Assembly: GCA_016235555.1 (NCBI GenBank)
Contig: JACRKC010000064.1
Coordinates: 1 to 48,413, forward strand
From: Verrucomicrobiota bacterium
GTDB taxonomy: Bacteria > Verrucomicrobiota > Verrucomicrobiia > Opitutales > Opitutaceae
Direction of reading: 5' to 3'
Length of the DNA stretch: 48,413 nucleotides
This document shows positions 1 to 48,413 of the stretch, one piece after another; the first letter of the stretch is position 1, and each line of letters begins with the position of its first letter. Under the pieces are notes generated by a model. The model saw only the letters and a program-made list of their open reading frames with translations. It did no database searches and had not been told where the DNA came from. Position numbers and translations under genes: made by a program.

Positions 1-357
1 CCGCGGGCCGTCCTCGGCGTCTCGCCGAGGATTTCGGAGGTGTCGGCGAGACGCCGGCACCAGCACCCGAGACGGGTGCGCTCCCCGAACCACCGAACTC
101 TTTGTCACCCTATTTCGCGAGGCTCAGTAATGGGTTACTTTCCCGGAACGGGTTTGCATCGTCGTTGCGCGGGTAGGTTGGGGTTTGGCCCCTCGAAATC
201 CACCGACGGCGGACAAGCGTCGGGCATAAAGGCCCGACCTACGCGTCACGGCGTGGCTGCCCTGGTGCCGGCTCCGCCGGATAGGTATGCTCCTCAAACC
301 ACTCGGGGGGGCTTGAGGCGGAGCCGGCGATTTCCGATTTTTCGCACTTCAAGACCC
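1..357. repeat. Non-coding 5' stretch with a truncated MITE-like repeat and a second palindromic repeat
   Basis: No gene is supported before the lyase start at 358. Positions 1-127 match most of the 44755-44933 element almost base for base, including the CTCGGCGTCTCGCCGAGG hairpin and the GCGAGGCTCAG end; the left end is cut by the window edge. Positions 173-242 (TAGGTTGGG to CCCGACCTA) form a palindromic repeat whose second copy is at 11647-11712. An open frame runs from 40 into the lyase, but its first 106 codons are this repeat DNA and are not credible protein. Confidence 0.75.
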
Positions 358-1278
358 ATGAAATTCCAGCTCCCCGGCCTCGTGGCCGCCCCGTTCACTC
401 CGTTTCGCGCCGATGGCGAGATCGCCTTCGAGGTCATCGGCCGCCAGGCCCGCACGCTCGCGGCCAATGGCGTGATCGGCGCTTTCGTGTGCGGCACGAC
501 CGGCGAGGGCGCGTCGATGACCGGCGAGGAACGCCGCCGCGTGATGGAGGCGTGGGTGGCCGCGCGCCCCGCGGGCTTGAAGATCATCGCCCATGTCGGG
601 CACACGAGCGCGGGTGAGGCGGGCGCGCTGGCGCGTCACGCGCAGGAGATCGGCGCGGATGCGATCGCGACGGTGGCGCCGAGTTTTTTCAAGCCGCCGG
701 GGCAACCCGAGCTCGTCGGCTGGTGCGCGCAAGTCGCCGCGGGCGCGCCGAAGCTGCCGTTTTTCTATTACCACATCCCTTCGATGACGAGCGTCACGCT
801 CCCGGCGGCGGCGTTTTTGGCGGAGGCGAAATCGAAAATCCCGACGCTCGCCGGCATCAAGTTCACCTACGAGGATCTCGAAGACTACCAGGCGGCGCGC
901 AAGCTGGGCGGCGATGACTACCAGGTGCTCTTCGGCCGCGACGAAATCCTGCTCACGGGCTTGCAGGCCGGCGCGACGGGTGCGGTCGGCAGCACCTACA
1001 ACTATGCCGCGCCGCTCTACATCCGGATTATGAAGGCGTTTGCGGCTGGCGATCTCGAGACGGCGAAGCGCGAGCAGGCGAAGTCGCGGGCGTTCATCGA
1101 CATCATGAACCGCTTCGGCGGCCAGCCGGCCGGCAAGGCCATCATGAAACTCGTCGGTCTCGACTGCGGCCCCGTGCGGCTGCCGATGCGCGCGCTCACC
1201 GCGGCGCAGGAAGCGGCGCTGCGGGCGGAGCTGCTGGCCATCGGCTTCTTCGATTACGCGTCGAAGGTCGCGGCGTGA
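358..1278 (+). CDS. nanA: N-acetylneuraminate lyase-like protein (DHDPS/NAL family)
   Basis: This is a 306-residue cytoplasmic TIM-barrel Schiff-base aldolase, normal length for the family. The start is the ATG at 358, where family similarity begins (MKFQLPGLVAAPFTPF); upstream codons fall in repeat DNA. The carboxylate-binding motif GTTGE is at about 46-50, the catalytic Tyr at about 138 (FFYYHIPS) and the Schiff-base Lys at 168 in GIKFTYEDLEDYQ. That last context resembles N-acetylneuraminate lyases more than dihydrodipicolinate synthases. The expected reaction is cleavage of N-acetylneuraminate, or a related 2-keto acid sugar, to pyruvate and an aldehyde sugar. A NanM-like gene follows, which supports sialic acid use. 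The family fold is certain; the exact substrate is inferred. Confidence 0.85.
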   Translation: MKFQLPGLVAAPFTPFRADGEIAFEVIGRQARTLAANGVIGAFVCGTTGEGASMTGEERRRVMEAWVAARPAGLKIIAHVGHTSAGEAGALARHAQEIGADAIATVAPSFFKPPGQPELVGWCAQVAAGAPKLPFFYYHIPSMTSVTLPAAAFLAEAKSKIPTLAGIKFTYEDLEDYQAARKLGGDDYQVLFGRDEILLTGLQAGATGAVGSTYNYAAPLYIRIMKAFAAGDLETAKREQAKSRAFIDIMNRFGGQPAGKAIMKLVGLDCGPVRLPMRALTAAQEAALRAELLAIGFFDYASKVAA

Positions 1279-1311
1279 ATTGAACCAGCCATTTCTCGAC
1301 ACACCCGAAAC

Positions 1312-1410
1312 CAATGACCACGGATTGCACGGATAACACGGATGAAGACTAAAGCCTCCAACCCTCTTTGGTTAGATCCGTGCCATCCGTGAAATCCGTG
1401 GTCATGCATT
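1312..1410. repeat. CACGGAT-type inverted repeat overlapping the nanM start codon
   Basis: The left arm (about 1312-1345) carries ACCACGGATTGCACGGAT and the right arm (about 1372-1410) carries its near complement, ending ATCCGTGGTCATGC. A related element, with CGGATTACGCGGAT arms, lies at 14851-14932. The ATG of the downstream kelch gene lies inside the right arm, so a hairpin in the mRNA would pair the start region. Confidence 0.75.
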
Positions 1411-2441
1411 GGCCGAGTGTTCTTGCCGCCGGCGTCATGGCAGCCAACGCCCACGCTGCGTTCGACTGGAAACAACTGCCAGCCATCCCGGATCGCGAAG
1501 GTTTCGCGGGAAGTTTCGCCGGCACAAGCGGCGGCGTGCTGCTCGTCGCGGGCGGCGCGAATTTCCCCGACAAGCGTCCGTGGGAGGGCGGCACGAAGAT
1601 CTGGTATGACCGCGTGTTTGCGCTCGACCCTTCGACGGAGCTCAGGGCGGGCGCGTGGCGCGATGCGGGAGAGCTGCCCGCCGCCAACGGCTATGGCGCC
1701 TCGGTGCAGCTCGACGACGGCGTGCTGTTCATCGGCGGCGGCGATGCGAAGCGAAATTTCGCCGAGGTGTGGCTGGTGAAGTGGGATGGACGCAGCGCGA
1801 AGTTCGAGGCGTGGCCGGCGCTGCCGAAACCGCTCGCGATGTGCGCGGGCGCGCGCGCGGGCCGCACGGTGTTTGTCGCGGGCGGACTCGACCGGCCGGA
1901 CGCGACGCAGGCGCAGCGGGTGTTCTTCGCGCTCGATCTCGACCACCGGGAAAAGGGCTGGCGTGAACTACCGCCGTGGCCCGGCGCCGAACGGATGCTC
2001 GCGACCGCGGGCGCGAGCGGCGGCGACTTTTTCCTGTTCAGCGGCGCGAAACTCATCGTCGGCGCTGACGGCAAGACCTCGCGCGAGTGGCTGCGCGATG
2101 CCTACCGCTACACACCGGGCAAGGGCTGGAAACAGATCGCGCATCTGCCGCGCGTGGCCGTGGCCGCGCCATCGCCGGCCGGTGTGGCGGGCGGAAAGCT
2201 CCTCGTGATCGGTGGCGACGACGGGGCGCAGGTGAGTGTCGCGCCGACGGCACACAAGGGCTTTCCGCGCGACGTGCTCGCCTACGATCCCGCCGCGGAT
2301 GCGTGGGCCCGCGCGGGCGAAGTGCCGTTCTCACTCGTGACCACGACGCTCGCAACCTGGCGCGGCCAGATGGTGGTGCCCGGCGGCGAGCAACGGCCCG
2401 GCGTGCGCTCGACGGCGGTGTGGGCGATGGAAGTGAAATAA
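1404..2441 (+). CDS. nanM: NanM-like N-acetylneuraminate mutarotase (kelch beta-propeller)
   Basis: The predicted exported protein has 345 residues. ATG 1404 gives a short signal peptide (MHWPSVLAAGVMAANAHA) followed at once by the family start FDWKQLPAIPDREGFAG; ATG 1437 is a shorter alternative. Kelch repeats are visible, with the LLVAGGANFPDKRPWEGG block typical of the NanM/cyclically permuted mutarotase family. The expected role is to speed conversion of alpha- to beta-N-acetylneuraminate after sialidase release. It lies 125 nt after the lyase and 41 nt before the second lyase-family gene, so co-transcription is likely. Oddities: the start codon sits in an inverted repeat, and the DPSTELRAG segment (DNA 1628-1652) is encoded by a dispersed TTCGAC...CTCAGGGC repeat. 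Confidence 0.8.
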   Translation: MHWPSVLAAGVMAANAHAAFDWKQLPAIPDREGFAGSFAGTSGGVLLVAGGANFPDKRPWEGGTKIWYDRVFALDPSTELRAGAWRDAGELPAANGYGASVQLDDGVLFIGGGDAKRNFAEVWLVKWDGRSAKFEAWPALPKPLAMCAGARAGRTVFVAGGLDRPDATQAQRVFFALDLDHREKGWRELPPWPGAERMLATAGASGGDFFLFSGAKLIVGADGKTSREWLRDAYRYTPGKGWKQIAHLPRVAVAAPSPAGVAGGKLLVIGGDDGAQVSVAPTAHKGFPRDVLAYDPAADAWARAGEVPFSLVTTTLATWRGQMVVPGGEQRPGVRSTAVWAMEVK

Positions 2442-2482
2442 CCGGGCTTGGGGCTCCGACCTCGGCGAGACACCGAACGAGC

Positions 2483-3418
2483 ATGCGACCGCTGACTGCT
2501 TCCGAAATCCGCGGCAACTGGGCCACGCTGCTCCTGCCGCTCAACGCCGACGACTCGATCGACTACGGGCTGCTCGCGACGGAGCTCGATCACTTCATCG
2601 CCGCGCGCGTGAGCGGCGTCTACTCGAACGGCACGGCGGGCGAGTTTCACACGCAGACGGAGGACGAGTTTGACCGTGTGAATCAGTTGCTCGCCGAAAA
2701 GTGCGAGCGCGCCGGCGTGCCGTTTCAGGTGGGCGCGTCGCACATGAGCGCGCAGCTCTCGCGCGCGCGGTTGCGGCGCGCGAAGGCGTTGCGGCCGACG
2801 GCGTTTCAGGTGGTGCTGCCCGACTGGCAGGTGCCCGCTTGGCCGGAGATTGTGACGTTTCTCGAGACCATGGCGGCCGAAGCCGCGCCGATCCCGCTCA
2901 TCGTCTACAACCCGCCGCACGCGAAGCGCCGGCTGGTGCCGGAAGAGTGGCTGCGACTCATCGAGGCGGTGCCCGGCATCGCGGGCATGAAGGTGGCCGG
3001 CGGTGACGACGCGTGGTATCGCGCGATGCAGCCGGTGATGGCGCGAGTCTCGGTGTTCATCCCCGGCCACACGCTGGCGAGCGGACTGGCCCGCGGCGCG
3101 CACGGCGCTTACTCGAACGTCGCGTGTCTCAGTCCCGCGGGCGCGCAACGGTGGTATGATCTCTGCCAGCGCGATCCCGCCGCCGGCCTCGCGTGGGAAA
3201 ATAAAATCCAGCCGTTCTGGATGAGCCACATCGCGCCGATCATCACGCAACACGGGCTGACCGCGACCGCGGCCGACAAATCCGCCGCCGCGGCGGGCGG
3301 CTGGCTGCGCGGTTTCACGCCGCGCGTGCGCTGGCCGCATCGCAGCGCCGGCGCCGAACAAATCGCCGCGATCGCTGCCGCGGCCCGCCGGGAGGTGCCG
3401 GAGTTGTTCGAGGGGTGA
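2483..3418 (+). CDS. DHDPS-family lyase/aldolase, second paralogue
   Basis: This is a 311-residue class I aldolase of the dihydrodipicolinate synthase superfamily. ATG 2483 is chosen because family similarity starts at MRPLTASEIRGNWATLLLP. The motif NGTAGE (about 49-54) replaces GTTGE, catalytic Tyr142 lies in YNPP and the likely Schiff-base Lys170 in GIAGMKVAGG, so it should be active. It is clearly divergent from the lyase at 358, and the GTAGE change plus a different lysine context suggest another 2-keto acid substrate. It is the last gene of the three-gene plus-strand set. Its substrate cannot be told from sequence; a keto-deoxy sugar acid is a reasonable guess in this cluster. Confidence 0.8.
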   Translation: MRPLTASEIRGNWATLLLPLNADDSIDYGLLATELDHFIAARVSGVYSNGTAGEFHTQTEDEFDRVNQLLAEKCERAGVPFQVGASHMSAQLSRARLRRAKALRPTAFQVVLPDWQVPAWPEIVTFLETMAAEAAPIPLIVYNPPHAKRRLVPEEWLRLIEAVPGIAGMKVAGGDDAWYRAMQPVMARVSVFIPGHTLASGLARGAHGAYSNVACLSPAGAQRWYDLCQRDPAAGLAWENKIQPFWMSHIAPIITQHGLTATAADKSAAAAGGWLRGFTPRVRWPHRSAGAEQIAAIAAAARREVPELFEG

Positions 3419-3432
3419 GGGGCGGGGTATTG

Positions 3433-3537
3433 AAGGTAGGGCCCGACCTCCGGGCGGGCCTGAGTTCCAGCGTAGTTTTCTCCCTTTATCCGCGGGGTTG
3501 GCTAAAACCCAGGCCGGTTCGGAGAACCGGCCCTACC
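3433..3537. repeat. Palindromic repeats (GGTAGGGCCCGACC and GGCCGGTTC...GAACCGGCC)
   Basis: The short gap between converging genes holds two hairpins: one around 3433-3463 and GGCCGGTTCGGAGAACCGGCC near 3511-3531, which ends CCTACCC. Similar CCGGTCCGGTCGGAGACCGG hairpins occur at 5496-5543. They could work as a bidirectional terminator, but no T-run is present. Confidence 0.6.
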
Positions 3538-3560
3538 CCAAGGCGTCTTTCGCTGCACCC

Positions 3561-4994
3561 TCAGCGGCGCGGCAACAATGCGCTCAACGCGCGCACCCGC
3601 GCGGCTTCGGCGGGGTTCCCGGCGAGGTTTTCGGTTTCGAAGAGGTCGGCGTCGTCGCGGTAAGCGTAGAGCTCGCGGGCGGTGACTTCGCCGGTCGCGA
3701 AGTTGCGCCACTCGATGTAGCGGTGGGTGGGCGTGCGCACGGCGTAGCCCATCACGCCGGGCTCGGCGCGATAGGTCCACGGGCGCGGGAACTGGCTGAA
3801 GGCCGCGGGCCGCGAAGCGCGCGCCGGATCGTCGAGCCACGGGCGGAGCGAGCGGCCCTCGACGCCGACGGGCGCAGGCAGGCCGCAGAGATCGGCGAGC
3901 GTCGGGTAGAGGTCGAGGAGTTCGGTGAGCGCGGGCGAGGCGGCGCCGGGGTGCGGCTCGCCGGGACGGGTGACGATGAGCGGCACGCGGGTGTCGACTT
4001 CGTAGTTGGTCGTCTTCGCCCAGAGGCCGTGTTCGCCGAGGTGGTAGCCGTGGTCGCTCCAGAGGACGATGAGGGTGTTTTTCTCCGCGCCGGCCTCGCG
4101 GAGCGCGGCGAGCACGCGGCCGATCTGCGCGTCGGAAAAACTCGTGGCGGCGTAGTAACCGTGGCGCAGCGTCTTGATCTGCGCCGGCGTGAGCGGGCCG
4201 ACCTTGGGCATGTCGGTGTAGCCGCGCAGCTCGGCCGAGTCGTGCAACGCGACTTCGGGTGCGCCGCGCGGCGGCTGGGGCTGCGGGACGGTCTGTAGTT
4301 TGTCCGCGTCGTATTGATCCCAGAAGCGCGACGGCGCGGAGAAGGGCAGGTGCGGGCGGCGGAAGCCGATGGCGAGGAAGAAGGGTTGCGGCTGAGTCGC
4401 GAGCGCGCGCACGCGGGTCACGGCGAGATCGGCGACTCGACCGTCGATGTAGGCGTGGTCGGGCACATCGGCGGCGTCGGTGGCGGCGGCCTTTTCGCGG
4501 CCTTTTTTTCCGTCGGGCTGGTAGATACGGAGGTTTTCGGCGCTGGCGTATTTGCCGCGCTCGCCCTCGGTGTCGTCGAGTTGCGCGGGCACGGACCAGC
4601 TCGGGGCGTCGCGGAATTTCGGCGGGTCGTGGAAAATCTTGCCGATGGCCTCGGTGTGGTAGCCGTGGTTTTTGAAATGTTGCGGGAGCGTGACGACGTC
4701 GGGGGCGTTCTGCCGGAAGTGGGTCTGGAGATCCCACACGCGCAGAGTGTCGGGGCGGCGGCCGGTGAGGACGGAGGCGCGCGAGGGGTTGCAGACGGCT
4801 TGCTGCGAGTAAGCGCGGGTGAAGCGGACGCCGCGCGCGGCGAGTGCGTCGAGGTGGGGCGTGCGCGCGAGCGGATCGCCGTAGCAGCCGAGGTCGGTGC
4901 GCAGATCGTCGACGACGAGGAAGAGGATGTTGAGGCGCGGCTCGGCGGCGGACGCGAGGCCGGCGAGGAGGGCGAGGAGGAGGACGCGGTTCAT
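3561..4994 (-). CDS. Secreted sulfatase, iduronate-2-sulfatase-like (Cys type)
   Basis: The protein has 477 residues with a signal peptide (MNRVLLLALLAGLASAAEP). It is a type I sulfatase: metal-binding Asp29-Asp30 in LVVDDLR, and the formylglycine motif CNPSR with Cys68 in SQQAVCNPSRASVLTGRRPDT. A second metal/catalytic block is WSDHGYHLGEHGLWAK. The stretch GCYGDPLARTPHLDALA and the block around the Cys strongly resemble iduronate-2-sulfatases. It should hydrolyse sulfate esters on acidic glycans in the periplasm or outside the cell. Activation needs a formylglycine-generating enzyme, and none is in the window. It lies downstream of the sialidase at 5540 on the same strand, 545 nt away. Sulfatase is near certain; iduronate specificity is inferred. 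Confidence 0.88.
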   Translation of the reverse strand: MNRVLLLALLAGLASAAEPRLNILFLVVDDLRTDLGCYGDPLARTPHLDALAARGVRFTRAYSQQAVCNPSRASVLTGRRPDTLRVWDLQTHFRQNAPDVVTLPQHFKNHGYHTEAIGKIFHDPPKFRDAPSWSVPAQLDDTEGERGKYASAENLRIYQPDGKKGREKAAATDAADVPDHAYIDGRVADLAVTRVRALATQPQPFFLAIGFRRPHLPFSAPSRFWDQYDADKLQTVPQPQPPRGAPEVALHDSAELRGYTDMPKVGPLTPAQIKTLRHGYYAATSFSDAQIGRVLAALREAGAEKNTLIVLWSDHGYHLGEHGLWAKTTNYEVDTRVPLIVTRPGEPHPGAASPALTELLDLYPTLADLCGLPAPVGVEGRSLRPWLDDPARASRPAAFSQFPRPWTYRAEPGVMGYAVRTPTHRYIEWRNFATGEVTARELYAYRDDADLFETENLAGNPAEAARVRALSALLPRR

Positions 4995-5539
4995 TCTCGT
5001 TGGGTCCGATCCCGCGAAGCCCTGGTCGCCTGCGGCGCCGCCACAGGCGGGTAAACTTGCTTCGCCATGGTTGGGTAGCGACGAGCGCCAGCGAGTCGAA
5101 GCGCGTCGGCTCGCTGGCGTTCGCCGCTACGATGCGTGATCGAAGGTCGCATGGTGGGATTGGTCTAATGTCCCGGAGCCTGCTCCGGCTTGGCCGGGAA
5201 GTGGCACGGGTCTCCTGACCCGTGGCGACGGGAAACACGGGTCAGGAGACCCGTGCCACGAAACGAGCGAGGTTGGGCGCGAGGCATATCTTTCCGATGC
5301 TCCAGAAATTGCTTTGAGGATCCTGTACGATCTGCCGGCGGGCGGGGGTCGGCGGGCGGAGGCGGCGGCGAAGAAAGGAACTGATAGAACGGAGGCGACG
5401 AAGGGGCGGACGGCTCGCACGGCGCGGGGTAGGGCGAAAGAGGACATGATCGGGAGCGAGGACGCGAGGTTTGCGTTGGCCGTGCCGCGTCGGCAGTAGG
5501 GCCAGTCTTTGGCTGGCCCGGTCCGGTCGGAGACCGGAC
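4995..5539. repeat. 545-nt gap filled with three hairpin repeats
   Basis: No gene is seen. There are three inverted repeats. One runs from GTAGCGACGAGCGCCAGCGAG (near 5083) to CTCGCTGGCGTTCGCCGCTAC (near 5131). One is a perfect 24-bp pair at 5201-5224 and 5236-5259 (GTGGCACGGGTCTCCTGACC...) with an 11-nt loop. One is a double hairpin at 5496-5543 that runs into the stop codon of the next gene. The sequence between them gives no credible reading frame. Confidence 0.75.
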
Positions 5540-6643
5540 CTACTTCACACTGAAGCGGGCGAGGGTGATTTTCTCGTAGGGCTTTTTCTCGCCGCGCTCG
5601 TAGAGGCAGGCGGCTTCGGTCGCCGAGAGGGAGAGGAGGCACGAGTAGGCGGCGGGGCCGGCGTGGAGCGTCGTGAGCTCGCGCCAGGTCGCGGCCTCGT
5701 CGGTGCTGACGCGGACGAGGAGGTTGGTGCGGGTCTTGGCGGCGGGGTTCGAGAAGAGGAGTGCGCCGGACTCGTGGCGGCGGATGCTGGCCTGGCAGAT
5801 CGGCTCGATGAGTTCGACGGCGTGGCGCTGGTCCTCCCACGTCAGGCCGCCGTCGCGGCTGAACGCGTGCTGACGCGCCGGCTGCGTCTTGTCGTAATTG
5901 CGCATGTTGAGGAGCAGGCGGCCGTCGGTGAGTTCGACGACTTCGCACTCGTTGACCTGGTCGCGGGGCGAGGTGCCGCCGAGCTTCCAGGTGGCGCCGT
6001 GATCGTCGGAGTAGATCGCGTGCGAGTAGTAGCGCTTCGAAGGCGCCTCGATGTGGTCGCAGGGAATCACGAGGCGACCGCGAGCCGCGCCGCGCTCGAG
6101 CTGGATGCCGGCGCCGGGGCCGGTTGCATACCAGGTCCAGTCGGGCTGCTTGACCGTCGTGGTGATTTCGCGCGGTTTGGACCAGGTCTGGCCGTGATCG
6201 CTGGATTGGAGGACGAAGATGCGGCGGGTGTCGCGGCTGGTTTGCGCGATGATGTTTCGCTCCACGTCGTCGCCGCGATTCCATGTCGAGAGAAGGAAGA
6301 TCGTGCCGGTCGTGCGGTCGACGACGGGGCAGGGGTTGCCGCAGGTGTTGGTGTCGTCGTCCCACACGACTTGTTGTGCGCTCCAGGTGCGGCCGCCGTC
6401 GGTGGAGCGCTTGAGGAGGAGGTCGATGTTGCCGGCGTCGCCGCCGCCGGCTTTGCGGCCTTCGGCGAAGGCGAGGAGGACGCCGTTCTGCGCGCGGATC
6501 AGCGAGGGGATGCGGTAGGTGTGATAGCCGTCCTGCCCGGAGGTGAAGACGTCGATCTGCTCGGCGGGCGGGGGCGCGGCGCGAGCAGGAAGGGATGAGA
6601 CGAAGAGGGCGGAGAGGACGAAGGGGAGGTGGCGGAGGCGCAT
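5540..6643 (-). CDS. Exo-alpha-sialidase (GH33), canonical
   Basis: The protein has 367 residues; start ATG 6643 gives a signal peptide (MRLRHLPFVLSALFVSSLPARA). Farther-upstream starts would translate a repeat. All sialidase landmarks are present: YRIPSL with triad Arg44, EGR at 61-63, Asp boxes STDGGRTW, SSDHGQTW, SDDHGATW and SRDGGLTW, NECEVVEL near 231-238, Arg248 in NMRN, Arg311 in LLVRVSTD, the probable nucleophile Tyr in AYSCLL (about 333), and LYERGE. It should release terminal sialic acid from glycans outside the cytoplasm. It lies downstream of the TonB receptor on the same strand. A GAATCC-type inverted repeat sits 14 nt before the start codon. Confidence 0.88.
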   Translation of the reverse strand: MRLRHLPFVLSALFVSSLPARAAPPPAEQIDVFTSGQDGYHTYRIPSLIRAQNGVLLAFAEGRKAGGGDAGNIDLLLKRSTDGGRTWSAQQVVWDDDTNTCGNPCPVVDRTTGTIFLLSTWNRGDDVERNIIAQTSRDTRRIFVLQSSDHGQTWSKPREITTTVKQPDWTWYATGPGAGIQLERGAARGRLVIPCDHIEAPSKRYYSHAIYSDDHGATWKLGGTSPRDQVNECEVVELTDGRLLLNMRNYDKTQPARQHAFSRDGGLTWEDQRHAVELIEPICQASIRRHESGALLFSNPAAKTRTNLLVRVSTDEAATWRELTTLHAGPAAYSCLLSLSATEAACLYERGEKKPYEKITLARFSVK

Positions 6644-6657
6644 GGTGAAATCGGCGG

Positions 6658-6751
6658 TCATTCTGAAAGAAGCGAAGAATCCATCTTGATTTTGTGCGCG
6701 GGGGCGAGGAGCGAAGCTCCCACTGGATTCTTCGCTTCGCTCAGAATGACA
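6658..6751. repeat. GAATCC/GGATTC inverted repeat, copy 1
   Basis: The left arm begins GTCATTCTGAAAGAAGCG and the right arm ends GCTTCGCTCAGAATGAC, with a spacer of about 45 nt containing GGAGCGAAGCTCC. Copies 2 and 3 lie at 13901-13996 and 16140-16233. All three sit just upstream of the start codon of a minus-strand gene. Confidence 0.8.
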
Positions 6752-6879
6752 AATCAAGGTGCATGGTGCGCTATTTTTGGGCGAGAAGGGATGCGTGACA
6801 CGAACGAGCCTCGGGGGCGTGGCGGCATGGACACGAGGTGAGCAGGCCGTGGCGAGGCGAGTGAAGGTGGAGGGTTTCT

Positions 6880-6906
6880 CCACTGAGGCGGGACGCCTCA
6901 GCCACG
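6880..6906. repeat. GAGGCGGGACGCCTC short palindrome
   Basis: The sequence CTGAGGCGGGACGCCTCAG lies just before the stop codon side of the TonB receptor. Related copies are at 18817-18882 (two in a row) and 41231-41278 (two in a row). It may act as a small hairpin at the gene end; the role is unknown. Confidence 0.7.
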
Positions 6907-6914
6907 ACGGCGGA

Positions 6915-9900
6915 TCAGAAGCTGCCGCGGATGCCGACGTTGGTGTAGTAGCCGAGTTCCTGCCAGCGGGTGGGCTTGGCGTAGTCGGGTGTGGTGGGCG
7001 AGTAGCGCTGGAGGTTTTGCACGAACCCGCCCCAGTCGACGAGCGAGGCGTAGAGCGAGTAGCGTTTGGTGAGACTGTAGTTCACGTTGACGCCGATGCG
7101 CGTGCGTTTCGCCTGATAGTTGAAGGTGTTGGGGGCGACGGTGGCGCTGGCGGCGACGGTGCCGGTCTTGACGTCGCCGGTGTAGCTGATCGTCCACTTG
7201 AGGGCGAGGCGGCCGCGGATGAAGTTCACGCCGCCGGAGAGCGACTTCGGGTTGTAGCCGGAGAAGTCGTTGGTGCGCGAGCCGCTGAGGTTGAGCTTGG
7301 TCGCGTTGGCGAACACCTGGAGGCCGCGCGCCCAGTGCGGGAGGAACGTGAGGGACTGGCGGTAGGTGAACTCGATGCCCTGGATCTTGGCATCGCCGCC
7401 GTTGGAGAGCGTGGTGAAATTGTAGCTGAGCAGCGACTGGTCGCTCTCGAGGCCGTAGAGTTCAAGCAGTTCGGGCGTGGCGGCGGTGGTGACGGAGGTG
7501 AAGAAGTCCTTGATCTCCTTTTGGAACACGCCGACGGAGCCGAAGCCGTCCTTGATCTGGTAGCTTTCGAGCGAGAGGTCGTAGCTCTTGGCGCTCCACG
7601 GCTTCAGGCCGGAGTTGTTGACGGTGATCGTGGGGTTGACGGCGTTGGCGTCGGAGATCGAGGTGCTCGGGATGATGTTGTTGATGTTGGGGCGGCCGAG
7701 CGTCTGGGCGTAGGCGGCGCGGAGGATGAGGTTCTCGGTGATCGTGTAGCTCGCGTTGAGGCTCGGGTAGTAGCCGCTGTAGTGCTGGTCGGACGTGGCG
7801 CCGCGCTCGACGTAGCGGAGTTTGCGGAGGGTCAGGGCGTCGGCGGATTTGTTCACGGGCTGGATGCCGGCCTGGTTGGGGTTGCCGTCGATCAAGCGGC
7901 CGCTGGCGTCGCGCTGGTATTGGGCGTTGATGTCGTTGAGCGGGCCGCTGCCTTTGTCGTGGGTGCGCTCGAAACGGACGCCGGTGACGAGCCAGAGCTT
8001 GTTGTTGAGCAGGCGCACATCGGCGCGGAGGTAGGCGGCGGCGACCTGCTCGGAGAGCTGGCGGGAGTTGTTGACGCGATCCTGCCAGATCTGCGCCTCG
8101 TCGGTGACGAACCACGCCGGGTTCTTCTGGTAGAGCTCGTAGAGTTTCTTGCCGCTGATCCAGCGGACCTTCCGGCCGAAGAGGGTCGGGGCGTCGTCGT
8201 TGTAGGCGGTGTCGAAGACATCGAAGTTTTTCGCCTGGCGGGAGACGGCGTCGGCGGCGCCGTTGGGGCGGAAGGTCCACGTCCTCGGGTAGCGGCGCTG
8301 GTCGTTTTGCATGGTGTCGATCAGGCCGCCGACCTTGAGCGTGAACGGAATGCGGCCGCGGAACTCGCGCGCGAGGTCGAGTTTGAAGTTGTAGCGCTGG
8401 GTGTTCCAGTCGGGCTGGTTGCTGTTGCCGCTGGTGATGGAGTAGTTGCCGCCGTCGTAGACGTCGACCGCCTGGCCCGCGGCGTTGGTGGCGGAGTAGC
8501 TCGTGGGGATCGTGCCGCCGGAGCTGGGGATGCCGTCGCCGCGGAGGATGACGTTGGAGATGGTGGCGGGGGTGGTGTTGAAGAAGCCGGCGTCGACGTC
8601 CCAGCGGTCGCTGCCGGAGGTGGAGTAGTAGCTGCCGAAGTCGATGCGCCAGGTCGCGCCGCGGTGGCGGTATTTGAAATTGTAGAGCTTGGTCTGGGTG
8701 AGGATGTCGACGTTCTCGCCGCTGCCGTTCATGGTGATGGTGCCGGCGGGGAGGGCGGTGCCGGTGGGAATCGCGCTCTGCGAAAACGTCGCGCCGCCGG
8801 TGGCGCCGGCGCCGTAAGCGAAGGCGAGCACGCTGCGCGTGATCGGGAGGGCGTAGCTGCGATACTGGCCGCTGAGGGAGAGGAAGTCGGTCGAGTTGAG
8901 GCGGTAGTCGATGCCGATCTGGCCCTGGAGCGTGCGGAATTGCTGCGCGAGGCTGTTCCACTGGCTCGTGGTCTGGACGTTGCGGACCTGATCCCAAGCG
9001 GGGCTCTCATCGGTGTCCTTGGTGCCGGTTTCCATCGGCTTGGCGCGCCAGGTGCGCGAGCCGCCGATGGTGATGGCGAGGTCGCGATTGATGGGACGGA
9101 GGTAGCTGAAATCGAAGGACGGCAGGATGTATTTCGAGGAGGTGACGCCGGAGGCGTTGCGCGGGCCGCCGTCGAAGGTGAGGCCGTTGCGGTTGTGAAA
9201 CATCGTGTAGACGTTGTAGGTGAAGCGCGGGGCCTTCGTCTCAAAGCCGTTGCGCGTGATCAGATTGATCGAGCCGCCGAGGCCGCTCGCGGGCATGTCG
9301 GGCGTCGGCACCTTGGTGATCTCGACGCGCGACACGTTGTTCATCGGCACCTCGCGCAGATCGAGCGAGCGGCTGTTGCCGTTGAAGGTCCCGGTGGTCT
9401 CGGCGCCGTCGATCGTAAGGCCGGTGTTGTTGCCGGGGAAGCCGCGCATGGCGACGGTGGTCGGCTCGGAGCCGGAGGTGGTGACGGACACGCCGGGCAG
9501 GAAGAGGAGAAACTCGCCGATGTTTTCCGCGCCGCGATCGCCGAACTCATCCATGGCGACGACGTTCTTGATGTTGGGGGCGGTGCGCTGCTCGTTCATC
9601 GAGATCGCCTGGGCGCTCATCTCGCGATCGGCGACGACGGTGAAGGCGTCGAGCTTGACGGCGTCGCCCGAGCCGGCGCGGCCCGCGCGATCGAGCACGA
9701 GTTCGAACTCGCGGCGCACGGCGCCGGTCGCGGTCACGTTGACGGAGGCTTTTTGCGACGCCATGCCGAGGTAGCTGACGTTGATCAGCGCCGGGCCGAC
9801 GGGCACTCCGGTGAGGCGGTATTCGCCGGCGGAGTCGGTGACGACCTCGCGCTCGGAGCCGTCGAGCGAGACGCGGGCGTTGGCGAGGGCGTTGCCGGTG

Positions 9901-10046
9901 GCGGCGTTGAACACGCGGCCTTCGATGATGCCGGAGGCCCGTTCGACAGGCTCAGGGCGGGCCGACTGGGCGCGAGCGGCGGGCAGGAGCAGGGCGGCCG
10001 CGAAAACGAGCGAGGCGAGGACGCGGGAAACAAGCGAGGTTTGCAT
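6915..10046 (-). CDS. TonB-dependent outer-membrane receptor with N-terminal carboxypeptidase-regulatory-like domain
   Basis: The protein has 1043 residues. A signal peptide (1-26, ending PAARA) is followed by a CarboxypepD_reg-like Ig domain (about 38-115, IIEGRVFNAATGNALANARV). A TonB-box-like DAVKLDAFTVV follows (about 128-138), then a plug domain (about 160-275, with GEFLLFLPGVSV, MRGFPGNNTGLTIDG and GGSINLITRNG) and a beta-barrel ending in Phe (VGIRGSF). It should import a glycan or sugar ligand across the outer membrane with TonB/ExbBD energy. It is flanked by sialidases on the same strand, so a sialylated oligosaccharide or sialic acid is the likely cargo (inferred). No SusD-like gene is adjacent. 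Residues 30-37 (RPEPVERA) are encoded by a dispersed repeat inserted just after the signal peptide. Confidence 0.88.
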   Translation of the reverse strand: MQTSLVSRVLASLVFAAALLLPAARAQSARPEPVERASGIIEGRVFNAATGNALANARVSLDGSEREVVTDSAGEYRLTGVPVGPALINVSYLGMASQKASVNVTATGAVRREFELVLDRAGRAGSGDAVKLDAFTVVADREMSAQAISMNEQRTAPNIKNVVAMDEFGDRGAENIGEFLLFLPGVSVTTSGSEPTTVAMRGFPGNNTGLTIDGAETTGTFNGNSRSLDLREVPMNNVSRVEITKVPTPDMPASGLGGSINLITRNGFETKAPRFTYNVYTMFHNRNGLTFDGGPRNASGVTSSKYILPSFDFSYLRPINRDLAITIGGSRTWRAKPMETGTKDTDESPAWDQVRNVQTTSQWNSLAQQFRTLQGQIGIDYRLNSTDFLSLSGQYRSYALPITRSVLAFAYGAGATGGATFSQSAIPTGTALPAGTITMNGSGENVDILTQTKLYNFKYRHRGATWRIDFGSYYSTSGSDRWDVDAGFFNTTPATISNVILRGDGIPSSGGTIPTSYSATNAAGQAVDVYDGGNYSITSGNSNQPDWNTQRYNFKLDLAREFRGRIPFTLKVGGLIDTMQNDQRRYPRTWTFRPNGAADAVSRQAKNFDVFDTAYNDDAPTLFGRKVRWISGKKLYELYQKNPAWFVTDEAQIWQDRVNNSRQLSEQVAAAYLRADVRLLNNKLWLVTGVRFERTHDKGSGPLNDINAQYQRDASGRLIDGNPNQAGIQPVNKSADALTLRKLRYVERGATSDQHYSGYYPSLNASYTITENLILRAAYAQTLGRPNINNIIPSTSISDANAVNPTITVNNSGLKPWSAKSYDLSLESYQIKDGFGSVGVFQKEIKDFFTSVTTAATPELLELYGLESDQSLLSYNFTTLSNGGDAKIQGIEFTYRQSLTFLPHWARGLQVFANATKLNLSGSRTNDFSGYNPKSLSGGVNFIRGRLALKWTISYTGDVKTGTVAASATVAPNTFNYQAKRTRIGVNVNYSLTKRYSLYASLVDWGGFVQNLQRYSPTTPDYAKPTRWQELGYYTNVGIRGSF
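9938..9962. repeat. TTCGACAGGCTCAGGGC repeat inside the TonB receptor gene
   Basis: CCCGTTCGACAGGCTCAGGG matches a dispersed element also seen at 1628-1652, 22527-22550 and 33363-33393. Read on the gene strand it encodes ARPEPVERA at the start of the mature protein. It keeps the frame. Confidence 0.7.
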
Positions 10047-10133
10047 GGCGAACAGGGTTGGGAGGGCGGGGAACTGCCGGTAACTGGTCCGAGGAGGATT
10101 GCGGGCGGCCGGCCGCGGGCGAACAACCGGAAA

Positions 10134-10143
10134 CCAGTGGTAT
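10134..10143 (-). promoter_or_regulatory. Candidate operator ATACCACTGG upstream of the TonB receptor
   Basis: On the gene strand the sequence reads GATACCACTGGTTTC, a near-perfect palindrome around ACCA-C-TGGT, about 87 nt before the receptor start. The same 10-mer in the same orientation lies before the aldolase (11748) and the Asp-box gene (17509). A GntR/LacI-like regulator is in the cluster, so an operator is plausible but unproven. Confidence 0.45.
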
Positions 10144-10221
10144 CATGTTGGCACCAACCGCCGGTGCGATCCGGACAGGGGCGCAGCGTGAGGTCCCGGC
10201 GCTCCGGGACGAAATTCGCGG

Positions 10222-11373
10222 TCAGGGGACCGCGACAAGCCACGCGAGATTGAAGCGGGCCACGCGGATGTCGCTGCGCGCCTCGTAGAGACAGAGCACG
10301 GTGCCGTCGGCGAGCACGGCGAGATCGGAGTAAGCGGAGGGCGCGGTGTCGAGGGTCCGGTTGACGGGCCAGGTCTTGCCGTCGTCGCGGCTGAGTTTGA
10401 TCGAGAGGTTTTCGCGAGCGCTCTTGCCGCCGGGCTCGGCGGGCTGCGTGTGGGGATTGGAGAAGAGGAGCGTGCCGGGCTGGGCCGGATACGCGACGAT
10501 GCTCGCCATGCAGCGCGGTTCCCAGAGCTGGTCGTGGAAGGTGGGTTTCTCCCAGCGTGTGGCACCATCAGGACCGACGGTGACGATCTTGCGGTTCGCC
10601 TTCGAGGTGCTGCGAGAGATCAGCATGACGCGGCCATCGGAGAGCTCGGTGAGCATCGTCTCGTTGGGGCTGCTGAAGTCGCCGGCGTTGGGCACCGCGA
10701 CGTCGCCCGCGCGCCAGGTCTTACCGTGGTCGTCGCTGTAGATCGTGCCGGCGGCGGCGGGGCCGTGATCGCCGATGCCGCCATAGGCGAGCCAGATGGG
10801 CACGACGAGGCGGCCGGTTTTCAGCTGGAGGCCGTGGCCCGGGCCAGTGGCGATGACCTTCCAATCATAGTGGCGGCGGAACGGCTCGAAGATCGTGGTG
10901 ATCTCGATGGGAGCGCTCCACGTGACGCCATCGTCGGTGCTGCGCATGGCGAAGCAGCGCGCGTAGTTCACGCAGTAGAGAAACTCGATCGCGCCGGTCG
11001 TGCGGTCGACGATGGCGACGGGGTTGTTGACGGTCTGCTCGTGCTCGCCGCCCTGCTTTTTGCGCGGGTTGCCCTCGATGCGCGCGGCGCGGTGGGCGAT
11101 CTGGCGGGGCGCGTCCCATGTGCGGCCGCCGTCGGTGGAGCGGCGCAGGTGGATCTCGATCTCGCCCCAGTCGGAGGCGTTGTTCTTCCGCGCTTCGCAA
11201 TACGCGAGCACGGTGCCCTTCGGTGTGATGACGATGCCCGGGATGCGATGACGGGCGATGCCGTTGGATTTGGCGGGGAACACGTCGTTGAACTCGAGGA
11301 GCGGCGCGGCGCGCAGGGCGCAGACGAGGCCGGCGAGGAGGAACGAAAAGCAGGCGAGACGGCGGAGGTTCAT
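10222..11373 (-). CDS. Exo-alpha-sialidase (GH33), second canonical copy
   Basis: The protein has 383 residues with a signal peptide (MNLRRLACFSFLLAGLVCALRAAP). Sialidase features: HRIPG with the first triad Arg, CEARKN, Asp boxes STDGGRTW, STDDGVTW, SDDHGKTW and SRDDGKTW, SSPNETMLTELSDGR, the third-Arg region LISRS, the nucleophile Tyr in APSAYSDL, and LCLYEAR. It is probably an active periplasmic or secreted sialidase. It is clearly distinct from the one at 5540, perhaps with different linkage preference (inference). It lies just upstream of the TonB receptor (175-nt gap) and is divergent from the HpaI-type aldolase across a repeat-rich gap of 428 nt. Confidence 0.86.
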   Translation of the reverse strand: MNLRRLACFSFLLAGLVCALRAAPLLEFNDVFPAKSNGIARHRIPGIVITPKGTVLAYCEARKNNASDWGEIEIHLRRSTDGGRTWDAPRQIAHRAARIEGNPRKKQGGEHEQTVNNPVAIVDRTTGAIEFLYCVNYARCFAMRSTDDGVTWSAPIEITTIFEPFRRHYDWKVIATGPGHGLQLKTGRLVVPIWLAYGGIGDHGPAAAGTIYSDDHGKTWRAGDVAVPNAGDFSSPNETMLTELSDGRVMLISRSTSKANRKIVTVGPDGATRWEKPTFHDQLWEPRCMASIVAYPAQPGTLLFSNPHTQPAEPGGKSARENLSIKLSRDDGKTWPVNRTLDTAPSAYSDLAVLADGTVLCLYEARSDIRVARFNLAWLVAVP

Positions 11374-11801
11374 CGGAGCGAAAACGGTTGGGTGAAAGAA
11401 AGCGGCTGAGGCGCAGCCATGCAGTCGAATTCCACGAAGCGAGGTAGCAGCCGAGGTAACGAGGCCGTGGTGCGACGATCAACTGAGCCCAGCCTCCTCA
11501 CGTCGGCTGCTACGGCCGACTGCATGGCTACGTGTTGAGGCGCATTAGGCGTGCGCCGGCCGGCCCGGCTCAACCCCGAACACGTGGTGTCTCCGTCGCA
11601 CCTCCGGCGAAGGTGGTTTGAGTCAAAGAGTAGCCGCGGCTGGCAGGTAGGTCGGGGTTTATCCCCGACATCCACCGCAGGCGGACAAGTGTCGGGCGTA
11701 AAGCCCGACCTACGCAAACCGCTGTAGGCCGACGAGGAATCATCGGGATACCACTGGCCGGGGATTGCGCGGCAGGGCGTGGGCCGCACGATGCGCGGGC
11801 A
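11374..11801. repeat. 428-nt divergent gap with two palindromic repeats
   Basis: No gene is seen. An inverted repeat spans 11413-11533; its outer arms are GCAGCCATGCAGTCG and CGACTGCATGGCTACG, and its inner arms GTAGCAGCCGAGG and CACGTCGGCTGCTAC. A second palindromic repeat at 11647-11712 (GTAGGTCGGGGTT to AAGCCCGACCTAC) is a copy of 173-242. The candidate operator ATACCACTGG follows at 11748. Promoters for both divergent genes must lie here, but no convincing -35/-10 pair was seen. Confidence 0.75.
11748..11757 (+). promoter_or_regulatory. Candidate operator ATACCACTGG upstream of the HpaI-type aldolase
   Basis: GGGATACCACTGGCC lies 44 nt before the aldolase start, in the same gene-relative orientation as the sites at 10134-10143 and 17500-17509. 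Confidence 0.45.
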
Positions 11802-12617
11802 ATGACCCCGCAAACGCTTCGCGCCGCACTCCGTGCCGGACGCCCCGTCGTCGGCACCTTGATCGTCGCGGATTCGCCGCGGTGGCCGGCGTCGGTTGCG
11901 CAGATCGGGCTCGATTTCGTGTTCATCGACACGGAGCACATCGCAATCGACCGAGCGTCGTTGTCGTGGATGTGCCAGACGTATGCCGCGCTCGGACTGC
12001 CGCCCATTGTGCGCATCCCCTCGCCCGACCCCTATGCCGCGACGATGGCGCTCGATGCCGGCGCGGCGGGCGTGGTGGCGCCGTATGTCGAGACGGTGGA
12101 GCAGGTGCAGGCGCTGCGCGGGGCGGTGAAACTGCGCCCCATCAAGGGCGCGAAGCTGCAGGCCGCGCTCGAAGGCACGACACCGCTCGAACCGACGCTG
12201 GTCGACTACCAGCGGACACGCGCGGCGGAGAATGTTTTGATCATCAACATCGAGAGCCGGCCGGCGCTGGAAAACCTCGACGCGCTCCTCGCGGTGGAGG
12301 GGGTCGATGCCGCCTTGATCGGACCGCACGATCTCTCGTGCAGCCTGGGCGTGCCGGAGAACTACGATGCGCCGGAATTCGACGCCGCGGTGCGGGCGAT
12401 CGCGCGCGGGGCGCGGGCGCGCGGTGTCGGCGCCGGCATCCACTCGTGGATGGGCGTGGCGCGGGAAGCCTCGTGGGCGTGGGACGGGATGAATCTGTTC
12501 ATCCACAGCGCCGACATCATCGCGATGCGGCAGACGCTGGGCGTGGAAGTGCGCGAATTGCGCGCGGCGCTCGGTGGCGCGGCGAAAGCCGACGCGGCAG
12601 GCGCGGAGAATATCTGA
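11802..12617 (+). CDS. HpcH/HpaI-family class II aldolase
   Basis: The 271-residue cytoplasmic protein is full length for the family of metal-dependent pyruvate aldolases acting on 2-keto-3-deoxy acids. Start ATG 11802 gives MTPQTLRAALRAGRPVVGTL. Visible motifs: FVFIDTEH (about 39-46, matching the IDxEH block), VRIPSPDP (70-77, conserved Arg), IINIESRPALENLD (metal Glu) and IGPHDLSCSLG (metal Asp). It should cleave a 2-keto-3-deoxy sugar acid into pyruvate and an aldehyde. With two DHDPS-type lyases nearby, the cluster has three aldolases of pyruvate-releasing families, hinting at more than one acid sugar. It converges on the oxidoreductase at 12801. Confidence 0.85.
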   Translation: MTPQTLRAALRAGRPVVGTLIVADSPRWPASVAQIGLDFVFIDTEHIAIDRASLSWMCQTYAALGLPPIVRIPSPDPYAATMALDAGAAGVVAPYVETVEQVQALRGAVKLRPIKGAKLQAALEGTTPLEPTLVDYQRTRAAENVLIINIESRPALENLDALLAVEGVDAALIGPHDLSCSLGVPENYDAPEFDAAVRAIARGARARGVGAGIHSWMGVAREASWAWDGMNLFIHSADIIAMRQTLGVEVRELRAALGGAAKADAAGAENI

Positions 12618-12701
12618 GAGCGTGTCGAAAAAGTCCCGCGAGCGCGCCGTCTCGTAGCGGAACGCGTGAGCGTTTCGCTCGAAACAACAGGATTGGTTCG
12701 G

Positions 12702-12783
12702 GGTGGAGCGCGTTGCCCTCAACGCGCTTCGGGAGATTTGAAGACGTCCCAGACCAGCGCGGTGGGGGGCAACGCGCTCCACC
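12702..12783. repeat. GGAGCGCGTTGCCC inverted repeat
   Basis: Perfect 17-bp arms GGTGGAGCGCGTTGCCC (12702-12718) and GGGCAACGCGCTCCACC (12767-12783) lie between two converging genes. The hairpin could stop transcription from both sides, but it lacks T-runs. Confidence 0.75.
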
Positions 12784-12800
12784 TCGATGGCAGAGCCGGC

Positions 12801-13871
12801 TCAGGCTGGCAGGCCGCTGGCGCGCAGGACGGTTTCCTGCACGGCGAGATCGTGGGCGGGGGTCCACGCCAAGGCCTTCTCACCGCGGATGACCTTCGCG
12901 AGGTCCTCGAAGTCGGCTTCGTAGCGCGGACGGTTTTTCACGGGCACGGTCTGCGTGCCGCGCTTGAATTCGCCGCGTGGTGCGTTGAGTGCGAGGCGGA
13001 GGGCGGGCGGCTCCAGCGGACGAATCTCGGCGGTGCCGCCGTCGCCGCACACGACGAATTGCCGGCGGGCGCCGCCGTCGACCTCGACCAGCGAGCTGCG
13101 CACGGTCGCGATGACGCCGGGATATTCGAGCACGGCGAGTTGATTGTCCGGCAACTCATCCGCCTGCGCGCTGGAGTGACGGGCGGACGCGGTGACGCTG
13201 CGGGGTTTACCGATCAACGTGACCACGGCGTCGATCAGGTGGCAGCCGAGTTCGAACATCGCGCCGCCGCGGTAAGGCAGCAGCTTCTGGCGTTCGGCGG
13301 CGCTCACGACTTTGCCGATCACCGCCTCGATGGAGAAGAGCCGGCCGAGCCACTGCTCGCGTGCAGCGCGGAAGGTGAGTTCGAAGGCCGGATTGTAGCG
13401 GAACATGTAGCCCAGCTGCACCGTGCGCTGTTTCGCGGTCGCCGTGTCGAGCAGGTGGCGGAATTCCGGCAGCGATTCGCCGGCGGGCTTGTCGAGGTGC
13501 ACGTGCAAGCCGCGGGCGACGCAACGCGCCGCCGTGGGCACGAGGTCCTTCACCGCGGTCTCGACGGCGACGGCGCGCAGATCCGCGGTGTTGAACAACT
13601 GCTCCTCCGTCAGCCAGCGCACATCCTGATAGTCTTTTCGCGACGAGGCGGCGCGACGGAGCTGCTCGTCGGGCTCGCAGACGCCGACGAGTTCGAAGTC
13701 CGCGGATCGCCGGAGCACGGCAATTTTGCCGTCGGCGTGCGCGTGCCCGGTGCCGATCTGGGCGATGCGCAGGCGCGGAGCGCCGGCCGCGGCCGAGCGG
13801 ACGACGCGGGGTGCGACTACGACCGCGAGGGCGGCGCGGCTGGCGTGAGAGATAAACTTACGGCGCTGCAT
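12801..13871 (-). CDS. Gfo/Idh/MocA-family oxidoreductase, Tat-type leader
   Basis: The protein has 356 residues. The leader MQRRKFISHASRAALAVVVA has a twin Arg and a hydrophobic stretch, so Tat export is likely. The Rossmann start LRIAQIGTGHAHADGKIAVL binds NAD(P), and HLDKPAGES is the family EKP-type motif with its catalytic-site Lys. The C-terminal alpha/beta domain includes GCHLIDAVVTLIGKPRSV. It probably oxidises or rearranges a sugar or its derivative in the periplasm; the substrate is unknown. It is the last gene of the minus-strand run regulator, two Asp-box proteins, RraA-like, oxidoreductase. A GAATCC-type inverted repeat lies 29 nt before the start. Confidence 0.82.
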   Translation of the reverse strand: MQRRKFISHASRAALAVVVAPRVVRSAAAGAPRLRIAQIGTGHAHADGKIAVLRRSADFELVGVCEPDEQLRRAASSRKDYQDVRWLTEEQLFNTADLRAVAVETAVKDLVPTAARCVARGLHVHLDKPAGESLPEFRHLLDTATAKQRTVQLGYMFRYNPAFELTFRAAREQWLGRLFSIEAVIGKVVSAAERQKLLPYRGGAMFELGCHLIDAVVTLIGKPRSVTASARHSSAQADELPDNQLAVLEYPGVIATVRSSLVEVDGGARRQFVVCGDGGTAEIRPLEPPALRLALNAPRGEFKRGTQTVPVKNRPRYEADFEDLAKVIRGEKALAWTPAHDLAVQETVLRASGLPA

Positions 13872-13900
13872 TACGAGGCACGCACGAGCGTGAGGCGGTT

Positions 13901-13996
13901 GTCATTCTGAGCGAAGCGAAGAATGCAGGGAGATGCGTGCTGTGACCAGATGGTTCGAAAGCTCGATCGGATTCTTCGCTGCGCTCGTAATAACAA
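13901..13996. repeat. GAATCC/GGATTC inverted repeat, copy 2
   Basis: The left arm is GTCATTCTGAGCGAAGCGAA and the right arm CGGATTCTTCGCTGCGCTCG, the right end being slightly eroded (GTAATAAC). It sits 29 nt before the oxidoreductase start. Confidence 0.75.
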
Positions 13997-14029
13997 CCAG
14001 GAGGGAGTCCATCGTCGCCCACTGAGCGG

Positions 14030-14077
14030 GTAGCAGCCGACGTGAGGAGGCCGGCCTCGTCACCTCGGCCGCTACGA
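14030..14077. repeat. GTAGCAGCCGACGTGAGGAGG palindromic repeat
   Basis: GTAGCAGCCGACGTGAGGAGG pairs with CCTCGTCACCTCGGCCGCTAC. A close copy at 39212-39257 overlaps the stop codon of the heparinase-like gene. Related half-copies lie at 11446-11512, 18990-19016 and near 22090-22200. Confidence 0.7.
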
Positions 14078-14078
14078 G

Positions 14079-14849
14079 TCACCACTCGCCGCGGCGGGCG
14101 AATTTTTTCTTCACGTCTTTCCGGAATTGCGCGGCCGCGGCGTCGAACTCCGCGCGAATGGTGGAGAGCGATTTACCGGCACCGCCACGGGCGGCGGGGA
14201 TCAGCGTCTGGCATTCGTTGCTGTCCATGAAGCGCGCCGCCTCGAGGAGGTGCTGTTCGTCGCCGAAGGGGACCGCGAGGAAGCCGTGCTTGTCGGCGTG
14301 GATGAGCTGGCCGGGCTGAATTTTCCGGCCGAACACCTCGACTTCACCGCCCCAGCGCACCGGGCACGAATGCGCGTGGCCCACGCACAGCCGGCGCGCG
14401 AGGGCCTTGAAACCGGCGTTGGTCATTTCGTCGACGTCGCGGATCGCGCCGTCGCAGATCGTGCCGACGCAGCCGAGGGCGCGGTGGATGTTGCTGTTCA
14501 CTTCGCCCCAGAACGCGCCGATCGCGCGCGGCTTGTCGAGGTCCTGCACGACGACAATTTTCGGACCGGGGAGCGACGCCACGTAGCGACGATAGTCGCT
14601 CCACGCGTGCGGGTTGACCTTCGGGTGCGCGCTGTTGCTCGGCTCGCAGACGACGGTGAGGGCGTAGCCGACCATCGGTCCCATCTGCGGCATGAAGTCG
14701 CGCGTCTCCTCGACATTGAACGCGTCCGTCGCGTGATCGTGGCGCGTGATCTGTTCCCAGCCGTTGTAGAGCGTGGGGGTGTTCCAGCGTTTGAGCTCGA
14801 GGAGGGTGCTGTGCGGAAGCGGGCGGGAAGGGCGTTTCATGGGTTTCAA
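14079..14849 (-). CDS. RraA-like family protein (putative class II aldolase/decarboxylase)
   Basis: The protein has 256 residues. The RraA/HMG-aldolase fold is shown by GAFWGEV (about 111-117) and GTICDGAIRDVDE (129-141); the Arg-Asp pair of DGAIRD normally positions substrate and Mg2+. Members cleave or decarboxylate 2-keto acids such as 4-hydroxy-4-methyl-2-oxoglutarate; others of this fold inhibit RNase E. In this catabolic run, a small-molecule role on a keto sugar acid is more likely than RNase control (inference). ATG 14849 gives MKPMKRPSRP; ATG 14840 (second Met) is possible. It lies 122 nt after the Asp-box gene at 14972, separated by a CGGAT-type inverted repeat. Confidence 0.8.
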   Translation of the reverse strand: MKPMKRPSRPLPHSTLLELKRWNTPTLYNGWEQITRHDHATDAFNVEETRDFMPQMGPMVGYALTVVCEPSNSAHPKVNPHAWSDYRRYVASLPGPKIVVVQDLDKPRAIGAFWGEVNSNIHRALGCVGTICDGAIRDVDEMTNAGFKALARRLCVGHAHSCPVRWGGEVEVFGRKIQPGQLIHADKHGFLAVPFGDEQHLLEAARFMDSNECQTLIPAARGGAGKSLSTIRAEFDAAAAQFRKDVKKKFARRGEW

Positions 14850-14850
14850 T

Positions 14851-14932
14851 CCAACCGCGGATTACGCGGATAAACACGGATTTTGATCTCGTGGCGTGGC
14901 TTTATCCGCGTCCATCCGTGTAATCCGCGGGC
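14851..14932. repeat. CGGATTACGCGGAT inverted repeat
   Basis: CCGCGGATTACGCGGATAAA pairs with TTATCCGCGTCCATCCGTGT followed by AATCCGCGG. It is a relative of the element at 1312-1410. It lies between two genes of the same strand, so it would form a hairpin in the intercistronic mRNA. Confidence 0.75.
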
Positions 14933-14971
14933 AAAGTCTATTGGAATTCGAGGGCAGATCGGAGATCTGCC

Positions 14972-16129
14972 CTACTTCACGAGCTTGAATTTCCCGAAGT
15001 GAATGTGCGTGCGTGTGCGGTCCTTGGTGCCGCTGTCCCACACGGCGCGGAAATCGCCGGGCGCGACTTCGATCAGCGTCGGGTAGGAGTTGTGAATGCC
15101 GGCATTGTAAAAAGTTTTCTCCTCGCCCCACGGGCCGCCCGCGGTGGGTTGGAGTTTGTAGCGCAGCGCCATGCGGCCGTTGGGCGCGGGCGAGGCGGGG
15201 CCGTCGTTGTAGACGTAGAGGTGCGTGCCGGTGGCGGCGCGGCCGTAGAAGGCTTTCGATTTCGCGTTCCAGAGCTCGGGCTCCTGTTTCGCGGGGCTCC
15301 ACGTGCGGCCGCCGTCCTTGCTCACGGTGGAGAAGGCGCGCGGCGGATCGGTCATCTTGCGCTCGTCCTCGTAGTCGGCGGTGCGCATGACCATCTTCAG
15401 TTCGCCGGGCGCGTCGCCCTCGGCAATGTTGCCCTCGTGCAGGAAGACCTTCGGTCCGGTGGTGGGTTGCGGAATGAAGTTGGCGAGCGTCCACTCCATG
15501 AGCGTCGTGCTCGCGAGCACGAAGTGGTCGCGCGAGCCGAGCGGGTCGTTGCGGCGGGTGTTGCGGTGCATCGGGAACAGGTAGCGCGGCTTGCCCTTCT
15601 CCATCACGCGATACGGGCCGGCGACGCAGATGAGCGGGCCGGTGTAGCCCATCGACATCTCGATCGGGATCCACGAGCGGCCGCCGTCCGCGCTGTAGGC
15701 GCCGACGAGCTGCGAATCCTCGCTGTGGCGGTAGTTCATCGGGCAGCGCATCGCGAAGGCCCACATCACGTCCTGCTCGGGGGCTTTGTAGAGGATGGCG
15801 TTGGCGTAGGCGAACTGGATGGTGCCCTGGCGCTCGAGGTGGTTGAAGATGAAAACCGGATCGCTCCACGTGTCGCCGTCGTTGGTGGACACGCTCGCCA
15901 TGATGTCGCCCATGTCGGTCTTGCCGGGGATTTTCACGCCGAACGCGGCGACGAGTTGCTTGCCCTTCCAGTGGGCGAGGTAGGGCTCCCAGAGCTCGGA
16001 CGAACCCGGATGCTGATCCATGTGGCGGATCACGCGCACGTCGGTGACATCGCCGGTGAAGGGCAGATCGGCGGCGGAAAGCGTGAGCGCGAGGCCGAGC
16101 AAGAGGGGGAAGGAGAGGCGGGGTTTCAT
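14972..16129 (-). CDS. Secreted Asp-box (BNR) beta-propeller protein, divergent sialidase-superfamily
   Basis: The protein has 385 residues; ATG 16129 gives a signal peptide (MKPRLSFPLLLGLALTLSAADLP). Asp boxes STNDGDTW, SADGGRSW and SKDGGRTW show a six-bladed sialidase-type propeller. The canonical sialidase marks xRIP, AYS and LYE are not visible, so sialidase activity is doubtful. It may be a glycosidase of other specificity or a lectin-like protein. It follows the other divergent Asp-box gene by 131 nt on the same strand. A GAATCC-type inverted repeat is only 10 nt before the start codon. Confidence 0.75.
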   Translation of the reverse strand: MKPRLSFPLLLGLALTLSAADLPFTGDVTDVRVIRHMDQHPGSSELWEPYLAHWKGKQLVAAFGVKIPGKTDMGDIMASVSTNDGDTWSDPVFIFNHLERQGTIQFAYANAILYKAPEQDVMWAFAMRCPMNYRHSEDSQLVGAYSADGGRSWIPIEMSMGYTGPLICVAGPYRVMEKGKPRYLFPMHRNTRRNDPLGSRDHFVLASTTLMEWTLANFIPQPTTGPKVFLHEGNIAEGDAPGELKMVMRTADYEDERKMTDPPRAFSTVSKDGGRTWSPAKQEPELWNAKSKAFYGRAATGTHLYVYNDGPASPAPNGRMALRYKLQPTAGGPWGEEKTFYNAGIHNSYPTLIEVAPGDFRAVWDSGTKDRTRTHIHFGKFKLVK

Positions 16130-16139
16130 AAAACGGTTT

Positions 16140-16233
16140 GTCATTCTGAGCGGAGCGAAGAATCCAGCAGGAGTGAAGACGCGTGGGGGAGGAGCGGACA
16201 TCCGATTGGATTCTTCGCTGCGCTCAGAATGAC
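16140..16233. repeat. GAATCC/GGATTC inverted repeat, copy 3
   Basis: GTCATTCTGAGCGGAGCGAA pairs with TTCGCTGCGCTCAGAATGAC. It sits 10 nt before the start of the gene at 14972-16129, where a hairpin would crowd the ribosome-binding region. Confidence 0.8.
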
Positions 16234-16260
16234 ACGGGGTGGAGGCGGTGAAGACACACT

Positions 16261-17445
16261 TTATTGTTTGCCCGCCTCGCCCCAGGTCAGCCGCGCCAGC
16301 ATCACGCGGCCGTAGTCGCGGCTGCCCTTGGTGGGGATCTCGGAGGTGACGACCCACCGCTCGTGCGGACTCACCTCGAGCACGCCGAAGCCGGCGCCGA
16401 GGTCGGCGTTTTCCTCGGGGAACACGATGCGCTCCGTCGCGCGGCGCACGACGAGTCTTTCCGGGTCGACCTCGGCGATGAAGAGCGGGGCGCGATGGCG
16501 CATCACGTGGTCGTTGTTGGCGCCGCGGCGCGTGTAGAGCAGGTAGAGCGTGTCGCCGTGCACGAGCCAGTGCTGCTGGGTGTTGTAGCTGCCGAGCACG
16601 GCACCGTCGTCCCGTTTCCATTCGATGAACGGTTCGTAGCGAAGGCCATCGCGGCTGCGGGCGACAAACGCCGAGTGGTCGGCGCGCATGGTGAGGAAGA
16701 ATTTCCCGCCGAACGCGGCGACCGACGGCTCGTAGAGTCCGCGTTCGCGCGGGATCATGAACTCGGAGCCGTGTTCGAGGTAAGTGAGTTTCTCGCCGTC
16801 GAAGCGGCAACGCGCGACGATCGTCGTGTAATAGCGCACGGCGGGATCTTTGCGGTAACGGATGGGCAGGAGGATTTCGCCGTTGGGCAGGTCGACCCGC
16901 TGGTGGCAGCCGGAGTTGGGCTCGAGAAACGGGCGGCCCTCGTGGTCCTGCGCGGGGAGGTCGACGAGGCGGAGTTCGCTCCAGCGGTTGGTCTGCGGGT
17001 GGAAAACCGCATACGAGACGCGTTCGAGGCCGCGGTCCTCCTTGGTGCCGCCGAGGAACCCGAAGGTCTTGCCGGTGGCGAGCACGCGCTGCGTGGCGGC
17101 GTGCCACTGCGGGCACACGTCGCCGATCACGAAGTCGTGGCCCTCGGGCCGGCGCGTGCGGCGGAGCGAATCGATGCGCTGGAGCGGCGACCACGTGCGC
17201 CCGAGGTCGGCGGTCTCAAGGTAGAACATGTCCTTGTAACCGTGCGCGCCGGTCGGGTCGGTCTCCTGCGTCGTGACGATGACGCGCGGCGTGGCGCCCG
17301 GGATCAGGGCGGCGCGCGACTGCGTGTAGAGCTGCGTGCCGCGGCCGGTGACGAGCGTGCTGACCTCAATGCGATACGGCGCGGGGGCCGCGAGCGCGAC
17401 CGACGCAAGCGACAGGGCGGGTAGCAAAGCACACGGCAGGGACAT
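16261..17445 (-). CDS. Secreted sialidase-superfamily propeller protein, divergent
   Basis: The protein has 394 residues; ATG 17445 gives a signal peptide (MSLPCALLPALSLASVALAAPAP). Codons upstream in the same open frame are antisense to the regulator and are not credible. One clear Asp-box-like motif is visible (ETADLGRTWSP), plus SRDGLRYEP. Conserved-looking blocks are QSRAALIPG, GLYEPSVAAFGGKFFLTMRAD and GSYNTQQHW. It resembles exo-alpha-sialidase-like beta-propellers but lacks the xRIP and LYE marks. Substrate unknown. It is the first gene after the regulator, 197 nt away, with two candidate operators in between. Confidence 0.72.
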   Translation of the reverse strand: MSLPCALLPALSLASVALAAPAPYRIEVSTLVTGRGTQLYTQSRAALIPGATPRVIVTTQETDPTGAHGYKDMFYLETADLGRTWSPLQRIDSLRRTRRPEGHDFVIGDVCPQWHAATQRVLATGKTFGFLGGTKEDRGLERVSYAVFHPQTNRWSELRLVDLPAQDHEGRPFLEPNSGCHQRVDLPNGEILLPIRYRKDPAVRYYTTIVARCRFDGEKLTYLEHGSEFMIPRERGLYEPSVAAFGGKFFLTMRADHSAFVARSRDGLRYEPFIEWKRDDGAVLGSYNTQQHWLVHGDTLYLLYTRRGANNDHVMRHRAPLFIAEVDPERLVVRRATERIVFPEENADLGAGFGVLEVSPHERWVVTSEIPTKGSRDYGRVMLARLTWGEAGKQ

Positions 17446-17499
17446 GGGGTGACGAGGTGACGGACTCCAGCGCCGGGGCCCATCCTCGGCAACGTCGGG

Positions 17500-17509
17500 C
17501 CAGTGGTAT
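17500..17509 (-). promoter_or_regulatory. Candidate operator ATACCACTGG upstream of the Asp-box gene
   Basis: On the gene strand the sequence reads ACATACCACTGGCCC, 54 nt before the start at 17445. It is the third copy of the 10-mer in gene-relative orientation. Confidence 0.45.
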
Positions 17510-17550
17510 GTTGTTGCGACCTCCGCCGCTGCGTCGAACCGGCGTGGTCG

Positions 17551-17575
17551 GAGTGTAACCCAATAGGTTACACTC
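17551..17575. promoter_or_regulatory. Perfect 25-bp palindrome GAGTGTAACC-N5-GGTTACACTC
   Basis: Ten-base arms are perfectly complementary around a 5-nt centre (CAATA). It lies between the end of the regulator gene and the Asp-box gene it probably controls. Its size and symmetry suit a GntR- or LacI-type dimer operator. It could instead be a weak terminator hairpin for the regulator gene, but no T-run follows. No second copy was seen in the window. Confidence 0.45.
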
Positions 17576-17642
17576 GTTGGAGCGCAGGCCGGTCCGGGAC
17601 CGGGTCGCCGCGGGGTCGCGCTGGGGTCGCGCCGGGACCGAA

Positions 17643-18770
17643 TCAAGGAGCCGGCGCGGCACCGACGCTCGCGCCGCGGACGAATTGCGGCATGAGGCGC
17701 CACGAACGCTGGGTGACGGCGCCGCCTTCCAGCAATTCGAGCACGGGCTGGAGCAGGCTGCGGGCGTAGGCCCGCGGACTCGCCACGTAGCGCGCAGGCG
17801 TCGGCACGAGGAAAGTCAGGAACGGATCCTCGTCGCGGGAGATGATCGAGACCTGGTCGGGCACGCGCCAGCCGAGGGCGGCCAGGCCGCTCGCGACGGC
17901 GAGGCAATGGTAGGCGTGGACGACGAGCAGCGCGGTGGGCGGAGGTTTTTGCGCCATGAGGCGTTTGAGTGCGGGCACGATGCCCGCGGCGCCGGCGTCG
18001 AGGCGGCAGACGATGGCGGAGGCGTCGGCATGGCCGGACGTGCGCACGCCTTCGAGAAAACCGGCTTCGCTCGCGAGGTCGCCGGCGAGCGGGACTTCCG
18101 GCGCAACGAGCGCGAGTCGCCGGTGGCCGAGGCCGAGCAGCACGCCGGCCGCGTGCCGGCACATCGCGCGGTGGTCGAGGTCGCGGAACGGCAGATCGAT
18201 ACCGTCGCTGCACGAACCGGCGACGAGACACGGGACGCCGCGCCGGGCGAACCACTCCTGGCAGGCGGGCGTCGCGAGCAGGAGGAGCCAGCACGCATGC
18301 GGGTGCTGGCGCACGAGTTTCTCGAGGGCGGCGGCGGGGTTGGTGCGGAAATATTGCCGACCGTGGATCACGTGCAGCCGGCAGCCGCGTTCGCTGAGCA
18401 TGGCGCGCAGGTCGTCGATCCAGAGGGTCTGCGTGGGGCGCAGACGCTCGAGCGGCTCGGGGGTGAGCAACGCGACCTCGGTCGAACGCAACCGGCCACG
18501 GGTCCGCGGGGTGGGCGCGAGGATGCGGTTGCCCGCGCCGTGTTCGGCGCGGATCGCGCCGTCGCGCTGGAGTTGGGCGAGCGCGCGACGCAGGGTGCTG
18601 CGGCTGATCTGGAGCAGTTCGCACAGCGTGCGCTCGGCCGGGAGCCACTCGCGCCACTGGCCCGCGGCGATCGCGTCGTGCAGGCACGCGACCGTCTGGC
18701 CGACGAGGGAGTGGCGTTGAGGGATGGCTCGCACGCGCGTGATCGCAGCGCAAGGGGCGCGGGCCGGCAA
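17643..18770 (-). CDS. GntR-type winged-helix regulator with LacI-like sensor domain
   Basis: The protein has 375 residues from TTG 18770; GTG 18734 is an equally possible start. The N-terminal winged helix (about 20-85) includes LPAERTLCELLQISRSTLRR and ends DGAIRAEHGAGNRI, as in GntR proteins. Residues about 95-360 resemble a periplasmic-binding/LacI effector domain (LLGLGHRRLALVAP, VSIISRDEDPFLTF). This AraR-like arrangement is used by sugar-responsive repressors. Heading a minus-strand run of catabolic genes, it probably senses a sugar acid and represses the cluster (inference). Candidate operators lie at 17551-17575 and at the three ATACCACTGG sites. Confidence 0.82.
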   Translation of the reverse strand: MPARAPCAAITRVRAIPQRHSLVGQTVACLHDAIAAGQWREWLPAERTLCELLQISRSTLRRALAQLQRDGAIRAEHGAGNRILAPTPRTRGRLRSTEVALLTPEPLERLRPTQTLWIDDLRAMLSERGCRLHVIHGRQYFRTNPAAALEKLVRQHPHACWLLLLATPACQEWFARRGVPCLVAGSCSDGIDLPFRDLDHRAMCRHAAGVLLGLGHRRLALVAPEVPLAGDLASEAGFLEGVRTSGHADASAIVCRLDAGAAGIVPALKRLMAQKPPPTALLVVHAYHCLAVASGLAALGWRVPDQVSIISRDEDPFLTFLVPTPARYVASPRAYARSLLQPVLELLEGGAVTQRSWRLMPQFVRGASVGAAPAP

Positions 18771-19079
18771 TATCTATGCGGGCTCGCCGGGCCATCGGGC
18801 GTATCTCGGCCTTCTGACTGAGGCGAGACGCCTCAGCCACGCCTGCTCGCCTCCGGCGAGTGGACGAGGCGTCCCGCCTCGTAGAACGCAGAAGAGCGGG
18901 AGGGCGTCGAAATGGGCACCTGGCGCGAAAGGTAGCCGACGGCTGACGGGAGATGGCGTAGCGGCGGGCCAGCGCTTTGGCATGGATCGTCCGGCCTCCT
19001 GACGTCGGCCGCTACCGCGGGCGGCTTCGTGAAATTTCCGGGTTTGCGCGGACGGGGTTTTGCGGAATGGTCGGCCGCC
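18771..19079. repeat. 309-nt divergent gap with GAGGCG palindromes
   Basis: No gene is seen. Two GAGGCG-type palindromes, ACTGAGGCGAGACGCCTCAG (18817-18836) and GTGGACGAGGCGTCCCGCCT (from 18860), lie side by side. A half-copy of the CTGACGTCGGCCGCTAC repeat is near 19000-19016. Promoters of the regulator and the fusion-protein gene must be here, but none is clear. Confidence 0.65.
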
Positions 19080-21938
19080 ATGCGTTGCCCCGCCCCGCTG
19101 TTGTTCGCGCTGTGCGCCGGAGGGCTGCTCGCGTCGATCCGCGGCGCCGACGCGGCGCTCGAGTGCCGGTGGGCCGACACGCCGCCGGTGATCGATGGGA
19201 AAGGCGACGAGGCGGTGTGGCAGCGGGCGAGTGTGATCTCCGATTTCAAACAGGGTTGGCTGCCCGGCGTGCCGGCGCCGCGGCAGGGCACGCGCGCGCG
19301 GCTGCTCTGGGATCGCGAGTGGATCTACTTTCTCGCGGAGCTCGACGATGCCGATGTGACCGCCGAGGTGCGGGCGCACGACGGGCCGATGTGGAAGAAC
19401 GATGTGTTCGAGATTTTCCTGAAACCGTCGGAGGCGCACACGGGCTACTACGAGTTCGAGGTGAATCCCTTCGCGGCGATCGTGGACGCGTTTTTTCCCG
19501 ACGCGGCGAGCCGGCAGAATCCGCGGCAGCTCACCGTGGGGCGGTTTCACGTCGAGGCGCGCGTCGTGGTGCGCGGCACGCTCAACGACTCCAGCGATCG
19601 CGATGCGGGCTGGACGGTGGAGGGACGGATTCCGTGGACGGATTTCGCGCCGACGGGCGGCCGGCCGGGACCGGGCGAAGTGTGGCGCGCGACGCTCACG
19701 CGCGTCGACGGCACCGGTGCCACGCAGGAACTGTCGAGCGTGGCGCCGCTCGCGAAGCCGAGTTTCCACCGCACCGAGGACTACGTGCCGCTGCGTTTCG
19801 TCGGCCCGACGCCGGTCGCGCGCGGCGCGTGGCGCAACACGCGGCTCGCCGGCACACCGGACGGCCCCGAGCCCTACGCGACCGTGCCGGCGTGGCCGCG
19901 GCTCGCGGCGCAATCCCTGGTCGCGCTCGTGCCCGAGCCCGGCGGCGGGTGGGTGTGGTTCGTCGATCACGACGGCGACTGGAGCAGCGCGATGCGGATC
20001 GGCCGCATGCGGTCGGCGGGCGATGGGAGCGACGCGGCGACGTTGCTCAAACCGGACGAGCAGGTGACCAGCCTCGTGTTTCATCCGCGCTTCGCGGAAA
20101 ACGGCTTCGTGTATCTCGGCGCCAACGGTCCGCGTTCGCAGGCGCCGCGCTCCTCGCACGTGCTCCGCTACACGTGGCGCGACGGCCAGCTCGACCCGGC
20201 GTCGCGCGTGACGATCATCGAGTGGCCAAGCGACGGGCACAACGGCTGCGGCCTCGCGTTCGGCCGCGACGGCCGGCTCTTCGTCACGAGTGGCGACGGC
20301 TCGTCGGAGAGCGACCGTGATCGCGTGGGCCAGGACCCGGGTTCGATGCGCTCGAAAATTCTCCGCCTCGATGTCGACCACCCGGCGCCCGGGAAAAACT
20401 ACGCGGTGCCGGCGGACAATCCGTTCGTCGACGATGCGCGTTTCGTGCCTGAGGCCTGGGCCTACGGCCTGCGCAATCCGTGGCGCCTTACCTACGACGC
20501 CGCGAGCGACCAGCTCTGGTGCGGCGAGAATGGTCAGGACGCCTGGGAGTATGCGCACCTCGTGCGCCGCGGGGCGAACTACGGCTGGAGCGTGATGGAG
20601 GGCAGCCACCGGCATATCGCGATGAGGCCGCCGGGACCGCATCCGTTCACGGCGCCGACGGTGGAGTTTTCGCACGCGGAGTTCCGCTCGCTCTCGGGCG
20701 GGGTGGTTTACCGCGGCAAGAAATTTCCCGAGCTGACCGGCGCCTACGTGTTCGGCGATTTCGGCACGGGCCGCGTGTGGGCCGCGAAGCACGATGGCAC
20801 GAAACTCGAGTGGCTGCGCGAGCTGGTCGACACGCCGTTCGCGATCACGCACGTGACGACCGATGGGAGGGGCGAAATCGTGGTCACCGACTACGGCAGC
20901 TCGCGTTCCAATGCCCCGGCGCAGGGCGGCCTCCATCGTCTCGAGCGCAGCGTGCCAGCCGCGCCGCCGCTGCCCGAGTTTCCGCGCCGGCTGAGCGAGA
21001 CAGGCGTGTTTGCCGACACCGCGACGCTCACCCCCGCCGCGGGTGTGATGGCTTACGACATCAACGCGCCCGGCTGGCACGACGGCGCCAGCGCGGTGCG
21101 CCACCTCGCGGTGCCGGAAGGTGGGCGCCTCGACTACACGCCGAACAAAGCCTGGGACGCGCCCAACGGCGCCGTGCTGATGCAGACGCTCACGCTCGGC
21201 GGGCGACGGATCGAGACGCGCCTGCTCGTGCGCCGCCAGGCCGACTGGTCGGGCTACAGCTACCAGTGGGACGAAAACCAGCGCGACGCCACGCTCGCCG
21301 ACAAGGCCGGCGTCGATCTCACGCTCGCTAACGGGCAGCCGTGGCGCGTGCCGAGCCGCGCGGAGTGCATGATGTGCCACACGCGCGAGGCGAATTTCGC
21401 GCTCACGCTCAACGAAGGACAGCTCAACCGTGGCGACCAGTTGTTGCGCTGGGAGGCGATGGGCCTCGTGCGGTCGGCCCCGCCGCGCCGCTTCCGGTCG
21501 TTCGCGACCAGCGCCGCGCCGCAGCGGGCCGCCACCGCCGTGGCGCTGCTGCCGCGCGCGCCCGCGGAGTTGCGAAAATACGCCGCCGCGGGCGACGCGC
21601 AGGCTCCGCTCGAGCAGCGGGCGCGCAGCTACCTCGCGGTGAATTGCGCGCATTGCCACACGACCTCCGGCGGCGGCAACAGCCCGATGGTGTTCGATTT
21701 CACGACGCCCGCCGACCGCATGCGCACGATCGACGCCATGCCGGTGCATGGCGATTTCGGGCAGGCCGGGGCGCGCGTGGTGGCGCCGGGCGAGGCGGCG
21801 CGCAGCGTCGTCATCACGCGGATGGCGATCCGCAGCCCGGGCCAGATGCCGCCGCTCGCCACGCGCGTGGCCGACCCCGATGGCGTGCGCCTGCTGGCGG
21901 AGTGGATCCAGTCGCTGCCGGCCGCCGCGGGGCGTTGA
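19080..21938 (+). CDS. Secreted CBM9-like / glucose-sorbosone dehydrogenase-like / cytochrome c fusion protein
   Basis: The protein has 952 residues. ATG 19080 gives a signal peptide (MRCPAPLLFALCAGGLLASI); an in-frame start 51 nt earlier is less likely. Domains: a CBM9-like/DOMON-type region about 30-240 (PPVIDGKGDEAVW, YEFEVNPF); a glucose/sorbosone-dehydrogenase-type propeller about 260-620 (GHNGCGLAFGRDGRLFVTSG, PEAWAYGLRNPWRL, GANYGW); and a C-terminal region with two haem c motifs, CMMCH (763-767) and CAHCH (856-860). A likely Met ligand is in MPPLATR. It may oxidise a sugar with PQQ and pass electrons through haem in the periplasm (family inference). No partner gene is adjacent. Confidence 0.82.
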   Translation: MRCPAPLLFALCAGGLLASIRGADAALECRWADTPPVIDGKGDEAVWQRASVISDFKQGWLPGVPAPRQGTRARLLWDREWIYFLAELDDADVTAEVRAHDGPMWKNDVFEIFLKPSEAHTGYYEFEVNPFAAIVDAFFPDAASRQNPRQLTVGRFHVEARVVVRGTLNDSSDRDAGWTVEGRIPWTDFAPTGGRPGPGEVWRATLTRVDGTGATQELSSVAPLAKPSFHRTEDYVPLRFVGPTPVARGAWRNTRLAGTPDGPEPYATVPAWPRLAAQSLVALVPEPGGGWVWFVDHDGDWSSAMRIGRMRSAGDGSDAATLLKPDEQVTSLVFHPRFAENGFVYLGANGPRSQAPRSSHVLRYTWRDGQLDPASRVTIIEWPSDGHNGCGLAFGRDGRLFVTSGDGSSESDRDRVGQDPGSMRSKILRLDVDHPAPGKNYAVPADNPFVDDARFVPEAWAYGLRNPWRLTYDAASDQLWCGENGQDAWEYAHLVRRGANYGWSVMEGSHRHIAMRPPGPHPFTAPTVEFSHAEFRSLSGGVVYRGKKFPELTGAYVFGDFGTGRVWAAKHDGTKLEWLRELVDTPFAITHVTTDGRGEIVVTDYGSSRSNAPAQGGLHRLERSVPAAPPLPEFPRRLSETGVFADTATLTPAAGVMAYDINAPGWHDGASAVRHLAVPEGGRLDYTPNKAWDAPNGAVLMQTLTLGGRRIETRLLVRRQADWSGYSYQWDENQRDATLADKAGVDLTLANGQPWRVPSRAECMMCHTREANFALTLNEGQLNRGDQLLRWEAMGLVRSAPPRRFRSFATSAAPQRAATAVALLPRAPAELRKYAAAGDAQAPLEQRARSYLAVNCAHCHTTSGGGNSPMVFDFTTPADRMRTIDAMPVHGDFGQAGARVVAPGEAARSVVITRMAIRSPGQMPPLATRVADPDGVRLLAEWIQSLPAAAGR

Positions 21939-22475
21939 GGCTGGCGGTCGCGGATATAATACCAGTTACGGCGCGCTTTGAGACTCCTGATCTTGTAGGC
22001 CCGCCCGGTGGGCGGGCTGCCCGGCCACCGGCCGGCCTACAGTCTCAAAGCGCACCGTAACTGGTATGACGTTATCTGAGCCGATCATGCCGTCGGCCGT
22101 AGCAGCCGACCCCTCGGCCAGCTCAAGGCGGGCCGTGAGGAGGCTGGAGCGAGGTGAATCGCGACCACCAGTCTCGTTGCCTCGGCTGCCACCGCGTTTC
22201 GTGCGGTTCAACTGCATCGTGCCCGCATTTCGACGACCGTTTGCGCTCCGCCCATGCGGGCACAGGGACGGGCCCGCCCACCCACGGCTGCGCGGGCGCA
22301 TCTCACTTTCTGGCCATGCGGAGAGGCGCTTTTCCAGGCGCCCAAGCTCGGCGGTTGAAAACCGCCGCTCCGTCGCTCCCACCGAACTGCAAGAAATTGA
22401 GCGGCCCCCCGTCTGCGCGCGGCGGGCGCGTTCCGACTTGAAACATTCCCCACGCGCGACCGTCTGTCTTTTATC
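21939..22475. repeat. 537-nt gap with TACCA palindrome and CGCCCAAGC repeat
   Basis: No gene is seen. A large palindrome at 21957-22068 runs from ATACCAGTTACGGCGCGCTT to its complement AAAGCGCACCGTAACTGGTAT (family: 24320-24430, 44421-44570, 44988-45080). The region 22090-22200 is a degraded GTAGCAGCCGAC-type repeat. Positions 22312-22400 hold the GGCGCTTTTCC...GGCGGTTGAAAACCGCC repeat (copies at 25100-25190, 25680-25753, 48167-48256). Confidence 0.75.
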
Positions 22476-24287
22476 ATGAAAGTTGTGTTCCTCCGCTGGT
22501 TGTTTCCCACCGTCGTCGCCGCGCTTGCCCTGAGTCTCGTCGAAGGGCGCGTGCTGGCGCAGGACCCCCAGCAGCCCATCAACGAAAAGCCCGTCGAGAT
22601 GCCGGTTTACACGGTCACCGACACCCGCGAGCTGCCGCCGCCCGAGAAGTGGAACTACGCGCGCATCGAGGGTTTCGAGGTGCTGTCGAATGCGTCCGAG
22701 AAAGGCACGCTGCGGCTGGTGCGCGACTTTCAGCGTTATTCGCAGGCGATCGGTTTCGTGTGGCCGGGCGTGCAGCGTCCATCGGCCGTGCCGGCGATGC
22801 TGATCATCTGCGGCAAGGGCGGAAAATTCGACCAGTTCATGCCGGCCGGCGAGCGGCTGCCGGACCGCGCGATGGCGAGCCTCTCGCTGCGCAACAAGGA
22901 ACAGGCCGCCATCGTGATCGATTACGAGGCGAAGCTGATCAACCTCGTCACCCCGGAGGGCACCGCGGCCACCACGGCCGCCTCGATCGCGGCGGCGGCG
23001 GCCGGTCCCGATGCCGCGACCGGGCCGGGCGGCGACCCGGGCTTCGAGGTCGACGCCTACCAGCAGCTCTACCGCGAATACATCCGCTTCCTGCTCGCGA
23101 GCGTGCAGCCGCGGTCGCCCGCCTGGTTCGAGGAAGGGATCGCGCAGCTCTTCCAGCGGATGGAGTTCGACAAGACCTCGATCGTCGTCGGCAAGCTTGA
23201 CGATCCCAACGCGATCTCCGTCACGCAGGCCGCGCTCGACGCGGCGGGCAACGGCGGCGTGGCCCCGCAGGAGGATCTGACCTTCAACGCCGCGCTGGCG
23301 AAACGCGGGCTCTTGAAGATGGAGGAGATCTTCGCCGTCACCCACGACTCCGACGTCGCGCGCAACCCGCTCGGGAGCACGTGGGCGAAGCAGAGCGCGG
23401 CGTTCGTGCACTGGGGCCTCTATGGCGACCAGGGAAAAAACCAGAAGCAGTTCGTCACTTTCATCTCCCGGATCGCGCGCGAGCCGCTCACCGAGGCGCT
23501 GTTCAAGGAGTGTTTCAAGCAAAGCTACAAGGACATGGTGATGACTCTCCGCGGCTACATCGAGTTCACCAACTACAAGATCGCCGGCCTGCAGACCAAG
23601 AAGGGTGAGAAGCTCCCGGAGCCGCCGCCGGTGACGCTGCGCGAGGCGACCGAGGCGGAGATCGGCCGCATCAAGGGCGAGGCGCTCCTGCTCGCCGGCC
23701 ACAAGGCCGCCGCCCGCCTGGCGATGATCGCACCCTACATCCGTGGCGAACGCGACCCGCAGCTCGTGGCCTCCATCGGCCTCGTCGAACGCGTGCTCGG
23801 CGACGACGCCAAGGCCCGCAAATTCCTCGAGGCCGCCGTCGGCGCCAAGGCCGTGCGCCCCCGCGCCTACCTCGAGCTCGCCCGCCTGCGCTACGCGGAA
23901 GGCCTGGCGAAACCGCTGGCCGAGGGGAAACTCGACGCCAACCAGACCGCCGCCGTGCTCACGCCGCTCTTCACCGCGCGCACGCAGCCGCCGCCGCTGC
24001 CCGAGGTCTACGAACTCGTCGCCGATGCGTGGCTCCACTGCGTCCTCGCGCCCGCCGCCGGTCACCTCGCCGTGATCGACGAAGGCGTGCGGATGTTTCC
24101 GCGCAACACCCACCTCGTCTACGCCGATGCGTCGCTCAAGGCCAAGGCCGGCCTCGTCGCCGACGCCCATGCGCTGGTCGGCCTCGGCCTGCGCGTCGCC
24201 CCCGACGACGACACGCGCGCGAAATTCGAAAAGCTCAAGGCTGCGCTGCCGCCCGCCCCCGCACCGGCGGGCGCGCCCCAGAAGTGA
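22476..24287 (+). CDS. Exported degenerate peptidase-MA-like protein with TPR-like C-terminus
   Basis: The protein has 603 residues with a signal peptide (MKVVFLRWLFPTVVAALALS to VLAQD). Residues about 60-350 resemble the gluzincin (peptidase-MA/DUF1570) fold: LYREYIRFLLASV at about 198-210 aligns with the HExxH helix and PAWFEEGIAQLF (215-226) with the second-ligand helix. The HExxH histidines appear as Arg (R200, R204 in REYIR), so zinc-dependent catalysis is probably lost. Residues about 390-600 look like helical TPR-type repeats. Function unknown; a binding or scaffold role is plausible. The signal-peptide segment ALSLVEGR is encoded by a dispersed CTGAG...GAAGGGC repeat. Confidence 0.65.
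   Translation: MKVVFLRWLFPTVVAALALSLVEGRVLAQDPQQPINEKPVEMPVYTVTDTRELPPPEKWNYARIEGFEVLSNASEKGTLRLVRDFQRYSQAIGFVWPGVQRPSAVPAMLIICGKGGKFDQFMPAGERLPDRAMASLSLRNKEQAAIVIDYEAKLINLVTPEGTAATTAASIAAAAAGPDAATGPGGDPGFEVDAYQQLYREYIRFLLASVQPRSPAWFEEGIAQLFQRMEFDKTSIVVGKLDDPNAISVTQAALDAAGNGGVAPQEDLTFNAALAKRGLLKMEEIFAVTHDSDVARNPLGSTWAKQSAAFVHWGLYGDQGKNQKQFVTFISRIAREPLTEALFKECFKQSYKDMVMTLRGYIEFTNYKIAGLQTKKGEKLPEPPPVTLREATEAEIGRIKGEALLLAGHKAAARLAMIAPYIRGERDPQLVASIGLVERVLGDDAKARKFLEAAVGAKAVRPRAYLELARLRYAEGLAKPLAEGKLDANQTAAVLTPLFTARTQPPPLPEVYELVADAWLHCVLAPAAGHLAVIDEGVRMFPRNTHLVYADASLKAKAGLVADAHALVGLGLRVAPDDDTRAKFEKLKAALPPAPAPAGAPQK
22527..22550. repeat. CCCTGAGTCTCGTCGAAGGGC repeat inside a signal-peptide coding region
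   Basis: In reverse complement this matches the dispersed CCCTTCGAC...CTCAGGGC element (1628, 9938, 33363). Here it encodes ALSLVEGR, part of the hydrophobic and cleavage region of the exported protein. Confidence 0.65.
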
Positions 24288-24319
24288 CCGCGGGGTGGTG
24301 GCGAGATTCCCCGACGGCT

Positions 24320-24430
24320 GATACCAACGTCCCTTCGCCTTTGGATTTTGCAGGGCCGCCGCTGGTCGGCGGGCCGCAGCCCGGCCACGAGGGCCGGCCC
24401 TACAGTCCAGATGCGAAGGGCGAGTGGTGT
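24320..24430. repeat. TACCA-family palindromic repeat, copy 2
   Basis: It starts GATACCAACGTCCCTTCGCC and ends GATGCGAAGGGCGAGTGGTG, with an inner GGGCCGCCGCTGG / CCACGAGGGCCGGCCC stem. It lies between two converging genes. Confidence 0.7.
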
Positions 24431-24446
24431 GATGGCGGGGTTCCGC

Positions 24447-24842
24447 CTAAAACAACGACTCCACGCGCACGTTGACCTCGCGCAGTTCCTCCGGTGTGGC
24501 GACATCGGTGTCGCCGATCTTCGCCCAGATGAACCGCAGGATGTTCCGGCCCGGGCGCTGCGCGACCAGAGTCACCTCCCAGGTGGAGTCGGCCTTGCCC
24601 TCGGTGGTGCGCTTCAAGGCCGTCAGCTGCTTGGTGATGCGCGGATCGTTCGACACGATCTGCCAGACATGGTCGCTCTCGCTGCGCCCCGGCAGCACGA
24701 TCTTGAGCCGGTGGGTCACCCGGACGCTGACCGCGGTTTTTCTCTCGGTGGCATCGTGCGTGACCAGCTGAGGATCGGCCGCCGGCATGAGCCCAGCGAG
24801 AACCCCGGTGAAGAGGAAAAGACTGAGGACAAAGCGCCGCAT
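24447..24842 (-). CDS. Small exported protein, possibly chagasin-like fold
   Basis: The protein has 131 residues with a clear signal peptide (MRRFVLSLFLFTGVLAGLMPAADP). The rest is predicted to be mostly beta: HRLKIVLPGRSESDHVWQIV, STWEVTLVAQRPGRNILRFIW. The order of strands and the SESDHVW turn recall the NPTTGYxW loop of chagasin-type (I42) cysteine-protease inhibitors, but the diagnostic residues are absent, so this is only a weak hint. It converges on the pseudo-peptidase gene, 159 nt apart. Confidence 0.6.
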   Translation of the reverse strand: MRRFVLSLFLFTGVLAGLMPAADPQLVTHDATERKTAVSVRVTHRLKIVLPGRSESDHVWQIVSNDPRITKQLTALKRTTEGKADSTWEVTLVAQRPGRNILRFIWAKIGDTDVATPEELREVNVRVESLF

Positions 24843-25290
24843 AAAGAGAGTGGGAAGATTCGAGGCCCGGCCCCGAGCACACCTGAGTGCAACTCCCTAT
24901 ACGACGACAAAATCGCCGGATTGTTCAATTCCGGCCGGCCGGAGAACCGGGAAACGGGCGGACCTTGGGGAGTGTTTTCAAACTCATGAAATTGCGCGAA
25001 AAAGAATTGTGGGAGGGGCTTTGTGCCCCGACGCCCGGCGCACACCGCAGCCCGTCGGGGCATAAAGCCCCTCCCACAAGGTTTGAAAACAACCCCTGGT
25101 TTCTTGCAGTCCGGTGAGCGCGACGGAGCGGCGGTTTTCAACCGCCGGGCTTGGGCGCTTGGAAAAGCGCCCCTCCACATGGCAAGAAGGTAAGACGCGC
25201 CCCCCCCCGGGAAACGCCTCCGCGACGCAACCAAGGGTTGCAGGAACCGCCTCAACGAAGCGACGGCCCCGAGGTCCGGTCCGGCGACGA
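24843..25290. repeat. 448-nt gap with two palindromic repeats
   Basis: No gene is seen. An inverted repeat at 25009-25077 has arms GTGGGAGGGGCTTTGTGCCC and GGGGCATAAAGCCCCTCCCA. Positions 25100-25190 are a copy of the GGCGGTTTTCAACCGCC / GCGCTTGGAAAAGCGCC double-hairpin repeat. The sequence before 25009 gives no credible frame. Confidence 0.7.
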
Positions 25291-25560
25291 TCAACCCTTC
25301 GTGTCGCAGACGATCGCGCGCATGCCGTCCTTCGGCTGCTCGGCGGCCCACTTGAAATGCTGCTCGGCGAGTTCGGACACGGCGAACGGCTCGCCCTCGG
25401 TATGGCCGTCGCCCATGCGGTCGCGCCAGAAAAGCGCGGCGCGCTTGGCACCGACCTTGGTGAGTTCGGCGCCGAGTTCCTTGGCGTCGGCGACTTCGAC
25501 GAACGTGGTTTTGCTGCGGCCGAGGGCCTGGGGGATGACGAGACCGATGCGAGTTTTCAT
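25291..25560 (-). CDS. Small cytoplasmic protein of unknown function
   Basis: The protein has 89 residues from ATG 25560 (MKTRIGLVIPQALGRSKTTF). It has no signal peptide or membrane segment. The composition is ordinary, with a charged middle (ALFWRDRMGDGHTEGEPFAV) and possible alternating strand/helix. Family not recognised. It is flanked by repeats on both sides and points away from the SIR2-TIR genes, so no shared operon. Confidence 0.55.
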   Translation of the reverse strand: MKTRIGLVIPQALGRSKTTFVEVADAKELGAELTKVGAKRAALFWRDRMGDGHTEGEPFAVSELAEQHFKWAAEQPKDGMRAIVCDTKG

Positions 25561-25988
25561 GTGGGAGGCTGGAAGAGCGATCGTCGCGCCAGGATTGGCG
25601 CGGTTGGGTGTCGCCGACTAAGAACAGCTCACCCCGCCAAGACAAGCAGGGAGACGGCGTTTCGTCGTCGTCGCGTCTCAGTTTCTTGCCGACCGTGAGC
25701 GCGACGGAACGGCGGTTTTCAACCGCCGGGCTTGGGCGCTTGAAACGCGCCCTTTCGTCGGGGGCGTGGCTCAAACTGAGGTCAGCGATTTGTAGCGGCG
25801 GTCTATGACCGCCGAACGAATACCCTTGGCGCCACGCCGGCGGTCATAGACCGCCGCGACAGCCGAGGCGTGCGGAAACTGACTTCAGATTGAGTTGCGC
25901 CCCTTTTTGTCGGTCCCGGCCAAGTTCAGCGTTGTGTCTTCGCTCTCGTGCGGCGAAGGTTGCTCACCCCCATCTGGCTCCAGTCCTG
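25561..25988. repeat. 428-nt gap upstream of the SIR2-TIR module with a composite repeat
   Basis: No gene is seen. Positions 25680-25753 hold a GGCGGTTTTCAACCGCC repeat. Positions 25764-25902 hold a second element with terminal arms GGCTCAAACTGAGGTCA and TGACTTCAGATTGAGTTGC and a perfect inner 20-bp hairpin (25795-25814 with 25838-25857). The same two elements recur at 48167-48413. The last 85 nt before the SIR2-TIR start carry AGCGTTGT at 25928-25935, also present before copy B. Confidence 0.75.
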
Positions 25989-27398
25989 ATGTCCGTCTTG
26001 GCTGCCGATCCCCTCGCTGCTGCACCGCTCGCATCCTTTGATGATGATGCGTGGGAGGACTTGCTGAATTTCATCGAGGAGAAGCAGGTGATCCCGATCG
26101 TCGGGCCCGAGTTGGTCATGGTGCAGACCGACGCCGGTTCCGAAAACCTCTACGCCTGGCTCGCGCGAACGCTCGCCGCGCGTCTCGGTCTCGATCCGGC
26201 CCGGTTGCCCGCGCGACCCACGCTCGACGACGTCGTCACGCACCATCTCGCCAACCGCGGCCGCCGGGAGGATCTCTACACGCGCATCCGGACAATCATG
26301 CGCGAGACCACCTTCGCCCCGCCGCCGGCACTCGCGAAGCTGGCCGAGATCACCGACTTCGATCTCTTTGTCAGCACGAGTTTCGACACGCTGATGGAGG
26401 ACGCGATCAACGCCGTCCGTTTCGGCGGCGCGCGCAGCACCGAGGTCGCCGCCTACACGCCGAGCAAGCTCGTGGATCTCCCCACCGAGCGCGAACTGCT
26501 CCAGCGGCCCTTCGTCTATCACCTGCTCGGCCGCCTGAGCGCCGCGCCGACCTACGTCATTTCCGATGAGGACGTCTTGGAGTTTGTCTGTGCGCTGCAG
26601 AGCCGCCACTACGCGCCGGAAAAACTCTTCGGCGAACTCGAACACAACCACCTGCTCCTCCTCGGCGGCGGCTTTTCCGACTGGCTCACGCGGCTGTTCC
26701 TGCGGCTCGCCAAGCGCCGCCGCCTCTCCGAACCGCGTGATTTCGGCGAGGTGCTGGCCGATTCCCGCGCGCCGCGCGAGCCGGGCCTCGTGTTTTTCCT
26801 GCAACAGGTCAGCAGCCGCACGCGCCTCTTTGCCGAGGGCGCCGCACCGTTCGTCGACGAACTCCACCGTCGCTGGGTCGCGCGGCGCAAGCCGGCTCCG
26901 GCCACCGCGGCCGCCGTGATCGGCGCCGGCGCGCCCGTGCGCTTCGTCCCGCCGGAGCGCGACATGGCCGACCATGCCGTGTTCATCAGCTACGCGCGCG
27001 AGGACCTGGCGGCGGTGCAGCGGCTCAAGGCCGGGCTCGACGCCGCGGGCATCCCCGCGTGGTTCGACATGGACCGGCTCGAGAGCGGCGACGATTTTCT
27101 CCGCAAGATCCGCGGCAACATCGCGCGCTGCGGCTACTTCATCCCGGTCGTCTCCGCCAGCACGCAGCGCCGCGTCGAGGGCTGGTTCCGCCGCGAATGG
27201 AACTGGGCCGTCGATCGCACCGAAGCCATGGCCGCCGGCGCGCGTTTCATTTTGCCCGTGTGCATCGACGACACCCCGGAGAAAGGCGCGCTCGTGCCCG
27301 AGCAGTTTCTCAAGACGCATTGGACCCGCCTGCCCGGCGGCGAGATCCCGCCGGAAGCCGCCGCCCGCCTGAAAGACCTGCTCGCGCCGCGGGCGTGA
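25989..27398 (+). CDS. SIR2-like-TIR effector protein, copy A
   Basis: The protein has 469 residues. ATG 25989 is chosen because copy B starts with the same MSVLAADPL. Residues about 20-300 resemble a SIR2_2-type Rossmann domain: VIPIVGPEL (34-42), STSFDTLMED (129-138, in place of TTNYDxLLE), YHLLGRL (177-183, in place of xLHGxL), LLGGGFSDWLTRLFLR (224-239). The usual catalytic Asn and His are Ser131 and Leu180, so the SIR2 part is probably inactive. Residues 329-450 are a TIR domain: VFISYAREDL, GIPAWFD, and GWFRREW with Glu403 where TIR NADases have their catalytic Glu. NAD-cleaving effector activity is therefore plausible (inference). Its stop is 30 nt before the nSTAND gene. Confidence 0.82.
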   Translation: MSVLAADPLAAAPLASFDDDAWEDLLNFIEEKQVIPIVGPELVMVQTDAGSENLYAWLARTLAARLGLDPARLPARPTLDDVVTHHLANRGRREDLYTRIRTIMRETTFAPPPALAKLAEITDFDLFVSTSFDTLMEDAINAVRFGGARSTEVAAYTPSKLVDLPTERELLQRPFVYHLLGRLSAAPTYVISDEDVLEFVCALQSRHYAPEKLFGELEHNHLLLLGGGFSDWLTRLFLRLAKRRRLSEPRDFGEVLADSRAPREPGLVFFLQQVSSRTRLFAEGAAPFVDELHRRWVARRKPAPATAAAVIGAGAPVRFVPPERDMADHAVFISYAREDLAAVQRLKAGLDAAGIPAWFDMDRLESGDDFLRKIRGNIARCGYFIPVVSASTQRRVEGWFRREWNWAVDRTEAMAAGARFILPVCIDDTPEKGALVPEQFLKTHWTRLPGGEIPPEAAARLKDLLAPRA

Positions 27399-27428
27399 GC
27401 GCCGCAATGGACTAACCCCGGTCCCCGC

Positions 27429-30400
27429 ATGAGCTCATCCTCCGATACCCGGCATCCGGCCCTCGACGTGGAGAATCCGTGGCCGGGGCTGGCCACCTTC
27501 ACCGAGGATCAGGCGGCGCTCTTCCACGGTCGTGACGCCGAGATTCGCGAACTCTCGCGCCGCGGCGAGCGCAATGCCCTCACCGTGCTCTTCGGCCAGT
27601 CGGGTCTCGGCAAATCGTCGCTCCTCCAGGCGGGCGTTTTCCCGCGCCTGCGGGCCGCCGGCTTTTGCCCCGTCTACCTCCGCCTCGATCACGGCCCCGG
27701 CGCGCCGACGCCCGGCGAACAGGTGAAGTCGATGGTCGCGGCCGAGACTGCGCGCCACGGCACGTGGACCAAGGCCGGCGCCGCCCAGCCGGGCGAGTCG
27801 CTCTGGGAATTTTTCCACCACCGCGACGACCGCCTCGTCGGCGGGACCGGCCGCACCATCGTGCCCGTGCTCGTGTTCGACCAATTCGAGGAACTCTTCA
27901 CCCTCGGTGCCGGGGCGGGCGGCGGCGCGGAGCGGACGCGCGCCGTCGCGTTCATGAGCGAACTCGCCGAGCTGGTCGAAAACCGCCCCTCGGAGAAACT
28001 CGTGGCGCGGCTTGAGGAATCGTCCGCGGAGATGGACGCGTTTGACTTCGGCCGCACCGACTACCGCGTCGTCATCACGCTGCGCGAGGACTACCTGCCC
28101 CACCTCGAGAGCCTGAAGACGATCATGCCAGCGCTGATGGAAAACCGGATGCGCCTCGCGCGCATGACGGGCACGCAGGCCCTCGAGGCCGTCGCGAAAC
28201 CTGGAGGCTCGCTCGTCACCGCCGAGGTCGCCCGCGCCATCGTCGAATTCGTCGCCGGCGCCCGCGGCGGCTCGGTGGAGCGTCTGGCCGAGCTCGATGT
28301 CGAACCGCCGCTCCTCTCCGTCATCTGCCGCGAGCTCAACGAGCGCCGCCGCGCCGCCGGCCAGGCGCAAATCACCGCCGACCTCGTCACCGGCAACCGC
28401 CGCGAAATCCTCACCGATTTCTACGAACGCAGCATGTCCGACCTGCCGGCGCCGATGCGCACCTTCGTCGAGGATCACCTGCTCACGAAGTCCGGCTTCC
28501 GCGACAACCTCTCGCTCGAGTCCGCGCTCGATTTCCCCGGCGTCACGCGCCCGCTCATCGACACGCTCGTCAACCGCCGCCTGCTCCGCACCGAAGACCG
28601 CCTCGGCGTCGAGCGCGTGGAGCTGACGCACGACGTGCTCGCCGAGGTCATCCGCGCGAGTCGCGATGAGCGGCAGCAGCGCGACGCACTGCAGACTGAG
28701 GAGCGCCGGCGCCGTGAGGCCGAGGAGGCGCTCGCGCGAGCTGAGGCGGAAAAGTCGGCTGCCCGTCGCAGCCTTTGGCGCACCCGGATGATGCTCGCCG
28801 CCTGCGCGGTGCTGGCCTTGGCGGCCGGATTCGCGTTGTGGGAGACGCGACGCGCACGGGCGCGGGCGGAACGGCTCGCCACAATCGCGGAGGAGTCGCG
28901 GGTCGTCGCCGTCGCCGCGCAGGCGGTTACCGCGCACGCGCGTGAACAGGCCGAGAGCGTGCTCGGTTTCAGCCTGACCGATCTGCGGGAGCAACTCGAA
29001 GACTACGGCCACCTGCCCCTCATGTGGCAGGTCGCGGAGCAGGCGGTCGCCTACTACGAAGGTCTGCCCCAGGGACTGGATTCGCCCAATCTCCGCGCCG
29101 GCCACGCCCGGGCCCTGGCAGTGATGGCTTCCATTCTATCCTGGCAGGGCGAATTTGAACGGAGCCGGGTGCCGCAGGAAAAGGCATTTGCAATTTTCGA
29201 AGGCTTGGACCGCACCGGCGCCCTCACACCGGTGATGCGAGTCGACTACGGTTATGCGCTGACCAGTGCGGTTGGCACAATGACCAATCAGCGGCTCTAC
29301 CTCGAGGCGGTGCCCTATGCCGAGCGCGCGGAAACAGTTCTGCAACCGGCGCTGGCGGACCCGCAACAGGGCGGACTCGCGCAGCGGCAATTGGCGTGGA
29401 CACTCTTTAGCCACGGGTGGGCGCTGGCCCGTGGAGCGGGCAGAGCGACGCAAGCCGTGCCTTTCCTGGAGCAGGCGATGGCCAACGCCAGGGAAGCGGA
29501 TGGAAAGGCGCCGTTGCCGCGGCTGCCCGGGCTGCAGGCGGCAAGCATGGGCTGGATGCTCAGCGAGACACTTTGGAATTCCGGTCGGAGCAACGAATCC
29601 CGGGAGATCAACAACCGAGCGCGCCTCGAATTACGCGCGATGTTGAAGCAAGAGCCCTTCTTGTTCGTCGCAAAGGATGCGCTTGCTCTGTGCAACTACA
29701 TGGTCGTCACCCAATCCTCGGCTGACTGGGACTACCCCAGATGCGAGGAGGCGCTCGATGAGGAACAGCGGCTATATCTGGAGCTGCTCAAATATGACCC
29801 CAAGAATGTCGCCCGGCGGGGTGTCTATGGCGTCACTTGGACCGCTTGGCGCCGAAGCATGGCCCTGCGGAACCGCGATTACGCCGAGGCGGAGAAAAAC
29901 ATTCTCACCGGTCTGCCGTATCTCGCCGAAGAACCCACCAACGATCGCAATTTCGCGCGGGCCAGGACCGCGATGACTCATTTGGCGCAGATCTACGCGA
30001 CGACCGGGCGGGATGCCGAGGCGGACGAGGCCCTGGCCAAGGCGGAAAAATTCAGTGAGCTCGCCGACCAGAAGCGGTCCACGGACACCACAGCCTATGC
30101 CCTCAGCAACGCAGGCCGGACGGGGATGAGGCGCTCGGTCGAAATCGAACGGCTCAATTGGTCGCTCGTGCGGAAGATCGCGGAGGAAACGCTGGCGAAA
30201 CTGGCTGTTCTCACCTCCCTCACGCCGGCCGACTACCAAAGCAGGGGGGGGATGGAGAACGATCTGTGTCTGGATCTCGCTTGGGCTGCCTTCCATCAGG
30301 GTGATTACGCGACCGCCCGCCGCACCATCGTCCGCGCCACGAATGTTCCGGCGAATATCACGCCACCCAACGCGTCGGCTACGATGCAGAGCCGCTTCGG

Positions 30401-31280
30401 GGTCTCGGGAAACCAGCTTTTCAAATGCCAGGTCTTCCACCGCGCCGGCGAAGCCGACGCCGCCCGCAAGCGGCTCGCCGCGCTCTGGCCCGAGATGGAA
30501 GCCGTATTCGCCCGGGCGCCCGATGCGATCAATAATCAGCTCCGATTCGCGTGGGCGCTCTGGATTAGGTCAGAGATTGAGGCCGGCGCCGATGCCACCG
30601 CCCGCCGCGCGCTGCTCGAACGGGCGGCCGGTTACCTCCGCCCGGCGGCTGCCGCGGGCAAACTGAGCCGATGGGAACGTGAAGTGCTCCTTCCGGAGGT
30701 CGAGGCCGGACTGGCGGGTAAACCGGCGTTCGTGCCCGCGGGTCGGCTGGTGGAGGACGATTTTGCCGCACTGAGGGAGCGGGCCGACGCCTTGCGGGAT
30801 GCGGGCAATTACATTGCAGCCGAGCCCATCGAACGGCAGGTCCTGGCGTTGGTGATTCAGGAGCAGGGCGAACAAAGCAGACAGGTCCCGGGCCGCCAGG
30901 TCGTGCTGGCGGAAATCTTGCTGAAGCTCGGAAAAGTGGAGGAGGCGGAGGCGTTGGCGCGAACCGCGCTGGCGGCCCGCGAGAAAAATTCCCTGCCGGG
31001 CGACGAGGCGATCGCATTTTCCCAACACAATCTCGGTTTGGTGCTGGTGGCCCAAAAGCGCTATGCCGAGGCCGAGCCGTTGCTGATCGCTGCCGGGGAG
31101 CGCATGCGCCTGCAGAGCACACGAGCGAGCCTGCGGGCGGGTCAGAAGAAACTTCTGGCCGAAGCCGCCGCCTCGCTCGTCGAACTCTACCAAGCCACCG
31201 GCCGGCCCGCCAAGGCGGAAGAATGGAAAAAGATCCTCGCCACGATTCCCGACTACGCGGCCCCGCCGCCCGCGCGGTAG
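27429..31280 (+). CDS. nSTAND1-type ATPase with one TM segment and TPR-like sensor, copy A
   Basis: The protein has 1283 residues. The N-terminus reads ENPWPGLATFTEDQAALFHG RDAEI, the nSTAND1 entry motif. Walker A is GQSGLGKSS (56-64) and Walker B is VLVFDQFEELF with DQFEE at 151-155. Further STAND features are VVITLREDYLPHLE and the winged-helix end VELTHDVLAEVI. A charged coiled coil (about 414-450) leads to one membrane segment (about 454-471, MMLAACAVLALAAGFALW). The remaining 800 residues are helical, TPR-like repeats (NLGLVLVAQKRYAEAEPLL near the end). The likely role is an ATP-driven switch that senses a trigger through the TPRs and activates the partner TIR protein (inference). The ATPase part nearly matches copy B up to RASRD (residue 413), then similarity stops. 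Confidence 0.85.
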   Translation: MSSSSDTRHPALDVENPWPGLATFTEDQAALFHGRDAEIRELSRRGERNALTVLFGQSGLGKSSLLQAGVFPRLRAAGFCPVYLRLDHGPGAPTPGEQVKSMVAAETARHGTWTKAGAAQPGESLWEFFHHRDDRLVGGTGRTIVPVLVFDQFEELFTLGAGAGGGAERTRAVAFMSELAELVENRPSEKLVARLEESSAEMDAFDFGRTDYRVVITLREDYLPHLESLKTIMPALMENRMRLARMTGTQALEAVAKPGGSLVTAEVARAIVEFVAGARGGSVERLAELDVEPPLLSVICRELNERRRAAGQAQITADLVTGNRREILTDFYERSMSDLPAPMRTFVEDHLLTKSGFRDNLSLESALDFPGVTRPLIDTLVNRRLLRTEDRLGVERVELTHDVLAEVIRASRDERQQRDALQTEERRRREAEEALARAEAEKSAARRSLWRTRMMLAACAVLALAAGFALWETRRARARAERLATIAEESRVVAVAAQAVTAHAREQAESVLGFSLTDLREQLEDYGHLPLMWQVAEQAVAYYEGLPQGLDSPNLRAGHARALAVMASILSWQGEFERSRVPQEKAFAIFEGLDRTGALTPVMRVDYGYALTSAVGTMTNQRLYLEAVPYAERAETVLQPALADPQQGGLAQRQLAWTLFSHGWALARGAGRATQAVPFLEQAMANAREADGKAPLPRLPGLQAASMGWMLSETLWNSGRSNESREINNRARLELRAMLKQEPFLFVAKDALALCNYMVVTQSSADWDYPRCEEALDEEQRLYLELLKYDPKNVARRGVYGVTWTAWRRSMALRNRDYAEAEKNILTGLPYLAEEPTNDRNFARARTAMTHLAQIYATTGRDAEADEALAKAEKFSELADQKRSTDTTAYALSNAGRTGMRRSVEIERLNWSLVRKIAEETLAKLAVLTSLTPADYQSRGGMENDLCLDLAWAAFHQGDYATARRTIVRATNVPANITPPNASATMQSRFGVSGNQLFKCQVFHRAGEADAARKRLAALWPEMEAVFARAPDAINNQLRFAWALWIRSEIEAGADATARRALLERAAGYLRPAAAAGKLSRWEREVLLPEVEAGLAGKPAFVPAGRLVEDDFAALRERADALRDAGNYIAAEPIERQVLALVIQEQGEQSRQVPGRQVVLAEILLKLGKVEEAEALARTALAAREKNSLPGDEAIAFSQHNLGLVLVAQKRYAEAEPLLIAAGERMRLQSTRASLRAGQKKLLAEAAASLVELYQATGRPAKAEEWKKILATIPDYAAPPPAR

Positions 31281-31375
31281 GCGGATGGGCTTTCGTCGTC
31301 GTCGTCGAACTTAAGCGTTGTCGGTTGGATTTTCCGGGTTGAACGTTCCCCGGTCCCGCTTGGTTCCCCCTCCCG
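31281..31375 (+). promoter_or_regulatory. 95-nt gap between module A and module B, with shared AGCGTTGT
   Basis: The octamer AGCGTTGT at 31314-31321 matches 25928-25935 before copy A, both about 53-55 nt before the start codon. No -10/-35 pair or Shine-Dalgarno sequence is clear. It may be a promoter-proximal element kept in the duplication, or a remnant of the AGCGTT-type repeat at 32800-32885. Confidence 0.35.
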
Positions 31376-32785
31376 ATGTCCGTCCTCGCCGCCGATCCGC
31401 TTCCTGCTGCGCCCGTCGCGTCCTTTGATGACGATGCGTGGGAGGACCTGCTGAACTTCGTCGAGGAGCGGCGCGTCATCCCGATCGTCGGGCCCGAGCT
31501 CGTCACCGTTCAGGCCGAACACGGCACGGAGAATCTCTACGCGTGGCTCGCCCGCACGCTCGCCGCCCGTCTCGGACAACCGGTGCCCGCTGGGCTGCCC
31601 GCCCCCACGCTCAACGACGTGATCGTGCGCCACCTCGCCGCCCGCGGCCGGCGCGAGGATCTCTATGCGCGGGTGCGCACCATCCTGCGCGAAGCGAACT
31701 TCGCTCCCTCGCCCGCGCTCGTGAAGCTCGCCGAAATCACCGACTTCGATCTCTTTGTCAGCACCAGCTTCGATACGCTGATGGAGGACGCACTCAACCA
31801 GGTGCGCTTCGCCGGAGCGCGCACCACCGAGGTGCTGGCCTACACGCCGAACAAGCTCACCGATCTCGCCGTCGAACGCTCCGCTCTCACCCGGCCGCTG
31901 GTGTTCCAACTGCTCGGCCGCCTCTCCGCCACGCCGAGCTATGCAATTTCCGACGAGGACGTGCTCGAATTCGTCTGCGCGCTGCAGACGCGGCACCACG
32001 GCCCCGAAAAACTCCTCAGCGAACTAGAGCACAACCACCTGCTCCTGCTCGGCGGCGATTTTTCCGACTGGATGACGCGGCTCTTCCTGCGCCTCGCGAA
32101 ACGCCGGCGCCTTTCCGAACCGCGCGACGTGGGCGAGACTGTGGCCGACCTCGGTGCGAGCCGGGAGCCGGGCCTGGTGTTTTTCCTCCAACACGTGAGC
32201 AGCAGCACGCGGTTGTTTGCCGGCGGCGCGATCGCCTTCGTGGACGAGTTGCACCGCCGCTGGAGCGCGCGGCGCGGCGGCCCGGCGAAGGCGGGCGCGG
32301 GTGGCGGCGCGGCCGGGTCCGTGCGGTTCCTGCCGCCCGAGCGCGAAATGTCGGACGGCGCCGTGTTCATCAGCTACGCGCGCGAGGACCTCGCCGCGGT
32401 GCAGCAACTGAAGGCCGGGCTCGACGCCGCGGGCATCCCCGCGTGGTTCGACATGGAGCGCCTCGAAGGCGGCGACGATTTCGCGCACCGCATCCGCAGC
32501 AACATCGCGCGCTGCGGCTTTTTCCTCCCGGTGATTTCCGCCAACACGCAACGCCGCGTCGAGGGCTGGTTCCGCCGCGAATGGAGTTGGGCTGTCGACC
32601 GCACCGAGGCGATGGCCGACGGCGCGCGTTTCATTCTGCCCGTGTGCGTCGACGACACCGACGCCGGCGCCGCCCTCGTGCCGGCGAAGATCAAGGCGCT
32701 GCACTTCACGCGCCTGCCGGCCGGCGAGATGACGACTGAGTTCACGAACCGCCTGCGCGAGCTGACCGGAGGGAAACGCGGGTAG
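31376..32785 (+). CDS. SIR2-like-TIR effector protein, copy B
   Basis: The protein has 469 residues, the same length as copy A. In a 100-residue TIR stretch (from the residue before VFISYARED to CxDD) I count 85 identities between the copies. SIR2-like landmarks are VIPIVGPEL, STSFDTLMED, FQLLGRL and LLGGDFSDWMTRLFLR; the His seen in copy A YHLLG is Gln here, and the usual Asn/His positions are again Ser and Leu. The TIR Glu is at 402 (FRREW). A Gly/Ala-rich linker (about 301-315) is the most variable part. It is followed after 44 nt by the WD40-type nSTAND gene. Function inferred as for copy A. Confidence 0.82.
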   Translation: MSVLAADPLPAAPVASFDDDAWEDLLNFVEERRVIPIVGPELVTVQAEHGTENLYAWLARTLAARLGQPVPAGLPAPTLNDVIVRHLAARGRREDLYARVRTILREANFAPSPALVKLAEITDFDLFVSTSFDTLMEDALNQVRFAGARTTEVLAYTPNKLTDLAVERSALTRPLVFQLLGRLSATPSYAISDEDVLEFVCALQTRHHGPEKLLSELEHNHLLLLGGDFSDWMTRLFLRLAKRRRLSEPRDVGETVADLGASREPGLVFFLQHVSSSTRLFAGGAIAFVDELHRRWSARRGGPAKAGAGGGAAGSVRFLPPEREMSDGAVFISYAREDLAAVQQLKAGLDAAGIPAWFDMERLEGGDDFAHRIRSNIARCGFFLPVISANTQRRVEGWFRREWSWAVDRTEAMADGARFILPVCVDDTDAGAALVPAKIKALHFTRLPAGEMTTEFTNRLRELTGGKRG

Positions 32786-32799
32786 GCGCGCAACGCGCC

Positions 32800-32885
32800 G
32801 AACGCTCAACATTCAACGCTTAACTCTCAATGAATGAGTCCGACCACTTGAGCGTTAAACGTTTAGCGTTGAACGTTGAGCGTTC
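32800..32885. repeat. AACGCT/AGCGTT inverted repeat spanning the start of nSTAND copy B
   Basis: The left arm (32800-32830) contains GAACGCTCAAC and TTCAACGCTTAA; the right arm (32848-32885) contains TTTAGCGTTGAAC and GTTGAGCGTTC. The ATG at 32830 is at the edge of the loop and the right arm is translated as LSVKRLALNVERSA. Confidence 0.8.
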
Positions 32886-35800
32886 CGCGTCGGCTGCCGA
32901 CGCGGATGGCCCCTGGCCGGGCCTCGCGCCGTTCACCGAGGCGCAGAGCGCGCAGTTCTTCGGTCGCGATGCGGAGATCAAAACCCTCTCGCGTCGCGTG
33001 CAGGGCGATCCGCTCACGGTGCTCTTCGGGCAGTCGGGCCTCGGCAAATCTTCGCTGCTCCAGGCCGGCGTGTTTCCGCGGCTGCGCAGCGCCGACTTCT
33101 GCCCGATCTACCTCCGCCTCGATCACGCGCCGGGCGCGCCGGCGCTCAGCGAGCAGGTGAAACAAACCGTCTGCGCCGAAACGGCGCGCGCCGGCTCGTG
33201 GACGAAAGGCGATTTCGCGAAGCCCGGCGAATCGCTCTGGGAATTTTTCCATCACCGCGACAACCGCCTCGTTTCGCCCGGCGGCATCGCGCTCTCGCCG
33301 GTGCTCGTCTTCGATCAATTCGAAGAATTGTTCACGCTCGGCGGCGCCGCCCATTCGGCGGGTTCGACAGGCTCACCGCAGGCCGGCTCAGGGTCTCAAG
33401 GGAACGGCGAGACGGCCCGCCAGCGCGCGGTCGCGTTCATGACGGAGCTGGCCGAGCTCGTCGAAAACCGCCCGCCCGAAGCGCTCGTCGCCCGCGTCGA
33501 GCAATCGCCCGCGGAGCTGGACGCGCTCGACTTCGGCGCCACCGACTACCGCGTGGTCATCACGCTGCGCGAGGACTACCTGCCGCACCTCGAGAGCCTC
33601 AAGACGATCATGCCCGCGCTCATGGACAACCGCATGCGCCTCTCCCGCATGAACGGCGTCCAGGCCCTCGAAGCCGTCGTGAAACCCGGCGCCGGCCTCG
33701 TGACCGACGAGGTCGCCCGCGCGATCGTCGAATTCGTCGCCGGCGCGCGCGGCGGCTCCACCGAGCGGTTGGCCGAACTCGACGTCGAGCCGCCGCTGCT
33801 CTCCATCATTTGCCGCGAGCTCAACGAACGCCGGCGCGCCGCGGGCGCCGCGCAAATCACCGCCGACCTCGTCACCGGCAACCGCCGCGAGATCCTCACC
33901 GATTTCTACGAGCGCAGCGTCGCCGACCTGCCGGAGGCGATGCGCACCTTCGTCGAGGATCACCTGCTCACGAAGTCCGGTTTCCGCGACAACCTCTCGC
34001 TCGAGTCCGCGCTCGATTTCCCCGGTGTCACGCGCCCGCTGATCGACACCCTCGTCAACCGCCGCCTGTTGCGCATCGAAGACCGCCTCGGTGTCGAGCG
34101 CGTGGAGCTGACGCACGACGTGTTGGCGGAAGTGATTCGCGCGAGTCGCGACACGCACCATCAGAAGCTGGAAGTGGCGCAGGCCCGTGAGCGCGAACGC
34201 ATCACACGCCGCCGCATGTGGCTCGCGCGCACGATCGCCGCCGCGCTGCTCGTCGGCCTCACCGGCGTGAGTTGGATTGCGTGGCGGGCCGTTCACGCGG
34301 AGCGCGAGCAAACTCGCCTGCGCGCGGATGCCGATGTTGCGCGCGCTCGCGAAACGAAGTTGCGCGTCGAGGCCGAAGCCCAAGAGCGCGCCGCGCAACG
34401 CATCGCTTACGCCTCCGACATGAACGCCGTGCAGAGCGCGCTAGCCATCGACAATCTCGGCCGCGCCCGTGACCTGCTGAACCGCCACCGCCCCGCGCCG
34501 GGCGAGGTGGACTTGCGCGGCTGGGAATGGCGCTACCTCTGGCAATTCTGCCAGAGCGACGCGACGACGATCTTGAAGCCGGCGAACGACAACTCCGCGC
34601 TGTCCGTTGCCGCGTCCGCTGACGCAACCTGGGTGGCGGTAGGAAGCCGTGCTGGCGACGTGAGGATCTACAATCGGCAGACGAAGGAGGAAATCCGCGT
34701 GCCGGCCGGAGACCGTTCTGTTCGCGTGGCATTTTCGCCGCGGGCGCCCCTTCTCGCGATTGCGACCGGCGACCGCTCCGTCCGGCGGACGGCGGTCGTC
34801 GCCGGAGATGCCCTTCCCACAAATCGCGTGCTTTTTTGGGACGCCAATACCCGGCAAGTGATCCGTGAGCTGGAAATCCCAGGCGTTGCCAACGGGTTGC
34901 TTTTTTCGGACGACGGCCAGACGTTGGTGATCAGCAGCGGGCGATCCACCAACAATATCAGTCGTGACGTCACTGAGGTTTCCGTCTGGCGCGTGCTCGA
35001 TGGCTCCAAGGTAGCCGCTTGGACCGCCGGGCTCACGTCAGTCCAGGTCGCTTATTCGTGGTTTGCCGCAACGCGCGACGCCTCCGCCGCGGCGGTGGTA
35101 ACGGCGCTCAACACGGTCGCGGTGATCGATCTCAAGACCGGACGCGAGCGGTGGAACACGGTGGCCACCGATGATACGCTCCTGTGCATGGCCTTCTCGC
35201 CCGACGGGCGCATCCTCGCCACTGGGGCCGGCTACGTGGACAGCACCATTCGCCTGTGGGATGCGGCGACAGGGAAGCCGTTGGGACGGCTGGAAGGACA
35301 GCGTGGATTTACCACGAGCATCGCGTTTCTAGCCGACGGCAAGCGCTTGGTTTCCGGCAGCGGCGACCAAACCCTTCGTTTGTGGGATCTCGGATCGCGC
35401 ACGCCCATCCGCACGTTTCGTGGCCACAAGACCGAAGTGCATGCGCTCGCGCTGGCCCCGGATCAGCGGACGCTCGTCAGCGGCTGCAAGGACGGTTCCG
35501 CCATGGTCTGGGATTTGGAGGCAGAGCGAGGAGCCTCCTCGTCGGGCAGCCTCGCCAAGGGACGCGTTGCCTGGGAGTTTGCGGACGCCGGTGCTTCTCT
35601 CATCACCCTGGGGGCTGACGGACGTGTGGCACGCTGGCGCGGCCGGACGTTTCAGGAGGAAAGCAAGCTCCTCGAAATCGGGGCAGTTCAAATCGGGTCA
35701 GTTCTTGCAGCCCGAAGCGGTCTTCGCGCGGTCATGGATGCGAAACGCCCGTTGCTGGCAGCCGTCACCGAGGCCGGCAAGTTGCAGGTATGGGACTGGG

Positions 35801-36552
35801 AGCGCCGTGCCCTCGTGAGCGAATGGAACGAAAATATCGAAGAACGAATCCCGATTCCGCGGCGTTTTTCCAACGACGGAACCAAACTCTTCGTGAGCGT
35901 AGTCCGCGGGAACGACCTTTTGCTCGAAGAATGGGACATCCTGATCGGTCGCCAAACGCGCTCGTTCAACCTGGGCGCTCTGATGCAGGCCCGCACTTCG
36001 TGGATCACTTCGGCGGATGGAATGCAGCAAGTGATCGTCGCGTCCGGCGACCTGGACAGCGTGCGAGTGGATCTGGCGCCGGGGCGAGTCACGCCGTTCA
36101 AGCTCAATACCCCGCAGGTCGCGCAATCGGCGCTCTCGCCCGATGCGAGGCTGCTGGCCGTGCCGAGCGACGTGGGCTTCGTCCGGGTCTTTGAGACTGC
36201 GAATTACCGGGAGATCGCCAAACTGACCGGCTTCATGTTTGGCGCCCACGCATCCGACTTCTCGCCGGACCAGCAACGGCTGGCGATTGGCAGCACGGCG
36301 CTGGAGACGGTGACGCTCTGGGATGCCAACAACTACGAGCGGTTGGTGAGCTTGGCGTCCAGGGGCCAGGCTTCATTGCTGCGGTTTTCGCCGGACGGCA
36401 ATGTAATCGCTGGGCAAACCGTCACTGGCACGAACGCTGGCACGTTGCATTTCTGGCGCGCGCCCTCGTGGGCGGAGATCGAGCAGGCGGAGGCGCCGGA
36501 GGCGGCCAAGGCGGCGGAGCGGGCGGCGACCGCGGGGACACCGCGCAACTGA
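32830..36552 (+). CDS. nSTAND1-type ATPase with one TM segment and WD40 sensor, copy B
   Basis: The protein has 1240 residues. The entry motif is GPWPGLAPFTEAQSAQFFGR, Walker A GQSGLGKSS (67-75) and Walker B VLVFDQFEELF (DQFEE 162-166). An insert of about 15-20 residues (AHSAGSTGSPQAGSGSQGN) follows Walker B, absent from copy A and encoded by a dispersed TTCGACAGGCTCA repeat. The ATPase homology with copy A ends at RASRD (residue 441). A membrane segment follows (about 465-483, IAAALLVGLTGVSWIAW), then a coiled coil, the signature DLRGWEWRYLWQFC and a long WD40 region (about 580-1220; LRLWDLGSRTPI, VWDLEA, TVTLWDANN). It is probably the sensor-switch for SIR2-TIR copy B. The first 20 residues are repeat-encoded; no later ATG precedes the ATPase domain. 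Confidence 0.85.
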   Translation: MNESDHLSVKRLALNVERSASAADADGPWPGLAPFTEAQSAQFFGRDAEIKTLSRRVQGDPLTVLFGQSGLGKSSLLQAGVFPRLRSADFCPIYLRLDHAPGAPALSEQVKQTVCAETARAGSWTKGDFAKPGESLWEFFHHRDNRLVSPGGIALSPVLVFDQFEELFTLGGAAHSAGSTGSPQAGSGSQGNGETARQRAVAFMTELAELVENRPPEALVARVEQSPAELDALDFGATDYRVVITLREDYLPHLESLKTIMPALMDNRMRLSRMNGVQALEAVVKPGAGLVTDEVARAIVEFVAGARGGSTERLAELDVEPPLLSIICRELNERRRAAGAAQITADLVTGNRREILTDFYERSVADLPEAMRTFVEDHLLTKSGFRDNLSLESALDFPGVTRPLIDTLVNRRLLRIEDRLGVERVELTHDVLAEVIRASRDTHHQKLEVAQARERERITRRRMWLARTIAAALLVGLTGVSWIAWRAVHAEREQTRLRADADVARARETKLRVEAEAQERAAQRIAYASDMNAVQSALAIDNLGRARDLLNRHRPAPGEVDLRGWEWRYLWQFCQSDATTILKPANDNSALSVAASADATWVAVGSRAGDVRIYNRQTKEEIRVPAGDRSVRVAFSPRAPLLAIATGDRSVRRTAVVAGDALPTNRVLFWDANTRQVIRELEIPGVANGLLFSDDGQTLVISSGRSTNNISRDVTEVSVWRVLDGSKVAAWTAGLTSVQVAYSWFAATRDASAAAVVTALNTVAVIDLKTGRERWNTVATDDTLLCMAFSPDGRILATGAGYVDSTIRLWDAATGKPLGRLEGQRGFTTSIAFLADGKRLVSGSGDQTLRLWDLGSRTPIRTFRGHKTEVHALALAPDQRTLVSGCKDGSAMVWDLEAERGASSSGSLAKGRVAWEFADAGASLITLGADGRVARWRGRTFQEESKLLEIGAVQIGSVLAARSGLRAVMDAKRPLLAAVTEAGKLQVWDWERRALVSEWNENIEERIPIPRRFSNDGTKLFVSVVRGNDLLLEEWDILIGRQTRSFNLGALMQARTSWITSADGMQQVIVASGDLDSVRVDLAPGRVTPFKLNTPQVAQSALSPDARLLAVPSDVGFVRVFETANYREIAKLTGFMFGAHASDFSPDQQRLAIGSTALETVTLWDANNYERLVSLASRGQASLLRFSPDGNVIAGQTVTGTNAGTLHFWRAPSWAEIEQAEAPEAAKAAERAATAGTPRN
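33363..33393. repeat. TTCGACAGGCTCACC...GGCTCAGGG repeat inside nSTAND copy B
   Basis: This is the dispersed element also found at 1628, 9938 and 22527, here in frame just after the Walker B segment. Copy A has no such insert, so it was gained after the duplication or lost from copy A. Confidence 0.65.
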
Positions 36553-36601
36553 GCGCGGGCGGAGCGGTTGACTTGCCCTCGCGGCCGCAAATCGTGCCCG
36601 C

Positions 36602-36826
36602 ATGAATTCCACGACCGCACCGGCGCTGCGTGATCTCTCGTTTTCTGAAAAAATGCTGCTCGTGGAAGACCTCAGGGATGAACTCGCGCGCCAGCCCAAC
36701 GACATCCCGCTTTCCGCGTCCGTGAAGGCTGAACTCGATCGCCGCTACGCAGACTATCGGGCGAATCCGGCCGAGGGAAGTTCGTGGGACGACGCGAAGC
36801 GGCGGGTGGCCTGGCTGCGCGCTTGA
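36602..36826 (+). CDS. Addiction-module antitoxin-like protein
   Basis: The protein has 74 residues. MNSTTAPALRDLSFSEKMLL followed by VEDLRDELA and the C-terminal SSWDDAKRRVAWLR match the pattern of the unstable antitoxin family (LSxxEKLxLVExLWDxLA...SWEEVKxxL). Such proteins normally precede a ParE/RelE-like toxin. Here the next gene, 31 nt downstream, is a Uma2-type nuclease, so it may be an antitoxin for that or an orphan. It is 49 nt after the WD40 gene; a TTGACT hexamer at 36568-36573 could serve a weak separate promoter. Confidence 0.75.
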   Translation: MNSTTAPALRDLSFSEKMLLVEDLRDELARQPNDIPLSASVKAELDRRYADYRANPAEGSSWDDAKRRVAWLRA

Positions 36827-36857
36827 ATTCAACCTTGGCGCCGCTACGGTTCGCGGC

Positions 36858-37418
36858 ATGGAAGCCGCCCGCGTCTTGCCGATGTCCGTCGCCGATTATC
36901 TGGTGTTGGAGGAGTCGAGCACGGTGAAGCACGAGTTTGTCGGCGGGAAAATCCACGCGATGAGCGGCGCGAGCCTCGCGCACAACAAGATTGCCTTGAA
37001 CATTTACTCGGCACTCCGTGCCGGATTGCACGGTGGGCCGTGCCAGGTTTTTGTGGCAGACGTGAAGGTGCGGCTGGAGGTGGCGCGAGACGAGTTCTTC
37101 TATTATCCCGATGTGGTGGTGACGTGCCACCCGACGGGGCGGGACACACATTTCCTGCGTTTTCCCACCGTGGTGTTCGAGGTGTTGTCACCCACCACCG
37201 AGGCTATCGATCGACGCGAGAAACTCGCGAACTACCGCTTCGCGCAAACGCTGGAAGAATACGTGCTCGTGGGTCAGGACCAGCGCGAGGTGACAATCTT
37301 CCGTCGCGCGACTGGCTGGCAGGGCGAGATTTTCACGGCGTTGGAGGCGCGCGTCGAGTTTCAGGCGGTAAAGCAAGCGATGACGGTCGCGGCGATTTAC
37401 GAGGGCGTGTTCGCGTAG
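36858..37418 (+). CDS. Uma2-family restriction-endonuclease-fold protein
   Basis: The protein has 186 residues, typical length. Family motifs are in order: YLVLEESSTVKHEFVGGKIH (14-33), MSGASLAHNKIALNI, YYPDVVVTC with Asp85, VVFEVLSPTT with Glu108, and DRREKLANYR with Lys122. These match the PD-(D/E)xK-type active site of Uma2 proteins, which are predicted nucleases of unknown target. It is in tandem with the antitoxin-like gene and closely converges (13 nt) on the GH39 gene. The tight junction suggests the end of an inserted or rearranged segment. Confidence 0.85.
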   Translation: MEAARVLPMSVADYLVLEESSTVKHEFVGGKIHAMSGASLAHNKIALNIYSALRAGLHGGPCQVFVADVKVRLEVARDEFFYYPDVVVTCHPTGRDTHFLRFPTVVFEVLSPTTEAIDRREKLANYRFAQTLEEYVLVGQDQREVTIFRRATGWQGEIFTALEARVEFQAVKQAMTVAAIYEGVFA

Positions 37419-37431
37419 GCGCAGGCAGCAA

Positions 37432-39132
37432 CTACCACTCCAACACCAGCAGCGACACGCCCTGACGGGGTAGTGCGAACTGGAGTGTCGCGGCGCCGCC
37501 GTTGACGGCCACAGTCGCGGGCTGGTTCTCGAGGAGGGCGAGCTGGGCGGCGGCTTCGAGTTGCTGGTATTGCGGCTTGCTCGGCGCGACGGGTGAGCCG
37601 AGCGACTGCCAGAGGGTGTAGGCGTTGCTGTGCGTGGCATCGACGCGGTAGTGCGTGAGCTTTGGCTGCGTGGCCGCGGCCGGCAGACCCGCGAGTGTCA
37701 GCGACACGTCGGCGGCGGGGCCGGGCACGTCGTCGTCGTGGTAGTGCCACACGAGCACGGCGAGTTTCTTCGCGGCGGGATCGAGGCTCGCGAGGGCGGC
37801 GATGTCGGGGGCGCCGCGCACGCCTTGGGGCTGGTTGCCGGTCGCGACCTTGATGATGTTCTCCACGCCGATGTCGCCGGAGCTCTGGGCGTCGACGCGC
37901 ACGCCGGACATTTTCGCCATCATGCGGTGGACGTTGAAGACGGGGAGCGTGAGGCCGTTGCTCGCCATCGCGCGGAAACCCGCGAAATACGGCTGGTCCT
38001 CGAACTCGAAGGCCCACGTGGTCGCGCCTTCGAGGTTCACGCCGTGCTTCTCCGCGAGCAGGTGTTTGCGCGCGAAGCTCGCGGCGGTGTAGCTCGAATA
38101 GACGGTGGTGTTGCGGTAGCCGAGGTGCGGCCCCTGGCACGCGGCGCAGCCGTCAGGATCGGATTCGCCGATGACGATGGGTTTGCCTTTCAGTTCGGGA
38201 AACGACGCGAAGCGCGCGAACGCGAGGTCGATGGTGCGAAGCTGGCCGCCGATGCCCATGCGCACGTGGCCGTCGGGGAACGTGGGCGTGGTGCCTTTCG
38301 AGTGAAACGAGAGAAAATCCAGCCGCGTGCCGATCTGGCCCGTGGCGTGGTTTTTCCCGCGCAGGCAGTGCTCCAGAAAATCCTGCATGAACTTGCCGCC
38401 GTCGCCCGCGGTGTCGGGTCCGCCGACGCGCGCGGTCGGCAGCGCGCGGAGCACGCCGGCGATGGCGAAGTCGTGGAGTTTGCGGAACTCCTCGGGCGTG
38501 CCTTTCCAATAGCCGATGTTGGCCTCGTTCCACACCTGCCAATACCACGACTCGACCTCCTGCGCGCCCCACTTTTCGACGCAGTGCTTCACCCATTGGT
38601 AGACGAGTTCGCCCCATTTCGCGTAGTCCTTCGGCGGGTAGGCCCAGCCGGTGTAGATGTCGTTGTAAGGAAACCCCGGCCGCCACTCGTGCTGGTAGGG
38701 GTCGGGTTTGATCGAGAGAGCCTTCGGCATGAACCCGATCTGCGCGTAGGGCTTCACGCCGTTGGCGAGGTAGGCGTCGAAGATGCGGTCGACGATCGTC
38801 CAGTCGTAGATCGGGCGGCCGGCGGCGTCCTCGGTGTAGATGTTGGTGCTGCCCCATTTCAGCGCGGGTGTGCCGTCGCCGGTGCAGAGCAGGCTGTGCG
38901 CGCGGAAATATTCCTGCGGCGCGCCGAGGTTGCCGATGTCGCGCAGGAGTTTCCGGCCGTCCTTCATGGTGGCGTAGTTCGGCTCGTCGGCGCCGAAGAA
39001 GCGGTAGATGGGTTTCAGCTCGCCGAAGGTTTTCGACGCGTCGACGCGGATGGTGACGGGGAGCGGGGCGTCAGCGGCGAAGGCGGGCGCGGAAACGGAC
39101 GCAGCAAGGAGCAGACGTTGGAACAGGCGCAT
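37432..39132 (-). CDS. Secreted GH39-family glycoside hydrolase
   Basis: The protein has 566 residues with a signal peptide (MRLFQRLLLAASVSAPAFAAD). A TIM barrel with the clan-A acid/base pair is seen at WYWQVWNEANIGYWKG (Asn202-Glu203), and the nucleophile Glu323 lies in PIVIGESDPDG. A C-terminal beta domain (about 420-560) ends SLLVLEW. GH39 includes beta-xylosidases and alpha-L-iduronidases; the sequence alone does not decide. The sulfatase at 3561 resembles iduronate sulfatases, but it is 34 kb away. It is likely to work with the heparinase-like lyase 122 nt upstream on the same strand. Confidence 0.83.
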   Translation of the reverse strand: MRLFQRLLLAASVSAPAFAADAPLPVTIRVDASKTFGELKPIYRFFGADEPNYATMKDGRKLLRDIGNLGAPQEYFRAHSLLCTGDGTPALKWGSTNIYTEDAAGRPIYDWTIVDRIFDAYLANGVKPYAQIGFMPKALSIKPDPYQHEWRPGFPYNDIYTGWAYPPKDYAKWGELVYQWVKHCVEKWGAQEVESWYWQVWNEANIGYWKGTPEEFRKLHDFAIAGVLRALPTARVGGPDTAGDGGKFMQDFLEHCLRGKNHATGQIGTRLDFLSFHSKGTTPTFPDGHVRMGIGGQLRTIDLAFARFASFPELKGKPIVIGESDPDGCAACQGPHLGYRNTTVYSSYTAASFARKHLLAEKHGVNLEGATTWAFEFEDQPYFAGFRAMASNGLTLPVFNVHRMMAKMSGVRVDAQSSGDIGVENIIKVATGNQPQGVRGAPDIAALASLDPAAKKLAVLVWHYHDDDVPGPAADVSLTLAGLPAAATQPKLTHYRVDATHSNAYTLWQSLGSPVAPSKPQYQQLEAAAQLALLENQPATVAVNGGAATLQFALPRQGVSLLVLEW

Positions 39133-39211
39133 GGGGAAAGGGCGTTGCGACGACGAAGCGTCGCCGCGGGTCGGGCCGCAACCTCAACCTCGCGCGGACA
39201 GTCGGGTGGTG

Positions 39212-39257
39212 CGTAGCGGCCGACGTAAGGAGGCCGGCCTCGTCACCTCGGCCGCTA
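39212..39257. repeat. GTAGCGGCCGACGTAAGGAGG palindromic repeat overlapping a stop codon
   Basis: A near copy of 14030-14077. Its right end GGCCGCTAC supplies the stop codon (TAG on the minus strand) of the heparinase-like gene. Confidence 0.7.
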
Positions 39258-41138
39258 CCAGGCTGAAAGCGGCTGCACCGACACGGGAGCGGGCTTGGCC
39301 GAGGCGGGCACCAGTTGCACTACGATGCGCTGCGACATGCCGGCGGCCACGGCGACTTCGAAGCCGAGCATGCGCGTGCCGGGGTTGCGGGCATCGGTGG
39401 CGCCGGGGGGCGGATCGGTCGGGTAAATCTCCAGCGGTGCGCCGGCGGGCTCCAGCACGCGGAACTCCAGTTTCTTCCCTGCTTGCGAGAGCGTGGCGCG
39501 GCCGTGGCCGTCGATCTTCACGTCGGCTTGCGTGACCATGGCCCAGCGGACGCCCATGGATTTGCCGCCAGCGGTCAACTCGTCCTGCACGATCACGGTG
39601 CGGTCTGGCTGGAGCGCGGCGCCGCGACGGGCGTCGGTCACCTGCCCGCGGTAAATCCGCGCGAGATCGACGATGGTGCGGCCGGTTTTCGAGAGCACGA
39701 TCGGCGCGACGCCGTCGACACGTTGCTGCTGGCCGTCGATCATGAGGACGTTGTGCGACGAGGTGCCGAGGCGGAAGACTTTCCAACGGTCGCCGTCCTG
39801 CGTCTTGCCCCAGAGGTTGATGCCGGCGGACTCGAGCGAGTTGTAATCCTGCGAGCCGAGGTCGTCGGCCCAGCGCACGCCATCGGCGTCCATCACGAAT
39901 GCACCCACGTCCATGTGCGCGTGGTTGGCCGACGGCGTGCCGCCCTTGAGCGCGACGAAACTCGCGTTGCGGTCCCAACTGCTGCGGTGAAAGGCCACCG
40001 GGGTCGGACCTTGTCCGGTCCACGAGAGCGCGGCGGGTGGCGTGGTGGGTTTGCCCTGCGTGCGGGACATCCAGAGCAGCAGCATGGGATCGGTGCGGTC
40101 GCGTCCGCCGCGGCCGGAGCGGCGTTCGTCGCCGGCGGCGAGCTTGGGCCACTCGTTCCAGAGCAGCTCGGGTTGCTGGCGTTGCGCGGCGAACCAGAAC
40201 ATCGCCGGCGACAGGCCGGTGCCACCGCGGCCGCAGTCGGAGTAGTTGAAATAGTAACCCGATGGTCCGATCACGTGCAGATAGTAGTCCGCGGTCGCGA
40301 GGAAACCGGGTTGTTGCGAGAGGCCGAAGTCGGTGCCGAGGGCGGACTGGAGCGCGTGGATCAGCAGCACATTGTAGGTGGTGCCGTAGCCCCAGTAGCC
40401 CGGGCCCTCGGGGTAGGCGCCGTCGGGGGCGAACTCGTGCATCGCGAGCGGCACGGTGTTGACGGCGCGCGCGATCATCTCGGCGGCGAGGGCACGGTCG
40501 GTCTCGGCCACGGCGAGCGCGCCGATGGTCATGCCGCCGTTGCAGACCTGGTTCCAGTTGTTGACGACCTTGGTCCAGGAGTTGGCGGTGCGGCTGGTGA
40601 TGAGCCCGTGCTTGAGAATGGCGTCGTGGAGCGTGCGGCGCGCGGCGTCGTCGAGGGCGGAGTAGAACCAGTCGTAACCGATGCCGACGGCCGTGGTCAT
40701 CTCGGCGACGTCGAGGAAGTGCTTCGGGTTCCAGTCGGTGAAGGCCGACACCGCGAGCAGTTCGGCGCGGGCGCGGTCGAGGTATTTTTTGTCGCCGGTG
40801 AGCCGCCACGCGAGGCCGAGGTGCAAAATGCGCGAGAGCGCGGTGCGCGATTTGTCGAGCAGGCGGCGGCCGATGAGCACGCGCTCGACGGGCTTGGTGC
40901 GGAGTTGCTGGTCGGCTTCGCGCGTGACGCCGGCGGCGAGTTTTGCCCAGAGCGGATCGGCGGCGATCTGCTGTTTCAGCGCGGCCTCGCCGGCGCTCGA
41001 CAGGAAGAGGCGCGGGTGGGTGGCCGGGATCTGTTCGAGTTTCTTCGCCACCTCGGCGGGAGTCAGGGTGGGGGCGGAGGCGGCCGCCGCGGCGAGCGTG
41101 AGGCCAAGCGAGGCGAGGAATGGGGTGATGAGTTTCAT
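39255..41138 (-). CDS. Secreted heparinase II/III-like polysaccharide lyase
   Basis: The protein has 627 residues; ATG 41138 gives a signal peptide (MKLITPFLASLGLTLAAAAA). The N-terminal alpha/alpha toroid (about 30-350) includes NNWNQVCNGGMTIGALA and YPEGPGYWGYGT; the C-terminal heparinase II/III-type beta-sandwich holds ANHAHMDVGAFVMDADGVRW. The Asn, His and Tyr positions in these blocks match polysaccharide lyases of this fold. It should cleave an acidic polysaccharide by beta-elimination outside the cytoplasm; the substrate (alginate, heparin or other uronate) cannot be read from sequence. Its stop codon comes from a palindromic repeat. Confidence 0.82.
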   Translation of the reverse strand: MKLITPFLASLGLTLAAAAASAPTLTPAEVAKKLEQIPATHPRLFLSSAGEAALKQQIAADPLWAKLAAGVTREADQQLRTKPVERVLIGRRLLDKSRTALSRILHLGLAWRLTGDKKYLDRARAELLAVSAFTDWNPKHFLDVAEMTTAVGIGYDWFYSALDDAARRTLHDAILKHGLITSRTANSWTKVVNNWNQVCNGGMTIGALAVAETDRALAAEMIARAVNTVPLAMHEFAPDGAYPEGPGYWGYGTTYNVLLIHALQSALGTDFGLSQQPGFLATADYYLHVIGPSGYYFNYSDCGRGGTGLSPAMFWFAAQRQQPELLWNEWPKLAAGDERRSGRGGRDRTDPMLLLWMSRTQGKPTTPPAALSWTGQGPTPVAFHRSSWDRNASFVALKGGTPSANHAHMDVGAFVMDADGVRWADDLGSQDYNSLESAGINLWGKTQDGDRWKVFRLGTSSHNVLMIDGQQQRVDGVAPIVLSKTGRTIVDLARIYRGQVTDARRGAALQPDRTVIVQDELTAGGKSMGVRWAMVTQADVKIDGHGRATLSQAGKKLEFRVLEPAGAPLEIYPTDPPPGATDARNPGTRMLGFEVAVAAGMSQRIVVQLVPASAKPAPVSVQPLSAW

Positions 41139-41475
41139 CGTGAAGCACCATGATGACGCGGCGCGGCCGGACCGGCTACGCGTGGATTGGCGGACGGCGC
41201 GCAACCGTGGAGGGTCGGCGTGCCGCAAGCAACGAGGCGGGACGCCTCGTCCACGTGGCTGAGGCGTCTCGCCTCAGTCGGAAACTCCAGACGCTCGCGC
41301 AACCGCGGAGGGTCGCCACGCGTCGTGTCTGGCGCGCTTCCGTGATCTGGCACAACTCATGATCAATCTCCGTCGCCTCAACCGGTGGGCCGTGTGCTCC
41401 GCGCGCCGCCAGGTTTGCGCTTCCCGAGCCGGCCGTGCGCGGAGCGCCCGGCCCACCTTCGGTCTGCGCAGCGCG
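41139..41475. repeat. 337-nt divergent gap with GAGGCG palindromes and a GGTGGGC inverted repeat
   Basis: No separate gene is seen. Two palindromes AACGAGGCGGGACGCCTCGT and GGCTGAGGCGTCTCGCCTCA lie at 41231-41278. An inverted repeat at 41384-41457 has arms GGTGGGCCGTGTGCTCCGCG and GCGCGGAGCGCCCGGCCCAC. The latter lies in frame with the next gene if translation began at 41359. Confidence 0.65.
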
Positions 41476-42984
41476 ATGGTGGGGCTGGCACTTGCGACCA
41501 CGCTCGTCGCGGCCCCTGCGATTTCGGCGCTGTGGGGCGAGCGCGGCGAGAAATGGGAGGCCGCGGGTCGGCTGCCGGATTTTTCTTACGCGGGTTACCA
41601 TCGGGGCGAGGCGCCGATCCCGGACGTGCCCCAGACGGCGAACGTGTGCGACTTCGGCGCGAAGGGCGACGGCGTGGCCGACGATACGAAGGCTTTTCAG
41701 GCCGCGATCGACGCGACGACGCGCGGCGCGGTGTTCGTGCCGCCGGGGCGCTACGTGATCACGGACTACGTGCGCATCACCAAGAGTGGCGTCGTGCTGC
41801 GCGGCGCGGGGCCGGAGAAAAGCGTGCTGTGGTTCCCGCGCGGCCTCGACGAGGTGCATCCGCGGCAGGGCCGCACGAGCACGGGCTCGCCGGCGAGCGG
41901 CTACTCGTTCGACGGTGGATTCGTCGTGCTGCACGGCGACTACCGCGCCAAGCCGCTCGCGTCCATCACCGCCACCGCACACCGCGGTGAGCGTGAGGTG
42001 ACGGTCGACCGCGCGGCGGGACTCGTCGTCGGCCAGGAGGTGTTCGTGTGGCTGCGCGAGACGCGCGAGCACTCGTTGAAGACGTTTCTCTACTGTGGCG
42101 ACCCCGGCGACATCGCGCGCGGCAAGCAGCTCGATACAAAGGTGCTCCTGCGCATCGCCGCCGTCACGGGCGATCGCGTGCGGTTCGACCGCCCGCTGCG
42201 CTTCGACACGCGGCCCGAGTGGCAGCCGGAGATCCGCAGCTGCAACCCGACCGTCACCGAGTCTGGCATCGAGGGGCTGCGCTTCGAGTTTCCGCCGGCG
42301 AAGTATCGCGGGCACTTCAAGGAAAACGGCGCGAACGCCATCGAGCTGCGCGGCGTGCGCGATTGCTGGGTGCGCCACGTCACGATCCACAACGGCGATA
42401 TGGGCATCAATGTCGTCGCCTGCGGCAACACGCTCGACGGCATCGCGATCACGGCTGACGCCCCGCGCGCGACCCGCGACGGGCGCGTCGACGACTGCAC
42501 CGGCCACCACGCGATCCAGTGCAAGGGCGCGGAAGACAACCTCGTGACGAATTTCGACCTGCGCACGAGCTACGTGCACGACCTCTCCGTGGAGCACGCC
42601 TCGGGCAACGTCTTCGCCCGGGGCCGCGGCAGCGACCTGTGTTTCGACCACCACAAGGACACGCCCTACGAAAATCTCTTCACCGCCATCGACTGCGGGC
42701 GCGGCACGCGCGTGTGGCATTGCGGCGGCGGTGCGAGCCTCGGGCGCCACAGTGCGGGCTGGGAGACCTTCTGGGGTATCACCGCGGCGCGGCCGATCGC
42801 CCCGCCGCCGAAAGGCTGGGGGCCGGTCACGATGAACTTCGTCGGCCTCGCGACGAAGCCCGCGGGCACCACCGAGCCCGCCGGCCCATGGTGGGAAGCG
42901 CTCGCGTCGGCCGACCTCCAGCCGCGCGACCTCCACGCGGCCCAACTCGCCCGCCGGCTCGGCCGCACTTTGCCGACGCGCTGA
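41476..42984 (+). CDS. Secreted right-handed beta-helix protein, pectate-lyase-3 superfamily
   Basis: From ATG 41476 the protein has 502 residues with a signal peptide (MVGLALATTLVAAPAISALW). An earlier ATG at 41359 would add 39 residues encoded by an inverted repeat and hide the signal, so 41476 is preferred. The N-terminal motif NVCDFGAKGDGVADDTKAF (about 56-74) and FVPPGRYVITDYVRI define the pectate-lyase-3 superfamily; later turns (MGINVVACGNTLDGIAI) fit a parallel beta-helix. It is likely a polysaccharide lyase or glycosidase on a uronate glycan; the reaction is unknown. It is followed after 53 nt by the Tat oxidoreductase, probably one operon, and is divergent from the heparinase-like gene. 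Confidence 0.78.
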   Translation: MVGLALATTLVAAPAISALWGERGEKWEAAGRLPDFSYAGYHRGEAPIPDVPQTANVCDFGAKGDGVADDTKAFQAAIDATTRGAVFVPPGRYVITDYVRITKSGVVLRGAGPEKSVLWFPRGLDEVHPRQGRTSTGSPASGYSFDGGFVVLHGDYRAKPLASITATAHRGEREVTVDRAAGLVVGQEVFVWLRETREHSLKTFLYCGDPGDIARGKQLDTKVLLRIAAVTGDRVRFDRPLRFDTRPEWQPEIRSCNPTVTESGIEGLRFEFPPAKYRGHFKENGANAIELRGVRDCWVRHVTIHNGDMGINVVACGNTLDGIAITADAPRATRDGRVDDCTGHHAIQCKGAEDNLVTNFDLRTSYVHDLSVEHASGNVFARGRGSDLCFDHHKDTPYENLFTAIDCGRGTRVWHCGGGASLGRHSAGWETFWGITAARPIAPPPKGWGPVTMNFVGLATKPAGTTEPAGPWWEALASADLQPRDLHAAQLARRLGRTLPTR

Positions 42985-43037
42985 TTGACCCGCGGCTTTC
43001 GGCCGCTCACGCTTTTGATCCACCCCGCAACTACTCC

Positions 43038-44366
43038 ATGAACCGCCGACACTTCATCAAATCGGCCTCCGCCACCGGCGCCGGCCTGCTTCTCCTCAAG
43101 AGTTCCACGCTCTTTGGCCAGAACACGCCCAGCAAGAAACTGAACATCGCCCTCATCGGCGTCTGGGGCCGCGGCCTCGCGCACTACGAAGGCCTGAAGA
43201 AGGAAAACGTCGTCGCGCTGTGCGACGTGAACGAACTGCGCTTCCCCAATGCGTTGAAGGAATTCCCCGGCGCCAAGACCTACACCGACTGGCGGAAGTG
43301 CATCGACCAAAAAGGCCTCGACGCCGTCGTCATCTGCACGGCCGACCACACGCACGCGCACGCGGCGATGTGGGCGATGAACCGCGATCTCCACGTCTAT
43401 TGCGAGAAACCCATCGGCATGACCGTGGAGGAAGTCCGCACCCTGCGCGCCACCTACCTCTCGAAGAGAAACAAGATCGCGACGCAGGCCGGCACGCAGC
43501 GCCACGCGATGCCCAACTTCGATCGCGTGAAGGAACTCGTGCGCGACGGTGCGATCGGCGACCTGCGCGGCGCGTTTGCGTGGGGCAACCGCGAGCTGCC
43601 GCGTCCCGGCTACCTCCCGCTCGAAGGCGAGCCGCCGGCGACATTCCACTACGATCTCTGGCTCGGGCCCTCGCCGCACCATCCCTACAACCCCGGCTAC
43701 TTCTCCGGCAACGCCGGCGCGAATTGCCTCCAGTGGAACATGTATTGGGACTTCGGCACCGGCCAGGTGGGCGACATGGGCAACCACACCATGGACCTCG
43801 TCTGGAACGCGATCGACGCCACGCACCCGACCGCCATCGAGGCGAAGGGCGAGGCCCTCAACCCCGACGTCACGCCGGTTAAACTCGAAGCGCATTTCGA
43901 CCACCCGGCCAACAGCTGGCGCGGGCCGATCCGGGTGAGCTGGTATCAAGGCGGCGCGCTGCCGACCTCGCCGAAGCGCTGGATCGACCTCAAGACGCTC
44001 GGCCACGGCGGCATGTTCAAGGGCTCGAAGGGCATCTTGCTCGCCGAGTTCAACAGCCGCATGATCATCCCGACCGACGACAAGATCGACTTCGCCGGCT
44101 ACAAGCCGCGCACCGAGGACACCGTCACGCCGCCGCTCGGCAACTTCCAGGAACAGTGGTTCCGCGCGTGCAAGACGGACCTGAAGACCTCGTGCAACTT
44201 CGACTACAACGGCCTCATGACCGAGCAGATGGCGCTCGGCCTCGTGGCCTACCGCGCCGGCAAGCGGCTCGAATACGACGGCAAGACCGGCCGCATCACC
44301 AACGCGCCCGAAGCCAACGCGCTCCTCGGCCGCAAGTATCGCGACGGCTGGCCGCTGAACGGCTGA
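43038..44366 (+). CDS. Gfo/Idh/MocA-family oxidoreductase with Tat leader
   Basis: The protein has 442 residues. The leader MNRRHFIKSASATGAGLLLL is a Tat signal (RRHFIK). The NAD(P) motif is LNIALIGVWGRGLAHYEGL, the family EKP motif is VYCEKPIGMT, and the C-terminal domain has DFGTGQVGDMGNHTMDLVW with a His often found at the active site. This longer subgroup, typical of Planctomycetota and Verrucomicrobiota, is exported and probably acts on glycans or sugars in the periplasm. It is in tandem with the beta-helix gene. Specific substrate unknown. Confidence 0.85.
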   Translation: MNRRHFIKSASATGAGLLLLKSSTLFGQNTPSKKLNIALIGVWGRGLAHYEGLKKENVVALCDVNELRFPNALKEFPGAKTYTDWRKCIDQKGLDAVVICTADHTHAHAAMWAMNRDLHVYCEKPIGMTVEEVRTLRATYLSKRNKIATQAGTQRHAMPNFDRVKELVRDGAIGDLRGAFAWGNRELPRPGYLPLEGEPPATFHYDLWLGPSPHHPYNPGYFSGNAGANCLQWNMYWDFGTGQVGDMGNHTMDLVWNAIDATHPTAIEAKGEALNPDVTPVKLEAHFDHPANSWRGPIRVSWYQGGALPTSPKRWIDLKTLGHGGMFKGSKGILLAEFNSRMIIPTDDKIDFAGYKPRTEDTVTPPLGNFQEQWFRACKTDLKTSCNFDYNGLMTEQMALGLVAYRAGKRLEYDGKTGRITNAPEANALLGRKYRDGWPLNG

Positions 44367-44380
44367 GGCCGCGGGTGCAA

Positions 44381-44407
44381 GCGGGGCGGCGCAGGAAGCC
44401 GCCCCGC
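44381..44407 (+). terminator. Possible transcription terminator hairpin
   Basis: GCGGGGCGGC pairs with GCCGCCCCGC across a 7-nt loop, 15 nt after the oxidoreductase stop codon. The stem is very strong, but no T-run follows, so it may act with Rho or be only a stabilising 3' hairpin. Confidence 0.45.
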
Positions 44408-44754
44408 CGCCAAACCGAGCGCCATACCAGCGGCACCTTGCGTTTTTGGACTGGCAGCCCGGCCGGTGGCCGGGCGGGCCTGCAACTCTCCCGTCGTTAG
44501 GCCGACGCAGGGCGGGTTCGCTCGACCCCGCCCTGCATCGAAAGGTCCCTTGCTCAAGGGCGCTTGGTATCAGCCTAAATCCCGCAGTTGAACCGCAGAG
44601 AGCAGTGCAGAGAGCGCAGAGAGAAAAACCTCGTTTGTTGCCCTTCATGCGCACTCACCCACGAGGTGAACGCCGCGCGACCAGCACGAAGAACCGGCGA
44701 GTCTCTCTTTGAGTCCTTTGCGCTCTTTGTGGTTAATTTCAACTGCGCTTTCTA

Positions 44755-44933
44755 CTGAGGCTCGCATAATTGAGTGACACGCGGTGGTTCGGGGAGCGCC
44801 CGCGTCCCGCGGGCGGTCCTCGGCGTCTCGCCGAGGATTTCGGAGGTGCCGGCGAGACGCCGGCCCCAGCACCCGAGACGGGTGCGCTCTCCGAACCACC
44901 GCGTTCTTTGTCACCCTATTTCGCGAGACTCAG
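44755..44933. mobile_element. MITE-like element with long terminal inverted repeats
   Basis: About 180 bp. The left end CTGAGGCTCGCATAATTGAG, then GTGACACGCGGTGGTTCGG, matches in reverse the right end AACCACCGCGTTCTTTGTCA, then CCCTATTTCGCGAGACTCAG, giving imperfect arms of about 40 bp. The centre has the hairpin CTCGGCGTCTCGCCGAGG. Another copy starts the window (1-127). It has no coding capacity; a non-autonomous transposable element is likely but no target-site duplication was confirmed. Confidence 0.6.
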
Positions 44934-45081
44934 CAGGTTCAGATCAAGGTGTGGGACACGGTGAGCGCGCGCGCACCACCGCGGTGCGTGATCCTGCCAA
45001 TCGCCCTTTGCTTTCGAACTACAGGTGGGCCCGCCGATCAGCGGCGGCCCTGCAAAATCCACGTGCAAAGGGCCGTTGGGA

Positions 45082-47724
45082 TCAGAGGTCGGTCGAGACC
45101 GTGAAACGGAACGTGCGCGGGTCGCCCCACGAACCGCTGCCGATCGCGGCCGAGCGGTAGTATTCCTTGTCGAGGAGGTTGTCGACGTTGAGCTGGAAGG
45201 TCGTGTTGCGGTTGTAGACCTTGCGGTTGTAGCTCAGGTAGCCGGTGTAGATCGTGTAGGCGGGCGAGAAGAGGTTGGTCGAGGCCGCGCCGGCGGCGCC
45301 GGTGAGGTTGACGGCGCCGCGGTAGGTGCGGAGGCGCCAGTTGCCGCCGCCGCCGAAGGCCAGGCCCTTGAGCGCGCCTTCGGAGAACTGGTAGCGGGCG
45401 AAGAAATTGCCGCGCGCCTTGGTGTAGCCGGCGTTGGGCACGCCCTCGGGCACCGTGGCGATGAGATCGTCGAGCAGCGGCGTGGGGCGGTTCTGCGCCT
45501 TGGCCTTGGCTTGGAGTTCCTTGAGGATCGGCACGCGGTCGACGTTGGAGACCTTGTTGTCGGAGTAGGAGGCGGAGAGGCGGAGGTTGCGGACGGGGTT
45601 GGCGATGACCTGCACTTCGTTGCCCTTGGTGCGGGTGGTCTGGTAGTCGCCGGTGGCGGTGGAGTCGAAGCCGCTGCCGAAGATCGCGTTCATCTCGTCA
45701 CGGAAGGCGGTGGTCACGCCGGGCACGGGGAAACGGGCGTTGGGCGTGTAGTTGTTGTAGTTGACGTAGTTGATCTCGAGTTTGCCTTGCAGCAGCGAGA
45801 GGCGGGCGGAGATGTCGCGGCCCTCGCCGACGGGCAGGCTGGACAACTCGCCGGCATTGAAGGTGGCGGCGCCCTGGCCGACGGACATCCGGAAGGACTG
45901 GGCCCAGTTGTAACCGACGGCGAACATGTCGTTGAAGCGGAGGATCGCGCCGTAGTTGGCGCCATCGACCTTGTAGCGGACGAAGCGCGAGGCGTAGGGG
46001 TTGAGCGATTCGAGGTAGTCGACGGTCCAGCCTTTTTCGGCGCGCACCATGCCGCGGTCGGTCTTCATGTTGAACTTGTCCTGCCGGTAGCCGACCATGG
46101 TGAAGAGGTGGCCTTTGAAGTATTCGCCGGAGGCGCCGACGCCCCAGGACGGTGTGTAGAACCGGCGGTCGATGAACTGACCCGTGGCGGCGATGGCGTT
46201 GGAGAGATCGGGCAGGTAGGCGGAGACGCCGGGGATGGCCGAGGGGTCGTCGGTGCGGTCGGAATTCAGTCCATCGCGCAGATAGTAGCGGCGGTAAAAA
46301 CGATTGTTGGTGAAAACGGTGCGGTTGGCCGTGAAGGCGGCTTGGGTGAGCGCCGGGTTGATGGTGCCGGTCCAGTTCGGGTTGGCCAGGTCGAGGTATT
46401 CGGCGAACTTCGGTTTTTTCTGTCCCGGGTTGTCCTGGTGCTGCTGCACGTTGGCGATGAACTGCTGCTTCATCCACTTGAAGTAGGTGAAGTCGTAGAC
46501 GGCGGAGAAGCGGATGTCGCGGACGATGTTGCCGTTCAATTGATGCGTGCGGAAATACTCGGCATAGAGTTCGTTGAAGTAGGGGTTGGGCTGGCCGTTG
46601 GGCAGGAGCGGGCTGCGGTCCCGGTTGATGTTGCGCGAGTTGACGCTCCAACTGTCGAGGGCCTGTTGGTAGAAGTTGCCCGTGACCTGAAGGTGGAGGT
46701 TTTTGCCGATGTGATGCTCGGCCTCAATCGTGACGGAGGTGGTGTTGTTCTTGTAGGTGCTGTCAGGGCCGTTCATCTGCGTCGCCTTCGGCACGAGGGT
46801 GGTGTCGATGATGGCGATGGCGGGGCCGGTGCTGGTCACGCGGCCCTGGGCGCGATAGCCGGTGCCCGTGGCGGTGTTGTGAATGTAGCCGATGGCGCCG
46901 AGGGTGGCGGTGGCGGTGCGGGAGAACGCATCGACGAACATGCCTTGCGAGAGGATGGCCTTGGTGCGGTCATGTTCGGCCATCACGCTGACGGTGGTCT
47001 GGCGCGTGGGGCGGTAGGTGAGCGCGCCGTAGAAGCCCTTGAAGTCGCGGCGGACATTGTCGATCCACGACTCGTTGTAGCTGCCGACGGTGGCGAAGCG
47101 GACGGCGAGCTTGTCCTTCACGAGGCGGCGGTTGAGGTCGAGTTCGGCGCGGCGGAGATCGTAGCTGCCGGCGAGCAGGCGCACGCGGGTGAGATCGCGG
47201 GTGAAGAGGCCGCGCTTGGTGATCTGGTTGTTGGCGCCGCCGACGTCGGCCTCGCCGTAGAGGAAGGCGTTGGGGCCGCGGAGTTCCTCGATGCGCTCGG
47301 TGGAGAAGGAATCCATCGGCGAATACCAGATCCAGCCGTTGCGCAGCGCGTAGGCGTTGGGGAAGCCGCGCATGATCACGCGGCTCTGCACGAGAGCGTT
47401 GGGATCGGGGTTGCTGTCGCCGGAGACGAACCACTGGGCCATGTCCTCCATGGTGAGCAGGCCGAGGTCCTCGATGAACTGGGCGTTCATGATCGAGATG
47501 GAGTTGGCGACGTTTTTCAGCTCCTGCGCGGTGCGCATGCCGGAGGTAGTCTGCATCGACTCGTAGCCGATGTCCTGGTCCTCCTTCACGGTGAAGGCGG
47601 TCAGTTTCACGGCTTCGTCCTCGTCGCGCTTGGGCGTCGTCGAAGGGGCGGAGGTGGCGGGGGCGGTTTGGGCGAACGCGGTCGCGGCCAAGGCCACGCC
47701 GAACAGCAGGGCGGCAGCTTTCAT
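45082..47724 (-). CDS. TonB-dependent outer-membrane receptor
   Basis: The protein has 880 residues with a signal peptide (MKAAALLFGVALAATAFAQ). No carboxypeptidase-regulatory domain. A TonB-box-like EAVKLTAFTVKED is at 37-49, matching the box of the receptor at 6915. The plug (about 60-180) has IMRGFPNAYALRNGW, RIEELRGPNAFLYGEADVGG and NNQITKRG; the rest is a beta-barrel ending RTFRFTVSTDL. It probably imports oligosaccharides made by the GH39, heparinase-like and beta-helix enzymes next to it (inference). The sequence just before its stop codon is a palindromic repeat arm. Confidence 0.87.
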   Translation of the reverse strand: MKAAALLFGVALAATAFAQTAPATSAPSTTPKRDEDEAVKLTAFTVKEDQDIGYESMQTTSGMRTAQELKNVANSISIMNAQFIEDLGLLTMEDMAQWFVSGDSNPDPNALVQSRVIMRGFPNAYALRNGWIWYSPMDSFSTERIEELRGPNAFLYGEADVGGANNQITKRGLFTRDLTRVRLLAGSYDLRRAELDLNRRLVKDKLAVRFATVGSYNESWIDNVRRDFKGFYGALTYRPTRQTTVSVMAEHDRTKAILSQGMFVDAFSRTATATLGAIGYIHNTATGTGYRAQGRVTSTGPAIAIIDTTLVPKATQMNGPDSTYKNNTTSVTIEAEHHIGKNLHLQVTGNFYQQALDSWSVNSRNINRDRSPLLPNGQPNPYFNELYAEYFRTHQLNGNIVRDIRFSAVYDFTYFKWMKQQFIANVQQHQDNPGQKKPKFAEYLDLANPNWTGTINPALTQAAFTANRTVFTNNRFYRRYYLRDGLNSDRTDDPSAIPGVSAYLPDLSNAIAATGQFIDRRFYTPSWGVGASGEYFKGHLFTMVGYRQDKFNMKTDRGMVRAEKGWTVDYLESLNPYASRFVRYKVDGANYGAILRFNDMFAVGYNWAQSFRMSVGQGAATFNAGELSSLPVGEGRDISARLSLLQGKLEINYVNYNNYTPNARFPVPGVTTAFRDEMNAIFGSGFDSTATGDYQTTRTKGNEVQVIANPVRNLRLSASYSDNKVSNVDRVPILKELQAKAKAQNRPTPLLDDLIATVPEGVPNAGYTKARGNFFARYQFSEGALKGLAFGGGGNWRLRTYRGAVNLTGAAGAASTNLFSPAYTIYTGYLSYNRKVYNRNTTFQLNVDNLLDKEYYRSAAIGSGSWGDPRTFRFTVSTDL

Positions 47725-48413
47725 GGTGAGGTCAGGGTTGACGAGACGGCGTAAGGTGGGTGCGGCCCTCGGGGGCGTCGAGTGGCTTTTTTTTGGTTCA
47801 ATCCATGACCAGTCGGAGCGGCGCGGTGGCGGGTGTCATGCGAACCGGAGGCAGTGGACACGGTGACGTTGGGGACGGCGGTGAGGGTGGCCAGGCAGAG
47901 GATCCGGCGGGCCGCGCCGCGTGGCCTTCGGCGGTGTGGTGCAACGCGTGCGGGCCGGCCGGCCGTGGTGGGGGCGACGACCAGTTCGGTCTTCGACCCA
48001 GCGAGGCGAGGTCGTGGAGGTCAGTTCTGGAATGCCTCGGTGGCAGCGGCGGGACGCCCGCCGCGACGCCGGGCCGGCGCGGGTGCGCGCGCTCCTTCGG
48101 TTTTTTTCGGCACTTTCTGATCTCAGTTTGAGTCCCACCCCGGCTGCGCGGCGCAGCGCGCATTCCTGCCATGCGGAGGGGCGCTTTTCCAAGCGCCCAA
48201 GCCCGGCGGTTGAAAACCGTCGCTCCGTTGCTCTGACCGAACTGCAAGAAACTGAGTCGCACCCCGGCGGTGAGGTGTAACTCAAACTGATGTCAGCGCG
48301 CTGTAGCGGCGGTCTACGACCGCCGAACGAATCCCCTTGGCGCAACGTCGGCGGTCATAGACCGCCGCTACAACCAAAGTCTTCGTTGAGTGACATCAGT
48401 TTGAGTTGCACCC
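47725..48413. repeat. Terminal 689-nt stretch: upstream region of the TonB receptor, then composite repeat
   Basis: From 47725 to about 48110 I see no credible gene; a T-run lies at 47789-47796. Positions 48167-48256 are a GGCGCTTTTCCAAGCGCC / GGCGGTTGAAAACCG repeat. Positions 48274-48413 are the GGTGTAACTCAAACTGATGT...ACATCAGTTTGAGTTGCACC element with an inner GGCGGTCTACGACCGCC hairpin. The same pair, with the first element inverted, lies upstream of the SIR2-TIR module. Confidence 0.7.

Follow-up and report, generated by a model that had tools for sequence, protein, structure and literature searches.

A candidate operator before three transcription units of a sialic-acid-type gene cluster in a Verrucomicrobiota bacterium, and its likely GntR-LacI regulator

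Introduction

The window, a stretch of 48,413 nucleotides from an Opitutaceae genome (GCA_016235555.1, contig JACRKC010000064.1), raises the question why one 10-mer, ATACCACTGG, stands before three genes of a single cluster and which protein could recognize it. A sequence-only reading had reported three oriented copies 44-87 nt before gene starts, and this proved exact in every position: the copies lie at 10134-10143 (minus strand), 87 nt before the ATG (10046) of a TonB receptor gene, at 11748-11757 (plus strand), 44 nt before the ATG (11802) of an HpcH/HpaI aldolase gene, and at 17500-17509 (minus strand), 54 nt before the ATG (17445) of gene 16261-17445, each in the orientation of its gene. 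The last of these starts was judged, with the open frame continuing upstream through the site. The genes concerned are as follows.

6915-10046, minus strand: TonB-dependent receptor (Pfam PF00593, PF07715), proposed target of site 1
5540-6883 (BNR_2) and 3561-4994 (sulfatase), minus strand: genes downstream of and co-directional with the receptor gene (Pfam)
11802-12617, plus strand: HpcH/HpaI-type aldolase (Pfam PF03328; below NCBIfam cut-offs), proposed target of site 2
16261-17445, minus strand: gene of no assigned family, with homologs in relatives, proposed target of site 3
14972-16129, 14079-14849 and 12801-13871, minus strand: genes co-directional with and after 16261-17445 (neighbourhood)
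17643-18770, minus strand: GntR winged-helix and LacI-type ligand-domain regulator (Pfam PF00392, PF13377; start codon TTG, uncertain), proposed binder

The gene content points to sialic acids as the substrate type of the cluster, which contains DHDPS-family, NANM-family and three BNR_2 proteins, although their NCBIfam scores stay below cut-off, for example for N-acetylneuraminate lyase (140.7 of 281 bits) and epimerase (145.6 of 416). The label "sialidase" does not suit 16261-17445, for which Pfam, NCBIfam and PDB searches returned no match; its homologs come after the regulator in genomes G053 (82% identical) and G171 (81%).

Results

Allowing one mismatch, no copies of the 10-mer beyond the three exact ones were found in the window. 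Dinucleotide shuffles of the window never gave at least three exact copies (0/100), and gave three in 2/100 when one mismatch was allowed. In 54 of 2000 shuffles, some 10-mer was common to at least three of 24 upstream regions, and three other 10-mers, from dispersed repeats, were also common to three of the 24 real upstream regions, so that the 10-mer, noticed after the fact in a single window, is only moderately significant. The motif would have been called into question by numerous copies across the genome without relation to gene starts; the whole genome holds 15 copies (backward control, 0), and all 12 outside the window fall within open frames reading CAG TGG TAT, that is Gln-Trp-Tyr (frames only), leaving the three window copies as the only ones judged noncoding. 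Because they read as these codons, the 12 extra copies do not count against the finding.

Judged from aligned sites, the 10-mer belongs to an element of about 34 nt, approximately GGTnGCAAnnnnATACCACTGGnnTnCGnTTGtt, which was described by a matrix (R1). Scores of its eight seed sites are high by construction, and only the sites of G171 and G173 were held out. The strong and weak candidates in the window are given below.

10122-10155, minus strand: site 1, upstream of the TonB-dependent receptor gene; R1 26.9 bits; GGT-N11-ACC dyad at 10139-10155
11736-11769, plus strand: site 2, upstream of the HpcH/HpaI-type aldolase gene; R1 22.2 bits; left arm degenerate (GGA), dyad variant at 11736-11752
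17488-17521, minus strand: site 3, before gene 16261-17445; R1 23.4 bits; dyad at 17505-17521
284-300, plus strand: weak candidate GGT-N11-ACC(AC), 57 nt upstream of the ATG (358) of the NanA-like gene; score within chance range
11571-11602, minus strand: weak candidate, flanked by the BNR_2 gene 10222-11373 and the aldolase gene; 5.8 bits on R1 (E 1.1)

In G000, the genome of the window, the three sites reach 22.2-26.9 bits, as against 14.6 for the next match listed. No strong R1 site precedes the regulator's own gene, and autoregulation was rejected for this reason. Across nine aligned sites, all except that of G173 chosen via the 10-mer, information per column was 0.97 and 0.76 bits within the site, as against 0.23 and 0.27 in the flanks.

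The symmetry of the element was previously placed at ACCA-C-TGGY. That dyad exists and is second best, but GGT-N11-ACC, centred 10 nt upstream, is better supported by comparison and is probably the main palindrome; ATACC would then form one of its arms, and TGG-N7-TTG a clade-specific extension. In every strong site of the clade the extension faces the gene, although a symmetric operator would not call for this, and the left arm deviates to GGA at site 2 and to GGC in G031. In the discovery set (91 flanks, clade included), GGT-N11-ACC occurred 30 times versus a mean of 6.1 at other spacings, and in a held-out set of 60 phylogenetically non-independent regulators 29 times versus 6.7, with 28 of the 29 sequences distinct; it ranked first among 1,408 trinucleotide/spacing combinations in both sets. 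The held-out set comprised the next 60 homologue rows by E-value whose loci had no part in the first set, leaving out paralogs from the window genome, the cut proteins G052:C23 and G145:C882, and rows inside stretches already covered. Altogether the palindrome lies near 50 of 104 regulators (6-17 at any other spacing) and is absent nearby for the other 54. A control trinucleotide, GCT-N11-AGC, likewise exceeded its other spacings among the held-out regulators (17 versus 7.8) and ranked outside the 14 top combinations of either set. No excess of GGT-N11-ACC was seen over the whole window (14 copies; 8-16 at spacings 8-14), and in a column permutation of the dyads, a weak test, the best value was reached by 1.65% of 2000 permutations. 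As a candidate operator, the palindrome would fit the GntR formula NyGTNxACNy with x = 11; the FadR and HutC forms given in section 5 of PMC4494728 have a far smaller x.

A 17-base pattern, picked after seeing the relatives from bases invariant in the three window sites (one invariant base omitted), matched 11 times with at most one mismatch in 252 family genomes (backward control, 1). Three matches lie in the window, five beside clade regulators in four other genomes, and three elsewhere (G181, G183 and G019), the one in G019 being rejected as a site for its position inside a called frame; the pattern misses two of the six other clade genomes (G173 and G006). Outside the model build, the G173 site scores 17.4 bits on R1 and the G171 site, a near-copy of a G053 site, 24.5 bits. 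Over 150 genomes, all R1 matches of at least 18.2 bits among those listed are the eight seed sites, and the next two listed (17.6 bits, G002 and G050) lie within called frames, for which they were discarded together with a G096 match (16.4-17.6 bits for the three). Further matches are one of 16.5 bits in G125 and a noncoding pair of 15.0 and 14.0 bits in G032. None of 19 loci with non-clade regulators had an R1 match. A first, looser matrix gave 20.8 in G081 and 19.7 in G121 beside non-clade regulators (best backward control, 14.3), which leaves the clade-specific form without a sharp limit. The genes after the sites differ, including the aldolase, gene 16261-17445 and two kinds of TonB receptor, and the G025 receptor aligned with the window receptor no better than chance.

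The regulator combines an N-terminal GntR winged helix (PF00392, E 3.1e-10, residues 27-82) with a C-terminal LacI/GalR-type domain (PF13377, Peripla_BP_3, E 1.3e-16, residues 211-369), and a PDB search with it matched FadR DNA-binding parts and LacI-family chains. The seven regulators of at least 67% identity, the window's included, form one clade in the tree (support 100/100), and for each a site lies in the stretch that separates it from the next co-directional gene; a version of the site thus accompanies the regulator in all six other family genomes encoding such an ortholog. Among 104 aligned regulators, only these seven carry Ser58 and Arg62 in the recognition helix, position 58 being aligned with FadR Thr46 and AraR His64, which contact bases according to Table 1 of PMC4494728. 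Because a single evolutionary event underlies the clade link, it gives just one instance of helix residues and site going together. The same helix occurs in an eighth regulator, a fragment in record L250, which shows no site because its contig lacks the stretch where one is expected. The family is large, with 11 matches of GntR-LacI regulators in genome G045 and 12 in G181.

A second palindrome, GTGTAACC-N5-GGTTACAC, lies between the regulator and site 3 and was rejected as operator, as its eight exact genome copies occupy mixed positions: between convergent called frames (L171, L175), after a frame (L170), between divergent frames (L172) and elsewhere inside called frames. With at most two mismatches, it was absent from the 36 relatives' loci scanned.

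Discussion

The sites, their near-restriction to the cluster and the clade genomes, the family-wide palindrome and the helix residues together indicate the 17643-18770 regulator as the most likely binder of a cluster-specific site, and the earlier suggestion is to that extent partly borne out by sequence comparison. We therefore consider it quite likely that the element is an operator of the cluster's own AraR-like regulator, with a GGT-N11-ACC core plus extension, controlling three units. The 10-mer would be the conserved right part of this operator, whose core layout would be common to many related regulators of the family and would be flanked in this clade by the gene-proximal TGG-N7-TTG. 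Bound regulator dimer(s) would most likely repress the TonB receptor, aldolase and 16261-17445 transcription units until sialic acid or a breakdown product, binding the LacI-type domain, causes release of the DNA. Binding, repression rather than activation, and the identity of the ligand are what we infer.

A different transcription factor, such as a global regulator or a GntR-LacI paralog, might bind the sites instead. Genome G000 does encode three more family members at E <= 1e-30. In G181, where none of the 12 regulators found exceeds 46% identity to that of the window, a TonB-plug gene is preceded at 71 nt by a comparable noncoding site in reversed orientation, which at 19.2 bits outscores one seed. 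Nevertheless, we regard this as unlikely, because a global factor or paralog has to be reconciled with the gap between the three G000 sites and the next match listed, with the absence of R1 matches at non-clade loci, and with the finding that, apart from G181, matches of at least 18.2 bits among those listed adjoin the regulator clade.

The uniform orientation and the distances to the genes could also suit a promoter or sigma-factor element. The sigma-54 -24/-12 element has GG-N10-GC spacing, and TGG-N7-TTG is superficially like it, in the manner of TGGC...TTGC. In the aligned sites, however, the spacing from GG to GC is 9 (counted by eye) rather than 10, TTGC stands at that position in only three of nine, and no sigma-70-like promoters were found in 9900-19000; GGT-N11-ACC beside many regulators suggests a dimeric DNA-binding protein rather than a promoter element, so that this explanation appears very improbable. 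An RNA element of the 5' untranslated leader, such as an attenuator or riboswitch, would agree with strong clade sites that all share one orientation upstream of start codons, but Rfam gave no match in the window at gathering level, and reversed copies precede a NanA-like gene in G025 (weak, 11.3 bits, E 0.14) and the TonB-plug gene in G181, making it still more remote. Coincidence or a dispersed repeat, for which the shuffles and the abundance of dispersed repeats in the window might speak, is hardly credible given site flanks without conservation, five of eight pattern matches outside the window adjoining one regulator clade, and the palindrome's confirmation in held-out regulators.

The proposed operator and its regulator resemble known GntR systems in part. 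Bacillus subtilis AraR, as described in PMC4494728 and PMC4218819, likewise joins a GntR winged helix to a LacI/GalR-type ligand domain and governs a sugar regulon with several palindromic operators; its boxes are numbered 1-16, whereas here the GGT and ACC arms are 11 bases apart. Its regulon is for arabinose, in contrast to the sialic-acid-type cluster here, and the 22 sequences that the PDB search matched do not include AraR. Escherichia coli NanR (GntR, FadR subfamily) also regulates sialic-acid genes (PMC8012715), and the first six bases of its TGGTATA-type half-sites (PMC8012715; PMC4494728, section 5) equal ATACCA read on the opposite strand; PMC4494728 gives TGGTAT or ATACCA as a half-site of the GntR regulators NanR, NagQ and GabR. 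However, NanR has direct GGTATA repeats and a FadR-type ligand domain (PMC4494728), whereas the sites here combine a single reverse-strand TGGTAT with a GGT arm in inverted orientation, and the regulator has a Peripla_BP_3 (LacI-type) domain. As in the YtrA subfamily described in section 5 of PMC4494728, GT and AC stand far from the palindrome centre, although YtrA proteins have a short C-terminal domain rather than a LacI-type one. The TGG...TTG extension outside the palindrome recalls the additional half-site that section 17 of the same review places 7-12 nt from the centre of some GntR sites; here, in distinction, conservation of TGG equals that of the arms, and TGG starts 11 nt away from the centre, while TTG lies 21 nt away.

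No described binding site for these hybrid regulators was found in the portions of the open-access literature available, and GGT-N11-ACC may be an operator layout not described before for this large family of regulators. Our results slightly favour the view that it is the common operator frame of an expanded Opitutaceae GntR-LacI family, in which clades add their own helix residues (58, 62) and inner or flanking bases. A common frame together with a predicted specificity position could allow regulators to be assigned to polysaccharide and sialic-acid clusters and, if true, could make sugar-uptake regulons across these Verrucomicrobiota readable from sequence.

The 10-mer and its gene cluster

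Exact search of the window confirmed that the 10-mer ATACCACTGG occurs at three places (10134-10143, 11748-11757 and 17500-17509), with no others there at up to one mismatch, and that, as the sequence-only reading had it, each copy is oriented as its downstream gene (three of three cases) and lies 44-87 nt before the start codon: 87 nt for a TonB-dependent receptor, 44 nt for an aldolase and 54 nt for a gene whose start is a judged one, the open frame extending further upstream. The sites and the main genes are:

358-1278, DHDPS-family (NanA-like) protein
1368-2441, NANM-family epimerase
6915-10046, TonB-dependent receptor
10122-10155 (-), site 1
11736-11769 (+), site 2
11802-12617, HpcH/HpaI-type aldolase, a Pfam gene
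16261-17445, gene without assigned family
17488-17521 (-), site 3
17643-18770 (-), the regulator, with a GntR winged helix and a LacI-type ligand domain

Genes for three BNR_2 proteins, a sulfatase, an RraA-like protein and a Gfo/Idh/MocA oxidoreductase are also nearby. The NanA-like and NANM-family proteins scored below the NCBIfam cut-offs for lyase and epimerase; given the gene content (NanA-like, NANM-family, BNR_2 and others), sialic-acid use is the likely role of the cluster. The sequence-only reading spoke of a sialidase cluster, a name not borne out for gene 16261-17445 by Pfam, NCBIfam and PDB, where it had no match. Dispersed TTGTCATTCTGAGCGAAGCGAAGAATCC-type repeats lie between cluster genes (6655-6684, 13899-13928, 16138-16167). 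Elsewhere in the window, 25890-36552 holds a duplicated gene pair with repeat blocks 70-84% alike, one pair being a SIR2-TIR protein and a 1283-aa protein, the other a second TIR protein and one of 1240 aa. Models of anti-phage defence proteins recognise the TIR parts, and the SIR2 part was examined in the first copy alone.

When 24 upstream regions were shuffled, some 10-mer was common to at least three regions in 54 of 2000 shuffles, so that on window evidence alone the three copies are suggestive, not overwhelming. The genome-wide scan proposed earlier (8.03 Mb, 140 contigs) returned 15 copies against none of the backward control. Twelve further copies thus exist, but the other strand of all 12 reads CAG-TGG-TAT (Gln-Trp-Tyr) in open frames, several in a Y/F-QWY context familiar from Ig-like domains; the three cluster copies are therefore the only ones judged noncoding. 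At site 2, too, QWY can be read, in a frame antisense to the aldolase; this was put down to chance, since the frame runs against a gene with a Pfam match.

Conservation and specificity of the site

A regulator search of 252 family genomes found seven regulators at least 67% identical, the window's included, and a version of the motif adjoins the regulator in all six other genomes:

G053, two sites, before a homolog of 16261-17445 and before a TonB receptor
G171, site before a TonB receptor (24.5 bits in the R1 model described below); a degenerate copy, noticed on visual inspection alone, precedes a homolog of 16261-17445
G006, site before a TonB receptor 60% identical to the window's
G173, site before a TonB receptor 86% identical to the window's
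G025, site before a different kind of TonB-plug gene
G031, site before a partial gene at a contig end, resembling by eye that of G025

Over nine sites, all except that of G173 chosen by the 10-mer, information per column was 0.97 and 0.76 bits within the site versus 0.23 and 0.27 in the flanks, which are not conserved. We read the aligned sites as GGTcGCAAnnnnATACCACtGGnnTncGnTTGtt.

A pattern of 17 bases that do not vary among the window's three sites, the choice of bases made after the relatives' sites had been seen, matched 11 times in the 252 genomes at up to one mismatch, and its backward control once. Three matches are in the window, five adjoin clade regulators (G025, G171, G053 twice, G031) and three lie elsewhere: 71 nt before a TonB-plug gene (G181), 83 nt before a frame of no assigned family (G183) and within a called frame (G019). 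R1, a sequence model built from eight seeds (three window sites, five from relatives), was scanned over 150 genomes with stricter filters. The seeds scored 18.2-26.9 bits, by construction; what informs is that almost nothing else matches, the best non-seed among the matches listed (17.6 bits) lying inside a called frame, and that clade members absent from the seeds carry a site at the expected place (G173, 17.4 bits; G171, 24.5 bits). G181, outside the 150 genomes, scored 19.2 bits. R1 matched at none of 19 loci with regulators outside the clade, although a looser first matrix scored G081 at 20.8 and G121 at 19.7, beside such regulators, its best backward score being 14.3. A weak reversed copy precedes a NanA-like gene in G025 (locus L077, 15468-15497; R1 11.3 bits, E 0.14).

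The seven site-bearing regulators form one clade with 100/100 support in a tree of 44 regulators, and site presence maps as a single change, a number as low in none of 500 label shuffles. Among 104 aligned regulators, exactly these seven carry Ser58 and Arg62 in the recognition helix; the agreement of helix and site is one evolutionary event, a correlation with n = 1. In our alignment to FadR, position 58 equals HTH position 39, which contacts bases in FadR (Thr46) and AraR (His64), while position 62 is not among the base-contacting positions in the same table (PMC4494728, Table 1). An eighth regulator fragment with the same helix lies on CAITWF010000086.1, a contig that lacks both the remainder of the regulator and the site's place; at 3001-5484 it passes from regulator residues 15-71 to the mid-part of a TonB receptor, a junction that may be either a deletion or an assembly error removing the site's place.

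Architecture of the predicted operator

The sites are compatible with two dyads: ACCA-C-TGG, with the middle C as its centre, and GGT-N11-ACC, whose centre lies 10 nt upstream. The former, with ACCA-C-TGGY as centre, was that of the sequence-only reading; it does fit, but the flanks of related regulators favour the latter: they repeat GGT-N11-ACC while other bases differ. In 60 regulators unused before, GGT-Nk-ACC (k = 0-21) was counted 29 times at k = 11 versus a mean of 6.7 and a maximum of 10 at other spacings, and TGGT-N11-ACCA 10 times versus a mean of 0.29. At k = 11 no rise was seen with three reversed or shifted controls. The fourth control, GCT-N11-AGC, was raised (17 vs 7.8), with several copies in upstream flanks; such copies, for example at L221, L228, L235 and L237, may be coding sequence or a variant of the arm. 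Among 64 trinucleotides at 22 spacings, GGT at 11 ranked first in both sets, the discovery set and the 60 further regulators (scores 9.3 and 8.3; next 5.7 and 4.4). At least one GGT-N11-ACC lies within about 280 nt either side of 50 of 104 regulators and 54 have none; any other GGT-ACC spacing occurs at 6-17.

Given this evidence at related regulators, the window sites are best read as putative GGT-N11-ACC operators with a clade-specific, gene-proximal extension, TGG-N7-TTG. The GGT arm is replaced by GGA at site 2 and by GGC in G031. Across the window there are 14 GGT-N11-ACC, 7 noncoding, versus 8-16 copies, 2-6 noncoding, at spacings 8-10 and 12-14; the motif is not in excess, and therefore it cannot alone predict sites. 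Weak candidates scoring within chance lie at 11586-11602, between a BNR_2 gene and the aldolase, and at 284-300, before the NanA-like gene. In G139 (contig C93, locus L088) the gene directly after a regulator of only 55% identity (9949-11058) encodes an aldolase (11189-12004) that shares 71% identity with that of the window, and GGT-N11-ACCAC separates the two; the target may be unchanged and the operator diverged.

A perfect palindrome in the interval that separates site 3 from the regulator gene, GTGTAACC-CAATA-GGTTACAC (17553-17573), may be either a terminator-like repeat or another protein's site. The genome holds eight exact copies, two with one mismatch and four with two (control, none), in mixed positions; one, on contig C129, is 34 nt upstream of a paralogous regulator, counted to the first codon in the alignment (residue 19), and may overlap the start of that gene.

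Relation to known systems and proposed mechanism

In architecture the regulator is of the AraR type, a subfamily within the GntR family. Formally, GGT-N11-ACC conforms to NyGTNxACNy, the GntR formula, with x = 11, whereas the FadR and HutC forms are much narrower, and only YtrA-type sites are described in the cited parts of PMC4494728 with arms far from the centre; the same source lists TGGTAT as a half-site of NanR and NagQ, and its complement ATACCA as one of GabR. The open-access literature searched held no description of operators of these Opitutaceae regulators, and papers beyond it may exist. We take the sites to be genuine and probably functional operators. The constant orientation of the extension may reflect the promoter's place, or the extension may serve a second dimer as a third half-site; additional half-sites occur near GntR operators (PMC4494728, section 17).

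By analogy with AraR and NanR (PMC4218819 and PMC8012715) and with LacI, repression is a reasonably probable mode of regulation, and a sialic-acid-type ligand is favoured slightly less firmly. Most likely, the regulator would occupy these operators as one or more dimers, close to the promoters that drive the receptor, the aldolase and the 16261-17445 units, and would block them until a sialic-acid-type ligand fills its LacI-type domain.
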